A stretch of DNA of 48,633 nucleotides from a bacterium (GTDB lineage Bacteria; Planctomycetota; UBA11346), in contig JAIFND010000021.1 of assembly GCA_020047915.1 (NCBI GenBank), forward strand, positions 1 through 48,633. Reading direction: 5' to 3'. Of this stretch, positions 1 to 48,633 are shown piece by piece. The notes beneath the pieces were generated by a model. It was not told where the DNA came from. It saw only the letters and a list, made by a program, of their open reading frames with translations, and did no database searches. Numbering within the stretch: the first letter of the stretch is position 1; each line of letters begins with the position of its first letter. The translations under genes were made by a program, and so were the position numbers.

Positions 1-1449
1 GTCGCCAACCGCGCCTGAGCGCAGGGCGCGCAGCTTGACGGTGCGCCAGTCGATGCCCAGCCGACGGCCTGCAGCACGCCAGCCGCCCGCACGCCGCGAC
101 TCCTGGGCGCAATAACGATCGAGCAGTTCATCGGCGGTCAGCCGGCCCTCGCGGATGGTCGTCGCGAAATCCTCGCCGGCAGTGGCGGGATGATACGCGC
201 CACGCACCAGCAGATTGCGCAGGCATTGCTCCAGTTCGCGGACGTTGCCCGGCCACGCATAGTCCTCGCCCAGATTGCGGCGGATCCAGGTCGTTCCTTC
301 CTCCGCCACACTGGCCGCCTCAGCCGGACCGACGATGCGCTCGGCCAGGGCCAGGGCCAGGCGGTCAAGTTCTCCAGCGTCGGCGTCGAGCAGCTCGCGC
401 AGCGCCGGCGTCGTCACCTGGGTGGCGCACAGTCGATAGTACACATCGGCGCGGAAGCGGCCGGCATCGATCTCGGCAGCGAGATCACGGTTGGTCGCGG
501 CGACCAGGCGGCCGGCGAAGACGCGCTCGGCGTGCTCGCCGACCCGCGCAAAACGCCTGGTCTGCAGCACGCGCAGCAACTTGACCTGCACTGCCGGATC
601 GACTTCGCCGATCTCGTCCAGGAAGACACAGCCATGCGCCGGGCAGACCTCCAGCCAGCCGGCGCGCTCCTCGGCCGCGCCAGTGAAGGCGCCGCGCCGA
701 TGGCCGAACAGCTCGGCCTCGACCAGGGTCGCAGGCAACGCGCTGATCGACAGCGGCAGCCAGGACGCCCCTGCCACCCCGCCCAGACGGTCGCGTCGGC
801 CATCGACAGGCAGATAGCCGCTGCCGCCGATCACCCGTGCGACCAGTTCCTTGCCGGTTCCGGATGGCCCGCAGACCAGGGCCGGGAAGTCACGCATGCG
901 CTCCCATAGGCAGCGTCGGTAGCGCTGCAGATCAGCGCCGAAGACCGCCTGCCAGCAGGCCGCGCGCAGGCGGGCCATCGGGGCCGAGGCGCCAACCAGT
1001 TGCGCGAAGATCGCAGCGAAGGTGCGCCGCACCTGCAACAGGCAGGCGAGCAGATGTTCCAGGTCCGGGCGCGGCATGGCCTGGCCGGACAGTTCGTGCT
1101 GGGCCGCAGCGAACTCGCTGAACCAGCCGATCTCCGCTCCTGGTTCGGCCCGGGCGAGGCGATCGAGTCGCTCGATGAAACGGTAGTAGAGGGCATAGAC
1201 CAGCAGGCCATCGCGCTCGACGGCCCGGGCCGGGGCGCGGGCCAGCAGGTTCTCGGCAAGGCGTGCGAGTCGTGCGAAACGCTCGTCGTCCGCGTCCGCC
1301 TGCGGGTGCCAGACCGCATCGGCAGACGGCGGCGGCTGGCCAAGCAGTCTGCGCTCCAACTGCATACGCTGCGGAGTGAAGGGATTGGCCCAGGTCAGGG
1401 CGACCAGGTCGGCGGCCTGGGCGCGATCGGCAGCGGTCCATGTCGCCAT
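1..1449 (-). CDS. Sigma-54-dependent transcriptional activator (partial, 3' end beyond left edge)
   Basis: Reading the minus strand from ATG at 1449 gives 483 codons with no stop before the window edge. The protein is an AAA+ enhancer-binding protein that would remodel sigma-54 polymerase. Visible motifs are Walker A GPSGTGK (residues 194-200), an intact GAFTGA sigma-54 contact loop (253-258), Walker B VFLDE (275-279), WPGNVREL (399-406), and a Fis-like helix-turn-helix near 456-478. Because the HTH is present, only a few residues should be missing. The first 150 or so residues show no receiver-domain motifs and I do not recognise them; they are presumably the signal-sensing part. The gene is divergent from the VIT/VWA-rhombosortase operon and shares a 135-bp intergenic region that holds a -24/-12 promoter, so it is the obvious candidate activator of that operon. 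Confidence 0.9.
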   Translation of the reverse strand, partial: MATWTAADRAQAADLVALTWANPFTPQRMQLERRLLGQPPPSADAVWHPQADADDERFARLARLAENLLARAPARAVERDGLLVYALYYRFIERLDRLARAEPGAEIGWFSEFAAAQHELSGQAMPRPDLEHLLACLLQVRRTFAAIFAQLVGASAPMARLRAACWQAVFGADLQRYRRCLWERMRDFPALVCGPSGTGKELVARVIGGSGYLPVDGRRDRLGGVAGASWLPLSISALPATLVEAELFGHRRGAFTGAAEERAGWLEVCPAHGCVFLDEIGEVDPAVQVKLLRVLQTRRFARVGEHAERVFAGRLVAATNRDLAAEIDAGRFRADVYYRLCATQVTTPALRELLDADAGELDRLALALAERIVGPAEAASVAEEGTTWIRRNLGEDYAWPGNVRELEQCLRNLLVRGAYHPATAGEDFATTIREGRLTADELLDRYCAQESRRAGGWRAAGRRLGIDWRTVKLRALRSGAVGD

Positions 1450-1468
1450 GCCAAATGGTACATTTTTT

Positions 1469-1495
1469 GAATCACATTACTACAATATATGATTC
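1469..1495. promoter_or_regulatory. Spaced inverted repeat, possible upstream activator site
   Basis: GAATCA (1469-1474) and TGATTC (1490-1495) form a perfect 6-bp inverted repeat whose arms start 21 bp apart, about two helical turns, in an AT-rich stretch unlike the flanking coding DNA. It lies about 75 bp upstream of the -24 element of the sigma-54 promoter, a normal place for an enhancer-binding-protein site. A second, weaker repeat, CAATG/CATTG, is at about 1506-1526. Function is inferred from position only. Confidence 0.4.
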
Positions 1496-1546
1496 TCAGC
1501 ACTGCCAATGTCGTCGTAACCCATTGTCATATCTAAACAAAGCACA

Positions 1547-1562
1547 TGGCACAGGTGACGCA
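1547..1562 (+). promoter_or_regulatory. Sigma-54 (-24/-12) promoter of the VIT/VWA-rhombosortase operon
   Basis: TGGCAC, five bases, then ACGCA gives the GG-N10-GC core (GG 1548-1549, GC 1560-1561) of the sigma-54 consensus TGGCAC-N5-TTGCW. The -24 half is a perfect match; the -12 half matches at GCA. The predicted transcription start is near 1573, which would place the AGGAAA ribosome site (1573-1578) at the extreme 5' end of a very short leader before ATG 1585. A sigma-54 activator gene is immediately divergent. Confidence 0.65.
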
Positions 1563-1584
1563 CTAGGCAGGCAGGAAACCCACC

Positions 1585-3678
1585 ATGCCCAAACTCTCCC
1601 GCCTCGTCCCCGTCCTCGCCACCGCCTGCCTGATCGGCAATGCCCAGGCCGCCGCCTCGATCATCGCCGATGGCGGGCTCGGCGGCATGCTCGACATCGT
1701 CGATCATCGCGTCGAGGTGACGGTCGATCACAGCATCGCCACCACCCGCGTCACCCAGGTCTTCCGCAACCGCGAGGATCGCACGATCGAGGCGCTCTGG
1801 ACCTTCCCGGTGCCGAAGGCCGCCTCGGTCTCCAACTTCTCGATGTGGATCGGCGGTGTCGAGATGGTCGGCGAGGTGGTCGAAAAGCAGCGCGCCCGGC
1901 AGATCTACGAAAGCTACAAGCAGACCCGGAAGGACCCCGGTCTGCTGGAGCAGAGCGACCACAAGACCTTCGACCTGCGCATCTTTCCGATCGCCGCGCG
2001 CGCCGAGCAGCGCATCGAGATCACCTATCAGCAGGAACTGGACATCGACCACGACTGGGCGACCTATGTCTATCCGCTGGCAATGGCGGACGGGCGGGTC
2101 GCCAACGGCAACAGCACGGCCGGCACGCTCGGCTTCACCTTCGCCGCCCGCTCGCTGATACCCATCGCCGAGATCGCCAGTCCGAGCCACGCCAAGGATC
2201 TCGTGTTCACCGCACCCGACGCGGGCGTGCGCGAAGGCAGCCTGGAGGTGCGCGACGGCGACCTGGGCCGCGATGTCGTCATCGCCTACCGCACGGAACG
2301 GCCACGCACCGGCGTCGATCTGGTCGCCGCCAAGGACAGCAGCGGAGATGGGCATTTCCTGCTCACCCTGACCGCTGGCGAGGATGCCGCCGCGCAGAGC
2401 CCGCCGCAGGACCATGTCTTCCTGCTCGATGTCAGCGGCAGCATGGCCGATGACCGCAAGCTGGCGGTGTCCAAACGCTCGCTGGCCGCCTTCGTCGATG
2501 CGCTGGCTCCCGAGGACCGCTGCGAGGTGATCACCTTCAACGCCGAGGCGAAGCGCGTCTTTGGCCAGTTGACCCCAGCAGACGCCAACGCCCTGACCCA
2601 GGCCCGCGCCTTCCTCGAACGGCAGGATGCCCGTGGCGGCACCATCCTCGCCCCGGCGATGCGCCTGGCCTACAGTTACGCGGACCGTGATCGCATGCTG
2701 AATGTGATCATCCTCTCCGACGGTCTGACCGAGCAGCGCGAACGCGCCGAACTGATGCGTCTGATCGGCGAACGGCCGAGGAATGCCCGGGTGTTCTGCA
2801 TCGGCATCGGCAATGATGTGAACCGGCCGCTGCTCGACCAGTTGGCCGGCGAGACCGGCGGACTGTCCGCCTTCATCTCGCATGGCGATGACTTCCAGCG
2901 CCAGGCCAAGGCCTTCAAGCGCAAGCTGGAGAAGCCGGTGGCGCGCGACCTCAAGCTGTCGTTCAACGGCATCGAGGTCTATGACCTCGTGCCGGCTCGT
3001 CTGCCTGACCTCTACCACGGCACCCCGCTGCGTGTCTATGGCCGCTACAAGGGCAGCGGTCAGGCCCAGGTCGCCCTCGACGGGACGATCCTCGGCCGCG
3101 AGGTGCACGCGACCTCGGCTGTCGATTTCCCGGCGGATGGCAGTCAGCCGGCCGTCGAACGCATGTGGGCGTGGCACCGCATCCAGGATCTGCAACGCAC
3201 CGCCGACCGCGCCGGCGACCGCTCGGGCGTCATCCCGGAGATCGTGCGGCTGGGCGAGGGCTATTCGATCGTCAGTGAATACACCTCGTTCCTGGTGCTG
3301 GAGAACGACGCCGAGTTCAAGCGCTGGGCTCTTGAACGGCGCAATGCCACGCGCTTCGCCAAGGACCGCCAGGCGTTGGAGAAGGTACGCACCGAACTGG
3401 CCCAATTGCGCGACAAGGCGGCCCAGAACCGGCCTGGCGAATTGGCCAACCTGCCCGAGCGGCGCGACGATCGGGTGCCGACTGCACAGCCGCAACCGAT
3501 GACCAACCTGCCGAACCAGCCCCAACCCATGCCTGCCCAGGCCCAGCCGCAACGACGCTTCGATATCGCCCTGGACGGCAATCGCGGCGGTGGTGGTGGC
3601 GCCCTCGATCCCTCGCTGGTGCTGGTCCTTGGCGGCGCAATCGGAGTGCTGGTGGCGAGGCGCCGCCGGTGCGCCTGA
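1585..3678 (+). CDS. VIT/VWA-domain surface protein with GlyGly-CTERM-like sorting tail
   Basis: This 697-residue protein has a Sec signal peptide (1 to about 24). A VIT (inter-alpha-trypsin) domain covers about 30-165, with the typical segments around FPVPKAASV and RARQIYES. A von Willebrand factor A domain covers about 275-450 and has an intact metal-site motif DVSGSM (282-287). A proline/glutamine-rich stalk (about 630-665) precedes the C-terminal tail of GGGGG (668-672), a hydrophobic span and RRRR. That tail architecture is GlyGly-CTERM, the substrate signal of rhombosortases, and a rhombosortase gene overlaps the stop codon by 10 bp. VIT-VWA proteins are also known as sortase targets in marine proteobacteria, so the same kind of protein here seems to use a different sorting enzyme. 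AGGAAA 6 bp upstream supports the ATG. Confidence 0.88.
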   Translation: MPKLSRLVPVLATACLIGNAQAAASIIADGGLGGMLDIVDHRVEVTVDHSIATTRVTQVFRNREDRTIEALWTFPVPKAASVSNFSMWIGGVEMVGEVVEKQRARQIYESYKQTRKDPGLLEQSDHKTFDLRIFPIAARAEQRIEITYQQELDIDHDWATYVYPLAMADGRVANGNSTAGTLGFTFAARSLIPIAEIASPSHAKDLVFTAPDAGVREGSLEVRDGDLGRDVVIAYRTERPRTGVDLVAAKDSSGDGHFLLTLTAGEDAAAQSPPQDHVFLLDVSGSMADDRKLAVSKRSLAAFVDALAPEDRCEVITFNAEAKRVFGQLTPADANALTQARAFLERQDARGGTILAPAMRLAYSYADRDRMLNVIILSDGLTEQRERAELMRLIGERPRNARVFCIGIGNDVNRPLLDQLAGETGGLSAFISHGDDFQRQAKAFKRKLEKPVARDLKLSFNGIEVYDLVPARLPDLYHGTPLRVYGRYKGSGQAQVALDGTILGREVHATSAVDFPADGSQPAVERMWAWHRIQDLQRTADRAGDRSGVIPEIVRLGEGYSIVSEYTSFLVLENDAEFKRWALERRNATRFAKDRQALEKVRTELAQLRDKAAQNRPGELANLPERRDDRVPTAQPQPMTNLPNQPQPMPAQAQPQRRFDIALDGNRGGGGGALDPSLVLVLGGAIGVLVARRRRCA

Positions 3679-4241
3679 CCCTGCCGTGGCTGACCCTGGC
3701 CATCCTCGCGGCCGCCGCCGCGGGAATGGTGCTGCCCAGCCTTGGCAACCTCCTCGGTTGGGAGCCAGGTGCTGCCGACTGGCGACTGGCAACCTGTCAA
3801 CTCGCGCACTGGGACGCCAATCATGCGCTGTGGGACGGTTTGGCGGTAGCCATCCTGGGTTGGTGGGCTGAGACGCGCTGGCCGGGACGCATCCGCTTCA
3901 CCCTGCTCGCTGCCCTGGTCCTGATCCCCCTGGCCGTCCATCAGTTCCACGGACCGATCCCCTTCCGTGGTCTGTCCGGTGTGGCCTGCGCCCTGGCTGC
4001 GGCGGGGGCCGTCTGCACCTGGCGCTCGGCCAGGGATGACCTCGACCGCATCATCGCGGGAGGTCTGCTGGCCGGCCTGGGCCTCAAGATCCTCTACGAA
4101 CTGTCCACCCACGAGGCGCTGTTCGCCACCGCTGCGACCTGGCAGCCCGTGCCGATCGCCCATCTCGCCGGATTGGGCATCGGCATCCTGATCGCTACAC
4201 TTCCCACGTTCGCAACCACCCCTCAAACGGAGCCCACATGA
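3669..4241 (+). CDS. rrtA: Rhombosortase (rhomboid-family intramembrane serine protease)
   Basis: This 190-residue polytopic membrane protein belongs to the rhomboid-like CAAX-independent sorting proteases. It shows the histidine/tryptophan-rich motif HWDANHALWDG (47-57), the active-site serine loop RGLSG with Ser103, and the catalytic histidine in PIAHLAGLGIG (His165). Length and motif order fit the rhombosortase family, shorter than ordinary rhomboids. It should cleave the GlyGly-CTERM tail of the preceding VIT/VWA protein in the inner membrane. The start is GTG at 3669, overlapping the upstream stop by 10 bp; the first internal ATG (3726) would delete the first membrane helix. The downstream gene overlaps by 4 bp, so the three genes form a tightly coupled operon. 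Confidence 0.85.
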   Translation: MRLTLPWLTLAILAAAAAGMVLPSLGNLLGWEPGAADWRLATCQLAHWDANHALWDGLAVAILGWWAETRWPGRIRFTLLAALVLIPLAVHQFHGPIPFRGLSGVACALAAAGAVCTWRSARDDLDRIIAGGLLAGLGLKILYELSTHEALFATAATWQPVPIAHLAGLGIGILIATLPTFATTPQTEPT

Positions 4242-4486
4242 ACGAACCTTCGATTCCCGTCACCAGATCCACCCACCGCCGTGGCGTCATCCGCCCCGAG
4301 ATCGCGCGCAAGATCGCCTTCGCCATCATCACCCTGTCGTTGTGCGTATGCACCATGCTCGCCCTGCTGGCGATCTGGGACCGCATGGCCGGCGACGTCC
4401 TGTGGCGCGCCCTGGCCACGCTGGCTGTCATCATCGTCGCCACCGGCCTGTTCACCGCCGTAAACGAGCACTACGGCCGCGAGTAA
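4238..4486 (+). CDS. Small two-helix membrane protein
   Basis: This 82-residue protein has two predicted transmembrane segments (about 27-47 and 56-76) after a basic cytoplasmic N-terminus. I recognise no family. Its ATG overlaps the rhombosortase stop (ATGA, 4 bp), and GGAG lies 6-7 bp upstream, so it is the third gene of the sorting operon. An accessory role with the rhombosortase is suggested only by this coupling. Confidence 0.65.
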   Translation: MNEPSIPVTRSTHRRGVIRPEIARKIAFAIITLSLCVCTMLALLAIWDRMAGDVLWRALATLAVIIVATGLFTAVNEHYGRE

Positions 4487-4502
4487 AGAGTTATACCCTG
4501 GG

Positions 4503-4661
4503 GCCCCATCGCGCGCGATGGGGCGGGCGCCGAGCAGTGGTGGCGGCATACAATCGGCGAAGCCGATGCCGCCACGATTCCGGAGGCCTGCCGACGGAAT
4601 CGAGCTGCGACAAAGCCCGGGGGTAGGCCGAAGGCCGTAGGGGCGAAGCCCCTGATGCAAA
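4503..4661. repeat. Hairpin-rich intergenic segment
   Basis: The gap between the small membrane protein and pilC (both 3' ends) holds several perfect inverted repeats. There is a 22-bp palindrome centred on GCGCGC (4503-4524). A TGGCGGCAT/ATGCCGCCA pair (about 4540-4573) encloses a smaller ATCGGC-GAA-GCCGAT hairpin. Next to the pilC stop, GGCC-GAA-GGCC and AGGGGC-GAA-GCCCCT hairpins read with TTCG loops on the minus strand. No T-run follows any of them. They may serve as bidirectional 3'-end structures for the convergent genes or be copies of a dispersed palindromic element. Confidence 0.5.
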
Positions 4662-5888
4662 CTAAGACAACGTCTTCTGCAGTTCCAGGATCGGGTAGAA
4701 GATCGCGATGACGATCGTACCGACGATCGTGCCCATGATGCCGAGCATAAGCGGTTCGATCAACGAGGTCAGCGACTTCACCGTGGCGTGGATCTGCTCG
4801 TCGTAGAAGTCCGAGATCTTGGACAGCAGTTGTTCCAGGGCGCCGGACTTCTCGCCGATGCCGATCATGCGCACGACCATCGGGGGGAATACCCAGGCCT
4901 TCTGCAGATGGGCGGTGATCGACTCGCCGCGCTTCACCGTGTCGCGGGTCTGCAGCAGGGTATCCTCAAGCACCGCGTTACCCGAGGTCGAGGCTACGAT
5001 CTCAAGGGCGGCAAGCAGAGGCACGCCAGACGAGAGCAGGGTGGACAACGTACGGGCGAAGCGGCTGATGGCGACCTTCTGGCCGAGCGGGCCGAAGACC
5101 GGCGCCTTCAGCATCACCGTATCCTTCAAGCGGCGGAATTCACGACTGGTCATGGCCATCTTGTAGCCGATGAACACGGCTATCCCGATCCCGAGGATGA
5201 TATACCATTGCTCTTGCAGGAATTTGGAGCACTCGAGCACGAAGATCGTGACACCCGGCAGCTTGGCGTTGAGGCTCTTGAACATACCCTCGAACTTCGG
5301 GACCACGAATACCAGCAAGTAGTAGGTGATGCCCAGCACCATGAGCAGCGAGATGACCGGATAGGTCATTGCCGACTTGATCTCGCGCTTCAGCGACTCG
5401 TTGGCTTCAAGGAAGTCAGCCAAGCGATCAAGGATGACGTCGAGCTGGCCCGACGCTTCGCCGGCCTTCACCATGTTGATGTAGATGTCTGGGAAGATGC
5501 GCGGGAAGCGCGCCATCGCCTCGGACAGCTCGGTACCGCCGCGCACCATGTCGGCGCACTCCTGCAGCCCCATGCCGAAGCCTTTGTTCTGGTCCATGGT
5601 CTGCTCGGCCAGGATCTCGAAGGCTTCAAGCAACGGGATGCCGGCCCCGATCATCGTCGCCATCTGGCGGGTGAAGAGGGCCAGCTCAGCGGTGTTCGCC
5701 TTGCGCGAAACGGCACCGAGGGACATGAAACCAGAGGGCTTGATGTCCAGGCGCTTCAGCCCGGTCACCACCAGGTTCTGCCCCTTCAGTTTGGTATTGG
5801 CTTCGGCCTCGTTCTCGGCCTCGATCTGACCCTTGACGTCCTTGCCGGCGGAATCGCGGGCGGCGTAGGCGAACTTCATCTTGGCCAC
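4662..5888 (-). CDS. pilC: PilC/GspF-type inner-membrane platform protein
   Basis: This 408-residue protein is of the T2SS-F/PilC family: two repeated cytoplasmic helical domains, each followed by a membrane region. Typical segments are ELALFTRQMATMIGAGIPLL in the first half and RFARTLSTLLSSGVPLLAAL in the second, then a C-terminal hydrophobic stretch before FYPILELQKTLS. It forms the inner-membrane base on which the PilB/PilT or GspE ATPases assemble and retract a type IV pilus or pseudopilus. No pilB, pilT or pilin gene is adjacent. The start is GTG at 5888 with AGGAG about 7 bp upstream. A single prepilin-like protein is encoded at 32421-33206, so the machine has potential clients in the window. 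Confidence 0.93.
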   Translation of the reverse strand: MAKMKFAYAARDSAGKDVKGQIEAENEAEANTKLKGQNLVVTGLKRLDIKPSGFMSLGAVSRKANTAELALFTRQMATMIGAGIPLLEAFEILAEQTMDQNKGFGMGLQECADMVRGGTELSEAMARFPRIFPDIYINMVKAGEASGQLDVILDRLADFLEANESLKREIKSAMTYPVISLLMVLGITYYLLVFVVPKFEGMFKSLNAKLPGVTIFVLECSKFLQEQWYIILGIGIAVFIGYKMAMTSREFRRLKDTVMLKAPVFGPLGQKVAISRFARTLSTLLSSGVPLLAALEIVASTSGNAVLEDTLLQTRDTVKRGESITAHLQKAWVFPPMVVRMIGIGEKSGALEQLLSKISDFYDEQIHATVKSLTSLIEPLMLGIMGTIVGTIVIAIFYPILELQKTLS

Positions 5889-5947
5889 AGATACTCCTGG
5901 AAGAGGTTAGATTGATGCTACGCGCTTCAGCAGAGGACCGCAACCAG

Positions 5948-6601
5948 CTAGCGGCGCCCCACCAGATCCATCGCCTGGTCATGCTTCTGCCAGGCCCGGT
6001 CCAAGGCCTGGCGCAGGGGATCAGCCTGCATGATGACCCCCGTTTCGACCTCCACGCCACCGGCCACCAGCAGACTGGCCGTGAAATCGTGGCAATTTCG
6101 ACCCAAGGACCACGGGTGACAGGAGCCATGCCAGCCTGCACCGGGTCCCAGGACGCGCGGCCGTCCTGTCGTGTCGATCCAACTACGCAGGCAGGTGATC
6201 AAAGATGCGTGTCCTGCCGCAGAAAGCGGGAAGGTCCACACGCGGACCTGACGGGGATCGGTTCCGCCTCGCCGGTGTCGCCATCCACCCACGGCGTCGA
6301 TCTGAACTCCCCCCTCTCCCGAGAGTATCGCCAAGCGAAGGGCATCGGCACAGCCATCAGCTTCGCCTGTGATCCAGCGACGTTCACCGAAATGGACCAC
6401 GATCCAGGGGGCCGCCGCCGGACTGGGGGCCGCCGCCGGAACGAGATCCATGGGAAACAAGGTACGTTCCAGCATCAACCCGCTGTGGAAATCATCGGCA
6501 AAGGCCACCACCACGGCCTCCGTGCCAGGTGCTCTGGGGACTCCTCCAGAGCTGCAGCCGACCAGCAGAACGGCCAGGATCAGGACGGCGCAGTTCCGCA
6601 T
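5948..6601 (-). CDS. DUF2459-family lipoprotein
   Basis: The protein has 217 residues when started at ATG 6601. It begins with a lipoprotein signal peptide whose lipobox LLVGCSSG puts the lipidated cysteine at about residue 17. The rest resembles the DUF2459 (TIGR02117) family: an early DDFHSGLML segment where the family has a conserved histidine near a hydrophobic strand, a WIVVHFGERRWIT segment, and a late NCHDFTASLL segment with an Asn-Cys-His that looks like a catalytic triad region of a papain-like fold. Function of the family is not established. The gene lies 59 bp upstream of pilC on the same strand. A longer in-frame start at 6826 overlaps the divergent CorA-like gene and would bury the signal peptide, so I reject it. 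Confidence 0.65.
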   Translation of the reverse strand: MRNCAVLILAVLLVGCSSGGVPRAPGTEAVVVAFADDFHSGLMLERTLFPMDLVPAAAPSPAAAPWIVVHFGERRWITGEADGCADALRLAILSGEGGVQIDAVGGWRHRRGGTDPRQVRVWTFPLSAAGHASLITCLRSWIDTTGRPRVLGPGAGWHGSCHPWSLGRNCHDFTASLLVAGGVEVETGVIMQADPLRQALDRAWQKHDQAMDLVGRR

Positions 6602-6677
6602 GCCCAGAGGATCGCCGACCTGCCCGAGGCAGCAAGGAGCTTGCTCCTGGGGCCATACCTCGGCAGAGTGCCGCCGC

Positions 6678-7649
6678 ATGATCGTGGCCTGGGTCACCGG
6701 GGAGAAAGGGCTGGTGCGCCGCGAGGTCACCGGCAGCGAGATCCCGTCGGAAGCGATCTGGATCGACTGCATCGACATCACCGCCGACGAGGAGAAGCTG
6801 GTCGAGTCCAGCCTGCACCTCGACATGCCGACGCGGGCGGAGATGCAGGAGATCGAAGCGAGCAGCCGGCTCTACCGTGAAGGCGGTGCGGTGTACATGA
6901 CAGCAACGCTCCTGGTAAAGACCGAGACCGAGCAGCCAGAGAGCACGCCTGTCACCTTCATCCTCTCCCGTTCGTGCCTGGTAACCCTGCGCTACGCCGA
7001 GCCGTGGAGCTTCCGCACCTATACGATGCGGGCCGCCAAATCGGACGCCAACACCGCCGAACTCGTATTCATCAGCTTGCTCGAGACCACTGTCGAACGT
7101 CTGGCTGACATGCTCGAACTGGTGTCCCTCGAACTCGAACGCATTCAGCAGCAGATCTTCCGCCGCCGTGGACTGCCTGCCGACACCGACCTCGAGCGCG
7201 TGCTCTACAAGCTTGGCCACTGTGGCAACATCAGCGGCAAGATCCGCGAGTCCCTGGTCGACAAGAACCGCCTGCTACATTTCAGCGAATCGGCCAGCAC
7301 CGAGTGGTGCCCTGAAGGCCGCTCGCGCATCCGTGCGGTACGCAACGACATCACCTCGCTCGCCGATCATGCCAGCTACACCGCCGGCAAGATCGCCTTC
7401 CTGCTCGACGCGACGCTGGGCCTGATCAACAACAACGTCAATCAGCAGATGAAGCGCATGACCATGATCATGCTGGCGGTGCTGTGGCCTGCCCTGGTCA
7501 GCGGCTTCTTCGCCATGAACGTGCAACTGCCGTTCCCGCAGCAGGGTGCTCATTGGCCGTTCTTCCTGTGCCTGAGCCTGGCCTTCGGCCCGCTGATCGT
7601 CGGATTCGTCTGGTGGTTCCGGCAGCAGCATCGGAAGCGGCGGCATTGA
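6678..7649 (+). CDS. CorA-like divalent metal ion transporter with AMN in place of GMN
   Basis: This 323-residue protein has the CorA/MIT layout: a soluble N-terminal domain, a long helix (about 215-265), two C-terminal transmembrane helices and a basic end (RKRRH). Members form pentameric channels for Mg2+, Co2+, Ni2+ or Zn2+ in the inner membrane. The near-invariant GMN signature after helix 1 is replaced here by AMN (residues 279-281). The glycine of GMN helps hold hydrated cations at the pore mouth, so selectivity may differ, and efflux-type members of the superfamily tolerate variation here. The start at 6678 is preferred over upstream in-frame codons that run antisense through the DUF2459 gene. 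The stop overlaps the presumed TTG start of murD. Confidence 0.85.
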   Translation: MIVAWVTGEKGLVRREVTGSEIPSEAIWIDCIDITADEEKLVESSLHLDMPTRAEMQEIEASSRLYREGGAVYMTATLLVKTETEQPESTPVTFILSRSCLVTLRYAEPWSFRTYTMRAAKSDANTAELVFISLLETTVERLADMLELVSLELERIQQQIFRRRGLPADTDLERVLYKLGHCGNISGKIRESLVDKNRLLHFSESASTEWCPEGRSRIRAVRNDITSLADHASYTAGKIAFLLDATLGLINNNVNQQMKRMTMIMLAVLWPALVSGFFAMNVQLPFPQQGAHWPFFLCLSLAFGPLIVGFVWWFRQQHRKRRH

Positions 7650-8887
7650 TACCGCTCGCTGGCGTCAGCGTCCTGGTGTGGGGATTGGGTCGCCATGGCG
7701 GCGGCCTGGCCGCCGCCCGGATGTGTCGGGCCGAAGGCGCCCGGGTGACCATCCTCGACGCCAAACCGGCGGAACAGTGCGGCGTGGATGGCGCCAGCGC
7801 CCAGCACGAAGGCTTCACCTGCCTGGTCGGCGACGCCACCCATCCGGCCTTCGGCCAAGCTGATCTCGTCGTTCCTTCGCCCGCCATTCCACCGCGCGCT
7901 TGGCCGGCGCAGCATCCACCGATCGCCAGCCCCGAAGCCCTCGCCCTCGCCCGGCATCGCGGCCGCCGCATCGGCGTGACCGGGACGAAGGGAAAAAGCA
8001 CCACGGCGATGCTCGCCGGGGCGCTGCTCGGCTGGAAGGTCGCCGGCAACTCGTGGCGCCCGCTGTGCGAAGCCGTGATGGAGGATCCCCAGGCCGACCT
8101 GGTGTGCGAACTGTCCAGCTTCCAGTTGTGGTATCTGCGAGAAGCCGCGCCCCGCTTCGACGCCGCCATCCTCACCCTGCTGACCAGCGATCACCTCGAC
8201 TGGCATCCCGACCTGGCGCACTACCACGCCGCCAAGCTTGACCTGTTACGCTGGGCCACGGTTGTCGCCTGCGCCCCACAGGCCGCCGACCTGCTGCCGC
8301 ACGGGCTGCACCTGCTGCCGCCGGCCCACGAACCGGCGGCATCGGATCTGCTGGTCCCCGGACCGCACAACCGCGCCAACGCCGCCCTCGCCCTGGCCGT
8401 GGCGCAGTACCTTGGCGTCGATCACCCCGCCCTTGCCGAACGCCTGCGTCGGGCTGAACCGCTGCCGCACCGTTTGCGTACGGTGCATCAGCGATCCGGC
8501 CTCACCTTTGTCGATGATTCGATTGCGACCATGCCCGATGCCGCGATGGCGGCCCTCACCTCGTTCGACGGCCCGCTCGCCATCATCCTCGGCGGCAGTG
8601 ACAAAGGTGCCGATTTCAGCAACCTGGCCGAGGCCGTGGCCGCCCGTGGCGCCCGGCCGGTACTGATCGGCCAGATGGCGCCGCGCCTCCAGGCCGCCCT
8701 CCTCCGGCACGGGGTCACGCCCCATCTGGCCGCAAACATGGAAGCGGCGGTGCGTCTCGCCGCCAACAGCCTGCCCGGCCACGGTACCGTCCTGCTGTCG
8801 CCCGCCTGCGCCTCATTTGACATGTTTCGCGGCTTCGACCACCGTGGCGATGTCTTCGCTACCGCTGCCCGCTCCCTGTTCCCATAG
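7646..8887 (+). CDS. murD: UDP-N-acetylmuramoyl-L-alanine--D-glutamate ligase (MurD)
   Basis: This Mur ligase adds D-glutamate to UDP-MurNAc-L-Ala in the cytoplasm during peptidoglycan synthesis. A TTG start at 7646 overlapping the upstream stop (TTGA) gives 413 residues. It begins with a Rossmann-type GLGRHGGGLAAAR segment, then the ATP loop GTKGKSTT (113-120), ELSSFQLWYL (about 155-164), the HNRANAALA segment of the central domain, and the C-terminal VDDSIATMPDA with LGGSDKGADF. The length is slightly below the usual 430-450. No ATG fits: the next upstream in-frame methionine lies far inside the corA-like gene. It stands apart from any cell-wall cluster; neighbours are a metal transporter and nadB. 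Its presence means the organism makes peptidoglycan. Confidence 0.92.
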   Translation: MIPLAGVSVLVWGLGRHGGGLAAARMCRAEGARVTILDAKPAEQCGVDGASAQHEGFTCLVGDATHPAFGQADLVVPSPAIPPRAWPAQHPPIASPEALALARHRGRRIGVTGTKGKSTTAMLAGALLGWKVAGNSWRPLCEAVMEDPQADLVCELSSFQLWYLREAAPRFDAAILTLLTSDHLDWHPDLAHYHAAKLDLLRWATVVACAPQAADLLPHGLHLLPPAHEPAASDLLVPGPHNRANAALALAVAQYLGVDHPALAERLRRAEPLPHRLRTVHQRSGLTFVDDSIATMPDAAMAALTSFDGPLAIILGGSDKGADFSNLAEAVAARGARPVLIGQMAPRLQAALLRHGVTPHLAANMEAAVRLAANSLPGHGTVLLSPACASFDMFRGFDHRGDVFATAARSLFP

Positions 8888-8901
8888 CCATCCCCGGCTT
8901 C

Positions 8902-10548
8902 ATGCCTATCCTGCCGGCCATGTTGCGCACCACCCTCGCCCGTGGACCGACCACGCCGCGCCATCTGGTCGGCTTCGATCCACGTCGGCGACCCGGCCTG
9001 GAGACCGAAGTGCTGGTCATTGGCGGCGGCATCGCCGGCCTGTCCGCAGCCTTGGCCGCCGCGCATGCGGGGCGTGAAGTCCTGCTGCTATGCAAAGGCG
9101 AATTGCAGATCAGCAACACGGCCTGGGCCCAGGGTGGCGTCGCCGCCGTCCTCTCGACGGTCGAGCGATCAGCCGAGGACGCAGTCGAGTTGCATGTCCG
9201 CGACACTCTCGCCGCCGGGGCTGGGCTGTGCCACGAACCGGCCGTACGCCGCATCATTGGCCAGGCCGAAGCGGGCATGGATTTCCTGCGCCAGGCCGGT
9301 TGCCGCTTCGATGCCGGGAACGATGGCCTGCCGCAACTGACCCGCGAAGGTGGTCACAGCGCGCGCCGCATCCTGCACGCGCATGGCGATGCCACCGGGG
9401 CCGAGATCGCCCGCGCCCTCGTCGCGGCCGTGCGCGCCGACCCGCGTGTGACCATCATCGAACAGGCCTTCGCCATCGACCTGCTCGATCGCGATGGCCG
9501 CATCGGTGGTGCGACCTACGGTCACCGCGACGAGGTGTACGCCGTGCGGGCCGGGGCCACCATCCTGGCCACCGGCGGCTGCGGAATGGCCTGGCGCGAG
9601 ACGACCAATCCCCCCCTCGCAACCGGCGACGGTCTGGCGATGGCCTACCGGGCCGGAGCCGTGCTCGCCGATCTGGAATTCATGCAATTCCATCCGACCA
9701 CCCTGTACGTGGCCGGAGCTGGACGCCTGCTTGTCACCGAAGCGATGCGCGGTGAGGGGGCCTTGCTGAAGAATGCTGACGGCGAGCGCTTCATGCCGCG
9801 CTACCATCCCGATGCCGAACTGGCACCGCGCGACGTCGTTACCCGCGCCATCGTCGCCGAGATCCGGCGTACCGGCTTCCCGCACGTCTGGCTGGATGCG
9901 ACCCACCTCGGCAGCAGCTTCCTGCGCGAACGTTTCCCGACCATCCACCTGGCCTGTTCGCGTTTCGGCATCGATATCGCCCAGGCCTGGATGCCGGTCC
10001 ATCCCAGCGCCCACTATCATTGCGGCGGCGTAGTGTCCGACGCTTCCGGACGCACCACGTTGTCCGGCCTCTACGCAGCAGGCGAGGTCGGCTGCACCGG
10101 CTTGCATGGAGCTAATCGCCTGGCCTCGAACAGCCTGCTGGAAGGTGTCGTGGTCGGCCTTGCTGCCGGTGCAGGCGCAGCATCCGACTGCCTACCTCCC
10201 CCCTTGCTGCGGGCCGAGCACCGTGCCCCGGTAGTCGAAAACCTCGACGTCGCCGACCTTGTCGGATCCCTGCGCTCACTGATGTGGCGCAGTGTCGGCA
10301 TCGAACGCAGCGCCCGTGATTTGGCGGTGGCGCGCCGCAGCATCGCCTTCTGGATGGGCCACCAGGCTGGCGGCTTCCTGCGCACCCCGGCCGGCTGGGA
10401 ACTGCAGAACCTGCTCCTGGTCAGTTCGCTGATCGCCCAGGCCTCCGAACAACGTACCGCTTCGGTCGGCACGCATACCCGCAGCGACAGCGTGGGTGAC
10501 GTCGCCGACCAGCATTTTGCACTGCAACGGGAAGGACTCACCCCATGA
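8902..10548 (+). CDS. nadB: L-aspartate oxidase (NadB)
   Basis: This FAD enzyme oxidises L-aspartate to iminoaspartate, the first step of de novo NAD synthesis. The 548-residue protein has the dinucleotide-binding GGGIAGLSAALAAA near the N-terminus, the flavin loop NTAWAQGGVAAVL, the active-site HSARRILHAHGDATG, the substrate-region EFMQFHPTTLY, and the late AGEVGCTGLHGANRLASNSL typical of the fumarate reductase/NadB superfamily. The second ATG at 8920 is an alternative start; the first 30 residues are not conserved-looking. nadA and nadC are not nearby. The stop overlaps the start of a Rieske protein by 4 bp. Confidence 0.93.
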   Translation: MPILPAMLRTTLARGPTTPRHLVGFDPRRRPGLETEVLVIGGGIAGLSAALAAAHAGREVLLLCKGELQISNTAWAQGGVAAVLSTVERSAEDAVELHVRDTLAAGAGLCHEPAVRRIIGQAEAGMDFLRQAGCRFDAGNDGLPQLTREGGHSARRILHAHGDATGAEIARALVAAVRADPRVTIIEQAFAIDLLDRDGRIGGATYGHRDEVYAVRAGATILATGGCGMAWRETTNPPLATGDGLAMAYRAGAVLADLEFMQFHPTTLYVAGAGRLLVTEAMRGEGALLKNADGERFMPRYHPDAELAPRDVVTRAIVAEIRRTGFPHVWLDATHLGSSFLRERFPTIHLACSRFGIDIAQAWMPVHPSAHYHCGGVVSDASGRTTLSGLYAAGEVGCTGLHGANRLASNSLLEGVVVGLAAGAGAASDCLPPPLLRAEHRAPVVENLDVADLVGSLRSLMWRSVGIERSARDLAVARRSIAFWMGHQAGGFLRTPAGWELQNLLLVSSLIAQASEQRTASVGTHTRSDSVGDVADQHFALQREGLTP

Positions 10549-10865
10549 GCGATGATCTGCGCTGGAGCCAGGTCGGCCTGCCCGAGGAGTGGAAGGACGG
10601 GCAAGGACGCGTGGTAAACATCGGCGCCCGCCGGATCGCGGTGTTCCGTACCGGAGACCGATTCCGTGCTCTCAAGGACGCCTGTCCGCATGCCGGGGTG
10701 TCCCTGGCCTCGGGCTACTTGCAGGACGACTGCATCGTCTGCCCAGCCCACGCCTGGGCGTTCAGTCTCGACGACGGGCACTGCACCATGGGCCCCTCAG
10801 GGGCGCAGGCCGCCTGCTACCAGGTACGCATCCAGGACGGCAAGGTCGAGGTTGGCGTCCCCTAG
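10545..10865 (+). CDS. Rieske [2Fe-2S] ferredoxin-like protein (NirD type)
   Basis: This 106-residue single-domain protein has both Rieske cluster motifs: CPHAG (residues 47-51, Cys and His ligands) and CPAHAW (about 67-72). The spacing and lack of a membrane anchor fit the NirD/small ferredoxin group, which passes electrons to oxygenases or forms the small subunit of nitrite reductase. No nirB or oxygenase is adjacent. Its ATG overlaps the nadB stop (ATGA), so it is translationally coupled to L-aspartate oxidase; a role as electron acceptor or partner of NadB is a guess from this arrangement. Confidence 0.85.
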   Translation: MSDDLRWSQVGLPEEWKDGQGRVVNIGARRIAVFRTGDRFRALKDACPHAGVSLASGYLQDDCIVCPAHAWAFSLDDGHCTMGPSGAQAACYQVRIQDGKVEVGVP

Positions 10866-10914
10866 ACAGCCACTTGCCCTGAACCGGGTGGAGCATACAA
10901 GGCCCACCCCGGAG

Positions 10915-10989
10915 GCCCGAGTAGCTCAGCGGTAGAGCAGCGCATTCGTAATGCGAAGGTCGTAGGTTCAATTCCTATCTTGGGCACCA
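10915..10989 (+). tRNA. tRNA-Thr (anticodon CGT), CCA encoded
   Basis: A full cloverleaf can be drawn: acceptor GCCCGAG (10915-10921) pairs with CTTGGGC (10979-10985, one G-U), D stem GCTC/GAGC, anticodon loop TTCGTAA with CGT, T arm GTAGG-TTCAATT-CCTAT, discriminator A10986 and CCA at 10987-10989. The anticodon arm GCGCATTCGTAATGCG matches bacterial tRNA-Thr(CGU). A hairpin terminator follows 5 bp later. Confidence 0.95.
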
Positions 10990-11335
10990 GCAGCAAACCC
11001 CGGCCACAGCGCCGGGGTTTACTGTTGGCGCCCAACACAGGAATCCCGCTACCTCCGACCGCCGGGACGGCGGTCGGTACGCTCGGCCGAACGCCACGCA
11101 GGTGGCGTTCTACCGCCACAGGCGGTACCTCGCTTCGGTTCAATTCCCATCTTGGGCATCAACGAATAACCCCGGCCACAGCGCCGGGGTTTACTGTTGG
11201 CGCCCAAGACAGGATTCCCGCTACCTCCGACCGCCGGGCGGCGGTCGGTACTCTCGGCCGAACGCCACGCAGGTGGCGTTCTACCGCCTACGGCGGTACC
11301 TCGCTTCGGTTCAATTCCTATCTTGGGCACCAGCA
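10965..11335 (+). repeat. 172-bp tandem repeat containing the tRNA-Thr 3' end and four hairpins
   Basis: The tRNA 3' tail GGTTCAATTCCTATCTTGGG recurs at 11137 (two changes) and 11308 (identical, with CCA), spaced 172 and 171 bp. Each complete unit carries, in order, the tRNA tail, the terminator hairpin, and three more perfect hairpins: CCGACCGCC/GGCGGTCGG (11055-11077 in unit 1), GAACGCCAC/GTGGCGTTC (11089-11110) and TACCGCC/GGCGGTA (11111-11127). Between units the loops differ while the stems are kept (for example loop ACA versus TAC in the last hairpin). The third copy is cut short after CCA and skips to the AGGAATCCCGCTA part of the unit. No integrase or ORF is present. 10990-11396 holds nothing else that I can see. 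Confidence 0.9.
10995..11020 (+). terminator. Rho-independent-like terminator of tRNA-Thr
   Basis: AAACCCCGGC (10995-11004) and GCCGGGGTTT (11011-11020) form a perfect 10-bp stem with a 6-base loop; the 3' arm ends in TTT. A second, nearly identical copy sits at 11168-11192 inside the second repeat unit. Confidence 0.75.
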
Positions 11336-11396
11336 TAGGAATCCCGCTAGTCGCAGGATTCGACCCGTCTGGGGAAACTCCGCGAGATCTACGAGA

Positions 11397-11636
11397 TCAG
11401 GTGACCCGACGGTCCAGCCGGCGCTCCTCCTGGAGCCGTCGTTCTGTATCGAGCCAGTTCCTGAGTTCATGTCCGGGAACCGATCCCTGATCGACATAGC
11501 GGAAGTAGGCTCCGACGATCTGGGCATCCGAGGTCGGTTCGTATTCGGATGTGCCATGCTGGCAGGAACCGGCTGGCAGATCATCGTGAAATCCAGAGGG
11601 TGTGTTGTCCATATGTGCATCGTAACACAGTTCCAT
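11397..11636 (-). CDS. Small DUF2934-like protein
   Basis: This 79-residue acidic/basic soluble protein has a C-terminal half AYFRYVDQGSVPG followed by HELRNWLDTERRL, which resembles the DUF2934 pattern (A-Y-x-x-y...G...G-x-x-l-x-x-W-l-x-x-E). That family is small, helical and of unknown function. The first ATG is 11636; an alternative ATG at 11612 removes eight residues, and neither has a clear ribosome site. The gene is divergent from the MamK-like operon, and copies of the GGGG-type palindrome lie just upstream of it. Confidence 0.55.
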   Translation of the reverse strand: MELCYDAHMDNTPSGFHDDLPAGSCQHGTSEYEPTSDAQIVGAYFRYVDQGSVPGHELRNWLDTERRLQEERRLDRRVT

Positions 11637-11647
11637 TCACTGCATTC

Positions 11648-11718
11648 GGGGTAATTCTCTGATGGGGCGTTACCAGGACGGATGGAGAGATTCCCCAACG
11701 GTAGGGTGATCACCCCAT
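11648..11718. promoter_or_regulatory. Cluster of GGGGTGATNACCCC-type sites upstream of the MamK-like operon
   Basis: Four related elements lie in 70 bp: GGGGTAATTCTC (11648-11659), ATGGGGCGTTACC (11662-11674), GATTCCCC (11689-11696, reverse) and the palindrome GGGTGATCACCCC (11704-11716), the last ending 71 bp before the MamK-like ATG. The first and third elements are themselves an imperfect inverted pair. The same sequence type recurs before other polysaccharide and signalling units in the window, which argues for a shared regulator. Confidence 0.5.
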
Positions 11719-11787
11719 CGCCTTGCGCCTGATAAAACGGTACAGCGTGTTCCAACGGTATCTCACGCAAGAACTGAGGGGAAACCC

Positions 11788-12840
11788 ATGTCCGACCTCG
11801 TCTTTATCGGCATCGACCTCGGCACCAGCCGCACGTCGATAGCAACCTCCACCGGTCAACGCGAGACGATCTGGTCGTACGTCGGCTATCCCCGTGATCA
11901 CGTAGCGAAGAAACACTTCGGCGGCCGCGACATCATCTACGGCAAGGAGGCCCTCGATGGCCGCCTGTCCCTTGAGCTCTGCCGTCCCATGGCCGGATCA
12001 TCCGTTAAACGTCGCGGGGCCCAGGACGATGCCAGACGCAAGAAGGCTATCAAAGACCTCCTTCATCATGTCATCCAGATCGCGAGAATACCCCATGGTT
12101 CCACCATTTACGGCATGATCGGGGCACCCGCCGAGGCGTCGATGGAGGGCCGGGCGACCATCCTTGAGGCGGTGGACGAGTGCATCGATTCGGTGATCAT
12201 CTGCTCGGAACCCTATGCGGTGGCCTACGGTCTCGACTTCATCGATGACACCCTGGTCATTGATTGCGGGGCCGGCACCACCGATCTGTGCCGGTTGCAT
12301 GGTACCATGCCCAAGGCCGAGGATCAGCGCACCCACGAGATCGCTGGCGATTCGATCGATCAGGAGCTGGCCCGCCTGGTGAGGGAAGCCTACCCCGAGG
12401 CGCAATTCTCGATCAATATGATCCGGGCCTTCAAGGAGAAATATTCCTCGGTCTCGAAACGCATGGATCCGGCCATCGTCAGCATGCCCGTGGCAGGGAG
12501 ACCGCAGCAATTCGACATCACCGAACTGGTGTTCAAAGCCTGCTACACCCTGGTTCCACCTACGGTCACGGCGCTGCAGGAGCTGATCGCCACGTACGAC
12601 CCCGAGTACCAGGAGAAGATGCGCTCGCATATCCTCCTCGGCGGTGGCGGTTCGGTGATCAGGGGGCTCGGTTTGGCCATTGAACAGGCCCTTGAGGAGT
12701 ATGGCGGTGGTCACGTGATCACAGTCGCGGAACCACAGCATGCCGGAGCCGATGGCGCCCTGAAGTTCGCCCTCGATATGCCAGCGGAATACTGGAATGA
12801 ATTCCGCTCCATCCGCAGTCTTGAGATGGCCGCGACGTAG
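11788..12840 (+). CDS. MamK-like bacterial actin
   Basis: This 350-residue protein has the actin ATPase fold: phosphate-1 loop GIDLGTSRT (8-16), phosphate-2 VIDCGAGTTDL (157-167) and adenosine loop LGGGGSVIRGL (284-294). It is closer to MamK than to MreB or ParM in features I can recall: YVGYPRDH after the first loop, SEPYAVAYGLD (140-150, with the expected catalytic Glu141), a GT-x-P-x-x-EDQ segment (172-180), and the ending MPAEYW (331-336). MamK filaments position magnetosomes, but no mam gene is present here. Downstream, 36 bp away on the same strand, is the gene for the enzyme that starts exopolysaccharide synthesis. AGGGG lies 8 bp before the ATG. An orphan MamK-like filament with a role in polysaccharide assembly or positioning is inferred from context. 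Confidence 0.85.
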   Translation: MSDLVFIGIDLGTSRTSIATSTGQRETIWSYVGYPRDHVAKKHFGGRDIIYGKEALDGRLSLELCRPMAGSSVKRRGAQDDARRKKAIKDLLHHVIQIARIPHGSTIYGMIGAPAEASMEGRATILEAVDECIDSVIICSEPYAVAYGLDFIDDTLVIDCGAGTTDLCRLHGTMPKAEDQRTHEIAGDSIDQELARLVREAYPEAQFSINMIRAFKEKYSSVSKRMDPAIVSMPVAGRPQQFDITELVFKACYTLVPPTVTALQELIATYDPEYQEKMRSHILLGGGGSVIRGLGLAIEQALEEYGGGHVITVAEPQHAGADGALKFALDMPAEYWNEFRSIRSLEMAAT

Positions 12841-12876
12841 GCGTCTGCGGATCCCCTGAACCTCAGTCCTTCCTGC

Positions 12877-14460
12877 ATGCATTCCTGCTCGCTCGCCATT
12901 GTCCGGCCGGTCGACCGGCTGCGTCTCATGCTGACGGTTGCCGATCCTCTTGTGGTGGCAGGCGCCCTGCTGCTGTGCGGAACCATCGGTGCTGGACCTG
13001 ATGCCGGCATTATCCCCGGACTCGCCCTCGCCATGCTGCCGACCGCAGCCCTGATCTTCCCACTCTGCGGCGCCTATGGTTCGTCGGTGTTGCGCGGCCC
13101 CCTGCGTTCCTGCCTGCAGGCGCTGTGGGCACTGGCGGTGGTGGCCGTGCTGATTTCCCTGGCCATGGCCCTGCTCGCCTCGACAGCCAGTTCCTATGAG
13201 GCGCTATTCACCATCTGGCCGGCCATCGCAGCGATCGGACTGTGCCTGATACGTCTCTTAGCATTCACCGGACAGCACCTGCGCCATCGGCATGGCGGAC
13301 TGTTGCAGCGGGTCCTGCTGGTCGGACCGACCGATCGCTGCGAATCGTTCTCGCGCCATCTCACCAGCAATCCCAGCCTTGGCATGCAGGTGGTCGGCCT
13401 GTGCAGCGACGATCTCATTCTCGAACCTGGCCATCTGCCGGTCGCACCGTTGGATGAATGCGCCGGACTGGCAGAGCGTCTGGGCGTACAACGCATTTTC
13501 ATCTGCAGCGGCCTGGACGACCGTGGTCTGGTGGTGCAGGTGCTGCGCTGGACCCTGCATCTCGCCATCCCCGTGCATCTCGCTCCGGATCTGTCGGACC
13601 TGCCGGTGTTCTGCCTGAGGGCAGGCGAACTCGCGGGACGACCGGTCCTCAACCTCAGCGACAGTCCTCTGTCCGATGGCGCCCTGGCTGTCAAATGGAT
13701 CGAAGACAAGGCGCTAGGCTCGCTGTTCCTGCTCCTCGCCACGCCGGTCATGCTTGGCGTGGCCGTGGCGATCAAGGTGGTCAGCCCTGGGCCGGTGCTG
13801 TTCTCCCAACCCCGTCATGGACTCGGCGGCCGCCAGTTCCATGTGCTGAAGTTCCGTACGATGCACCATGGAGTCCCTCGCCCGCCGGTGCCGCCCAGGC
13901 CGGCGGCCAGGCTGGATACGGCCGACGTGAAGGCCCAGCCCCAGGCCTCCGGGGCTGACGATGGCATGCATCCTCAAGACCCGTCCCTCGTTACCGGCAG
14001 CAGTCCACTCGGCAGACGCGGTGCGATCGCCGTGTCCTCCCCTCCCTGGCCGAGCCAGGTCGGCGATCTCTCCCCCGACCATTTCGTGCAAGCGACCACC
14101 GATGATCCGCGCATCTTCCCGCTCGGACGTTTCCTCCGCCGAACCTCGCTCGATGAATTGCCTCAGTTCCTCAATGTCCTGTTCGGCGACATGTCGATCG
14201 TCGGACCGCGGCCACACGCTGTACGGCACAACCAGCAGTACATCGTCGAGATATCGGACCTCATGCGGCGGCACCTGGTGAAACCGGGCATCACTGGCCT
14301 GGCCCAGATCAGCGGTGCCCGTGGCGAGACCCGCTCGGTCCACGAGATGCGCGCGCGCATCGGCTACGATCTGAACTATATCCGCAGCTGGTCGCTGCTG
14401 CTCGATCTCCGCATCATTTCGATGACGATTCTCTGCGGCTTCGTCAACCGCCAGCCATGA
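12877..14460 (+). CDS. Polyprenyl glycosylphosphotransferase (WcaJ/WbaP type) with ~60-residue insertion
   Basis: This integral membrane enzyme transfers a sugar-1-phosphate to undecaprenyl phosphate, starting the exopolysaccharide repeat. Of 527 residues, four transmembrane helices occupy about 20-130, a nucleotide-binding-like domain about 143-245, a further helix about 280-300, and the catalytic domain the rest. Conserved blocks are VLKFRTM (323-329), DDPRIFPLGRFLRRTSLDEL (409-428), LPQFLNVLFGDMSIVGPRPH (428-447) and KPGITGLAQISGARGE. Between FRTM and QATTDDPR about 70 residues (331-402), rich in Pro, Ala, Gly and Ser, replace the usual 10-15. The gene follows the MamK-like gene and overlaps the next glycosyltransferase by 4 bp. 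Confidence 0.9.
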   Translation: MHSCSLAIVRPVDRLRLMLTVADPLVVAGALLLCGTIGAGPDAGIIPGLALAMLPTAALIFPLCGAYGSSVLRGPLRSCLQALWALAVVAVLISLAMALLASTASSYEALFTIWPAIAAIGLCLIRLLAFTGQHLRHRHGGLLQRVLLVGPTDRCESFSRHLTSNPSLGMQVVGLCSDDLILEPGHLPVAPLDECAGLAERLGVQRIFICSGLDDRGLVVQVLRWTLHLAIPVHLAPDLSDLPVFCLRAGELAGRPVLNLSDSPLSDGALAVKWIEDKALGSLFLLLATPVMLGVAVAIKVVSPGPVLFSQPRHGLGGRQFHVLKFRTMHHGVPRPPVPPRPAARLDTADVKAQPQASGADDGMHPQDPSLVTGSSPLGRRGAIAVSSPPWPSQVGDLSPDHFVQATTDDPRIFPLGRFLRRTSLDELPQFLNVLFGDMSIVGPRPHAVRHNQQYIVEISDLMRRHLVKPGITGLAQISGARGETRSVHEMRARIGYDLNYIRSWSLLLDLRIISMTILCGFVNRQP

Positions 14461-16040
14461 GCGGAAGCCACGCCATGGACCTTGCCGTCTATTCACACAA
14501 CTACTGGCCGGAACCGACCGGAATCCCGTTCTACAATACCAGCATGTGCCGGTGGCTGGCACAGCGCCGGGGTTGGCGGGTCACAGTACGAACCGGCCTG
14601 CCGCACTATCCCTGGTGGCGTGTTCCGGAGACCTATGCCGCGCGCGACTACCGCCACGGCCGTGGCGATGAGATTGTGGACGGGGTGGAGGTTGAACGTG
14701 TACGGCACTATGTCCCGTCTCCTCCACCCTCCTGCCTGGCGCGCATGCGTCTCGATCTCAGCTGGTTGCTGGCGATCGCCTGGCGCAGCCTAGGTACACG
14801 CAAACGACCCGACGCCATCGTGCTCATCGCTCCGCCCTTCCTCATCGGACTGCTCGGCCTCTGGCTGCGCCTGCGCTGGCGCGTCCCGGTGATCTACCAC
14901 GTGCAGGATCTCCAGATCGATGCTGCCATCGAACTCGGCATGATGCCGCAGGCGATGGCCCGCCTGCTGTTGGCTTTCGAGCGGCTGATCCTCGGCAATG
15001 TCGATCTGGTGACGACCATCTCGCCGGCGATGCGTCGGCAGGTTGGCGCCAAGACCGATGGACGTCATGCGGTCGGCATGTTCCCCAACTGGGTCGATGA
15101 TCGTCGTGTGCGTCCGTGGACCGGCCCCAACCGCTTCCGCGCAGCCTGGGGCGTGGGACCGGAGACGACGGTGGCCATGTACGCCGGAAACCTCGGACGT
15201 AAGCAGGGGCTGGGCGTGCTCATCACCGCCGCCGCCCTGCTGCCTGCGCAGGTGACGGTGGTGATCGCCGGTGCCGGGGGCGAACGGGCCGCACTGGAAC
15301 AGCTTGCAGCCGTAACCGCACCTGGCCGGATCCGATTCTGCGATCTGGTGGATGCCGATGACCTGCCTGAATTCCTTTCTGCCGGCGACATCCATTGCGT
15401 GATCCAGCGTGCGGCGGTCGCCGAGGCGGTCATGCCCTCGAAACTGCTCAACATCATGGCGGTGGAGCGCCCGGTGGTGGTCACGGCCCGGGTTGGCACG
15501 GACTTGGCAGGGGTCGTGCAGGCGTCATCGGCCGGCCTCGTGGTCCCCCCCGACGATCCGAGCGCGCTGGCGACTGCCATCGCCAGCCTGGCCGGGGATC
15601 CCCGGCGTCGGACCCTGGCCGGGACGGCTGCCCGTATCTGGGTGGTATCAGCCTTCGGTATCGACCGGGTGCTGGCACGGTTCGCCGCCAAGCTACGTCT
15701 GCTTGCGGCTGACCCGGCTCAGCGACCAGGCGCAAAACGTACGCGTTGGGTCCATGCATCTCCCGAACGTACCATCGGTATGCGCAGGCAGCGCACCGGT
15801 GCCGAGGTCACCGTGGCGATCCCGGTTGCCAGCGGGGCCGTGATCATCGCTGCGACTCCACAGTCCCAGCTGATTCCGACCACGCCGGTGCCAGCCTTGA
15901 ACAGCACCGCAGCAGGACCGTCAGCCACGACTTCAGCCCCCTTCGCCTCCATCAGCAGAGGCAGATTGAGGAGCGGAGCCTCGAGGCCGGGCAATTCGAC
16001 TCCTGCCGTAAGCACGAAAGATCCATCGGCAAAGCCGTAG
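14457..16040 (+). CDS. GT4 glycosyltransferase (WcaI-like) with anomalous antisense tail
   Basis: This cytoplasmic retaining glycosyltransferase of the WcaI kind adds a sugar to the lipid-linked repeat. YSHNYWPEPTGIPFYN near the start and PSKLLNIMAVERPVV plus GLVVPPDDPSALA near residues 325-365 are typical donor-site segments; MYAGNLGRKQG marks the start of the C-terminal domain. The recognisable enzyme ends near residue 420 (about 15715). The frame has no stop there and continues 107 residues to 16040, antisense through the 3' end of the convergent gene 15719-18391. The tail is low in order-promoting sequence and looks like a shadow, so the original stop may have been lost by mutation or by a frameshift (a TGA sits at 15710 in another frame). 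ATGA overlap with the upstream gene sets the start. Confidence 0.85.
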   Translation: MSGSHAMDLAVYSHNYWPEPTGIPFYNTSMCRWLAQRRGWRVTVRTGLPHYPWWRVPETYAARDYRHGRGDEIVDGVEVERVRHYVPSPPPSCLARMRLDLSWLLAIAWRSLGTRKRPDAIVLIAPPFLIGLLGLWLRLRWRVPVIYHVQDLQIDAAIELGMMPQAMARLLLAFERLILGNVDLVTTISPAMRRQVGAKTDGRHAVGMFPNWVDDRRVRPWTGPNRFRAAWGVGPETTVAMYAGNLGRKQGLGVLITAAALLPAQVTVVIAGAGGERAALEQLAAVTAPGRIRFCDLVDADDLPEFLSAGDIHCVIQRAAVAEAVMPSKLLNIMAVERPVVVTARVGTDLAGVVQASSAGLVVPPDDPSALATAIASLAGDPRRRTLAGTAARIWVVSAFGIDRVLARFAAKLRLLAADPAQRPGAKRTRWVHASPERTIGMRRQRTGAEVTVAIPVASGAVIIAATPQSQLIPTTPVPALNSTAAGPSATTSAPFASISRGRLRSGASRPGNSTPAVSTKDPSAKP

Positions 16041-18391
16041 TCCCAGGTCACCAGCGCCCGGGGCGCTGCTGCGGAACGACCGCCGATGCGGAAGGCGCCC
16101 TCCCCTCCCGTCCAGACGAGGTCGGCGACCTCGCGGCCGCTCCACCACAGGCCATCGGCGTAGCGCCCATACAGGCAGGCATGGGTGAGGTCATCGCTGT
16201 CCACCACGCCGTTGTTCCCTGGCGGTCCCCCCTCGAAATGCGTGTTATGCTGGGAGAGCAGGATGGTGCCGGTGGCCAGGGCCCACAATGCCGACGGAGC
16301 GCCTCCGATGCGGCAATTGCTTGCGGTCGGCGGCGATCCGGGAGCACCCCAGAAGACCAGTCCGTAAAGCCCATCCCGCTTCCAGGCGATCTGTCCGGGC
16401 AGTTCCCACAGTCCGGCCTCGGTTCGACAGGGGATCACCGCCGGAGCTGCGACCGGGAGACGGGCAGCGCGTAACGCCTCGTGGGTCCAGGACGCCGGAA
16501 TGCCACGTGCAGCCGTTGGGAACTTCCTGTCGCCGAGCGGAACCAGTTCACGCAGCGCGCGCCTGGCCCACTCGTCGCTGTTGACCAGATGGGGCATGAG
16601 AGTCGCCACACCGCTACCGGTGGCAGGCATGTGCGTCAGCGTCCACCGCGCCGCGGCCAACGGGAAGATCTCACGTGCGAGCCGGGTTCCGGGCCAACCC
16701 TGATCGGCGAACGAGAACACCTTGCGGCTCATCATCGCGGTGGGACCGACGAGGCTTCCGTCCGGCTGCGGCAGCCAATGACAGGAACTGAATTCCAGAT
16801 TGCGTGCGATGGCCGTGTGCAGCAAGGCCAGCACGGCTGGATCGGGATCGGGAAGATCACGATAATCGCGCCACGCTTCGACCAGGCAGGTCCCGGAGAT
16901 GGCATCGTAGTTACCGTCCGGGCCATACTCCTCGAGAAACCAGCCGGCGGGATGCTGACCTAGCTTGCGGTTCGAAATGGCAGGCCGATCCAGCAATTCG
17001 CGGACCTGGCGTTCGAACCAGCGCCGGAAGCGCAGTTCACCGGTGGCACGATGAACCATGAGATGGGCTAGCGTGATGTGCCACATCTGATTCGTCTGAT
17101 AACCGCGATGATCAGCCAGCCGATCACCCACCGCTATGAGGCCATCACGCCATATCGACTCCGTTTCAGGATCGAGGTATTCACGCAGCAGAACATAGGG
17201 ACCAGCCAGCGATCCGAGATAGACGAAGAACGCATGGGTCATGGGATATCCGCTACGCGCGATGTCACCCTCGCGTATCAGATCGTCCCCCTGCAGGCGC
17301 GACAGGTGATGGAAGGCGAGCAGCACCGCACGCGTCACCAGCGAGGCGTTGGCGTGGGCCGGATTCAACTCCGATCCAGCGGTCACCGCTGTGGCTAGAC
17401 CGAGTGCATCGAAGCTGGACAGGGCGGGACCGTGCAGGGTACGGTCGGTTGCACCGCCCAGACTGCCGAAGCCACGAGCGGAGGGATCGGTGACCTGCGC
17501 CACACAAGCGGCCCGTAGTCCGGAGAGTGGTGCATAGGCGCCATAAAGCTGGAGGACCGCGAGCGGTTCGGCGATGACCTCCGGCGCTTGGGCAGGGAAG
17601 TTCAGGCGTGGGTCGAGGTCTCGCTGCGCCGCCGCCACCATCCAGTTTCGCGCCCGGGCCTGCAGCGGACCCATGACGATGCGGCCGGCCGCCTCGCTGG
17701 TGCCGCCTCGCAGATCCTCTGCGGCAACGGCATCGGGACAGAGCAGGCCAGGAATGCCATCGACAGCCAGGGCCTTGCTGCCGGCTGACATGCGGATGCG
17801 AACTGCAGTTCCGACCGGCAGTTCGGACCAACGCCACAGCTGACGTTCACCCTCGGCGACACCCGGCAGGGCAACACCGGCCGCATCGTTGAGTTCGATG
17901 CTGCCGCCGCCGATAGCCTCCATCAGCACCTCGCGGGTGCCGGACGGGATCCACAACCAACCCTCCAGGCCGCCCGCGCCAACCGGCGCTAGGGCCATCT
18001 CGCCGCGCATCCCCCAAGCCTGCGTCGCCGGCAGCGAAAGGACAATGCGGTCTCCGTTGCGCCCACCCTGCAGCGAAACACGCCAGACACCGGCTGGTCC
18101 GGGAGGAACGGCCAAGGAGAGGCGGTCCTTGCCATCACCCAGTTCGCTCAACGCGACGGTGCGCCCAGACGGATCGACCACCTTGAACAGGGTGATCGGC
18201 GTAGCCTCGCCATCTGGACCAGACCTCGTCGTGCGCGTCACCGCCACCAGGCCTGGACCGGGGGCCGGATACCGTGCCAACACACCGAGGCCGGCTACCC
18301 CCCCGCCCATCCGCCACAACCCACCTTCGACCTCCAGGCCGGCCATCACCGAGGTCAAGGAGAGGATGATCGGCCAACGGGGGGTATTCAT
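15719..18391 (-). CDS. Large exported protein, possible alpha/alpha-toroid polysaccharide lyase/hydrolase
   Basis: This 890-residue protein is encoded last in the leftward exopolysaccharide operon, its ATG overlapping the flippase stop by 4 bp. A short hydrophobic N-terminus (about 6-18) may be a signal peptide. The first 250 residues look beta-rich; about 260-560 is helical with repeated Trp/His/Tyr patterns (for example NQMWHITLAHLMVH, GWFLEEYGPDGNYDAISG, NLEFSSCHWLPQPDGS) that resemble (alpha/alpha) toroid lyases; the C-terminal third is again beta-rich, as in heparinase- or alginate-lyase-like enzymes. I cannot name the family. A lyase that trims or releases the polymer is common in such operons and is my best guess. 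The 3' end overlaps the convergent glycosyltransferase frame by 322 bp. Confidence 0.6.
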   Translation of the reverse strand: MNTPRWPIILSLTSVMAGLEVEGGLWRMGGGVAGLGVLARYPAPGPGLVAVTRTTRSGPDGEATPITLFKVVDPSGRTVALSELGDGKDRLSLAVPPGPAGVWRVSLQGGRNGDRIVLSLPATQAWGMRGEMALAPVGAGGLEGWLWIPSGTREVLMEAIGGGSIELNDAAGVALPGVAEGERQLWRWSELPVGTAVRIRMSAGSKALAVDGIPGLLCPDAVAAEDLRGGTSEAAGRIVMGPLQARARNWMVAAAQRDLDPRLNFPAQAPEVIAEPLAVLQLYGAYAPLSGLRAACVAQVTDPSARGFGSLGGATDRTLHGPALSSFDALGLATAVTAGSELNPAHANASLVTRAVLLAFHHLSRLQGDDLIREGDIARSGYPMTHAFFVYLGSLAGPYVLLREYLDPETESIWRDGLIAVGDRLADHRGYQTNQMWHITLAHLMVHRATGELRFRRWFERQVRELLDRPAISNRKLGQHPAGWFLEEYGPDGNYDAISGTCLVEAWRDYRDLPDPDPAVLALLHTAIARNLEFSSCHWLPQPDGSLVGPTAMMSRKVFSFADQGWPGTRLAREIFPLAAARWTLTHMPATGSGVATLMPHLVNSDEWARRALRELVPLGDRKFPTAARGIPASWTHEALRAARLPVAAPAVIPCRTEAGLWELPGQIAWKRDGLYGLVFWGAPGSPPTASNCRIGGAPSALWALATGTILLSQHNTHFEGGPPGNNGVVDSDDLTHACLYGRYADGLWWSGREVADLVWTGGEGAFRIGGRSAAAPRALVTWDYGFADGSFVLTAGVELPGLEAPLLNLPLLMEAKGAEVVADGPAAVLFKAGTGVVGISWDCGVAAMITAPLATGIATVTSAPVRCLRIPMVRSGDAWTQRVRFAPGR

Positions 18392-19590
18392 GGCAACTCC
18401 AGGGTTTTGTGGGGCATCGTCCGTCTGACTACCACCACGGCGATCAAGAGGATGACCAGCGCTTCACCGGCCAGGGCCATGACCACTGCCGAGGCTTGGC
18501 CGGTCCGGCCGGCAAGCAGGACCGCGGCGAGGATCAGCATCGAATCGAGGCTGCTGATCTGGAGGATGCGGGGAAAGGCCGCGAGCGACTCCAGATGGGC
18601 CTTGGCCAGGGCGAACCCCAAGCGCAGAGCGATCGCTGCGACCAACCAGCCGAGCAGGCCGGCAGCCTCACGCCAGCGCTCGCCCCAGATCAGCACCATC
18701 GTCTGCGGACCGGCGAAAAGCAGGACGATGACCAGGGGAGCGACGATGAGGGTCAGCCTCCGGATCTCGCGGCGAGAGACGGCATGGAACACGGTCGCAT
18801 CCCCCCGCGCCGCCAACAGACGTGGCAGGCTCTCCAGGAGGATCAGCGGCAGCACCAGCACGCCGAGCTGCGCAGCTATGCGGTTGGCAAAGGCGAAGCT
18901 GCCTGCCGAGACGGTGCCGACGTACTGGCCGATGGCGATGGCTGCGCAGTTGACCTCGATGCCGACCAGCAGCGATATGCAGAGGGTCATGAGCAGGCGA
19001 CGCAACAGACCCCGAGGCATACGCCAACCACCACCTTCCGGCCGTGGTTCGAGATGGGCCAGCAGAAGCACCGAGGCGAGCACCGCCACCACTTCGCCCG
19101 CAACCAGACTCCACATGCCGGCACCGAGCAGGGCCGAGCCGACCAGGGCGAGGCTGCGGGCGCCACCCTCGATGGCGTAGGCTGCCGCGATCGCACCGCT
19201 GCGCCCCGCGCGCGACAGCAGGGTGACGCGCATGTTGGCCATCACCCGCAACAGAGCGAGCGGGGCAAGGCAGGCGAGAGGGGCGACTGCGACATGCAGC
19301 CCAACAAGCGGCAGGACGACGATCGCCACCATGCACCCAAGGAAGGAGCCGAGCAGCAGCCAGTTGCGCAGGATCGCAGCGGTGACAGGTGCATCGAGTC
19401 CGTCCTGGAGCGCCAGACGGGCGTGATCCGAGGACTGGAACGGGGACACGACCCCGACAAGCGAGGCGGCGACGACGAATACGCCGATCTGCTCGGGAAC
19501 GAGCAGGAATCCGACCAACAACTGCGTGATGACGGCCAGTGCCCGATTGCCCACGTTCGCCAGGAGGATCCAGGGCAGCGCCACCACCAT
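18388..19590 (-). CDS. Wzx-like polysaccharide flippase
   Basis: This 400-residue protein is strongly hydrophobic, with about 10-12 transmembrane segments, and has the look of the MOP/Wzx superfamily: an N-terminal helix containing ANVGNRALAVITQLL, a loop with AASLVGVVSPFQ, and a mid-protein FANRIAAQLGVLVLPLI segment. It would move lipid-linked repeat units across the inner membrane. The length is at the short end for Wzx (usually 400-500). It overlaps the upstream glycosyltransferase by one base and the downstream toroid-like protein by 4 bp, so it is translationally coupled in the leftward operon. Confidence 0.8.
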   Translation of the reverse strand: MVVALPWILLANVGNRALAVITQLLVGFLLVPEQIGVFVVAASLVGVVSPFQSSDHARLALQDGLDAPVTAAILRNWLLLGSFLGCMVAIVVLPLVGLHVAVAPLACLAPLALLRVMANMRVTLLSRAGRSGAIAAAYAIEGGARSLALVGSALLGAGMWSLVAGEVVAVLASVLLLAHLEPRPEGGGWRMPRGLLRRLLMTLCISLLVGIEVNCAAIAIGQYVGTVSAGSFAFANRIAAQLGVLVLPLILLESLPRLLAARGDATVFHAVSRREIRRLTLIVAPLVIVLLFAGPQTMVLIWGERWREAAGLLGWLVAAIALRLGFALAKAHLESLAAFPRILQISSLDSMLILAAVLLAGRTGQASAVVMALAGEALVILLIAVVVVRRTMPHKTLELP

Positions 19591-20585
19591 CAGCCCTGGT
19601 AAACGTTCAGCAGACGCGCGGCGCAGGTCCGATCGTTGAATCGCTCAGCGACATGCGTCGAGACCTGTCCAGGATCGCTATCGTCATACGCCGCGAGGAT
19701 GGCTGCGCGGATGCCTTCCACCGAAAACGGATCGACGAGATGGCCGATACCGGCAAAATAATCGGGAGGGCCACCGTTCCTGGTGATGACCACACCGCAA
19801 CCGCGCGCTCCGGCTTCAAGCGCCGACAGTCCCGTGCCCTCATGCAGGCTGGGCAGGGCGAAAACCCGCGAACGGTAATAGAGTTCATCGCGCTCGACGG
19901 CGCTGAGGAATCCACGTATGCGGATACCGGGGAACGGTCGTGCCGCCGCGATGATGCCCGGCAAGGTTTCCGCCGAGCAAGATCCGGCGATGGTCAACGG
20001 CAGACCGGTCGGACCAACCGCCGCGATCAACCGCAGCACGTTCTTCCGTGGCTGGTCGAAGGCACTGAGATGGAAGACCCCTTCACGTCCGCGCGCCACG
20101 GCCCGGAAGCGGTCAACGCCGTCCAGATCGATGCCCAGAGGTACCAGATGCACCTTGCCCGGAGCGATGCCCAGGCCCTGAACGACCCGTTCCCGCTCAT
20201 GCCGCGAACGCACCACGACCGCATCGGCGAGGATGGCTTGGCGACGGAACTCACCCTGCACGCTGAACAGCCGGCTGCTGATCGTGCCCAGCCAGGCGGC
20301 CAGACGATAGGCGGTTTGTCCCTGGTTGGAGTCGATGATCGTAGAGAAGACCAGGCGTCGCGGTGCAGCCTGGCGTACGGCTTCGATGCCCGACAACTGC
20401 AAACCGCCGTAGAAGAAATGTACGACATCGAGGGATCCGTGCCCGACCGGCGACCACGGCGACAGCAATTCGACCTGATGCCCGAGTGCGACCAAGCCTC
20501 GACTTTTGAGCAGCGCCTCCTGACGCACGCCACTGCCCCGCGAAAAGCAGTAATGCGCCGGCAGCAGGAAGCCGATTCGGCTCAC
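19590..20585 (-). CDS. GT4 family glycosyltransferase
   Basis: This 331-residue GT-B enzyme carries an N-terminal PAHYCFSRGSGVRQEALL acceptor-domain start, VHLVPLGIDLD at the domain junction, and a donor-site region ALPSLHEGTGLSALEAGARG with the Glu-x7-Glu pattern typical of GT4 retaining transferases. It probably adds one sugar of the repeat unit in the cytoplasm. The start is GTG at 20585, six bases after the Wza-like stop, with no strong ribosome site, consistent with coupling to the upstream gene. Confidence 0.82.
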   Translation of the reverse strand: MSRIGFLLPAHYCFSRGSGVRQEALLKSRGLVALGHQVELLSPWSPVGHGSLDVVHFFYGGLQLSGIEAVRQAAPRRLVFSTIIDSNQGQTAYRLAAWLGTISSRLFSVQGEFRRQAILADAVVVRSRHERERVVQGLGIAPGKVHLVPLGIDLDGVDRFRAVARGREGVFHLSAFDQPRKNVLRLIAAVGPTGLPLTIAGSCSAETLPGIIAAARPFPGIRIRGFLSAVERDELYYRSRVFALPSLHEGTGLSALEAGARGCGVVITRNGGPPDYFAGIGHLVDPFSVEGIRAAILAAYDDSDPGQVSTHVAERFNDRTCAARLLNVYQG

Positions 20586-20591
20586 AGAAGC

Positions 20592-21446
20592 TCAGAACCG
20601 GCGTTCGGGGACATGCAGCATGTCGCCGGGGCGGAGGACCGGATCGGCCGCATCGCCAGCGAGGATGGCCACGACGTCAATCGACTGCACCGGCTGACCG
20701 GCACGCAGCAACTGCACCTGGGACATGCGGGCATAGGCAGCGAAGCCGCCGGCGGCACTGAGCGCCCGCGCCACGGTCAGGTTGGCCTGGTTGGATGGCA
20801 CGCTGCCGGGCTGCTTGACCTGGCCGGTCACGTAGAGGCGTTCAAGGCGGGAAACCATGATCAGATCATTGGGCAGCAGCGCCACATCGCCTGGTGGTTC
20901 GCCATCCACCTGCACGGGAAGCACGACTGATCCGCCGCGACCATCCTCGCGCATGACCGCGATGTTGCGGCGGTCTGCATCGTCGAGCAGGCCGCCTGCC
21001 TCACTGATCGCCCGCATGGCGGTTGCAGACATCGCCGGGTTCAATGGAAAGGCTCCGGGTCTGGCCACCCCGCCCATGACGTAGAAGCGCCGGATTCCAT
21101 ACTCCTTGATCGTGACGGTGACCAAGGCGCGGTTGAGGTATTTCGCTTCCAGCCGTTCCTGCAGGAGGCGGGCCAAGGCATCACTGCTGGTGGCGGGAAG
21201 GATGGCGATACGTCCGATCAACGGAAACGGCACCGTGCCTTCACCCGGGACACGCACATCGATGCTGAGATCAGGATTCTCATAGACCGTGATGTGCAGC
21301 AGATCACCTGGTTGAAGGACGTCCCCGGCCACACGTGCCGGGAGCGGTTCGACCATGGCTGACAGCCTCGCCGTCTCCTGGGCCGGCGCAGGCGTGGCCA
21401 GGAGAATAAGGACGATGACCACGGTGACGATGTGCGGGACAGACAT
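20592..21446 (-). CDS. Wza-type polysaccharide export protein
   Basis: This 284-residue protein has a signal peptide ending APAQ (about residue 23). A Poly_export domain follows (LQPGDLLHITVYENPDLSID onward, about 42-125). Two SLBB domains come next, introduced by YVMGGVARPGAFPL (about 132) and VTGQVKQPGSVPS (about 210). The end is RPGDMLHVPERRF. It forms the periplasmic/outer-membrane channel for polymer secretion with the Wzc-like protein encoded at 39242-41392. No lipobox cysteine is visible, unlike E. coli Wza, and the C-terminal amphipathic outer-membrane helix is missing, as in short Wza relatives that may need a separate beta-barrel; one is encoded at 29693-30958. Confidence 0.88.
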   Translation of the reverse strand: MSVPHIVTVVIVLILLATPAPAQETARLSAMVEPLPARVAGDVLQPGDLLHITVYENPDLSIDVRVPGEGTVPFPLIGRIAILPATSSDALARLLQERLEAKYLNRALVTVTIKEYGIRRFYVMGGVARPGAFPLNPAMSATAMRAISEAGGLLDDADRRNIAVMREDGRGGSVVLPVQVDGEPPGDVALLPNDLIMVSRLERLYVTGQVKQPGSVPSNQANLTVARALSAAGGFAAYARMSQVQLLRAGQPVQSIDVVAILAGDAADPVLRPGDMLHVPERRF

Positions 21447-21543
21447 GGGGAAGATCGATCCAGGATGGTGAGTCAGAAGCTGTGAGTGTAACGGGGGATG
21501 CGAAAAGACCGGCTTCGAGACGACATCCCTACATCAGCAGTGT

Positions 21544-22719
21544 TCATGCCGGAACCAGATCGGCAGACATCGAGGGCCGGAAGGCCAGTGAACCGATCCG
21601 TGCCGCAGCAGCAGAGATATGGAAGTTGCGCAGGAAGGTCGGCCGAGCCTGGCTGCGACAGGAACTGGTCACCGATGCCCCGGAGGTAATCCAGCGTGAG
21701 AGCAGACTGGTGACTCCGACAACGGTGTCCGGAGCGACCAGTCCGGCGCCACCATCGACCACCTCGCGCCAGATGTTGACCTGATCCGTGGTCAGCACCG
21801 GACAACCACAAGCCAAAGCCTCGGCCACGACCAAGCCGAAATTCTCCTGGTGACTGGGCAGGCAGAAGGCCTCGGCCGTACGGAATGCCCCCCATTTTCC
21901 AGCTCCGCTCAGCATGCCTGGCCAACTCACCCGTCCGGCGATGCCCAATTCACCTGCCATCACCTGCAAGCGGGCCTTGCTGCCGTCATCATCCGGACCG
22001 GCCATGACCAGATGCCAGGTCGGGTCGCTAGAGCAGGCTTTGGCGAAGGCCCGCAGGAGCAGGTCGCAACCCTTCTTTTCATGAAGGCGCGAGAGGAACA
22101 GCAGGACCCGCCGCCCGGCAGCCGCGGGAACCCGGCAGAGGAATTCAGCGATCTGTCCTGGATAGGGCGGAGGTGGTTCATCGATGCCGTAGCCGACCAC
22201 CCGCTCGACGACATGGTAGGGCCAGAAAGAGTCGCGAGCCAGGCTGCGCTCCTGCTCGCAGGTGAAGCACACCGCCGCGGCGTCCCGCAGCACCCGGTAG
22301 TCGGCCAACCACCAGTAGAGCATCTTTTTGATATGCTTGAACGGGTACTGCTTCCTGAACCAGGGGTCGAGCATGCCATGCGGAAAAACCAGATAGGGTA
22401 TACCCAACTGACGTAGCGCCCGCCAGGCGCCGAAACTGTGGTACTGCCACAGGCCATTGATGATCACGGCATCGAACTCGGCGGCATGCTGGCGCAGCCA
22501 CGGGGTATAGCAGGGAGAGTAGGCGAACTTGCCACGCCCCGGTCCGAGGGCGACCCAGCTGAATGGCAGATGCTCGGCGCTGAAGGCGACCGGAGAATCA
22601 AGGCTGGCGACGGTGGTGAGATCACCCCGTTTGCGGCGCTCACGAGCCAAGGCTGTAATGCCAGCGATGACTCCGCCAGAGCATGGATCGATGGTCGAAA
22701 CCAGTTCAAGGTAATGCAT
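21544..22719 (-). CDS. GT4 family glycosyltransferase
   Basis: This 391-residue GT-B enzyme starts MHYLELVSTIDPCSGGVIAG, has the PHGMLDPWFRKQYPFKH segment seen in many capsule GT4 enzymes, a FLSRLHEKKGCDLLLRAFA block at the start of the donor domain, and SHQENFGLVVAEALACGCPV with the conserved Glu-x7-Glu near residue 295. The ATG at 22719 is preferred over a farther in-frame codon at 22827 because the protein start resembles the family there; it overlaps the upstream gene by 14 bp. The last 30 residues (after FLRNFHIS) are variable. It is the second gene of the leftward operon. Confidence 0.87.
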   Translation of the reverse strand: MHYLELVSTIDPCSGGVIAGITALARERRKRGDLTTVASLDSPVAFSAEHLPFSWVALGPGRGKFAYSPCYTPWLRQHAAEFDAVIINGLWQYHSFGAWRALRQLGIPYLVFPHGMLDPWFRKQYPFKHIKKMLYWWLADYRVLRDAAAVCFTCEQERSLARDSFWPYHVVERVVGYGIDEPPPPYPGQIAEFLCRVPAAAGRRVLLFLSRLHEKKGCDLLLRAFAKACSSDPTWHLVMAGPDDDGSKARLQVMAGELGIAGRVSWPGMLSGAGKWGAFRTAEAFCLPSHQENFGLVVAEALACGCPVLTTDQVNIWREVVDGGAGLVAPDTVVGVTSLLSRWITSGASVTSSCRSQARPTFLRNFHISAAAARIGSLAFRPSMSADLVPA

Positions 22720-23914
22720 GGGACTTCTGCTCAGGGGCTGCGTCGGCACAGCCCACACCCTGGAAGCGCCGCACCTCCGTTTCATCGTGTGCGTCCAGCG
22801 GATCGAGGATGCGATGACACAGACCAAGCACCCGCTCAGCCATAGCCGTGGTGGTCAATGGCGCGACCACGGCATGGGCGGCCAGCGCCATGCAGGCGTA
22901 GGCGGTGGCAGACAGATCGTCGAAGCGCCCCAAGGCTGCGGCGATGCCGGGAATCGCCCGGTCCTCGCTGCCGCGTGGAGCAGGAAACCCGATGCCGTTA
23001 TAGCCATCCTGCCAGACCCAGAACTCAGGCATGTGCCGACGCGGGTCAGCACAGGCGATCACCGGCAAGCCATAACCGAAGGCCGTGTTTATCGACAGCC
23101 CCATGGCGAGCGGATGGATCACGGCAACGGCACTGCGCAGCAGGTGGTCAAGTTCGGCGGCCCCGTAGATGCTTCCGGCGAAGACCACGGCAGTGCCGAG
23201 ATCCTGCGCCAGCAGGCGCAGCGCCGGGGTCTCCGGACCTTCACCGATCAACAGCAGGCTGCGCCTGCCGCCAGCCTGACGATAGGCGGCGAAACCACGG
23301 ATTGCCAGATCGAAGCGGTTCTTGCCTACGTGCCGACCGAGGCAGACCAGCGGACCGCAGGCCTGCCGGTTGGCGAGGTCATCGCCGCCGGGCACCGTCG
23401 GCAGGCGCGCCAGGCCGTTGTCGAGCCAGGTCAGCCGATTGGCGCCATGGCCCAAGCGGAGGTAATGCTCAGCCTCGCGCCTGGTATAGAGGATCAGGCC
23501 GTCGAAGGCCCGATGCCACCACGGCTTGATCAGCGAAGGCAACCAACCGGCATCGGCCCCGCGGAACTGACTCAACGCCACCAGCGGACGCCGACCGCCA
23601 AGCCGGCGGATCGCAAGCAGGCGGTGCGCCACCAGCACATGCGGATCACCAGGCACGACGACCAGCGCTGCGTCCTCGGCGAGATCGCGGATGGCCGGCC
23701 ATTGCAACTGGGCGCCCAGCCAGGTCGGCTTCCATCCGACCTCCACCCGGCGGTAGGGGGCGCAGCGCGTATCGTTGGCCGGCGCACCGGGAAGTCCCGC
23801 CGCATGCGCCACCACCACCTGACCCGGCCAGCGTTCGGCCATGGTTGAAAAGAAGCCCCGACGGTATTCGGGCAGGGCCGGCTGGACGATGAGCAGTGTG
23901 TTAGGGGTTGGCAT
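22706..23914 (-). CDS. GT4-like glycosyltransferase, first gene of the leftward operon
   Basis: This 402-residue protein has a GT-B layout: LLIVQPALPEYRRGFFSTM at the N-terminus, VCLGRHVGKNRFDLAIRGFA at the start of the donor domain and SLLLIGEGPETPALR. Instead of the common E-x7-E it has MGLSINTAFGYGLPVIACAD, where the first Glu is replaced (Leu-Ser-Ile); a similar change is seen in some capsular transferases. ATG 23914 is chosen because the frame upstream (to 24064) is the antisense of the divergent acyltransferase. The promoter gap of 119 bp to the rightward operon holds a GGGG-type motif near its centre. Confidence 0.78.
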   Translation of the reverse strand: MPTPNTLLIVQPALPEYRRGFFSTMAERWPGQVVVAHAAGLPGAPANDTRCAPYRRVEVGWKPTWLGAQLQWPAIRDLAEDAALVVVPGDPHVLVAHRLLAIRRLGGRRPLVALSQFRGADAGWLPSLIKPWWHRAFDGLILYTRREAEHYLRLGHGANRLTWLDNGLARLPTVPGGDDLANRQACGPLVCLGRHVGKNRFDLAIRGFAAYRQAGGRRSLLLIGEGPETPALRLLAQDLGTAVVFAGSIYGAAELDHLLRSAVAVIHPLAMGLSINTAFGYGLPVIACADPRRHMPEFWVWQDGYNGIGFPAPRGSEDRAIPGIAAALGRFDDLSATAYACMALAAHAVVAPLTTTAMAERVLGLCHRILDPLDAHDETEVRRFQGVGCADAAPEQKSHALP

Positions 23915-23968
23915 GCAGGGTGGGCCGGTGAGGAACGTCACGCTAATCGCACCCAACCGGATGACCTT

Positions 23969-23988
23969 GGGGTCAACACCTAATCCCC
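23969..23988. promoter_or_regulatory. GGGGTNANNACC-type site in the central divergent promoter
   Basis: GGGGTCAACACC (23969-23980) followed by ATCCCC (23983-23988) lies 55 bp from the start codon of the leftward operon (23914) and 54 bp from that of the rightward operon (24034). A single site at the midpoint could serve both polysaccharide operons. Confidence 0.4.
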
Positions 23989-24033
23989 AGATCACCGTAC
24001 GGCAGCACAGTCCCATGGCCAAGCGCATCCCGC

Positions 24034-25167
24034 ATGACTGCCGCCGAAACCATCGCAACTCCACCGGACCAACGCCCGCCGCGTCTGGTCTTCATCGACG
24101 TGGCGCGCAGCCTCGCCATCCTCGTCGCGCTGGCGGCCCACGCCGTCGCCATCTTCGGAGTCTGGCCGGCATTGCCGCCTGGACTGGTCAAGGCCGCTGG
24201 AAACGCGCTGTTCTACACCGCTACGCCAACCTTCTTCCTGCTTTTCGGCGTCATGCTGGAACTGGTCCAGGTCCGCCGCTGCGAGCGCGATGGAGCCCTG
24301 GCCGTCAGCCGCAGCCTTGGCCTGCGGGCTATGCAATGCTGGCTGGGCCTACTGCTCGGCATGCTCTGCGCCTGGCTCGGGGGACGTCTGACCAGCGGAC
24401 AATTGCCGGATGCCCTGCTGAATCTGATCGATACGCCAAACTCTGGCATCCTGCGCTTCTACACCGCCGCCATGCTCTTGTGCATCCCGGTGGTCATCCT
24501 GCGTCCGCGTTTCGGCCCTGCCCTGCCCATCGTGCTGGCCGGGGCACTGTGGCTTGGCGCCCCGCTGCTGCCGCTGCTGCCCTGGCCCAATGCTGAGTCG
24601 AAGTGGGGCTTCCTCTGCGGCTTCCTTGTCGGCAATCCACCGATCTGGAGTGGCGGATCACTGTGGCACAACCTCAGTGTGGTGTTTGTAGGCATGGCGT
24701 TGGGCCATCACATGCGCACTCGGGTGCAGGCCGGCCTGGTCCCGCTGGGAGGCGTTCCGGTACGCCTGTCCGTCTTCGCCTGCCTGCTCGGGATCGGTTG
24801 GTGCAGTTGGACGCTTGGACCGCAGGATCTGGTCCAGGGTTACTTCGGCACGGGCAGGCACCTGCGCACCTCCTGCCATCCTGCATACTTCCTCATCTCG
24901 ACCCTGTGCGCCCTGGGGCTGATCTGGTTGACGCAGCGCAGCTACCCGCTGAAAACGACCGTCAGGCAGGTGCGGCTGCCGATCCTCGCCCTCGGTCGTC
25001 ACTCCCTGCTCGCATTCGCGGCCGGCTGCGCGGTACTCAACCTGGTCCCTCCGGGATGGATCCCCCCCCTGTGGCTGGGCGCGACCCTGGTGATCCTGCA
25101 TCTGAGCGGAATCGTCCTGCTGGCTCGGGTCGCCGATCTGTGGGCATCGCACCGGGGTACGGCATGA
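24034..25167 (+). CDS. Acyltransferase-3 family membrane protein (polysaccharide O-acylation)
   Basis: This 377-residue protein has about ten transmembrane helices and the signature start of acyltransferase-3 proteins, RLVFIDVARSLAILVALAAH, with the Arg/Asp and His expected at the ends of helix 1. The family moves acyl groups (often acetyl or succinyl) from cytoplasm to extracytoplasmic sugars. Some parts (for example the long C-terminal helices with WGLGRHSLLAF-like ILALGRHSLLAFAAGC) resemble OpgC, which succinylates glucans. It is the first gene of the rightward operon and overlaps the next by 4 bp (ATGA). Confidence 0.83.
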   Translation: MTAAETIATPPDQRPPRLVFIDVARSLAILVALAAHAVAIFGVWPALPPGLVKAAGNALFYTATPTFFLLFGVMLELVQVRRCERDGALAVSRSLGLRAMQCWLGLLLGMLCAWLGGRLTSGQLPDALLNLIDTPNSGILRFYTAAMLLCIPVVILRPRFGPALPIVLAGALWLGAPLLPLLPWPNAESKWGFLCGFLVGNPPIWSGGSLWHNLSVVFVGMALGHHMRTRVQAGLVPLGGVPVRLSVFACLLGIGWCSWTLGPQDLVQGYFGTGRHLRTSCHPAYFLISTLCALGLIWLTQRSYPLKTTVRQVRLPILALGRHSLLAFAAGCAVLNLVPPGWIPPLWLGATLVILHLSGIVLLARVADLWASHRGTA

Positions 25168-26402
25168 GTGCCGGCGTCTCGGCATGGCCTGGACGCATGC
25201 TCGCCCTTGGTTTCGCATTCTTCGCCGGATGCCCCGTGCTGGCCAATCTGGCTGGAACCTACCTGGCCGATGGTCAGAGCTATATGGTTACCGCGGGAAT
25301 CGCTTGCGGATTCCTGCTGCTGGTCGTCCTCGGTGCCCTGCGTTTGGGTGTCCCACGCGGTGCAATCCTCACCCTGAATGGGCCGCACAGGGCCCTGGCC
25401 ATCATCGGCGGCCTGTTCTGGACGTATTGGATCCTGCTCAACCAGATCAGCCCTTCGCCCCAGCCGATGATGCAGCACCAGGTGATGCAGGTCGCGGTGT
25501 GGATGCTGCTGCCGATGCTGCTGTTCACCATATGGCGGCGCTGGATCGACGCCTACCTTGTCCTCCGCCTGCTGATCGCGCTTGATGCATTGTTCATACT
25601 TGGTCTCAGCCTGCGCTGGCTGCTTGACCTCGGTCTCAATCACGGTGGACGCTGGCACGCCGGCTACTCGTTGGAGGCCATCAGGAGCGGCCGGTATGCC
25701 ACGATGTCGCTGTGGGTGTTCGCGCTTGCCGCCTTGTGTCCGGCAGAGGTCGTTCCCCGGCGGCTGAAACTGCTCGCCCTGGCCGGCATGCCGCTGGCCC
25801 TGCTGATGATGGTCGCTGCCAACTCGCGTGGACCGTGGCTCGCCCTGGCCATCACCGTCACCGCCACCGGCGTTTCCCTGGCCCGCCTGCTGGCGCTGCG
25901 GATCGGACAGGACGTGAGGGTCCTGGCGGTGCTCCTGCTGGCGGTGGCAGGCGTTGCCGCCTTCATCGCCTGGCAGATCGGGGGCGTGGAGAGCGATTTC
26001 GAGCGCCTGTTCACCCTGACCAGCGATGGGGGCAGCGCCGCCGGTCGAGTCACCCTGGTCGCCGACCACCTGCGCCTGCTCCGCGAAACACCGCAGGCCC
26101 TGCTCTCCGGCTGCGGCTACGGCCATGGCCTGTTCTATCCGCACAACGTGCTGATCGAAGCGCTGGTCAACGGCGGACTGCTCGCCTGCCTGCTGCTGCT
26201 GGCCATGTATGCGACAGCGGTGCATGCCTGGCTGGGTCTATGCCAGCGTGATGACGTGCCCTGCCTGCTCGTTTTCGGCCTGTTCGTGGTCAGCCTGTCC
26301 GGCAGTCAGGTCAGTGGTTCGATCGCCGGCGACCTGACCTGGTTCTTCCCGCTCCTGCTCCTGCTCACCATGGCCAGACGGCCGAACATGGACCGCTTAT
26401 GA
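25164..26402 (+). CDS. O-antigen ligase/Wzy polymerase-like membrane protein
   Basis: This 412-residue protein has about ten to twelve transmembrane helices. A large periplasmic loop region carries GRVTLVADHLRLLRETP and GYGHGLFYPHNVLIEALVNG, where the PHN-x-x-x-E motif is typical of the Wzy_C (O-antigen ligase/polymerase) family. Together with Wzx, Wza and the Wzc-like protein it would complete a Wzy-dependent pathway by joining repeat units in the periplasm. ATG 25164 overlaps the preceding stop; the frame further upstream is a shadow. Confidence 0.82.
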   Translation: MSAGVSAWPGRMLALGFAFFAGCPVLANLAGTYLADGQSYMVTAGIACGFLLLVVLGALRLGVPRGAILTLNGPHRALAIIGGLFWTYWILLNQISPSPQPMMQHQVMQVAVWMLLPMLLFTIWRRWIDAYLVLRLLIALDALFILGLSLRWLLDLGLNHGGRWHAGYSLEAIRSGRYATMSLWVFALAALCPAEVVPRRLKLLALAGMPLALLMMVAANSRGPWLALAITVTATGVSLARLLALRIGQDVRVLAVLLLAVAGVAAFIAWQIGGVESDFERLFTLTSDGGSAAGRVTLVADHLRLLRETPQALLSGCGYGHGLFYPHNVLIEALVNGGLLACLLLLAMYATAVHAWLGLCQRDDVPCLLVFGLFVVSLSGSQVSGSIAGDLTWFFPLLLLLTMARRPNMDRL

Positions 26403-27151
26403 ACCGACTGCATGCCATCATACCCATGGCCGGCGAAGGGGCTCGTTTCGCCAGCATCGGCTGCGACCTGCCCAAGCCGCTGGTTCCGCTGCAGGGCCGA
26501 CCGTTCCTTTACTGGTCGGCGGCCGCCCTGCTCAAGAGCCTGCCGTTGGCGTCGCTGACCTACGTGGTGCTGCGACAGCATGTCCGCGAGCATGCCATCG
26601 ACGCGGTGATCCGCGCCTTCTTCCCCCAAGCACGCATCGTCGTACTCGATACCGTGCTCAATGGTCCGGTCCTGACCTGCCTGGCAGGTGTACTCGACCT
26701 GGATGACGATCTTCCGGTGCTGTTCAACGACTGTGACCACCTGTTCTACAGCCAGGCCCTGGTGCGCTGGGTCACTGGCGAGCGCGGCCTGGAACCCGGT
26801 CAAGGAGGCAGCCTCCTCTCCTTCGCCTCGGACAACCCGGCGTTCAGCTACCTCACCGAATCGTCGCCAGGACAGGTGCAGACCACGGTCGAGAAGCGGG
26901 TGGTCAGCAACCACGCGATCTGCGGATCCTATCTTTTCCGCAACCGTTCGGTGTTCTGCGCTGCAGCCGAGATCTACCTCGGCGCCTGCCCGTATGGCGA
27001 GTTCTACATGAGCGGAGTCTACAACCCGCTGATCGAACAAGGCTTGACGGTCAATCATCTGCCGCTCGACCTGCACCTGTCGTTCGGCACCCCGGCTGAA
27101 CTCGCAGCGATGGCTGACAATGCCCTGCTCGGCTTCTACCGTGATCAATGA
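26399..27151 (+). CDS. Sugar-phosphate/polyol nucleotidyltransferase-like protein
   Basis: This 250-residue protein has the nucleotidyltransferase Rossmann-type fold. The N-terminal loop is IIPMAGEGARF (7-17), where G-x-G-x-R binds the NTP; the lysine follows in LPKPLVPLQGRPF. FNDCDHLFY (about 109-117) supplies the metal-binding Asp. Such enzymes link a phosphorylated sugar or alcohol to CMP, UMP, GMP or dTMP. Its stop overlaps the start of the membrane-kinase fusion, and a HAD phosphatase follows, which suggests a dedicated activation module (kinase, nucleotidyltransferase, phosphatase) for a polymer decoration. The donor nucleotide cannot be told from the sequence. Confidence 0.85.
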   Translation: MNRLHAIIPMAGEGARFASIGCDLPKPLVPLQGRPFLYWSAAALLKSLPLASLTYVVLRQHVREHAIDAVIRAFFPQARIVVLDTVLNGPVLTCLAGVLDLDDDLPVLFNDCDHLFYSQALVRWVTGERGLEPGQGGSLLSFASDNPAFSYLTESSPGQVQTTVEKRVVSNHAICGSYLFRNRSVFCAAAEIYLGACPYGEFYMSGVYNPLIEQGLTVNHLPLDLHLSFGTPAELAAMADNALLGFYRDQ

Positions 27152-29072
27152 CCCGTCGCTGCTCCTTGCCGCCATCGCGTGCCTGTTCCTCGGGCATGTG
27201 CTCAAGGCAGCGCGTTGGGGACTTTTCGTCACCCCCTTTCAGGCCGTACGCAAGGCGCATCTGTTCCGCGCCCTGGCCATCGGTTACGCCCTCAACATCA
27301 TCCTGCCATTCCGCGTCGGGGAACTGGCGCGGGCCTGGGTCCTCACCCGCCTGAGCCGGCTGCCGTTCAGCCAGTCCCTCTCGACCATCATCCTCGACCG
27401 CCTGTGCGACCTGCTCGTCGCCATCGCCCTGATCACCGGACTGGTCGCCTGCGGTTGGTTGGCCGTGCCGTTGCTCTGGCCCGTGGTGATCGCTGCCCTG
27501 ACGCTGGCGGTGCTGCTGATGGCTGCCAGCAACCACTGGCTGCTCAAGCGGACCTGCTTAGCCCTGGCGGCACCTTTCAATGTGCCGATCAGGCGCTGGC
27601 TGCTGATGTGCTGCTGGTCGTTTTTCACCGCCGTACGTATGCTTGCACGGCGACGTACCGCAGGGTTGTTCGCCGCCTACACCCTCGCCATGTGGGCGGC
27701 CTATCTTGCCGCCTTCCTCCTGATCAGCCATGCCCTGTTCAGCGATCATCCGGGCAGCTTCGTCCAACGCCTTGCCGACCATTACCTGCCCAGCAACCTG
27801 CACCGCAGCGTCCTCGACCTGCCGGTCGGACCAGACGAACTGCTATATCTGGCCTTCCTGCTGGTCCCCCTGGCTTTGATCCAGTTTTATGGCGTCATTC
27901 AGGGGCGCCTGTACCGCGCCATCCCGCTCATCCACGACTCGATCACCCGCTCCTTCCAGCGCATGTTCTCGGCCCAGGAGCATGTCCGGCTGCTGCCATT
28001 CCTCGATGAGGGGGATCAGCAGCTCTACCTCGAATCGTTCTTCACCTCGTACGACAATCATGCCGTGCTCACCCTGCTGGAGCAGAACCAGGACATCGCC
28101 GTGCTGCGCAATGTCTCAGGCGGTTCGAATGCCATCACCATGCTCGCCCTGCACCAGGACCGCATGATCTACCGCAAGTACGCCATCGGCCCGGAAGCGA
28201 ACCGGCTGCGTCTGCAGCATGCCTGGATCGTCGAGAATGCAGGGCGCTTGCCCCTGTCACCGGTGCTGGCCTGCAAGGATGTCCCGGGATACTTCTCCTA
28301 CGACATGCCGCATGCGGCCCAGGCCTACGATCTCTTTACCCATATCCACAGCCACGATTCCGGCCGCTGCTGGCGGCTGTTGCATGTATTGCTCGACACC
28401 CTCGCCGAACGGTTGCACCAGCCCAGCCTCAAGCCCAGCGACCCGAACCTGGTCAAAGCCTATCTGCGGGACAAATACCTGGCCAACCTGCGCCTGGTGC
28501 TGCAGGCTCCGAGGTGCGCTGCGCTCGCGGCGCCGGATGAATTGCTGATCAACAACCTCCCTTGCCGTAACCTCGCCTGGTTCGCCGACCGCCTCGATGT
28601 CTCCGTCCTTGCCCGGATGTTGGCCAGCGACCGCACCTGCACGGTGCACGGTGACCTGACGGTGGAGAACATCATCATCGATCCGGGATCGCAGGCCGGC
28701 TACTACCTGATCGATCCGAACCCAGTGAACATCTTCAATTCGGAGATGATCGATTTCGCCAAGCTGCGCCAATCGCTGCACTTCGGCTATGAATTCCTCT
28801 GTCGCGAATCGATCTGCCGGATCCAGGGCCGGACGGTGATCTTCCGCCATGCGATCAGCAACTCCTACCAGGACCTATGCGCCCGCTTCGACGCTTACCT
28901 GCTTGATCGGTTCGGCGAAGCAGGCCTGCGTAGCGTATGCTTCCACGAGCTGGTGCACTACGCGCGCATGATGCCCTACAAGATCAGGCAGGGCGAGACC
29001 TCCGCCCATATCTTCTACGCCTCCCTGGTCGTCCTGCACAACCGTTTTGAGGAGCGCTTCCATGTCTGCTGA
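27141..29072 (+). CDS. Fusion of an UPF0104/LPG-synthase-like membrane domain with an APH-type kinase domain
   Basis: From GTG 27141 the protein has 643 residues. About 1-260 is a multi-helix membrane domain with the hallmark FRVGELARAWVL plus STIILDRLCDLLV of the LPG_synthase_TM (UPF0104) family, which includes flippase-like and AglD-type proteins. About 290-640 is an aminoglycoside-phosphotransferase/choline-kinase-like domain: an N-lobe with SGGSNAITMLAL and a probable ATP lysine in YRKYA; the catalytic loop VHGDLTVEN with Asp505 and Asn510; and the metal Asp525 in YLIDPNP. I know of no characterised protein with this fusion. The preceding gene's stop overlaps this start by 11 bp, and a HAD phosphatase overlaps its end by 11 bp. 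ATG 27120 would lie further inside the preceding gene and adds nothing recognisable. Confidence 0.75.
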   Translation: MINDPSLLLAAIACLFLGHVLKAARWGLFVTPFQAVRKAHLFRALAIGYALNIILPFRVGELARAWVLTRLSRLPFSQSLSTIILDRLCDLLVAIALITGLVACGWLAVPLLWPVVIAALTLAVLLMAASNHWLLKRTCLALAAPFNVPIRRWLLMCCWSFFTAVRMLARRRTAGLFAAYTLAMWAAYLAAFLLISHALFSDHPGSFVQRLADHYLPSNLHRSVLDLPVGPDELLYLAFLLVPLALIQFYGVIQGRLYRAIPLIHDSITRSFQRMFSAQEHVRLLPFLDEGDQQLYLESFFTSYDNHAVLTLLEQNQDIAVLRNVSGGSNAITMLALHQDRMIYRKYAIGPEANRLRLQHAWIVENAGRLPLSPVLACKDVPGYFSYDMPHAAQAYDLFTHIHSHDSGRCWRLLHVLLDTLAERLHQPSLKPSDPNLVKAYLRDKYLANLRLVLQAPRCAALAAPDELLINNLPCRNLAWFADRLDVSVLARMLASDRTCTVHGDLTVENIIIDPGSQAGYYLIDPNPVNIFNSEMIDFAKLRQSLHFGYEFLCRESICRIQGRTVIFRHAISNSYQDLCARFDAYLLDRFGEAGLRSVCFHELVHYARMMPYKIRQGETSAHIFYASLVVLHNRFEERFHVC

Positions 29073-29643
29073 ATCCGCCCTGCTCTTCGATCTCGACGGC
29101 ACCCTGGCCGACACCTGGGAGGTCAACTATCTGAGCTATCGCGACAGCCTGGCCGAGGTGGGTATAGACTGCACCCGCGATTCCTTCACCCCCTGCTATG
29201 GCTGCCACTGGCGTGATTTCCTCCCCACACTCGCTGGTTCCCGCGACGAGCTCCAGTTGCAGCGCATCCATCGGCGCAAGCAGGAGATCTATCCTCAGCA
29301 CCTTGGTGCGGCGCAGGCGAACATCCCGCTGGTCGGACTGTTGCGTTCATCCAGGCTGGCCTGGCCTATCGGTCTGGTCACCAGCGCCTCGCGCGACAAC
29401 ACCGAACTGCTGCTTACCCATCTCGGCCTCGCCGACGACTTCGATCACATCGTCACCGGTGATGACGTCATGGCGGCCAAACCGCATCCGGAAGGCTACC
29501 TGCGCTGCCTGGCCGGACTGCGCGCCGGCACCGCGGGCAGCCTGGCCTTCGAGGACTCGAAAAACGGCATTGCCGCTGCAAGGACGGCTGGCCTGACCGT
29601 GATGATCGTCAGCGGATTCCCAGCGCAGCGCAGCGACGCTTAG
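29062..29643 (+). CDS. HAD-superfamily phosphatase
   Basis: This 193-residue protein has all HAD motifs: LFDLDGTLAD (nucleophile Asp at residue 10 and general acid Asp at 12), TSASRDN for motif II, the lysine in AAKPHPEGY, and AFEDSKNGIAAARTAG for motif IV. A helical cap follows motif I, as in the beta-phosphoglucomutase/phosphoglycolate phosphatase group. It would dephosphorylate a small metabolite. TTGAGGAGCGC before the ATG gives a good ribosome site, and the start overlaps the kinase fusion by 11 bp, so the two are made together. Confidence 0.87.
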   Translation: MSAESALLFDLDGTLADTWEVNYLSYRDSLAEVGIDCTRDSFTPCYGCHWRDFLPTLAGSRDELQLQRIHRRKQEIYPQHLGAAQANIPLVGLLRSSRLAWPIGLVTSASRDNTELLLTHLGLADDFDHIVTGDDVMAAKPHPEGYLRCLAGLRAGTAGSLAFEDSKNGIAAARTAGLTVMIVSGFPAQRSDA

Positions 29644-29692
29644 GCCTATACCCCTCTGCTCGGTGCCACCGGATCGTGATGCTACGACCGGC

Positions 29693-30958
29693 ATGCCGCC
29701 CCGCCCCAACCTCCAGGTACCCGCAGCCGAGTACGTGGATGCCGGCAGGCTGACCCTGCTGGTGGCTCTGGCGCTGACCTGTCCTTCGGCCGAGGTAGCG
29801 GAGATGGCGGATGTCGAGGTCGGCAGCATGACCATCGCCCCGGCCGGTGATCTGCGCGACAGCGAGCATCGCTTCGAATTCCACCCGAAGGCTCTGCTGG
29901 GCGGCGGATGGGACAGCGCAGTGATGGCTAGCTCCCAGGGCAATGGCGGAGACGATACCTGGTTCAGCGGGCTTGCCGGTATCCTCGTCCGCTACCATCC
30001 CCGACGTGGGCTTGACGCCAGCCTAGACGCCGAGTTGGAACAGACCGAGTGGCAGCGAAACCCACGACTCGATACCGACGCCGGACTGCTGCGCGCCCGC
30101 TTCGACTATCGGGCCCCTGCGCTGGCCTGGGTCGGTGATGCGGCGTGGCGCCGCTCGCAAGAGAGCCTCCTGACAACGGGAGAACAGGTCACCCAGGACC
30201 ACTATGTGTTCCATACCAGGATTGGCCACATGGGCGGCTTCTGGTGGGAGGAAGTGACCGCCTCCATCGGTCGCCTCGACTACCTGCAGGGGACTGCCAG
30301 CTTTGACGACCGTCAGGGTGACCGCATTACCGGCCAAGCCGGAGTCCGCTTCGGACTTCATGAAGGTGGAGATCGTGTTTTCGTCGCCGTGAATGGCGAA
30401 ACCGTTCACTACTCTGTCGATGAACGCTTCAATGACTGCCAAGCCCTTGTCGCCACGGCCGGAGGAATCTTCCCTGCCTCCGACCGTTCGCTCTTTCGAG
30501 TTGAAGCAGGTGCCGAAGTCCGCCGGTATGCCGATGACTATCATCATGATTCCGTCAATGGGGATCAGCTGGCGCTGGCCCCCTGGTGGGACCTGGGCGG
30601 GGTATGGTCCTGGCAGGCTGGTGATCGGCTGGAGGCACGCCTCTACAGCGATCTTGCCGACAGCCTGACCAGCAATGCCACCTGGAGTCTCGGAGTTGCC
30701 GTCGCGGCGCGACGCGAACTCACCCCCCGCCTGGCGGTCGATGCCGGACTCGACCTTTCCGAAGCCCGCGACGCCGGCCTCAACCACGCCAGCCCCAGCC
30801 TGCAGCGGCGGATCTACGCCGCTTCACTGGCCGGCCAATATGCCGTAGCCACCGGCCTGGCAGCCCGACTGCGGGCCGACCTCACACGCGTCGATCCCGA
30901 TTCCGGAAAAGGCTACGAGCGTCTCGAACTCCGGCTCGAACTCGCCTACGTCCATTGA
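29693..30958 (+). CDS. Outer-membrane beta-barrel protein
   Basis: This 421-residue protein has a hydrophobic N-terminal segment (about 19-34) that could be a signal peptide. It then has a long run of alternating hydrophobic/polar beta-strands, for example LDASLDAELEQTEWQRNP, LLRARFDYRAPALAWVG and YERLELRLELAYVH, the last with the aromatic-rich end expected of a barrel strand. Similar barrels are common in exopolysaccharide loci, where they may replace the outer-membrane helix missing in the short Wza relative. The start is uncertain; ATG 29693 gives the clearest signal peptide. A 49-bp gap separates it from the HAD gene. Confidence 0.7.
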   Translation: MPPRPNLQVPAAEYVDAGRLTLLVALALTCPSAEVAEMADVEVGSMTIAPAGDLRDSEHRFEFHPKALLGGGWDSAVMASSQGNGGDDTWFSGLAGILVRYHPRRGLDASLDAELEQTEWQRNPRLDTDAGLLRARFDYRAPALAWVGDAAWRRSQESLLTTGEQVTQDHYVFHTRIGHMGGFWWEEVTASIGRLDYLQGTASFDDRQGDRITGQAGVRFGLHEGGDRVFVAVNGETVHYSVDERFNDCQALVATAGGIFPASDRSLFRVEAGAEVRRYADDYHHDSVNGDQLALAPWWDLGGVWSWQAGDRLEARLYSDLADSLTSNATWSLGVAVAARRELTPRLAVDAGLDLSEARDAGLNHASPSLQRRIYAASLAGQYAVATGLAARLRADLTRVDPDSGKGYERLELRLELAYVH

Positions 30959-30966
30959 AAGGCACC

Positions 30967-31557
30967 ATGAACACCCCCGCCCTCCTCATCGCCCCCCTCC
31001 CGCTGGCGTTCAGGCCTTCGCGCTCGACCTCCAGTTGGACCCTGCGCGTCAAACTCGCACGCGTTGCCTGGGCATTGTTCTCCCCGTTGTTCTGGCCGAT
31101 ATGGGGGCGTTTCGGCAGTCGTCCGCGGATCTGGGCCCTGCGTCTTTTCGGTGCCCGGATCGGCACCTCATGCCTGGTTTGCGGCGGGGTAAAGGTCTGG
31201 ATGCCTTGGAACCTGCTGATGGGCGATGGCAGCACGCTGGGACCGGGAGTCGAAGTCTATAATTTCGCACGTATCTCCATCGGCCAGGAGACGACCATCA
31301 GCCAGTATGCCTATCTGTGCTCGGCAACCCATGACTACACCTTGCCCGACATGCCTCTGCGGATGTTCCCGATAAACATCGGTTCGGGAGCGTGGGTGTG
31401 TGCACGCGCCTTCATCGGTCCACGCGTGAATATCGGCGACGGCACCGTCATCGGTGCCGCCTCGGTGGTGACCAACGACATGCCGTCGTGGATGGTCTGC
31501 GCCGGAAATCCATGCCGTCAGCTCAAACCGCGCATTCTCCAGGAAACCCAGTCATGA
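30967..31557 (+). CDS. WcaF-like hexapeptide-repeat acetyltransferase
   Basis: This 196-residue protein has the left-handed beta-helix repeats of LbH acetyltransferases, with the WcaF-type start NKLARVA-like KLARVAWALFSPLFWP, GGVKVWMPWNLLMGDGSTLG, and an acetyl-CoA-binding NIGDGTVIGAASVVTNDMPS followed by AGNPCRQLKPR. It would O-acetylate a sugar of the repeat unit in the cytoplasm, complementing the membrane acyltransferase at 24034. The family usually uses a catalytic His in the SATHDY segment, which is present. ATG 30967 is preferred to a TTG at 30955; its stop overlaps the next start (ATGA). Confidence 0.88.
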   Translation: MNTPALLIAPLPLAFRPSRSTSSWTLRVKLARVAWALFSPLFWPIWGRFGSRPRIWALRLFGARIGTSCLVCGGVKVWMPWNLLMGDGSTLGPGVEVYNFARISIGQETTISQYAYLCSATHDYTLPDMPLRMFPINIGSGAWVCARAFIGPRVNIGDGTVIGAASVVTNDMPSWMVCAGNPCRQLKPRILQETQS

Positions 31558-32414
31558 TCTCCGTCATCGTCCTGACGCGCAACGAAGAACGTGATCTGCC
31601 AGGCTGCCTGGAGGCGGTCTCCTGGTCTGACGACGTCCATGTGTACGACTCCCTGTCAACCGACCGGACCCTGGAGGTGGCCGCAGCCCATCACGCCACG
31701 ATCACCCAGCGCCGGTTCGACGACTGGTCGACGCATCAGAATTGGGGGCTGCGGCATATCCCCTTCCGCCATCCGTGGGTCCTCTACGTGGATGCCGATG
31801 AGCGCGTGACGCCTGGACTACGTGATGGACTGCTCGCGGCAGCAGCAGACCCCAATGATCGGATGGCCTTCCGCATCGAGCGGCACGACTATTTCATGGG
31901 CCGCTGGCTACGCCACGTCCAGGCGACGTCGTCCTACATCCGCCTGTTCCGGCCTGCGCACGTGCACTACGAACGCCTTGTCAATCCCATCACCCTGGTG
32001 GATGGACCGATTGGCTCGATCGCCGGACATCTCGACCACTACCCATTCAGCAAGGGACTCGACAACTGGTTCGAACGCCACAACGGCTACAGCCGCATGG
32101 AAGCGCAGCAGATCCTCGCCGATCGCGCCACCGGCAGGAGCTTCAGCGTCGGCAAGGCCCTGTTCAGTGCGGACCCGCAGGAACGCCGCCACCACCAGAA
32201 GGAACTGTTCAATCGGCTTCCCTTCCGACCGACCCTGCAATTTCTGCTTCTCTATGTGGCCAAGGGGGGATTCCTCGATGGGCAGGCCGGATACACCTAT
32301 GCACGTATGCGCTCCATCTACGAGGCGATGATCGGGATGAAGCTTGCCGACCTCAAACGCGGCAGCCCCGAGGTCTGTTCCATCCCGCAGATGGCGGGAC
32401 CGCTGACCGGCTGA
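31554..32414 (+). CDS. GT2 glycosyltransferase (WaaE/KdtX-like)
   Basis: This 286-residue GT-A enzyme starts MISVIVLTRNEERDLPGCLE and has SWSDDVHVYDSLSTDRT and WVLYVDADERVTP, where DADE carries the metal-binding Asp of GT2. The pattern fits the WaaE/LgtF/KdtX group of beta-glycosyltransferases. It would add a sugar to the repeat unit. It is the last gene of the rightward operon, ending 6 bp from the stop of the convergent pseudopilin gene. Confidence 0.86.
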   Translation: MISVIVLTRNEERDLPGCLEAVSWSDDVHVYDSLSTDRTLEVAAAHHATITQRRFDDWSTHQNWGLRHIPFRHPWVLYVDADERVTPGLRDGLLAAAADPNDRMAFRIERHDYFMGRWLRHVQATSSYIRLFRPAHVHYERLVNPITLVDGPIGSIAGHLDHYPFSKGLDNWFERHNGYSRMEAQQILADRATGRSFSVGKALFSADPQERRHHQKELFNRLPFRPTLQFLLLYVAKGGFLDGQAGYTYARMRSIYEAMIGMKLADLKRGSPEVCSIPQMAGPLTG

Positions 32415-32420
32415 GCGTGG

Positions 32421-33206
32421 TCATTGCACCATCGATCCCGGCCGGCTCAGTCCGATGATCGCCTCGGCAGGAGTTGCGGAACTGGTCCGCCCATCGCAAT
32501 AGACGTAGTTGGCCTTGCCGTGATGCCGATTCGGGTCGCCGTTGCAGCGATCGCTGGCGGTGGCCGGTCCGGTAAAGTCCCAATTGGTGAACTGCAACCG
32601 ACCGGCCACAAGGAGCAAGCGCAGGACATGGTCAGTGCGCATGTAGGAGTCTCCAGCCAGGATTCGCTGGCTGACCTGACGAATCCGGCCAAGCGGCCAG
32701 AATACGAAGTTGGGGTCCGGAGCCGCCCAGGTGAATCCGGGCGCCGAGACACTGCAGTGCAAGGACGTGTAGTCTTGGCCAGGCCGGTCGTTCATGCCAT
32801 AGCCAGAGTCCCACTCGGCCCCGGCCCCGATGCGCTGAAAGCTGGGGCACCGCGTCGCCTTGGCCCAGCTCGCGGCGTGGGCATCCGGCAATTCATCGGC
32901 GTCGAGATATGGGCTAATGCTGTAGGCCCAGCTGACCCGTCCGCTGGCTATGGGCGGCAATTCGACCGCCGGCAACAATCCATCGAAGTCTTCAGCGTAT
33001 GCGAAGGTCGCCAGCCCGACCTGGCGTAGATTATTACGACAGCTGGTCTCCTGCGCAGCCCGCCGGATCAGGGTGATCGCGGGTACGAGGAGACCGGTGA
33101 GCAGGGCGATGATGGCAAGTGTCATCAACAGCTCGACCAGCGAGAAGGCAGTCCTCTGGCAACCAGCCGATAACCAGGCAGTTGGCGGCGGCTGATGCCA
33201 GAACAT
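32421..33206 (-). CDS. Type II/IV pseudopilin-like protein with H-X9-DG tail
   Basis: This 261-residue protein has a prepilin N-terminus: a short basic leader and then AFSLVELLMTLAIIALLTGL (residues 20-39), with the processed Phe and the +5 Glu in place; the residue before the cut is Ala instead of the usual Gly. The C-terminal region has H-X9-DG (HHGKANYVYCDG), the hallmark of the large PVC-type prepilin families (DUF1559-like). The body CRNNLRQVGLATFAYAEDFDGLLP is also characteristic. It would be exported and assembled with a type II secretion or type IV pilus machine. It follows the secreted esterase with a 3-bp gap on the same strand. Confidence 0.88.
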   Translation of the reverse strand: MFWHQPPPTAWLSAGCQRTAFSLVELLMTLAIIALLTGLLVPAITLIRRAAQETSCRNNLRQVGLATFAYAEDFDGLLPAVELPPIASGRVSWAYSISPYLDADELPDAHAASWAKATRCPSFQRIGAGAEWDSGYGMNDRPGQDYTSLHCSVSAPGFTWAAPDPNFVFWPLGRIRQVSQRILAGDSYMRTDHVLRLLLVAGRLQFTNWDFTGPATASDRCNGDPNRHHGKANYVYCDGRTSSATPAEAIIGLSRPGSMVQ

Positions 33207-33209
33207 GTT

Positions 33210-35774
33210 TCACCCCACCGCCAGCGGCGACCTGACATGGCTGAACAACCAATTCCATACATTCCAATTCGCCCAGGTGGTGGCCCAGGCATTCTCCGCC
33301 TTCTGCTGATAGAACAGCGTCAGCACCTGCTGATCGGGAAGCGTCCCGGTCCATAGCTGCCTCCGGTTCCACACCCATGACCCATCATCACGACGATAGG
33401 CGGTTGCGTTGTAGCCGACCGGAGTCTGGATGCTGACCGTGGTGATCGCCGTCGCAGCGTTCCGCTTCGTGGTAAGATTGAGCTGTGTGGGATAGCCACG
33501 GGCGACCGTGTACACCGCAGTCTCACCACCAACCTTCAACCGCGCAAAGGGCAGGGCGTCGCTGCCGCTCCACATGCCGAACATGGTGCTGCCGAAGGAT
33601 ACGCCCGGGGGAAAGGCGATGATCGAGCTGCCCGTGGTGCAGGTCGCATTGGTGATCGTGGTGATGTCCCCATCCGGATTGCTTGGCTTCCCCGTCGTCG
33701 CATCGCAATCCACCGCGAAGTGATTGCGGTCCCCCCGGTAGCCCGGATAGCTGGCCATGACGTCAGAAGCACCCCCCGAACGTCCTGCCGCAACAGCGTC
33801 GATCCATCCGATCGAAATGGTGCGGGACACAAGCGGGTCGGCGAAGCTGTGTACCATCCAGAGCGGTACGGTCCCCAGGGCGACTGCCTGGTCCACCGTC
33901 GTAGGGGCGCTGGTCTCGATCGGCAGGATGGCGGCCAGTTCTCCGGGGTAGGCCAGGGCGTAGCGCAGGGTGCCGTTCGCCCCTTCGAGATGGCCGGTCA
34001 TATAGACGCGATCGGCATCGATGCGATAGTTCGCCTTGGCATATTCCACGAATCTCTTCACGTTCGCCGGCTTGGTCCAATTGGTCAGCACCTGGGGGGC
34101 GAGAACTATGGCAGGGAAATCCCAGCTTTCTGAGACCACCTGATGGAGCGGCCCATGCTTCACCATGCGTGTGTAGAGCTGCTGGGCGTTGGCGGTGGTA
34201 TTGGTCCCATCGCCGGACTCACTGGTGTGTGGCAGATGGATGACCAGCGGCCATGATGTGCCGCTGGCGGGATTATAGCCCTCGGGCAGGTAGGCGACGT
34301 AGCCAAAAGGCGGAGCAGGCTGGGTTGCATCCACCGGCATGACCTGGACCGAACCCTTGATGGCCAGGGTCACGGTGGCGGTGCGGGAGATGGCGGTGCC
34401 GGCTAGGCTCGCAGTGACGACCACGGCATGGGTCGCGTTCTTAGCGGTAAACAGACCATTAGCAGTGATCTCGCCGCCTACGCCGCAGGTCCAGGCCAGC
34501 GTTGGCTGGGGCGTGACGGCGACCCCGCCTATATCGACGGCCAGGGCGGTGAATTGCCGGGTCTGACCGACGGTCATGGTGACCGCGGCTGGACTGACCA
34601 CGATCCCCGTGGCGACGACTGACGGTGTGGTGCCGACGTCATAACCAGTCGGGCTCTGACCCAGACGCTGGGCCAGTAGCCAGTTCCAGAACGGCAGGTT
34701 CGGTGAGCTTCCGGTGCCCATGGTCTGGGTCCACCCGCTGTGACCGCCGCCATCGCGGATGGTGACTTGGAGCCGGGTACCAGCAGTAAAGGTCTGGTCA
34801 GCGACCCAGGCCCAGCCGGAAGCGCTGGCAGGATCGAAATGACCGGTATAGGTCCTGGTCAACTGCGTCGCCGGGATGGTGCCACGGGTATTGAATCCAC
34901 CGGCTGTGATGGCGGCCAGATCAGGATGCGTGTTGAGACAGCGGTTGCGGACGCTGCTCACCGGCACCGCACCACCTTTTGCCGCCTGCTCGAGGTACCG
35001 CGAGATCCCCCCCGCAAAGCCCTCTCCATAGCCGCTCCAGATCCGGCCGGTCGCGAGAATCGGCGGAGCTATGCTGTCATCACTACAGCCGATGAACCAG
35101 GTTATCGACCCGGAAAACCTGGAGAAATCCGTGTAGGTCGTGCCCAGCCCCTCGATGTTGGCGAAGGGGACGATCACCGCCAGCTGGTAACTGGCGGTCT
35201 TGCCGTAGTTGTATGCGAAACGCACGATTCCTCCTCCGCCGGCACTCAGACCCATGCCGTAGATGCGCGAGCTGTCCACTCTGTAGGTGGACAGCAGATG
35301 GCGCATGGTCGCGTCAACGCGCTGCGCGTTGAAGGCGGCCCCACCGCTGAGATTGGACTGGGGCTGGACCACGATCACGTTGCGATCACCAAAATAGGTG
35401 CTGCCGTTGCGGATCAGAGGCAGCGGACCGTTCGCAAACAGGTAGCCGAGCTGGTTCGCCGTCGAGGCGATCAACGTGCCATCACTGCTGCCATTTCCGA
35501 CCTCGCCGTTGCCATGCAGGCTGAGCACCAGCGGATAGGGTCCACCGCTGGCGGAATAGCCATTCGGCAGGAATACGAGATAGGGGAATGGATGGCTGTT
35601 GTCGTTGACGTAACCGGGTCCTGGTGCGCTGACCGGGGTGATCTGACCTCCGGCCACGACCACGGCGGCAGAGGCAGGAGCCACAGCCAGAGTCAGCAGG
35701 GTGAGGATCAACAAGGCTCTACGCCGCCAGGCGCAGGCTCTGATCGCTGCGGGAGAGTGAACATCAGGAAGCAT
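33210..35774 (-). CDS. Secreted tandem esterase-like protein with degenerate second domain
   Basis: This 854-residue protein (ATG 35774, AGGGG just upstream) has a signal peptide ending near APASAA (residue 36). Domain 1 (about 55-370) is an alpha/beta-hydrolase of the PHB depolymerase/feruloyl-esterase-like kind: oxyanion segment LSLHGNGEVG and nucleophile elbow GLSAG (Ser177). A Big_2-type Ig-like domain (about 385-470, starting VVATGIVVSPAAVTMTVGQT) links to domain 2 (about 475-854), which has the same layout but reads GHLEG where the nucleophile Ser should be and LPH where LHG should be. Domain 2 is therefore probably inactive and may bind substrate. The protein may act on an acylated polymer outside the cell. 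It is upstream of, and in one unit with, the pseudopilin. Confidence 0.72.
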   Translation of the reverse strand: MLPDVHSPAAIRACAWRRRALLILTLLTLAVAPASAAVVVAGGQITPVSAPGPGYVNDNSHPFPYLVFLPNGYSASGGPYPLVLSLHGNGEVGNGSSDGTLIASTANQLGYLFANGPLPLIRNGSTYFGDRNVIVVQPQSNLSGGAAFNAQRVDATMRHLLSTYRVDSSRIYGMGLSAGGGGIVRFAYNYGKTASYQLAVIVPFANIEGLGTTYTDFSRFSGSITWFIGCSDDSIAPPILATGRIWSGYGEGFAGGISRYLEQAAKGGAVPVSSVRNRCLNTHPDLAAITAGGFNTRGTIPATQLTRTYTGHFDPASASGWAWVADQTFTAGTRLQVTIRDGGGHSGWTQTMGTGSSPNLPFWNWLLAQRLGQSPTGYDVGTTPSVVATGIVVSPAAVTMTVGQTRQFTALAVDIGGVAVTPQPTLAWTCGVGGEITANGLFTAKNATHAVVVTASLAGTAISRTATVTLAIKGSVQVMPVDATQPAPPFGYVAYLPEGYNPASGTSWPLVIHLPHTSESGDGTNTTANAQQLYTRMVKHGPLHQVVSESWDFPAIVLAPQVLTNWTKPANVKRFVEYAKANYRIDADRVYMTGHLEGANGTLRYALAYPGELAAILPIETSAPTTVDQAVALGTVPLWMVHSFADPLVSRTISIGWIDAVAAGRSGGASDVMASYPGYRGDRNHFAVDCDATTGKPSNPDGDITTITNATCTTGSSIIAFPPGVSFGSTMFGMWSGSDALPFARLKVGGETAVYTVARGYPTQLNLTTKRNAATAITTVSIQTPVGYNATAYRRDDGSWVWNRRQLWTGTLPDQQVLTLFYQQKAENAWATTWANWNVWNWLFSHVRSPLAVG

Positions 35775-35898
35775 GGCATGATCCCCTGGATCGGTGGGTA
35801 CGGACGGCTCGAAACCGGACGGCGTCATGCAATCAGGTATTCTACGCATCAGGGAATCTACAAACAGACGTTGAAAACAGGCATGGAATCGGACTGAT

Positions 35899-35948
35899 TT
35901 CCACAGACGATAATTCCGTCGCGGCAGCGGGACGCTAAGTCTGTGGAA
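35899..35948. other. Long stem-loop in a 477-bp non-coding gap
   Basis: TTCCACAGAC (35899-35908) and GTCTGTGGAA (35939-35948) form a perfect 10-bp stem. Inside it, CGTC (35917-35920) and GACG (35931-35934) can form a second short stem, giving an extended hairpin of 50 bases. It lies about 125 bp upstream of the esterase ATG. The rest of the gap (35775-36251) shows no convincing gene; one short plus-strand ORF (36159-36602) is antisense to the GtrA-GT2 gene. Confidence 0.5.
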
Positions 35949-36251
35949 CCTTCATCCAGCTCGATCACCGGAACAATAATGCAGCACAGGGATTGCCTCA
36001 GGCATCAGGCATGGATGGATGGACTGCGCCAACAAGTTAGCTGATTGACGACCGGATTGCGACACCTCGTGGCAGCGCTACCGCACTGATTCTTCAGGAC
36101 GTCATGTCCGTGTCATCTATCTTCAGGATCGACCGGAAAGCCGGAATGGCTGAGTCTTATGCTGGGAGGTATAGCGTTGTGCTACGGCGAAGAAGATGGC
36201 GCAGAGGGAATTCCATCGTCTCGCTGGATTGGCGCTTCCTTACGACCAACG

Positions 36252-37463
36252 TCAAGTAATTGCGCGCTTCAGCCCATTTTCGCTGCGCACACTGAAGCCA
36301 TAGGCATCGACACCATGGACGTTATGGACGTCGGCGAGATAGGCGCCCCGACGCCAGGCATATCCCCAGGCGATACCGATCGTCTTGCAGGCCTGGCGCA
36401 GCAACTGGACCTGGGAGACCTGACCGTCTTCCCGCCAACTGATCGGGAAGAAACGGAAGCCAGCCCGACGATGGACCAGGAGCAGCAGCAGATGGACGTT
36501 GAAAGTCAGATCATCGGCCAGATTCAACCACGCCGCTTCACGTATCCAGGCGACCCGGAAGGCGTTCAGACCAGAACCAAGATCCCCAACCCGTCTTCCT
36601 GAAACAGCCGTAAACAAGGCGTTGAAGAACATGTTTCCCCAGGTGCGATGCCAAGCATATCCGGAGCGCCGCGAACCGAGGTCAAAACGCGAACCAAGCA
36701 GCGCATCGATGCCATCATGCAAGCAACCTGCGGTGATAAGCGGGGCAAGGTCGGCGGGGTCCGCTTGGTCGTCACCATGCACCACCACAATCCAGTCGAA
36801 ACCGCCAGCGACGGCATAGGCGAACGCGACCTTGTGCGAGCCACCGAGATTGATGTTGCGGTCGTTCTGCAGCAGCGTTCCAGGTACACCCAAGTTGGCC
36901 AACGCGGCTGCAGCAACGGTACACGAGCCGTCACGACTGCCGTTATCCACCACCAGCACCTCCTGGATATGCATGCCAAGATGTTCACGGATGCGCTCCA
37001 GCACCCGTGCGATCCGCCTCTCGCACTCATACATGGGGACGAAAACAAGGATGCGTGGCTTGCCGGCCGATAGGGTAGGTTGACGGCTCTCCCCTGGGCT
37101 GGTCAGCCAAGCCATGAACAGGTAGTTGGCCAGGAACGTGGCAGGGGTCACGACGAATTTGGCGACCAGGGGGTGTATCGCCGTATGCAGGATGATCTCA
37201 CCTACCGCCCAGGAGGCGATGATGATGGCAAACAATTGAAAAGCAGCGTAGGCAGCAAAACGCCGTCGCTCTCGACCACCTTCACATTGGAAGATCCGAC
37301 GCACACTGACGAGATACACCCAGAGCACCGCCAGCGAGGCGCCTAGAGCATTGGCTATAGACGGATCGACATGAAGACGGATGAGCAGGATAAATACAAG
37401 GAAGTCCAGGATCCATCCCAACCCGGAAACCAGACCAAACTGGATCAGGCGAGTACTCTGCAC
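36252..37463 (-). CDS. Fusion of GtrA-like membrane domain and GT2 (dolichol-phosphate-mannose-synthase-like)
   Basis: This 403-residue protein has an N-terminal GtrA domain (about 5-120), a four-helix membrane unit with GLGWILDFLVFILLI at the start. A GT2 domain starting RILVFVPMYECERRIARVLE (about 137) follows, with VDNGSRDGSC and the metal site HGDDQADPAD. GtrA proteins flip or anchor polyprenyl-phosphate sugars made by GT2 partners. Here the GtrA part precedes the transferase, while in most known fusions it follows. It probably makes a polyprenyl-phosphate-linked sugar used by the divergent GT-C-like protein. The start is GTG at 37463. Confidence 0.82.
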   Translation of the reverse strand: MQSTRLIQFGLVSGLGWILDFLVFILLIRLHVDPSIANALGASLAVLWVYLVSVRRIFQCEGGRERRRFAAYAAFQLFAIIIASWAVGEIILHTAIHPLVAKFVVTPATFLANYLFMAWLTSPGESRQPTLSAGKPRILVFVPMYECERRIARVLERIREHLGMHIQEVLVVDNGSRDGSCTVAAAALANLGVPGTLLQNDRNINLGGSHKVAFAYAVAGGFDWIVVVHGDDQADPADLAPLITAGCLHDGIDALLGSRFDLGSRRSGYAWHRTWGNMFFNALFTAVSGRRVGDLGSGLNAFRVAWIREAAWLNLADDLTFNVHLLLLLVHRRAGFRFFPISWREDGQVSQVQLLRQACKTIGIAWGYAWRRGAYLADVHNVHGVDAYGFSVRSENGLKRAIT

Positions 37464-37563
37464 AGCTCAGCATGCCCGTTTCGAGGCAGATGGATAACCA
37501 GGGTGGATGGCACAGATCTGATTCATAGGCAATCATGCTACCCACCTGCCAACCCGACTCTCT

Positions 37564-37575
37564 GGGGTGAATCCC
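37564..37575. promoter_or_regulatory. GGGGTGAATCCC site between divergent genes
   Basis: GGGGTGAATCCC lies 27 bp before ATG 37603 of the GT-C-like gene and about 100 bp from the divergent GtrA-GT2 start. It is one of the best matches to the motif found before other polysaccharide units. Confidence 0.4.
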
Positions 37576-37602
37576 TGACGAACGGGATCCTCGTCAAGGC
37601 CG

Positions 37603-39255
37603 ATGCTCACCACTATGGCCGAATACAGCGCCTGCGTGTCCCCGACGGCCACCACATGGATTTGGCCTCTTCTGGCCGGCTTGGCCCTGGTCGGTCTCTG
37701 TATGCGTCTCGCCATTGGCGGCCTACCGGTGCAGACCTCCTATCCCTTCGCCGCCAGCATCCTGCTTGACGCTGGCTCGCGCCTAATCGATGGCCAAGTG
37801 CCGTACCAGGATTTCCACACCCCGATCGGCTTCACCTACCTGGGTCTGCTTGCGGGATTCCTACGTCTGGCCGATGGTCTGCCTCATGCCCTGGCCCTGC
37901 TCAGCGCGAGTCTGGGGATCGCAGTGGGAGTATGGGTCTGGTGGCTCGCCACCGCCCGTTGCCATCCTCCGCTTGCAGCCGCGGTAGCGCTGCTGTGCGG
38001 ATTGCTCGCCGCATCACCAGCCCTATTCGGCTACGGCGCCCTGGAGGTCAGCTACGGTGGTCATTACTCGCGTCTGGCCTGGGCCGTATTCGCCTCGGTC
38101 ATTATTCAGTCAGCCGTGCCCATGCACGAACCCGCTCGCCTGACGCGGACATATGGCGAGGGCCTGGGCCTGGGCCTGAGCCTGGGCCTGCTTCTGGGGA
38201 CGAAATTCACCTTCCTGTTCGCCGCGATTGCGATCCTGGCCACCTCGTGGCTGTTCCGCCGGCCGGATCGCCGACTGCTGATGGCCATCCTGCTGGGCGC
38301 GGTGGTCGCCATCCTCGCAGGCCTGATGGCCAGCGGGGCATCAATGACCGAGTACCTGCGTGACTGCAGCGGTCTCAGCGGTTCGGTCTCACTCTTGGAC
38401 CTCCTCCGGCTCTATCTTCGGAAGCTTGATTTCCTTGCCCTGGCCCTGCTCGCCGCCGTAGCCATCTGGACGTGGCCGACGCATCGCAGGTCATGGCGCT
38501 GGCCCCTGCCAGAGGCACCCGTGATGGCCGTGCTGGTGTTGATGCTCGGCCTCGTCCTCTCTGCCACGACCGGCATCGAGAACGCCAGTCCCAGTTACGT
38601 TTTTGCACTGCTGATCCTGGTCAGCAGCCGGAACGCCGGGGAGCGCGGCAACCTGTACGGGGGTCGACTGGTCTGCGGAGCCATGCTCTGCGCTTTCAGT
38701 GCACGTCTGGCGCTACCGATGATAAAGGGGCCCTATGCTGCCGCCTCGCAGAACCTCATTCTGCCGGCTGGGCCCTGGCGTGGCCTGGACTTCATGCCAG
38801 GCGTGGCGGGGAGAGCCGAGCGGGCAGAGCTGATCAGTCAGGTGTGGATACAGCCGCGCAACATGATCGACAACCTCTGGTACCTGTATCTTGAAGATGC
38901 CGACCGCATGCTGCGACCATTGGTCGGATCAGGGGATCGGGTGCTGTCCTTGGATTACATCAATCCGTTCCCCTACCTGCTGGATCTGCCGGCCCCGCGC
39001 GGAGACCATCTCTATTGGAGCTTTGACCGCAACGTCAGTCCACAGACGGCCCCGGCCCCGGCTGCCCTATGTGCCGATGCCGACTGGGTGATGGTGCCCA
39101 GGCTGGAGCTCTTCCACGATTCATCATCGATGAAGCAGCATCTCTATCTTCCCTGGATCAAGGCCCATTACCGATTGCAGGAGAGCAGCCCATGGTGGGA
39201 CTGCTACCGCCGCAGGGTGGCCCAGGGTCCAACCGTGGGGCTCACTCCTCGATGA
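37603..39255 (+). CDS. Polytopic membrane protein, GT-C glycosyltransferase-like
   Basis: This 550-residue protein has about ten transmembrane helices and a soluble C-terminal domain (about 395-550). Near the first periplasmic loop it reads DGQVPYQDFHTPIGFTYLG, where the Asp-Phe-His and the position after helix 1 resemble the first catalytic loop of GT-C glycosyltransferases (PMT/ArnT type), which take sugars from polyprenyl-phosphate carriers. The divergent neighbour is a GtrA-GT2 fusion that would make such a carrier, so the two likely work together. ATG 37618 is an alternative start. The 3' end overlaps the convergent Wzc-like gene by 14 bp. Confidence 0.7.
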   Translation: MLTTMAEYSACVSPTATTWIWPLLAGLALVGLCMRLAIGGLPVQTSYPFAASILLDAGSRLIDGQVPYQDFHTPIGFTYLGLLAGFLRLADGLPHALALLSASLGIAVGVWVWWLATARCHPPLAAAVALLCGLLAASPALFGYGALEVSYGGHYSRLAWAVFASVIIQSAVPMHEPARLTRTYGEGLGLGLSLGLLLGTKFTFLFAAIAILATSWLFRRPDRRLLMAILLGAVVAILAGLMASGASMTEYLRDCSGLSGSVSLLDLLRLYLRKLDFLALALLAAVAIWTWPTHRRSWRWPLPEAPVMAVLVLMLGLVLSATTGIENASPSYVFALLILVSSRNAGERGNLYGGRLVCGAMLCAFSARLALPMIKGPYAAASQNLILPAGPWRGLDFMPGVAGRAERAELISQVWIQPRNMIDNLWYLYLEDADRMLRPLVGSGDRVLSLDYINPFPYLLDLPAPRGDHLYWSFDRNVSPQTAPAPAALCADADWVMVPRLELFHDSSSMKQHLYLPWIKAHYRLQESSPWWDCYRRRVAQGPTVGLTPR

Positions 39256-41392
39256 CGATGGGATCGTCCGGCCCAGGCGGTCCCCGTTTCGGTTCGGCCA
39301 CGGGTGGCACCGGACGGAGGCGCGTGAAGGCGCCGGTCTGAACGATGCGGGACTCGCTGCCGCCACCGGCGGGGGCAGTTCCATGATCATCATTGATCAC
39401 CAGGCCAAGGACCAGGCCGAGCAGCGGCGCCAGGCGGATCTGCGCTTGGCGCAGGGCCTCCTTGCCAGTGAAACCTTCACGAATGACGATCAGTATATCC
39501 TGGGCGACACCGCACATGACCAGGGACTCCGAAAAGGCGAGAGGCGGGCTGTCGATGAGGACATAGCGGTTTCTGCCGGAGAAGGTGCCGAGCATGTCCC
39601 GGAAGGCTGCTATGCTGGGCAGTTCCATCGAGTGCTCGGCCGCTGTCCCGGCCGAAAGAAGCTCAAGTCGCGGATAACCGGTTGGGACGACAACCGCCTC
39701 GCGCCCCTGCAGAAGATCGCTTACGCCAGCCTCTGCCGTCAGATCGAACTGGCTATGCAGGCTGGGCTGCCGCAGATCGCCATCGATCAGAAGTACGCGG
39801 TTTCCACTGGCTGCCAGGGTCAAGGCGAGTCGAGCCGTCACCGTCGTCCGGCCATCGCCGCTGCCCGGAGACGTGACCACCATCACCCGGGGGCCCGGGC
39901 CTATCTCGCGTTTCAGCTGGATGGTCGAACTCAACAGCCGGAACGCCTCGTCGATAACTCCCTGCGCCTGGACCCGTACCACATCGGGTCTGCCGGGCAC
40001 CTGCAAGGCCTGGATGTGCGGGATGTAGCCGAGGGTCGGCAGGCTGGTGATCTGGCGCACCGCTTCGGGATTGCTGATCCTGCGCTCCAGCAGGTCGGCA
40101 AGCAGCGCCACCGCTACGGCGGCGATCAGGCCGATGAAGGCGCCGGACAGGGCGAACAACGAACGTCGGAGGTTGATCGGCCAGGAGGTGACGTGGGGCG
40201 GATCGGCGATGCTCACCACCAGATGTTGACGCCGACTCGATATTTCCTCCTCCTGCAGATTGCGATCGACGGTCTGGAAGAGCTGCTCGGCACTGCTCGT
40301 CGTCAGACTAAGCGCCTGAAGATCGATCATACGCTCACGATAGGCCACCAGGGCGAGCTCCAGCGTTCCAATACGTTCTGCGAGCCGATGCTGGCGGCCA
40401 AGCATGACCTTGTGTCCCTCATTCAGGGCCGAGGACGCCATGGCGATGGCCGACTCCAGCTGCGCCTGAACCAACCCGCATTCTTTGGTGATATCAATCA
40501 TCTGTGGATGTTCCGGCTTGTACTTCTGAGCCAGGACGAAAGCGCGGTTCATGGTCTCGAGCAGGGTCTGCTGCGTCTGCGCCACCAGTGGATCGCGATG
40601 CACTTCGGGGATGCGCAAGAGTGCAAGGCGACGTCCGGCAGGATTGTCGATCGCATGGCTCTGGGCCAATCGTTGCATGACCGCTTCACTGGCGGTCAGG
40701 TCCGATTCCAAGGCTGTCCGGCTGGTATGCAGCGATTCGATCTCAAGGACCAGGAGGTTTCGGTTGGGATCGGCACTTATCAATCCGTTGCCTCGGCGGA
40801 ACTGCGCCTCTTCGGCACGGCAACGGGTAAGATCGGCGCGCGCCTTGTCCACCGCCTGTCTGAGGAAGTCGATGGCGCTGCGCGAGCGGTCATCCATCCG
40901 ACGTCGCTCATTGTCGAGATGACAGCGGATCAACGAGGAAAGAGCAGTCCGGGCCAGAAGCGGATCCTCATCGACCAGACTCAGACGCAGGATCCAGTTG
41001 TGCTGGTTGGTCTCGATGTCGAGACGGTCGAGGAGCCGTTGCGTACGATCACTGGACCTGGCATAGCCGGGCGAACGGTCGAAGGCCGTCTGCTCAGCCG
41101 CCAGCGCCTGGCTTATCGCCTGATGCGAACGCAGCAAAGCACTCTGCGTATTGAGCAGGCTGAATTCGACTCCCTTTGCATCCGGCTCATCGCTGAGAAA
41201 CGGCAACGGCCGGCCTCCCCTCTCGACCACGAGCAAAGCCTCGGCCCGATACAAAGGTGTCACGGAATAGGAAAGCAAGATGGCCAGGACGGCAACGACC
41301 AGTCCTGCCGATCCAGCCAGCCAACGGCGGCGCCATAGGATCGCCAGCAATGCGGTCAGCGGGAACGGACTGGAGTTTTGATGGTCGGCCAT
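39242..41392 (-). CDS. Wzc-like polysaccharide co-polymerase/ATPase lacking the tyrosine tail
   Basis: This 716-residue protein has two membrane helices (about 25-45 and 410-432) flanking a periplasmic Wzz-like domain with coiled-coil character (about 160-380). A cytoplasmic BY-kinase-type ATPase follows: Walker A PGSGDGRTT (509-517, where many members have GEGKT/S), Walker A' VLLIDGDLR (533-541) and Walker B YVLIDSPP (610-617). Such proteins control chain length and export with Wza. There is no tyrosine after residue 610, so the usual C-terminal tyrosine cluster that is autophosphorylated is absent; the end is Pro/Gly-rich. It is transcribed away from a small gene at 41510, with motif copies in the shared promoter region. 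Confidence 0.87.
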   Translation of the reverse strand: MADHQNSSPFPLTALLAILWRRRWLAGSAGLVVAVLAILLSYSVTPLYRAEALLVVERGGRPLPFLSDEPDAKGVEFSLLNTQSALLRSHQAISQALAAEQTAFDRSPGYARSSDRTQRLLDRLDIETNQHNWILRLSLVDEDPLLARTALSSLIRCHLDNERRRMDDRSRSAIDFLRQAVDKARADLTRCRAEEAQFRRGNGLISADPNRNLLVLEIESLHTSRTALESDLTASEAVMQRLAQSHAIDNPAGRRLALLRIPEVHRDPLVAQTQQTLLETMNRAFVLAQKYKPEHPQMIDITKECGLVQAQLESAIAMASSALNEGHKVMLGRQHRLAERIGTLELALVAYRERMIDLQALSLTTSSAEQLFQTVDRNLQEEEISSRRQHLVVSIADPPHVTSWPINLRRSLFALSGAFIGLIAAVAVALLADLLERRISNPEAVRQITSLPTLGYIPHIQALQVPGRPDVVRVQAQGVIDEAFRLLSSTIQLKREIGPGPRVMVVTSPGSGDGRTTVTARLALTLAASGNRVLLIDGDLRQPSLHSQFDLTAEAGVSDLLQGREAVVVPTGYPRLELLSAGTAAEHSMELPSIAAFRDMLGTFSGRNRYVLIDSPPLAFSESLVMCGVAQDILIVIREGFTGKEALRQAQIRLAPLLGLVLGLVINDDHGTAPAGGGSESRIVQTGAFTRLRPVPPVAEPKRGPPGPDDPIVIEE

Positions 41393-41407
41393 GGGCGGAA
41401 CGCACGA

Positions 41408-41451
41408 GGATACCCCATCGCCTCCAGCCGAGGATGGGGGGAATACCCCAT
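41408..41451. promoter_or_regulatory. Two GGGG-type palindromic sites in the wzc-like divergent promoter
   Basis: ATGGGG-N6-CCCCAT (41434-41451) contains GGGGGAATACCCC, and GGATACCCCATCG (41408-41420) is a second copy in reverse; GATACCCTAT (41452-41461) may be a third. The palindrome ends 58 bp before the start of the small plus-strand gene, and the reverse copy lies 15-28 bp before the wzc-like ATG. Confidence 0.5.
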
Positions 41452-41509
41452 GATACCCTATGCCAGATGGCCCAGCATGCGACCTCCGTCAACAGACTTA
41501 GGAGCCGAC

Positions 41510-41770
41510 ATGGACCTGCTCGAACTCACCGCCTCGGCCGGCAACCAGTCTGGAGGCACGCTGCTGCTTACGAATGGCCGATGCATCATCGTCAAACGTG
41601 TCAGCCACGTCGGTGAGGCCTTCCTCTTCTATTCTCTTCCTGGATCGATTGAAACCCAGGCCGTAGGTCATGATGAGATCCAGGCCTGGGTGCCAATCAC
41701 GCCCGACTTGCCTCGCTGGAGCAACAGCTCGATGATCCGCAGCAGGATAGCCGGGTTCGATCTGATCTGA
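41510..41770 (+). CDS. Small protein of unknown function
   Basis: This 86-residue soluble protein reads MDLLELTASAGNQSGGTLLL at the start, then a short beta-rich middle (CIIVKRVSHVGEAFLFYSLP) and a tryptophan-containing end. I recognise no family. AGGAG lies 6-8 bp before ATG 41510, and two motif copies are in the promoter, shared with the divergent wzc-like gene. The good ribosome site and the promoter context make it likely real. Confidence 0.6.
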   Translation: MDLLELTASAGNQSGGTLLLTNGRCIIVKRVSHVGEAFLFYSLPGSIETQAVGHDEIQAWVPITPDLPRWSNSSMIRSRIAGFDLI

Positions 41771-41879
41771 CCCGTCCCTCGCGCAATCAATTCAGGATCT
41801 GAAACGCAATCTCGGAATATCTGTGATTCCCTGGATTCCAAGGTGAACAATGGGTCAAGGGCCACGTGCTCTGGATTCT

Positions 41880-41891
41880 GGGGTGTTCCCC
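41880..41891 (+). promoter_or_regulatory. GGGGTGTTCCCC site before the two-component operon
   Basis: GGGGTGTTCCCC (41880-41891) is 75 bp before the histidine kinase ATG (41967); a weaker GTGATTCCC is at about 41823-41831. This is consistent with autoregulation by the encoded response regulator. The rest of 41771-41966 shows no gene. Confidence 0.45.
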
Positions 41892-41966
41892 CCATTTGCC
41901 GCCTCATCCAGTGATCTCTATGGTCCCCGCCATGCTGCCTCGGAACCTCACAGCGATCCAGGATGA

Positions 41967-43175
41967 ATGCCTGGACGGCTTACTCAGAAAAGACGAATGA
42001 CACCCCTTACACAGACGATGGTGGATCGCTACCAGAAGGCCCTGTTGCGATACCTGACGCAAGGGAATCGATCGGATCTGGATGTCGCACGTTCGCTCGG
42101 TGACTACCTGCAGGCCGGCGGTGCCGGGCTGAAGGATCTCGCCTCGGTCCATGAGAAGACCCTGGTAGCAAAATTCCTGCTGGACTGCCCGGCAGAAAAA
42201 CGGGACCAGGCCATCAGGGATTCATGTCGCTTCTACGCCGCCGTTATAACCCCGATCGCCAAAGCTGAGAGAGGACAAACCGAGACGTCCATCAGCCGCG
42301 CCAGGCTCATCGAACTGCTCAACCGACGCACGGTGGAACTGGCCGTATCAAATGTCGAACGGAGCCTGGCAATCACCCAGCGCAAGATAGTCGAGGTGGC
42401 GCTTCGCCAGAACAAGGAACGTTGCAAGCAGCTGCTTGAACAGGCCGAACGTTTGAACGAACACTCGCGACGTCTGTCGCAGCGTCTCGTCTCTGCTCAG
42501 GAGGACGAGCGCAAGAAGATCAGCCATGAACTTCACGATGTCATCGCGCAGACCCTGATGGGCATCAACATCCATCTCGCTTCATTGAAGAAAGAGGCGT
42601 TTATCAACACCCAAGGCCTAGGCCGGAATATCACCAGGACGCAGCGACTGGTGATCAAGTCTGTTGATATCGTACACCAATTCGCCCGCCGATTACGCCC
42701 AACCGTCCTGGACGATCTCGGCCTGGTCCCTGCCTTGCAGGCCTTCATGAAGGATATGGCGCAGCGAAGCGGCATGCGCATGCGTCTGCGTGCCTACGCC
42801 GGAGTAGAACAACTGGACGTGGAACAACGCACGACGTTGTTCCGTGTGGCCCAAGAGGCGCTGACCAACGTGGCACGGCACGCCCACGCCAGGCTAGTCG
42901 AGATCGCCATCGCTGCCGGTGCGGACGGGGTACGCATGACCATCCATGACGACGGCAAGGCCTTCCAAGTGAAGCGCGTCCTGCTCAGGCCGGGTCACAG
43001 ACATCTGGGTATGATCGGCATGCGCGAACGTCTCGAGATGATCAACGGTTCGTTCAAGATCGAGTCGGCCCGGGGAACCGGCACCACCGTCACGGCGCAC
43101 CTCCCCCTGAGCAAGCCACCTCGCACACCACGGCACCGGTCAAAACCGGTCCTGCCTACAACGGAGCAAGCATGA
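41967..43175 (+). CDS. Soluble sensor histidine kinase (NarL-partner, HisKA_3 type)
   Basis: This 402-residue protein has no transmembrane segment. An N-terminal helical region (about 20-110) resembles the RsbU N-terminal domain (YQKALLRYL, SLGDYLQAGG, VHEKTL), used elsewhere to receive partner-protein input. A coiled coil (about 125-180) leads to the HisKA_3 box ERKKISHELHDVIAQTL with His190. The HATPase domain has the N-box EALTNVARHAHA (Asn301), DDGKAF (328-333) and RGTGTTV (369-375). It would phosphorylate the response regulator whose gene overlaps it by 4 bp. Start 41967 has AGGATGA closely upstream; ATG 41997 is an alternative. Confidence 0.87.
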   Translation: MPGRLTQKRRMTPLTQTMVDRYQKALLRYLTQGNRSDLDVARSLGDYLQAGGAGLKDLASVHEKTLVAKFLLDCPAEKRDQAIRDSCRFYAAVITPIAKAERGQTETSISRARLIELLNRRTVELAVSNVERSLAITQRKIVEVALRQNKERCKQLLEQAERLNEHSRRLSQRLVSAQEDERKKISHELHDVIAQTLMGINIHLASLKKEAFINTQGLGRNITRTQRLVIKSVDIVHQFARRLRPTVLDDLGLVPALQAFMKDMAQRSGMRMRLRAYAGVEQLDVEQRTTLFRVAQEALTNVARHAHARLVEIAIAAGADGVRMTIHDDGKAFQVKRVLLRPGHRHLGMIGMRERLEMINGSFKIESARGTGTTVTAHLPLSKPPRTPRHRSKPVLPTTEQA

Positions 43176-43849
43176 GCCGCATCACTATCCTGCTGGTTGA
43201 TGATCATACGGTCGTCCGCGAGGGATTTCGCAAGATGCTCGAATTCGACAAGGACCTGAGCATCGTCGGGGAGGCCAAAGATGGCCGCGAGGCCGTGACG
43301 CTGGTCGAACAGCTTCGGCCGGAGGTGGTGCTGATGGATATCGCCATGCCCCGCCTCAACGGCCTGGCGGCCACCAGGCAGATGCTGAAGCTGCGGCCGA
43401 CGACCAAGGTTCTCATCCTATCAGCGCATGGTGATGAATCGTACGTCAAGAGTGCAGCCGAAGCAGGAGCCAAGGGCTTTATGCTCAAGCAGACCACGAT
43501 GGAGGAGGTCGGCAAGGCCATCCGGGCCGTGCAGCAAGGCAAGCCGTTCTTCTCAGTCCAGGCGCCGGGCACGTATCCTGACCCCAGTTCACGCTCCTCC
43601 GCACGGCTGAAGATCCCGGATGGAAAGTCTCCCCAGCTGACCTCGCGGGAGATGGAAATCCTTCAACTGGTCGCCGAGGGTTCGGGGAACAAGGAGATCG
43701 CCTTGGAACTCAGCATTGGCATCAAGACAGTCGAGAAGCATCGCGAGCACCTCATGTCCAAGCTCGGGCTGCACGACACGGCTGGGTTGACCCGCTATGC
43801 GATAAGCGCAGGCATCATCGAGAGCAGCGTCCAGGTGACCATCACCTGA
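43172..43849 (+). CDS. NarL/FixJ-family response regulator
   Basis: This 225-residue protein has a receiver domain (about 4-120) with the acidic pocket VDDH (9-12), phospho-acceptor Asp56 in LMDIAMP, Ser84 and Lys106. A LuxR-type helix-turn-helix (about 153-215) follows, with LTSREMEILQLVAEGSGNKEI and KTVEKHREHLMSKLG. Such regulators bind palindromic sites as dimers. It is coupled to the kinase by an ATGA overlap. It is the only response regulator in the window and thus the first candidate for the GGGG-type palindromes. No clear terminator follows; TTCATT-ATTC-AATGAA near 43867 is a small hairpin. Confidence 0.92.
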   Translation: MSRITILLVDDHTVVREGFRKMLEFDKDLSIVGEAKDGREAVTLVEQLRPEVVLMDIAMPRLNGLAATRQMLKLRPTTKVLILSAHGDESYVKSAAEAGAKGFMLKQTTMEEVGKAIRAVQQGKPFFSVQAPGTYPDPSSRSSARLKIPDGKSPQLTSREMEILQLVAEGSGNKEIALELSIGIKTVEKHREHLMSKLGLHDTAGLTRYAISAGIIESSVQVTIT

Positions 43850-44073
43850 TCACGGTGAGCTGTGTTTCATTATTCAATGAACGCCGTGTCCCGAACCAGA
43901 GTTTGTGGGGATTGCTCGGCCACGTGGACGTGCAGTCGAACGCCGAGGACCGCTGGTTAGGTCCCCCTCCCCAGTGGTCGTCATGAGGGAGGTGAGTCTT
44001 TGCTGTTCCTATGGCTGTCTCTGGATCATCTGTAAATACCAGATCCTCTCATGATTTGCGATCTTTGGATATG

Positions 44074-44712
44074 CTAAGCCGACAAGACTGGGGCAACACC
44101 ACCAGCGACGGCCAACCGATCGAGGATGCCTAGTTGGTCTTCTCCATCCCATCCACCTGTCCCGGCCGGCAACAGTCCTCCTGAGTTCGGCCGTGTCGCC
44201 CGTCTGGAGAAGTCCGCCCAGGTGATTCCGCTCCGGCGCAACAGGCTGCGCGCAATCTGTCCAAGCTGGATCGACGACACTCTGCTGCTCAGACAGTGGA
44301 AGCGCCTCCCGTAGGTGGCGGCGAGTGCATCCAGTTCCAGAGACCACCACACGGCATCCGCCCCCGGCAGTCCCGGCACCCAATCCATGATGGAGCGAAG
44401 CATGGGCATCGGCAGTTCCGTCCGATGAGCCAGGGCCGACAGGGTCCAGCCGTGCCTGGTGATGCCATGTCGGATCCCATCAATGAGACAGCAACCGCTG
44501 ATGGCGGCGGCGACCGGAATACGGCCATAGTCACCATCCCAGGTTTTCACCGTGCGAGCATGGATGGAGTGAGTACGTGACGGCACCGGCTGCGGATGGC
44601 CATGGAGGTCTTTAGATGCCGGTGAACGCAGGTCGAACATGGCTGCCTTGCCGCAGGTGGCGGTCCGCGAACCACCGATGCCAGCTTTAGATGTGATGGT
44701 TACACACGCCAT
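44074..44712 (-). CDS. Hypothetical protein, possibly with HTH-like segments
   Basis: This 212-residue reading frame has G/C-rich third positions in its second half, as expected for a gene here. About 90-150 reads HGWTLSALAHRTELPMPMLR and then LELDALAATYG, which looks like an XRE-type helix-turn-helix; a second similar segment is SLLRRSGITWADFSRRA. The N-terminal part is less gene-like and the start is unsure: ATG 44712 or 44640 (a GTG at 44751 overlaps a motif site). Two motif copies lie 31-67 bp before ATG 44712. I treat it as a probable gene of unknown function. 43850-44073 holds nothing I can identify. Confidence 0.4.
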   Translation of the reverse strand: MACVTITSKAGIGGSRTATCGKAAMFDLRSPASKDLHGHPQPVPSRTHSIHARTVKTWDGDYGRIPVAAAISGCCLIDGIRHGITRHGWTLSALAHRTELPMPMLRSIMDWVPGLPGADAVWWSLELDALAATYGRRFHCLSSRVSSIQLGQIARSLLRRSGITWADFSRRATRPNSGGLLPAGTGGWDGEDQLGILDRLAVAGGVAPVLSA

Positions 44713-44742
44713 TTCATAGGATAACAGATGCCGTCCCAGGCA

Positions 44743-44779
44743 GGTGATCACCCCTCGGATGGACGCTGGGGTGAATACC
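44743..44779. promoter_or_regulatory. Two GGGGTGA-type sites
   Basis: GGTGATCACCCC (44743-44754, reverse of GGGGTGATCACC) and GGGGTGAATACC (44768-44779) are 14 bp apart, upstream of the minus-strand gene at 44712. 44780-45076 holds no other feature I can support. Confidence 0.45.
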
Positions 44780-45076
44780 GTATGGAGTCACAGCGACCAT
44801 CAGGACACATTCCTGCCATCGTGCCTGGACCTGGAATCGGATCTGCCGCGACCATCGTTTCACGTAATGTCCTGGCCGGCTCAGGGCCGGATGTCCGAAA
44901 TACACCTCGGGATCACGGTGATCTGCTTCTTACCTACTCCGCCCGACGTCGCGATGCCGTATTCATGAATCGACAGATCGCAGTGTCATTGCGGAAGTTC
45001 TACACCCATTTCATTCGTCCACAGCGGCGTGACGCTGTTAGCAGTTACGCTTCTTCAACCGTCTGGGTGCTGTCCG

Positions 45077-45283
45077 ATGTTCGCCACCACCAGTCTCCTT
45101 GTCTTCTCTTTTGGGTTGATCCTGGTTATCATTGGCATGGCTACCGCCGATCCGTTCCGCCCAGTCTTCAGCCGACCTGTCAACGGTCAGCCGAACTTCA
45201 TCTTCGGGCTTCTACTCATGGTTTGCATGCTGATGACCATCGTCATCTGCAGGCTGCATGCGGCTTCGCCAGCCGCTTCCTGA
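45077..45283 (+). CDS. Small two-helix membrane protein
   Basis: This 68-residue protein has two hydrophobic helices (about 4-23 and 38-58) joined by a short loop with PFRPVFSRPVNGQPNF. I recognise no family and see no strong ribosome site, so it may not be real. It lies 45 bp before the pyridoxamine-oxidase-like gene on the same strand. A longer start at 45029 adds 16 residues. Confidence 0.4.
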   Translation: MFATTSLLVFSFGLILVIIGMATADPFRPVFSRPVNGQPNFIFGLLLMVCMLMTIVICRLHAASPAAS

Positions 45284-45328
45284 CGACACCGACACATCAC
45301 TACGCCGCGCCTTCCATAGAAATGGCAC

Positions 45329-45847
45329 ATGATCCCTGCTCCCCTGAATACTCCGTGCCTGAAGGATCTGATCGCCGGTATCGGCTTCGCCACCCTGACC
45401 ACTCGCGGACCCGATGGCGCCTTGCGCAGTCGGCCCATGGTGAACCAGGAGATGGCGAGCGGTGGTCCGTTGTGGTTCTTCACGGGCTCCGACACGCAGA
45501 AGGCCAGCGACATATGCGGGGATCCGCATGTCAATGTCTGCTACAGCGATCCGGCAGCTCACCGCTGCATCTCGGTCAGCGGAGTGGCGAGGATCATCAG
45601 CGATCGTCGGAAGATGCGCCAGTTGTGGCGTGCGGCCTATGCCCAGTGGCTCCCTCTGGGGATCGATGATCCTGACCTCTCCTTGCTGGAGATCGGCATC
45701 GAGCACATCGGCTACTGGTACACCGGCCCAGCCAGGGCCGGTTCCACCTGGGCCGGACTACGGCTTGAGCAGGCATCACATCACGACGCTTTCACCATGC
45801 GCAATGCACCTGATCGTCTTCAGGACTCGAATCGGCAATCCGATTGA
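45329..45847 (+). CDS. Pyridoxamine 5'-phosphate oxidase-family flavin protein (general stress protein 26-like)
   Basis: This 172-residue protein has the split-barrel FMN-binding fold: GFATLTTRGPDGALRSRPMV at the start, LWFFTGSDTQKASDI in the middle and NVCYSDPAAHRCISVSG, as in general-stress-protein-26/PNPOx-like proteins. They bind flavin or F420 and act in redox stress responses; the substrate cannot be told. The length is normal for the family. It is convergent with the GH2-like gene, whose stop is 48 bp away. Confidence 0.82.
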   Translation: MIPAPLNTPCLKDLIAGIGFATLTTRGPDGALRSRPMVNQEMASGGPLWFFTGSDTQKASDICGDPHVNVCYSDPAAHRCISVSGVARIISDRRKMRQLWRAAYAQWLPLGIDDPDLSLLEIGIEHIGYWYTGPARAGSTWAGLRLEQASHHDAFTMRNAPDRLQDSNRQSD

Positions 45848-45895
45848 GTGACTAATCCAGCCGCGGGTGCTTCATCAGTTTCACGATAACGATGA

Positions 45896-48633
45896 TCACC
45901 AGCGGGCGTAGCGATACGGGTTGTCCGCCACCATCCAGCGCGCCTGGCGCTCCTGCCATTCCTTCTCGGTTTCGCCAGGGACGATCTGGTCGTCGATGTA
46001 GTCCGGGTGGTAGAAGCCGGGGTCGGGAGCGGCCACGCGCAGGAAGAGCTGGTCGGCCGCGCCGCACATGCCGCCATGGATGCCCTCGTCCCAGGTGCGC
46101 AGGGCGATGACGTTGCGGCCCGGCACCAGCAGGCGGCCGGGGATGAGATGGCCGCGGGCGAGTACCCAGTGCTTGGACCTGCCGATCGACTCGCCGTTGA
46201 CGAAGGTCTCTTCGCTCTCGTCGACCCGGCCGAGGGAGAGGAAATGGTCGCGACCGGCGAGGTGGGCCGGGATGTCGACCTCCTTGCGGAAGACGACCTC
46301 CCCGTCGGTCCACCGCCATTGCTTGGCCGGCTGGTAGCTTTCCATGTAGGCGGGTACCGGCTGGATCTGGAAGGCGTCAGCCGGGGCATCGGGCCTGATC
46401 AGGCGCTTGGCGAGTTCGCTGATCGGTCGTATGCCGTTCCATGCCCGCACCGGGCTCTCCTTCACCGGGGTGGTCAGCGCCACCTGCCATGGTCCGGCAA
46501 GCATCAGGCCGTGGTCGGGCTGTTCGAGCAGGCCGACGAAGGCCGCATCCTGGCGGAAGGTCGCGCCCAGGTTGGCGAGCACCTGGCTGAGGGCGCGGGT
46601 CTGGCGCCAGCGGCTGAAGCGGAAGTAGCGCTTGGTGTCGGCGGGCAGCCAGGTCGGATCGGCCTGGACGAAGAGCGCGACGCCCGCGCCGTCGGTCAAG
46701 CGGCCGAGGAAGCCGTCGGCGCCGATCTCCAGGCCCTCGCCGCCGGTGATCACGCGCCCGGCGTACACCGTCTTCCAGTGCAGGTCGGAGGCGCTCAGGC
46801 CGGCCGTCTCGGTCCACGCCGGGACGGTGCTCGAACCCTGGCACTCGGCCTGGTCCGCGATGCGCACGCCAAGCGGTCCGGCTCCGGCGGCGCGCGGCAG
46901 CACCAGTACCCGGCCACCGCGCCGCAGCACCGTGCGCAGGTCGGCGTCGGCGACGGTCGCGTCGGCGCCGACCACCACGAGCTGGGCGGTGGCGGGGATG
47001 GTCGCCGCCGGCGTATGGATGACGCCGAGATCATCGAGCAGCTTGGCCCCGGCTGCCCCGCCGAGATAGATGGCGCTGGCGATCTTGGGCGCGATCGGCG
47101 CCGTGCGGACGTGGCTCAGCAGTTGGGCGGCAAGACGCTGCGCGACCGGATCGGCGGCGCCGCGCGCTTCGAGATCGAGGGTGCACAGGGTCAGGCGGCC
47201 GGCGCCGTATTCCATCTCCATCAGCGGGGTGTAGGCGAGATCGAACTCGGTTTCGAGCAGCGGACGCCACGAGCCGCGATGCGGCTTCTCGATCGCGGCG
47301 CTGCAGACCGAGCCGCGGGTGCCCCAGCGCCAGCCGTAGCTGTTCAGGACCTCAAGGCCCGGCCGGTACGGATAGGGCTCGACCAGCGAGCCGGCGCCGC
47401 TCCAGTCGCGCAGGTCGGCAGGGGCCAGATCGCGCAGCAGGGGATGGCCGGAGATGGTCGGCCACGCGCTGCGCGCGACCAGCGGCGCGGTGCGCAGGTG
47501 CAGGGACAGGCGCAGCCAGTCAGGATCCTGAGCGCACACCAGCGCCCGGCCGCCGCTGCGCACCCAGTCAGCGAAGCCGGTGGGCAGGACCTGGCGATCC
47601 GACAGGGCGTGACGGCCGATGACCAGGGTGTCGGCGAGCGGCACCCCGGCGGTCCACGGCTTGGTCGTGTAGCCGAGGCTGGTCAGCAGCGCGCTGGTGT
47701 CGCCACGCGGATCGAACACCGCGATGGCGGCAGCGGCCCTGGCCACCGGCCGGTGCAGCGAGAAGACGAACCTATCGCGGTGATCCTGGCCGCCGATGCG
47801 GGCGGTCAGGGTGATGGCGCCTTCGGCCCGTTCGGCGGTCGCTGCCGGCAGGGTCGCCTCGATGGGCAGGAACAGCGTCTCGCAGATGCCGAGGCGGCCG
47901 GTCTTCCCGCCTGTCGCCAGTGGCGCGCCGGCCAGGCTGATCTCCCACGTCGCCTGGTAGTCCTGCGCGCGGCGCGCATCGTTGATCAGCACGACCTGCT
48001 TGCGCAGGAGCTGCCCGGGGGCGAAGGCGTGATCTTTGCGGGTGAAGTCGGGCACCGTCACCGCTGCCGCGCCATTGCCGGTGGTGGTCTCGCCGGCGGG
48101 GCCGGCGATCCACGCCAGGGTGTCGCCGTTGTTGGCGGGCAGTTCGGGGAACAGCTTGGCATCGGTCTGATGCCAGGGGATGATGCCGCCGGTCATGCCC
48201 ATCGTCCGCCATGACCGGAAGGTGTTGCGATACCAGTGGTTCTGGAAGCGTACGAAGGAGTCGCTGGACCACAGGATGCGGTCGAAGGAGTCCCAACGCA
48301 GGAACGGCTCATACTCCTTCTGCGGATCGGTGCCCTGGTAGCGGGCGAAGATCTTGCGCAGATCCTTGGGCTCGAGGCGGTACGCCTCCGGGCCGAGCTG
48401 GGCGGCCATCCACTCGCTCAGATGCGGTTCGCTGGCGCCTTGATGCGAGTAGCCGTCCCGGCCGCGCATCAGGCTGGCGTAGAGCGGCGTCCCGACCTCG
48501 ACGCCCATCCACGGCATCGGCGCGTCCTTGGCCCAGGAGGCCAGCCATTCCTCGCGCTCCTGCAGCGGCAGGAAGTTCAGATAGAGGTTCGAGGTGTAGA
48601 CATCGCCGTTATCGGTGCCGTGGTGGGCGAAGA
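45896..48633 (-). CDS. Glycoside hydrolase family 2-like protein (partial, 5' end beyond right edge)
   Basis: The minus-strand frame is open from the right edge to the stop at 45896 (912 codons), so the 5' part is missing; the ATG at 48517 is internal. Near the edge it reads YLNFLPLQEREEWLASWAKD and then PWMGVEVGTPLYASL, resembling the TIM-barrel region of GH2/GH5-like enzymes, where the Glu of MGVEVG could be a catalytic residue. Long beta-rich and gatase-like middle domains follow, and a C-terminal jelly-roll of the GH2 sugar-binding type (FVNGESIGRSKHWV, VPGRNVIALRTWD). It would cleave a beta-linked glycan. It may belong to a gene cluster beyond the window. Confidence 0.65.
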   Translation of the reverse strand, partial: FAHHGTDNGDVYTSNLYLNFLPLQEREEWLASWAKDAPMPWMGVEVGTPLYASLMRGRDGYSHQGASEPHLSEWMAAQLGPEAYRLEPKDLRKIFARYQGTDPQKEYEPFLRWDSFDRILWSSDSFVRFQNHWYRNTFRSWRTMGMTGGIIPWHQTDAKLFPELPANNGDTLAWIAGPAGETTTGNGAAAVTVPDFTRKDHAFAPGQLLRKQVVLINDARRAQDYQATWEISLAGAPLATGGKTGRLGICETLFLPIEATLPAATAERAEGAITLTARIGGQDHRDRFVFSLHRPVARAAAAIAVFDPRGDTSALLTSLGYTTKPWTAGVPLADTLVIGRHALSDRQVLPTGFADWVRSGGRALVCAQDPDWLRLSLHLRTAPLVARSAWPTISGHPLLRDLAPADLRDWSGAGSLVEPYPYRPGLEVLNSYGWRWGTRGSVCSAAIEKPHRGSWRPLLETEFDLAYTPLMEMEYGAGRLTLCTLDLEARGAADPVAQRLAAQLLSHVRTAPIAPKIASAIYLGGAAGAKLLDDLGVIHTPAATIPATAQLVVVGADATVADADLRTVLRRGGRVLVLPRAAGAGPLGVRIADQAECQGSSTVPAWTETAGLSASDLHWKTVYAGRVITGGEGLEIGADGFLGRLTDGAGVALFVQADPTWLPADTKRYFRFSRWRQTRALSQVLANLGATFRQDAAFVGLLEQPDHGLMLAGPWQVALTTPVKESPVRAWNGIRPISELAKRLIRPDAPADAFQIQPVPAYMESYQPAKQWRWTDGEVVFRKEVDIPAHLAGRDHFLSLGRVDESEETFVNGESIGRSKHWVLARGHLIPGRLLVPGRNVIALRTWDEGIHGGMCGAADQLFLRVAAPDPGFYHPDYIDDQIVPGETEKEWQERQARWMVADNPYRYARW

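Follow-up and report, generated by a model that had tools for sequence, protein, structure and literature searches.

A flippase-like membrane domain fused to an APH-fold kinase in a recurring gene module: a candidate sugar-activation set for extracytoplasmic glycosylation

In this study, we have identified a gene module in which a protein that joins an UPF0104-type membrane domain to an APH-fold kinase is encoded together with a nucleotidyltransferase and a HAD phosphatase, in a Planctomycetota contig stretch of 48,633 nucleotides that was analyzed as a whole (the window) and in loci of distantly related bacteria, where its main partner is a polyprenyl-phosphate-type glycosyltransferase (GT2). 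We give an even chance to the reading that this module is a conserved sugar-activation set that feeds a polyprenyl-phosphate glycosyl donor for extracytoplasmic glycosylation. We found no description of the fusion or of the module in the open-access literature that was searched.

The fusion protein and its flanking enzymes

Inspection of the window sequence revealed three intact open reading frames, each overlapping the next:

26399..27151, + strand: nucleotidyltransferase, 250 aa, NTP_transf_3/RmlA-like fold, sugar-1-phosphate type
27141..29072, + strand: fusion of an LPG_synthase_TM (UPF0104, flippase-like) domain and an APH-fold kinase, ~640 aa (Pfam, AlphaFold2 and Foldseek)
27150..27970, + strand: membrane half of the fusion (Pfam PF03706, hydropathy and positive-inside pattern)
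27969..29069, + strand: kinase half of the fusion (invariant columns, AlphaFold2 and Foldseek)
29062..29643, + strand: HAD-IA phosphatase of the beta-phosphoglucomutase-like subfamily, 193 aa (Pfam HAD_2 and NCBIfam)

The 11-bp overlaps reported in the first-pass annotation of this DNA were confirmed, with GTG 27141 as the start of the fusion gene (the alternative ATG 27120 would give an overlap of 32 bp) and ATG 29062 as the start of the HAD gene. A further overlap, of 4 bp, links the nucleotidyltransferase start codon (ATG 26399) with the stop codon of the Wzy/O-antigen-ligase-like gene upstream; the module is therefore probably translationally coupled inside a Wzx/Wzy exopolysaccharide locus, which was delineated with Pfam and NCBIfam among its bases:

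12877..41392: Wzx/Wzy-type exopolysaccharide locus enclosing the module, with GT4 glycosyltransferases within it
12877: Bac_transf initiating transferase
18388: Wzx-like protein
20592: Wza
24034: acyltransferase-like protein
24603-26402: Wzy/O-antigen-ligase-like protein, upstream of the nucleotidyltransferase
30955: WcaF-like acetyltransferase
31554: GT2
36252..37463, - strand: GtrA fused to a GT2, 403 aa; the GT2 part is a candidate polyprenyl-phosphate-X synthase (Pfam and module-GT2 profile)
37603..39255, + strand: multispanning membrane protein, 550 aa, tentative GT-C-like candidate (inspection)
39242: Wzz/Wzc-like protein

The central gene joins an UPF0104-like domain to an intact APH-type catalytic loop, as had been proposed. 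Pfam places both domains in a single frame, with LPG_synthase_TM at residues 11 to 206 (E = 1.7e-20) and APH at residues 342 to 525 (E = 1.3e-5), and the reading frame in the window sequence contains neither a stop nor a frameshift between them. The membrane half scores 74.1 bits against PF03706 (cut-off, 33.4 bits), aligns to model positions 32 to 233 and retains the P63-F-R-x-G67-E signature. The match begins at model position 32 or 33 and so falls short of full length; the first helix of the model is absent family-wide, and N termini are short across the fusion family. About five hydrophobic helices are predicted from hydropathy, and hydropathy combined with the positive-inside charge pattern, averaged over 67 sequences, predicts a periplasmic N terminus and a cytoplasmic kinase. 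In a 40-member alignment, R32, P63, G67, F153, W192 and Y195 are invariant. PF03706 (UPF0104) is the flippase domain of MprF and is also found fused to the AglD glycosyltransferase (PMC5898192); the fused domain is therefore a reasonable flippase for a polyprenyl-P-X, where X is the activated sugar. Genome-wide counts for the source genome rest on profile searches of an assembly that is 79.8% complete, in which the fusion was the sole PF03706/LPG_TM protein detected.

The kinase half of the window protein carries the loop H510-G511-D512-x4-N517 and the later D532. Across 40 members, K353, HGDLTxEN (510-517), IDPN (531-534) and DxxK (545-548) are invariant, and the catalytic residues are unchanged from Bacillota to Proteobacteria and Planctomycetota, which rules out a broken kinase or pseudo-domain. 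The AlphaFold2 model of the fusion, built with the family alignment, had a pLDDT of 89 and a pTM of 0.78; the linker (residues 278 to 289) was poorly defined. Foldseek matches to the kinase half included fructosamine-3-kinase (FN3K; 3jr1), APH(3')-Ia, LicA (4r7b) and methylthioribose kinase (2pyw); the probability of 1.00 to APH(3'), FN3K and LicA, together with retention of the catalytic Lys, the HxDxxxxN motif and the metal-binding Asp, identifies an APH-fold kinase. The Pfam APH model (PF01636) recognizes merely 6 of 39 diverse full-length fusions, whereas PF03706 matches all 39; databases therefore name the protein after its membrane half alone.

The nucleotidyltransferase matched PF12804 (E = 1.1e-6) and, among PDB profiles, 4evw (E = 1.9e-28) followed by HddC (6jq8/5xhw). 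Foldseek comparison of its AlphaFold2 model (pLDDT 95.8) returned 4evw, RmlA and inositol-1-P CTP transferase. The GxGxRF and PKP motifs, D111xD113 and E165-K166 are invariant in 27 members, and the GxGxR...PKP signature, the paired metal-binding Asp residues and the fold place the protein with the RmlA/GlmU-like sugar-1-phosphate nucleotidyltransferases. Every NCBIfam equivalog scored far under its cut-off, and no named sugar or base specificity was assigned. The third protein is a HAD_2 family member (PF13419; 98.8 bits, E = 5.2e-28) that also matched NCBIfam PGMB-YQAB-SF (E = 1.6e-28, under its cut-off). Its DLDGT sequence (the DxDxT nucleophile motif) and cap subfamily are those of HAD-IA, beta-phosphoglucomutase-like enzymes, and D10/D12, T107, K140 and E164-D165 are conserved in 30 members. 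The top PDB match was the sugar phosphatase TM_1254 (3kbb). Identification as a beta-phosphoglucomutase was rejected, with scores of 71.1 versus 189.4 bits for TIGR01990 and 100.2 versus 153.35 bits for TIGR02009.

Distribution and linkage of the module

When 84,980 species genomes were searched for relatives of the kinase half, 108 were confirmed and 80 of them kept; with one plasmid, these make up a set of 81 loci. The loci span roughly ten bacterial phyla and ~80 genomes, with hosts that include Bacillota, Planctomycetota, Alpha- and Betaproteobacteria, Desulfovibrionaceae, Leptotrichia, Treponema, Longimicrobiaceae and Armatimonadetes, and gut bacteria such as Gemmiger, Lachnospiraceae and Blautia. 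Relatives were checked for domains encoded separately: the kinase is a fusion of at least 600 aa in 74 of the 81 loci, which rules out an oddity or assembly artefact confined to the window, and since fusion is the usual state, the joining of two genes by a lost stop is ruled out as well. Among the seven shorter kinases, L025 and L090 are truncated at contig ends and L053 is split, whereas the remaining four, in otherwise similar loci, have no membrane half (L076, L102, L088 and L095). The fusion is thus usual, not obligatory, and these four loci indicate that the kinase chemistry needs no membrane half.

The same nucleotidyltransferase is found in 73 of the 81 loci and the same HAD protein in 78; both directly flank the fusion in 55. 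Distance matrices of the membrane half, the kinase half, the nucleotidyltransferase and the HAD protein are correlated (r = 0.85 to 0.92; 0 of 500 permutations), which partly reflects shared host phylogeny. The recurrence of the gene set, with a membrane-tethered kinase that appears from its sequence to be active, upholds the view of the three genes as a coupled activation module.

On a Pseudochrobactrum algeriensis plasmid the three genes lie in the window order, with identities of 39, 30 and 37%, and GtrA and GT2 genes are located upstream. Nearer to the source genome, the kinase half had zero matches among the 391 further genomes sampled from this phylum; the full-length fusion query detected partial membrane-half matches alone in these genomes, nearly all in frames of 360 to 400 aa, and the single long membrane-half frame that was read carried no kinase. 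With relatives in distant phyla and none in the same-phylum sample, the window copy looks acquired, but its G+C content (62.9%) is near that of the contig (64.3%). The wide distribution suggests that the architecture is probably old.

Forty-three loci had at least 6 kb on either side (full context), and 40 of these encode GT2 enzymes from a single subfamily (HGDDQ motif; dolichyl/undecaprenyl-phosphate type), whose profile matches the Pyrococcus furiosus dolichol-phosphate mannose synthase (DPMS; 5mlz, 1.4e-7) and ArnC (9hwj, 4e-4). An SDR epimerase, matching the UDP-glucose 4-epimerases by profile, is present in 22 full-context loci, a GT-C-like membrane protein (mostly 520 to 740 aa, with no Pfam match) in 21 and GtrA in 15. 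These partners, a DPMS/GtrB-like GT2 in most loci and GtrA in a minority, support the suggested link to lipid or sugar flipping. The GT2 is present and GtrA absent in 25 of the 43, which makes the fused membrane domain a flippase candidate; the notion that it replaces GtrA is weakened by the coexistence of both in the window and in the 15 loci with GtrA. A second module copy in a genome of the same family (G113) was set aside: its partial GT2 reads HGDGQ, lies beside an EamA-like gene and is a different GT2.

In the window the GT2 is itself fused to GtrA (Pfam: GtrA, 2.3e-11 at residues 8 to 121; GT2, 2.2e-11 at residues 140 to 307), and its gene lies on the opposite strand, about 6.6 kb from the module. 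It scores 274 bits against the module-GT2 profile, compared with 123 bits for the next best protein in the 391 same-phylum genomes, and it is the sole GtrA and the sole module-type GT2 detected by profile search in the 79.8% complete source assembly. The candidate GT-C gene adjoins it in divergent orientation; the protein had neither a Pfam nor a PDB sequence match, and the GT-C-like profile from the other loci did not recognize it either. The first-pass annotation had overlooked both genes.

Proposed pathway and alternative explanations

From the genes, the fusion and their conservation and linkage, all of which are observed, we infer a series of enzymatic steps, the identity of X as a sugar and flipping by the fused domain. 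The HAD phosphatase would strip the phosphate from a cytoplasmic sugar phosphate, and the APH-fold kinase, attached to the membrane domain on its cytoplasmic side, would then re-phosphorylate the sugar, most likely at C1. APH-fold anomeric kinases are established, examples being AmgK, NahK and methylthioribose kinase. The nucleotidyltransferase would convert the product into NDP-X, on which a dedicated SDR epimerase may act in about half of the loci, and the DPMS/ArnC-related GT2 (in the window, the GtrA-fused protein at 36252-37463) would load X onto polyprenyl phosphate, as GT2 enzymes do in three-component glycosylation systems (PMC11127046). Polyprenyl-P-X would be moved to the outer leaflet by the LPG_synthase_TM domain, together with GtrA where it is present, and a GT-C enzyme (candidate, 37603-39255) may finally attach X to a surface polymer. 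That the fused domain acts as a lipid flippase is an assumption taken over from MprF. This borrowed role, the absence of the first PF03706 helix and the co-presence of GtrA in the window and in 15 of the 43 full-context loci count against the pathway, as do the four kinases that have no membrane half, the window GT-C candidate that matches no profile, and the opposite strand and roughly 6.6-kb distance of the window GtrA-GT2 gene. For GtrA-type proteins, direct evidence of flipping is missing (PMC11127046).

A rival explanation assigns the flipping to GtrA or another protein; the membrane half would then serve solely to anchor the kinase and its soluble partners near the GT2 for channeling. 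The four kinases that do without a membrane half, one of them (L102) in a locus with GtrA, are consistent with this role, as is an unrelated Escherichia coli plasmid locus (NTPT-GtrA-GT2-HAD; L107) in which a different membrane domain is fused to a PRK-family kinase. That locus was rejected as an example of the same system, given the different fold of its kinase and the lack of similarity, and it suggests that membrane tethering of a kinase has been reached more than once. However, the invariant R32, P63, G67, F153, W192 and Y195 exceed what an anchor needs, and 25 of the 43 full-context loci have the GT2 without GtrA; we regard a purely anchoring function as unlikely.

Two further explanations assign the membrane half or the kinase a different substrate. 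The membrane half might take up a free or polymer-released sugar or alcohol, which the fused kinase would trap and the nucleotidyltransferase activate. LicB and LicA provide a precedent, with choline uptake followed by trapping through phosphorylation, and the lic pathway thus shares the logic of transporter, kinase and nucleotidyltransferase; LicA is among the Foldseek matches of the kinase half, and the predicted topology puts the kinase on the cytoplasmic side of the membrane domain. Import-coupled activation nevertheless leaves the role of the HAD protein unexplained, the GT2 that regularly accompanies the module is of the polyprenyl-P type while no LicD-like transferase recurs, and PF03706 relatives are known to flip lipids rather than to take up solutes (PMC5898192), so that we consider it distinctly unlikely. 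The kinase could instead act within the membrane on a lipid-linked substrate, such as a polyprenyl-P-sugar or a lipid alcohol, with the nucleotidyltransferase and the HAD protein as a side branch and, in one variant, a phosphodiester head-group decoration as the outcome. The APH/PK-like superfamily includes kinases for lipid-linked sugars, and the kinase is membrane bound in 74 of the 81 loci; however, the nucleotidyltransferase linked to it is of the sugar-1-phosphate type, the nearest kinase folds use soluble small molecules and no phosphotransferase for phosphodiester transfer recurs among the neighbors. This explanation seems highly improbable. Neither LicD- nor TagF-like transferases were present among the neighbor families that recur in at least four loci, as judged from representative sequences; the phosphocholine-like or phosphodiester decoration put forward in the first-pass annotation therefore found no support, and a Lic-type phosphocholine module was rejected.

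Related systems and implications

The proposed sugar-activation pathway is reminiscent of the MupP-AmgK-MurU route of MurNAc recycling, which runs through these three activities in an identical sequence (dephosphorylation, re-phosphorylation at C1 and nucleotidylation) and in which MupP is the HAD enzyme that turns MurNAc-6-P into MurNAc (PMC5371407). Unlike the module kinase, that of the MurNAc route is soluble and unfused, and the route supplies peptidoglycan rather than a polyprenyl-P GT2; furthermore, the window proteins score far under the NCBIfam cut-offs for MurU (18 versus 250 bits) and MupP (26.2 versus 359 bits), and both identifications were rejected. Three-component glycosylation systems (GtrA/GtrB/Gtr*, CsbB/GtcA/YfhO and the polyprenyl-P-pentofuranose systems; PMC11127046) share with the module a DPMS-like GT2 and the requirement for a flippase, and GtrA and GT-C-like proteins occur at some module loci. 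These systems use housekeeping NDP-sugars or PRPP, whereas the module has a dedicated phosphatase-kinase-nucleotidyltransferase set and a kinase-fused flippase-like domain. In MprF and at the C terminus of AglD, a homologous PF03706 domain is likewise fused to a cytoplasmic enzyme; there the partner is a lysyltransferase or a glycosyltransferase, whereas in the module it is an APH-fold kinase and the first Pfam helix is absent. The LicA-LicB-LicC-LicD phosphocholine pathway also combines an APH-fold kinase, a nucleotidyltransferase and a membrane component, but the module lacks LicD and a choline transporter and has instead a HAD protein and a polyprenyl-P GT2. It can be imagined, more broadly, that the module is a widely transferred pathway in which one protein couples rare-sugar activation (the kinase) and polyprenyl-linked sugar export (the flippase), thereby linking donor supply to flipping; we view this as possible but doubtful.

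In conclusion, an enzyme family present in roughly ten phyla is annotated just as "lysylphosphatidylglycerol synthase transmembrane domain-containing protein", since Pfam fails to recognize the kinase half in most members. Recognizing the four-part module gives these proteins a concrete predicted activity, that of a kinase acting with a nucleotidyltransferase and a HAD protein, and a likely route to a surface sugar, and it offers a simple system in which to ask whether PF03706 domains flip polyprenyl-phosphate sugars. The gene set points to an undescribed route from sugar activation through lipid loading to the decoration of surface polymers.

Additional genes in the window

GtrA and GT2 occur as one gene in the window, with GtrA forming the N-terminal part and GT2 following it; a single open reading frame combining the two was not found across the 81 related loci. 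The window's polysaccharide locus also encloses a prepilin-type gene, whose neighbor encodes an esterase-like protein of 879 aa.

36252-37463, minus strand, GtrA-GT2 fusion, 403 aa
32421-33206, minus strand, prepilin-type protein with an N-terminal methylation motif, DUF1559-like by inspection

Other forms of the kinase gene

Some loci encode kinases of the module's family that lack the membrane domain, and in two of these (L088 and L095) the HAD gene is divergently oriented. In Leptotrichia hongkongensis (L053), the fusion gene is split inside its membrane half.

L076 7287-8306, kinase without membrane domain
L102 10010-10993, kinase without membrane domain
L088 1585-2868, kinase without membrane domain
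L095 9428-11008, kinase without membrane domain
L053 9192-11110, split fusion gene, two frames (135 aa and 481 aa)

A relative of the kinase half (37% identity across 97% of the query) lies at 725-1801 of MT837550.1, an unannotated 6.6-kb record from human feces, named 'Bacteriophage sp.', that may be a bacterial fragment.

Plasmid loci

An analogous locus on Escherichia coli plasmid NZ_CP145712.1 (L107) encodes a 557-aa nucleotidyltransferase, GtrA, GT2, a phosphodiesterase-like protein, a 660-aa membrane protein/kinase fusion, HAD, and a class II aldolase; the kinase fused to the membrane protein belongs to the PRK/uridine kinase family. Plasmids of Rhodobacterales and Pseudomonas (L104 to L106) carry paired, related nucleotidyltransferases with HAD, accompanied in some cases by cupin genes.

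L107 6007-12172, analogous locus
L104 4310-6768, two nucleotidyltransferases and HAD
L105 4594-7459, two nucleotidyltransferases and HAD
L106 5998-9154, two nucleotidyltransferases and HAD

The labels of these paired nucleotidyltransferases, "glycosyltransferase family 2" or "hypothetical protein," are probably misannotations.
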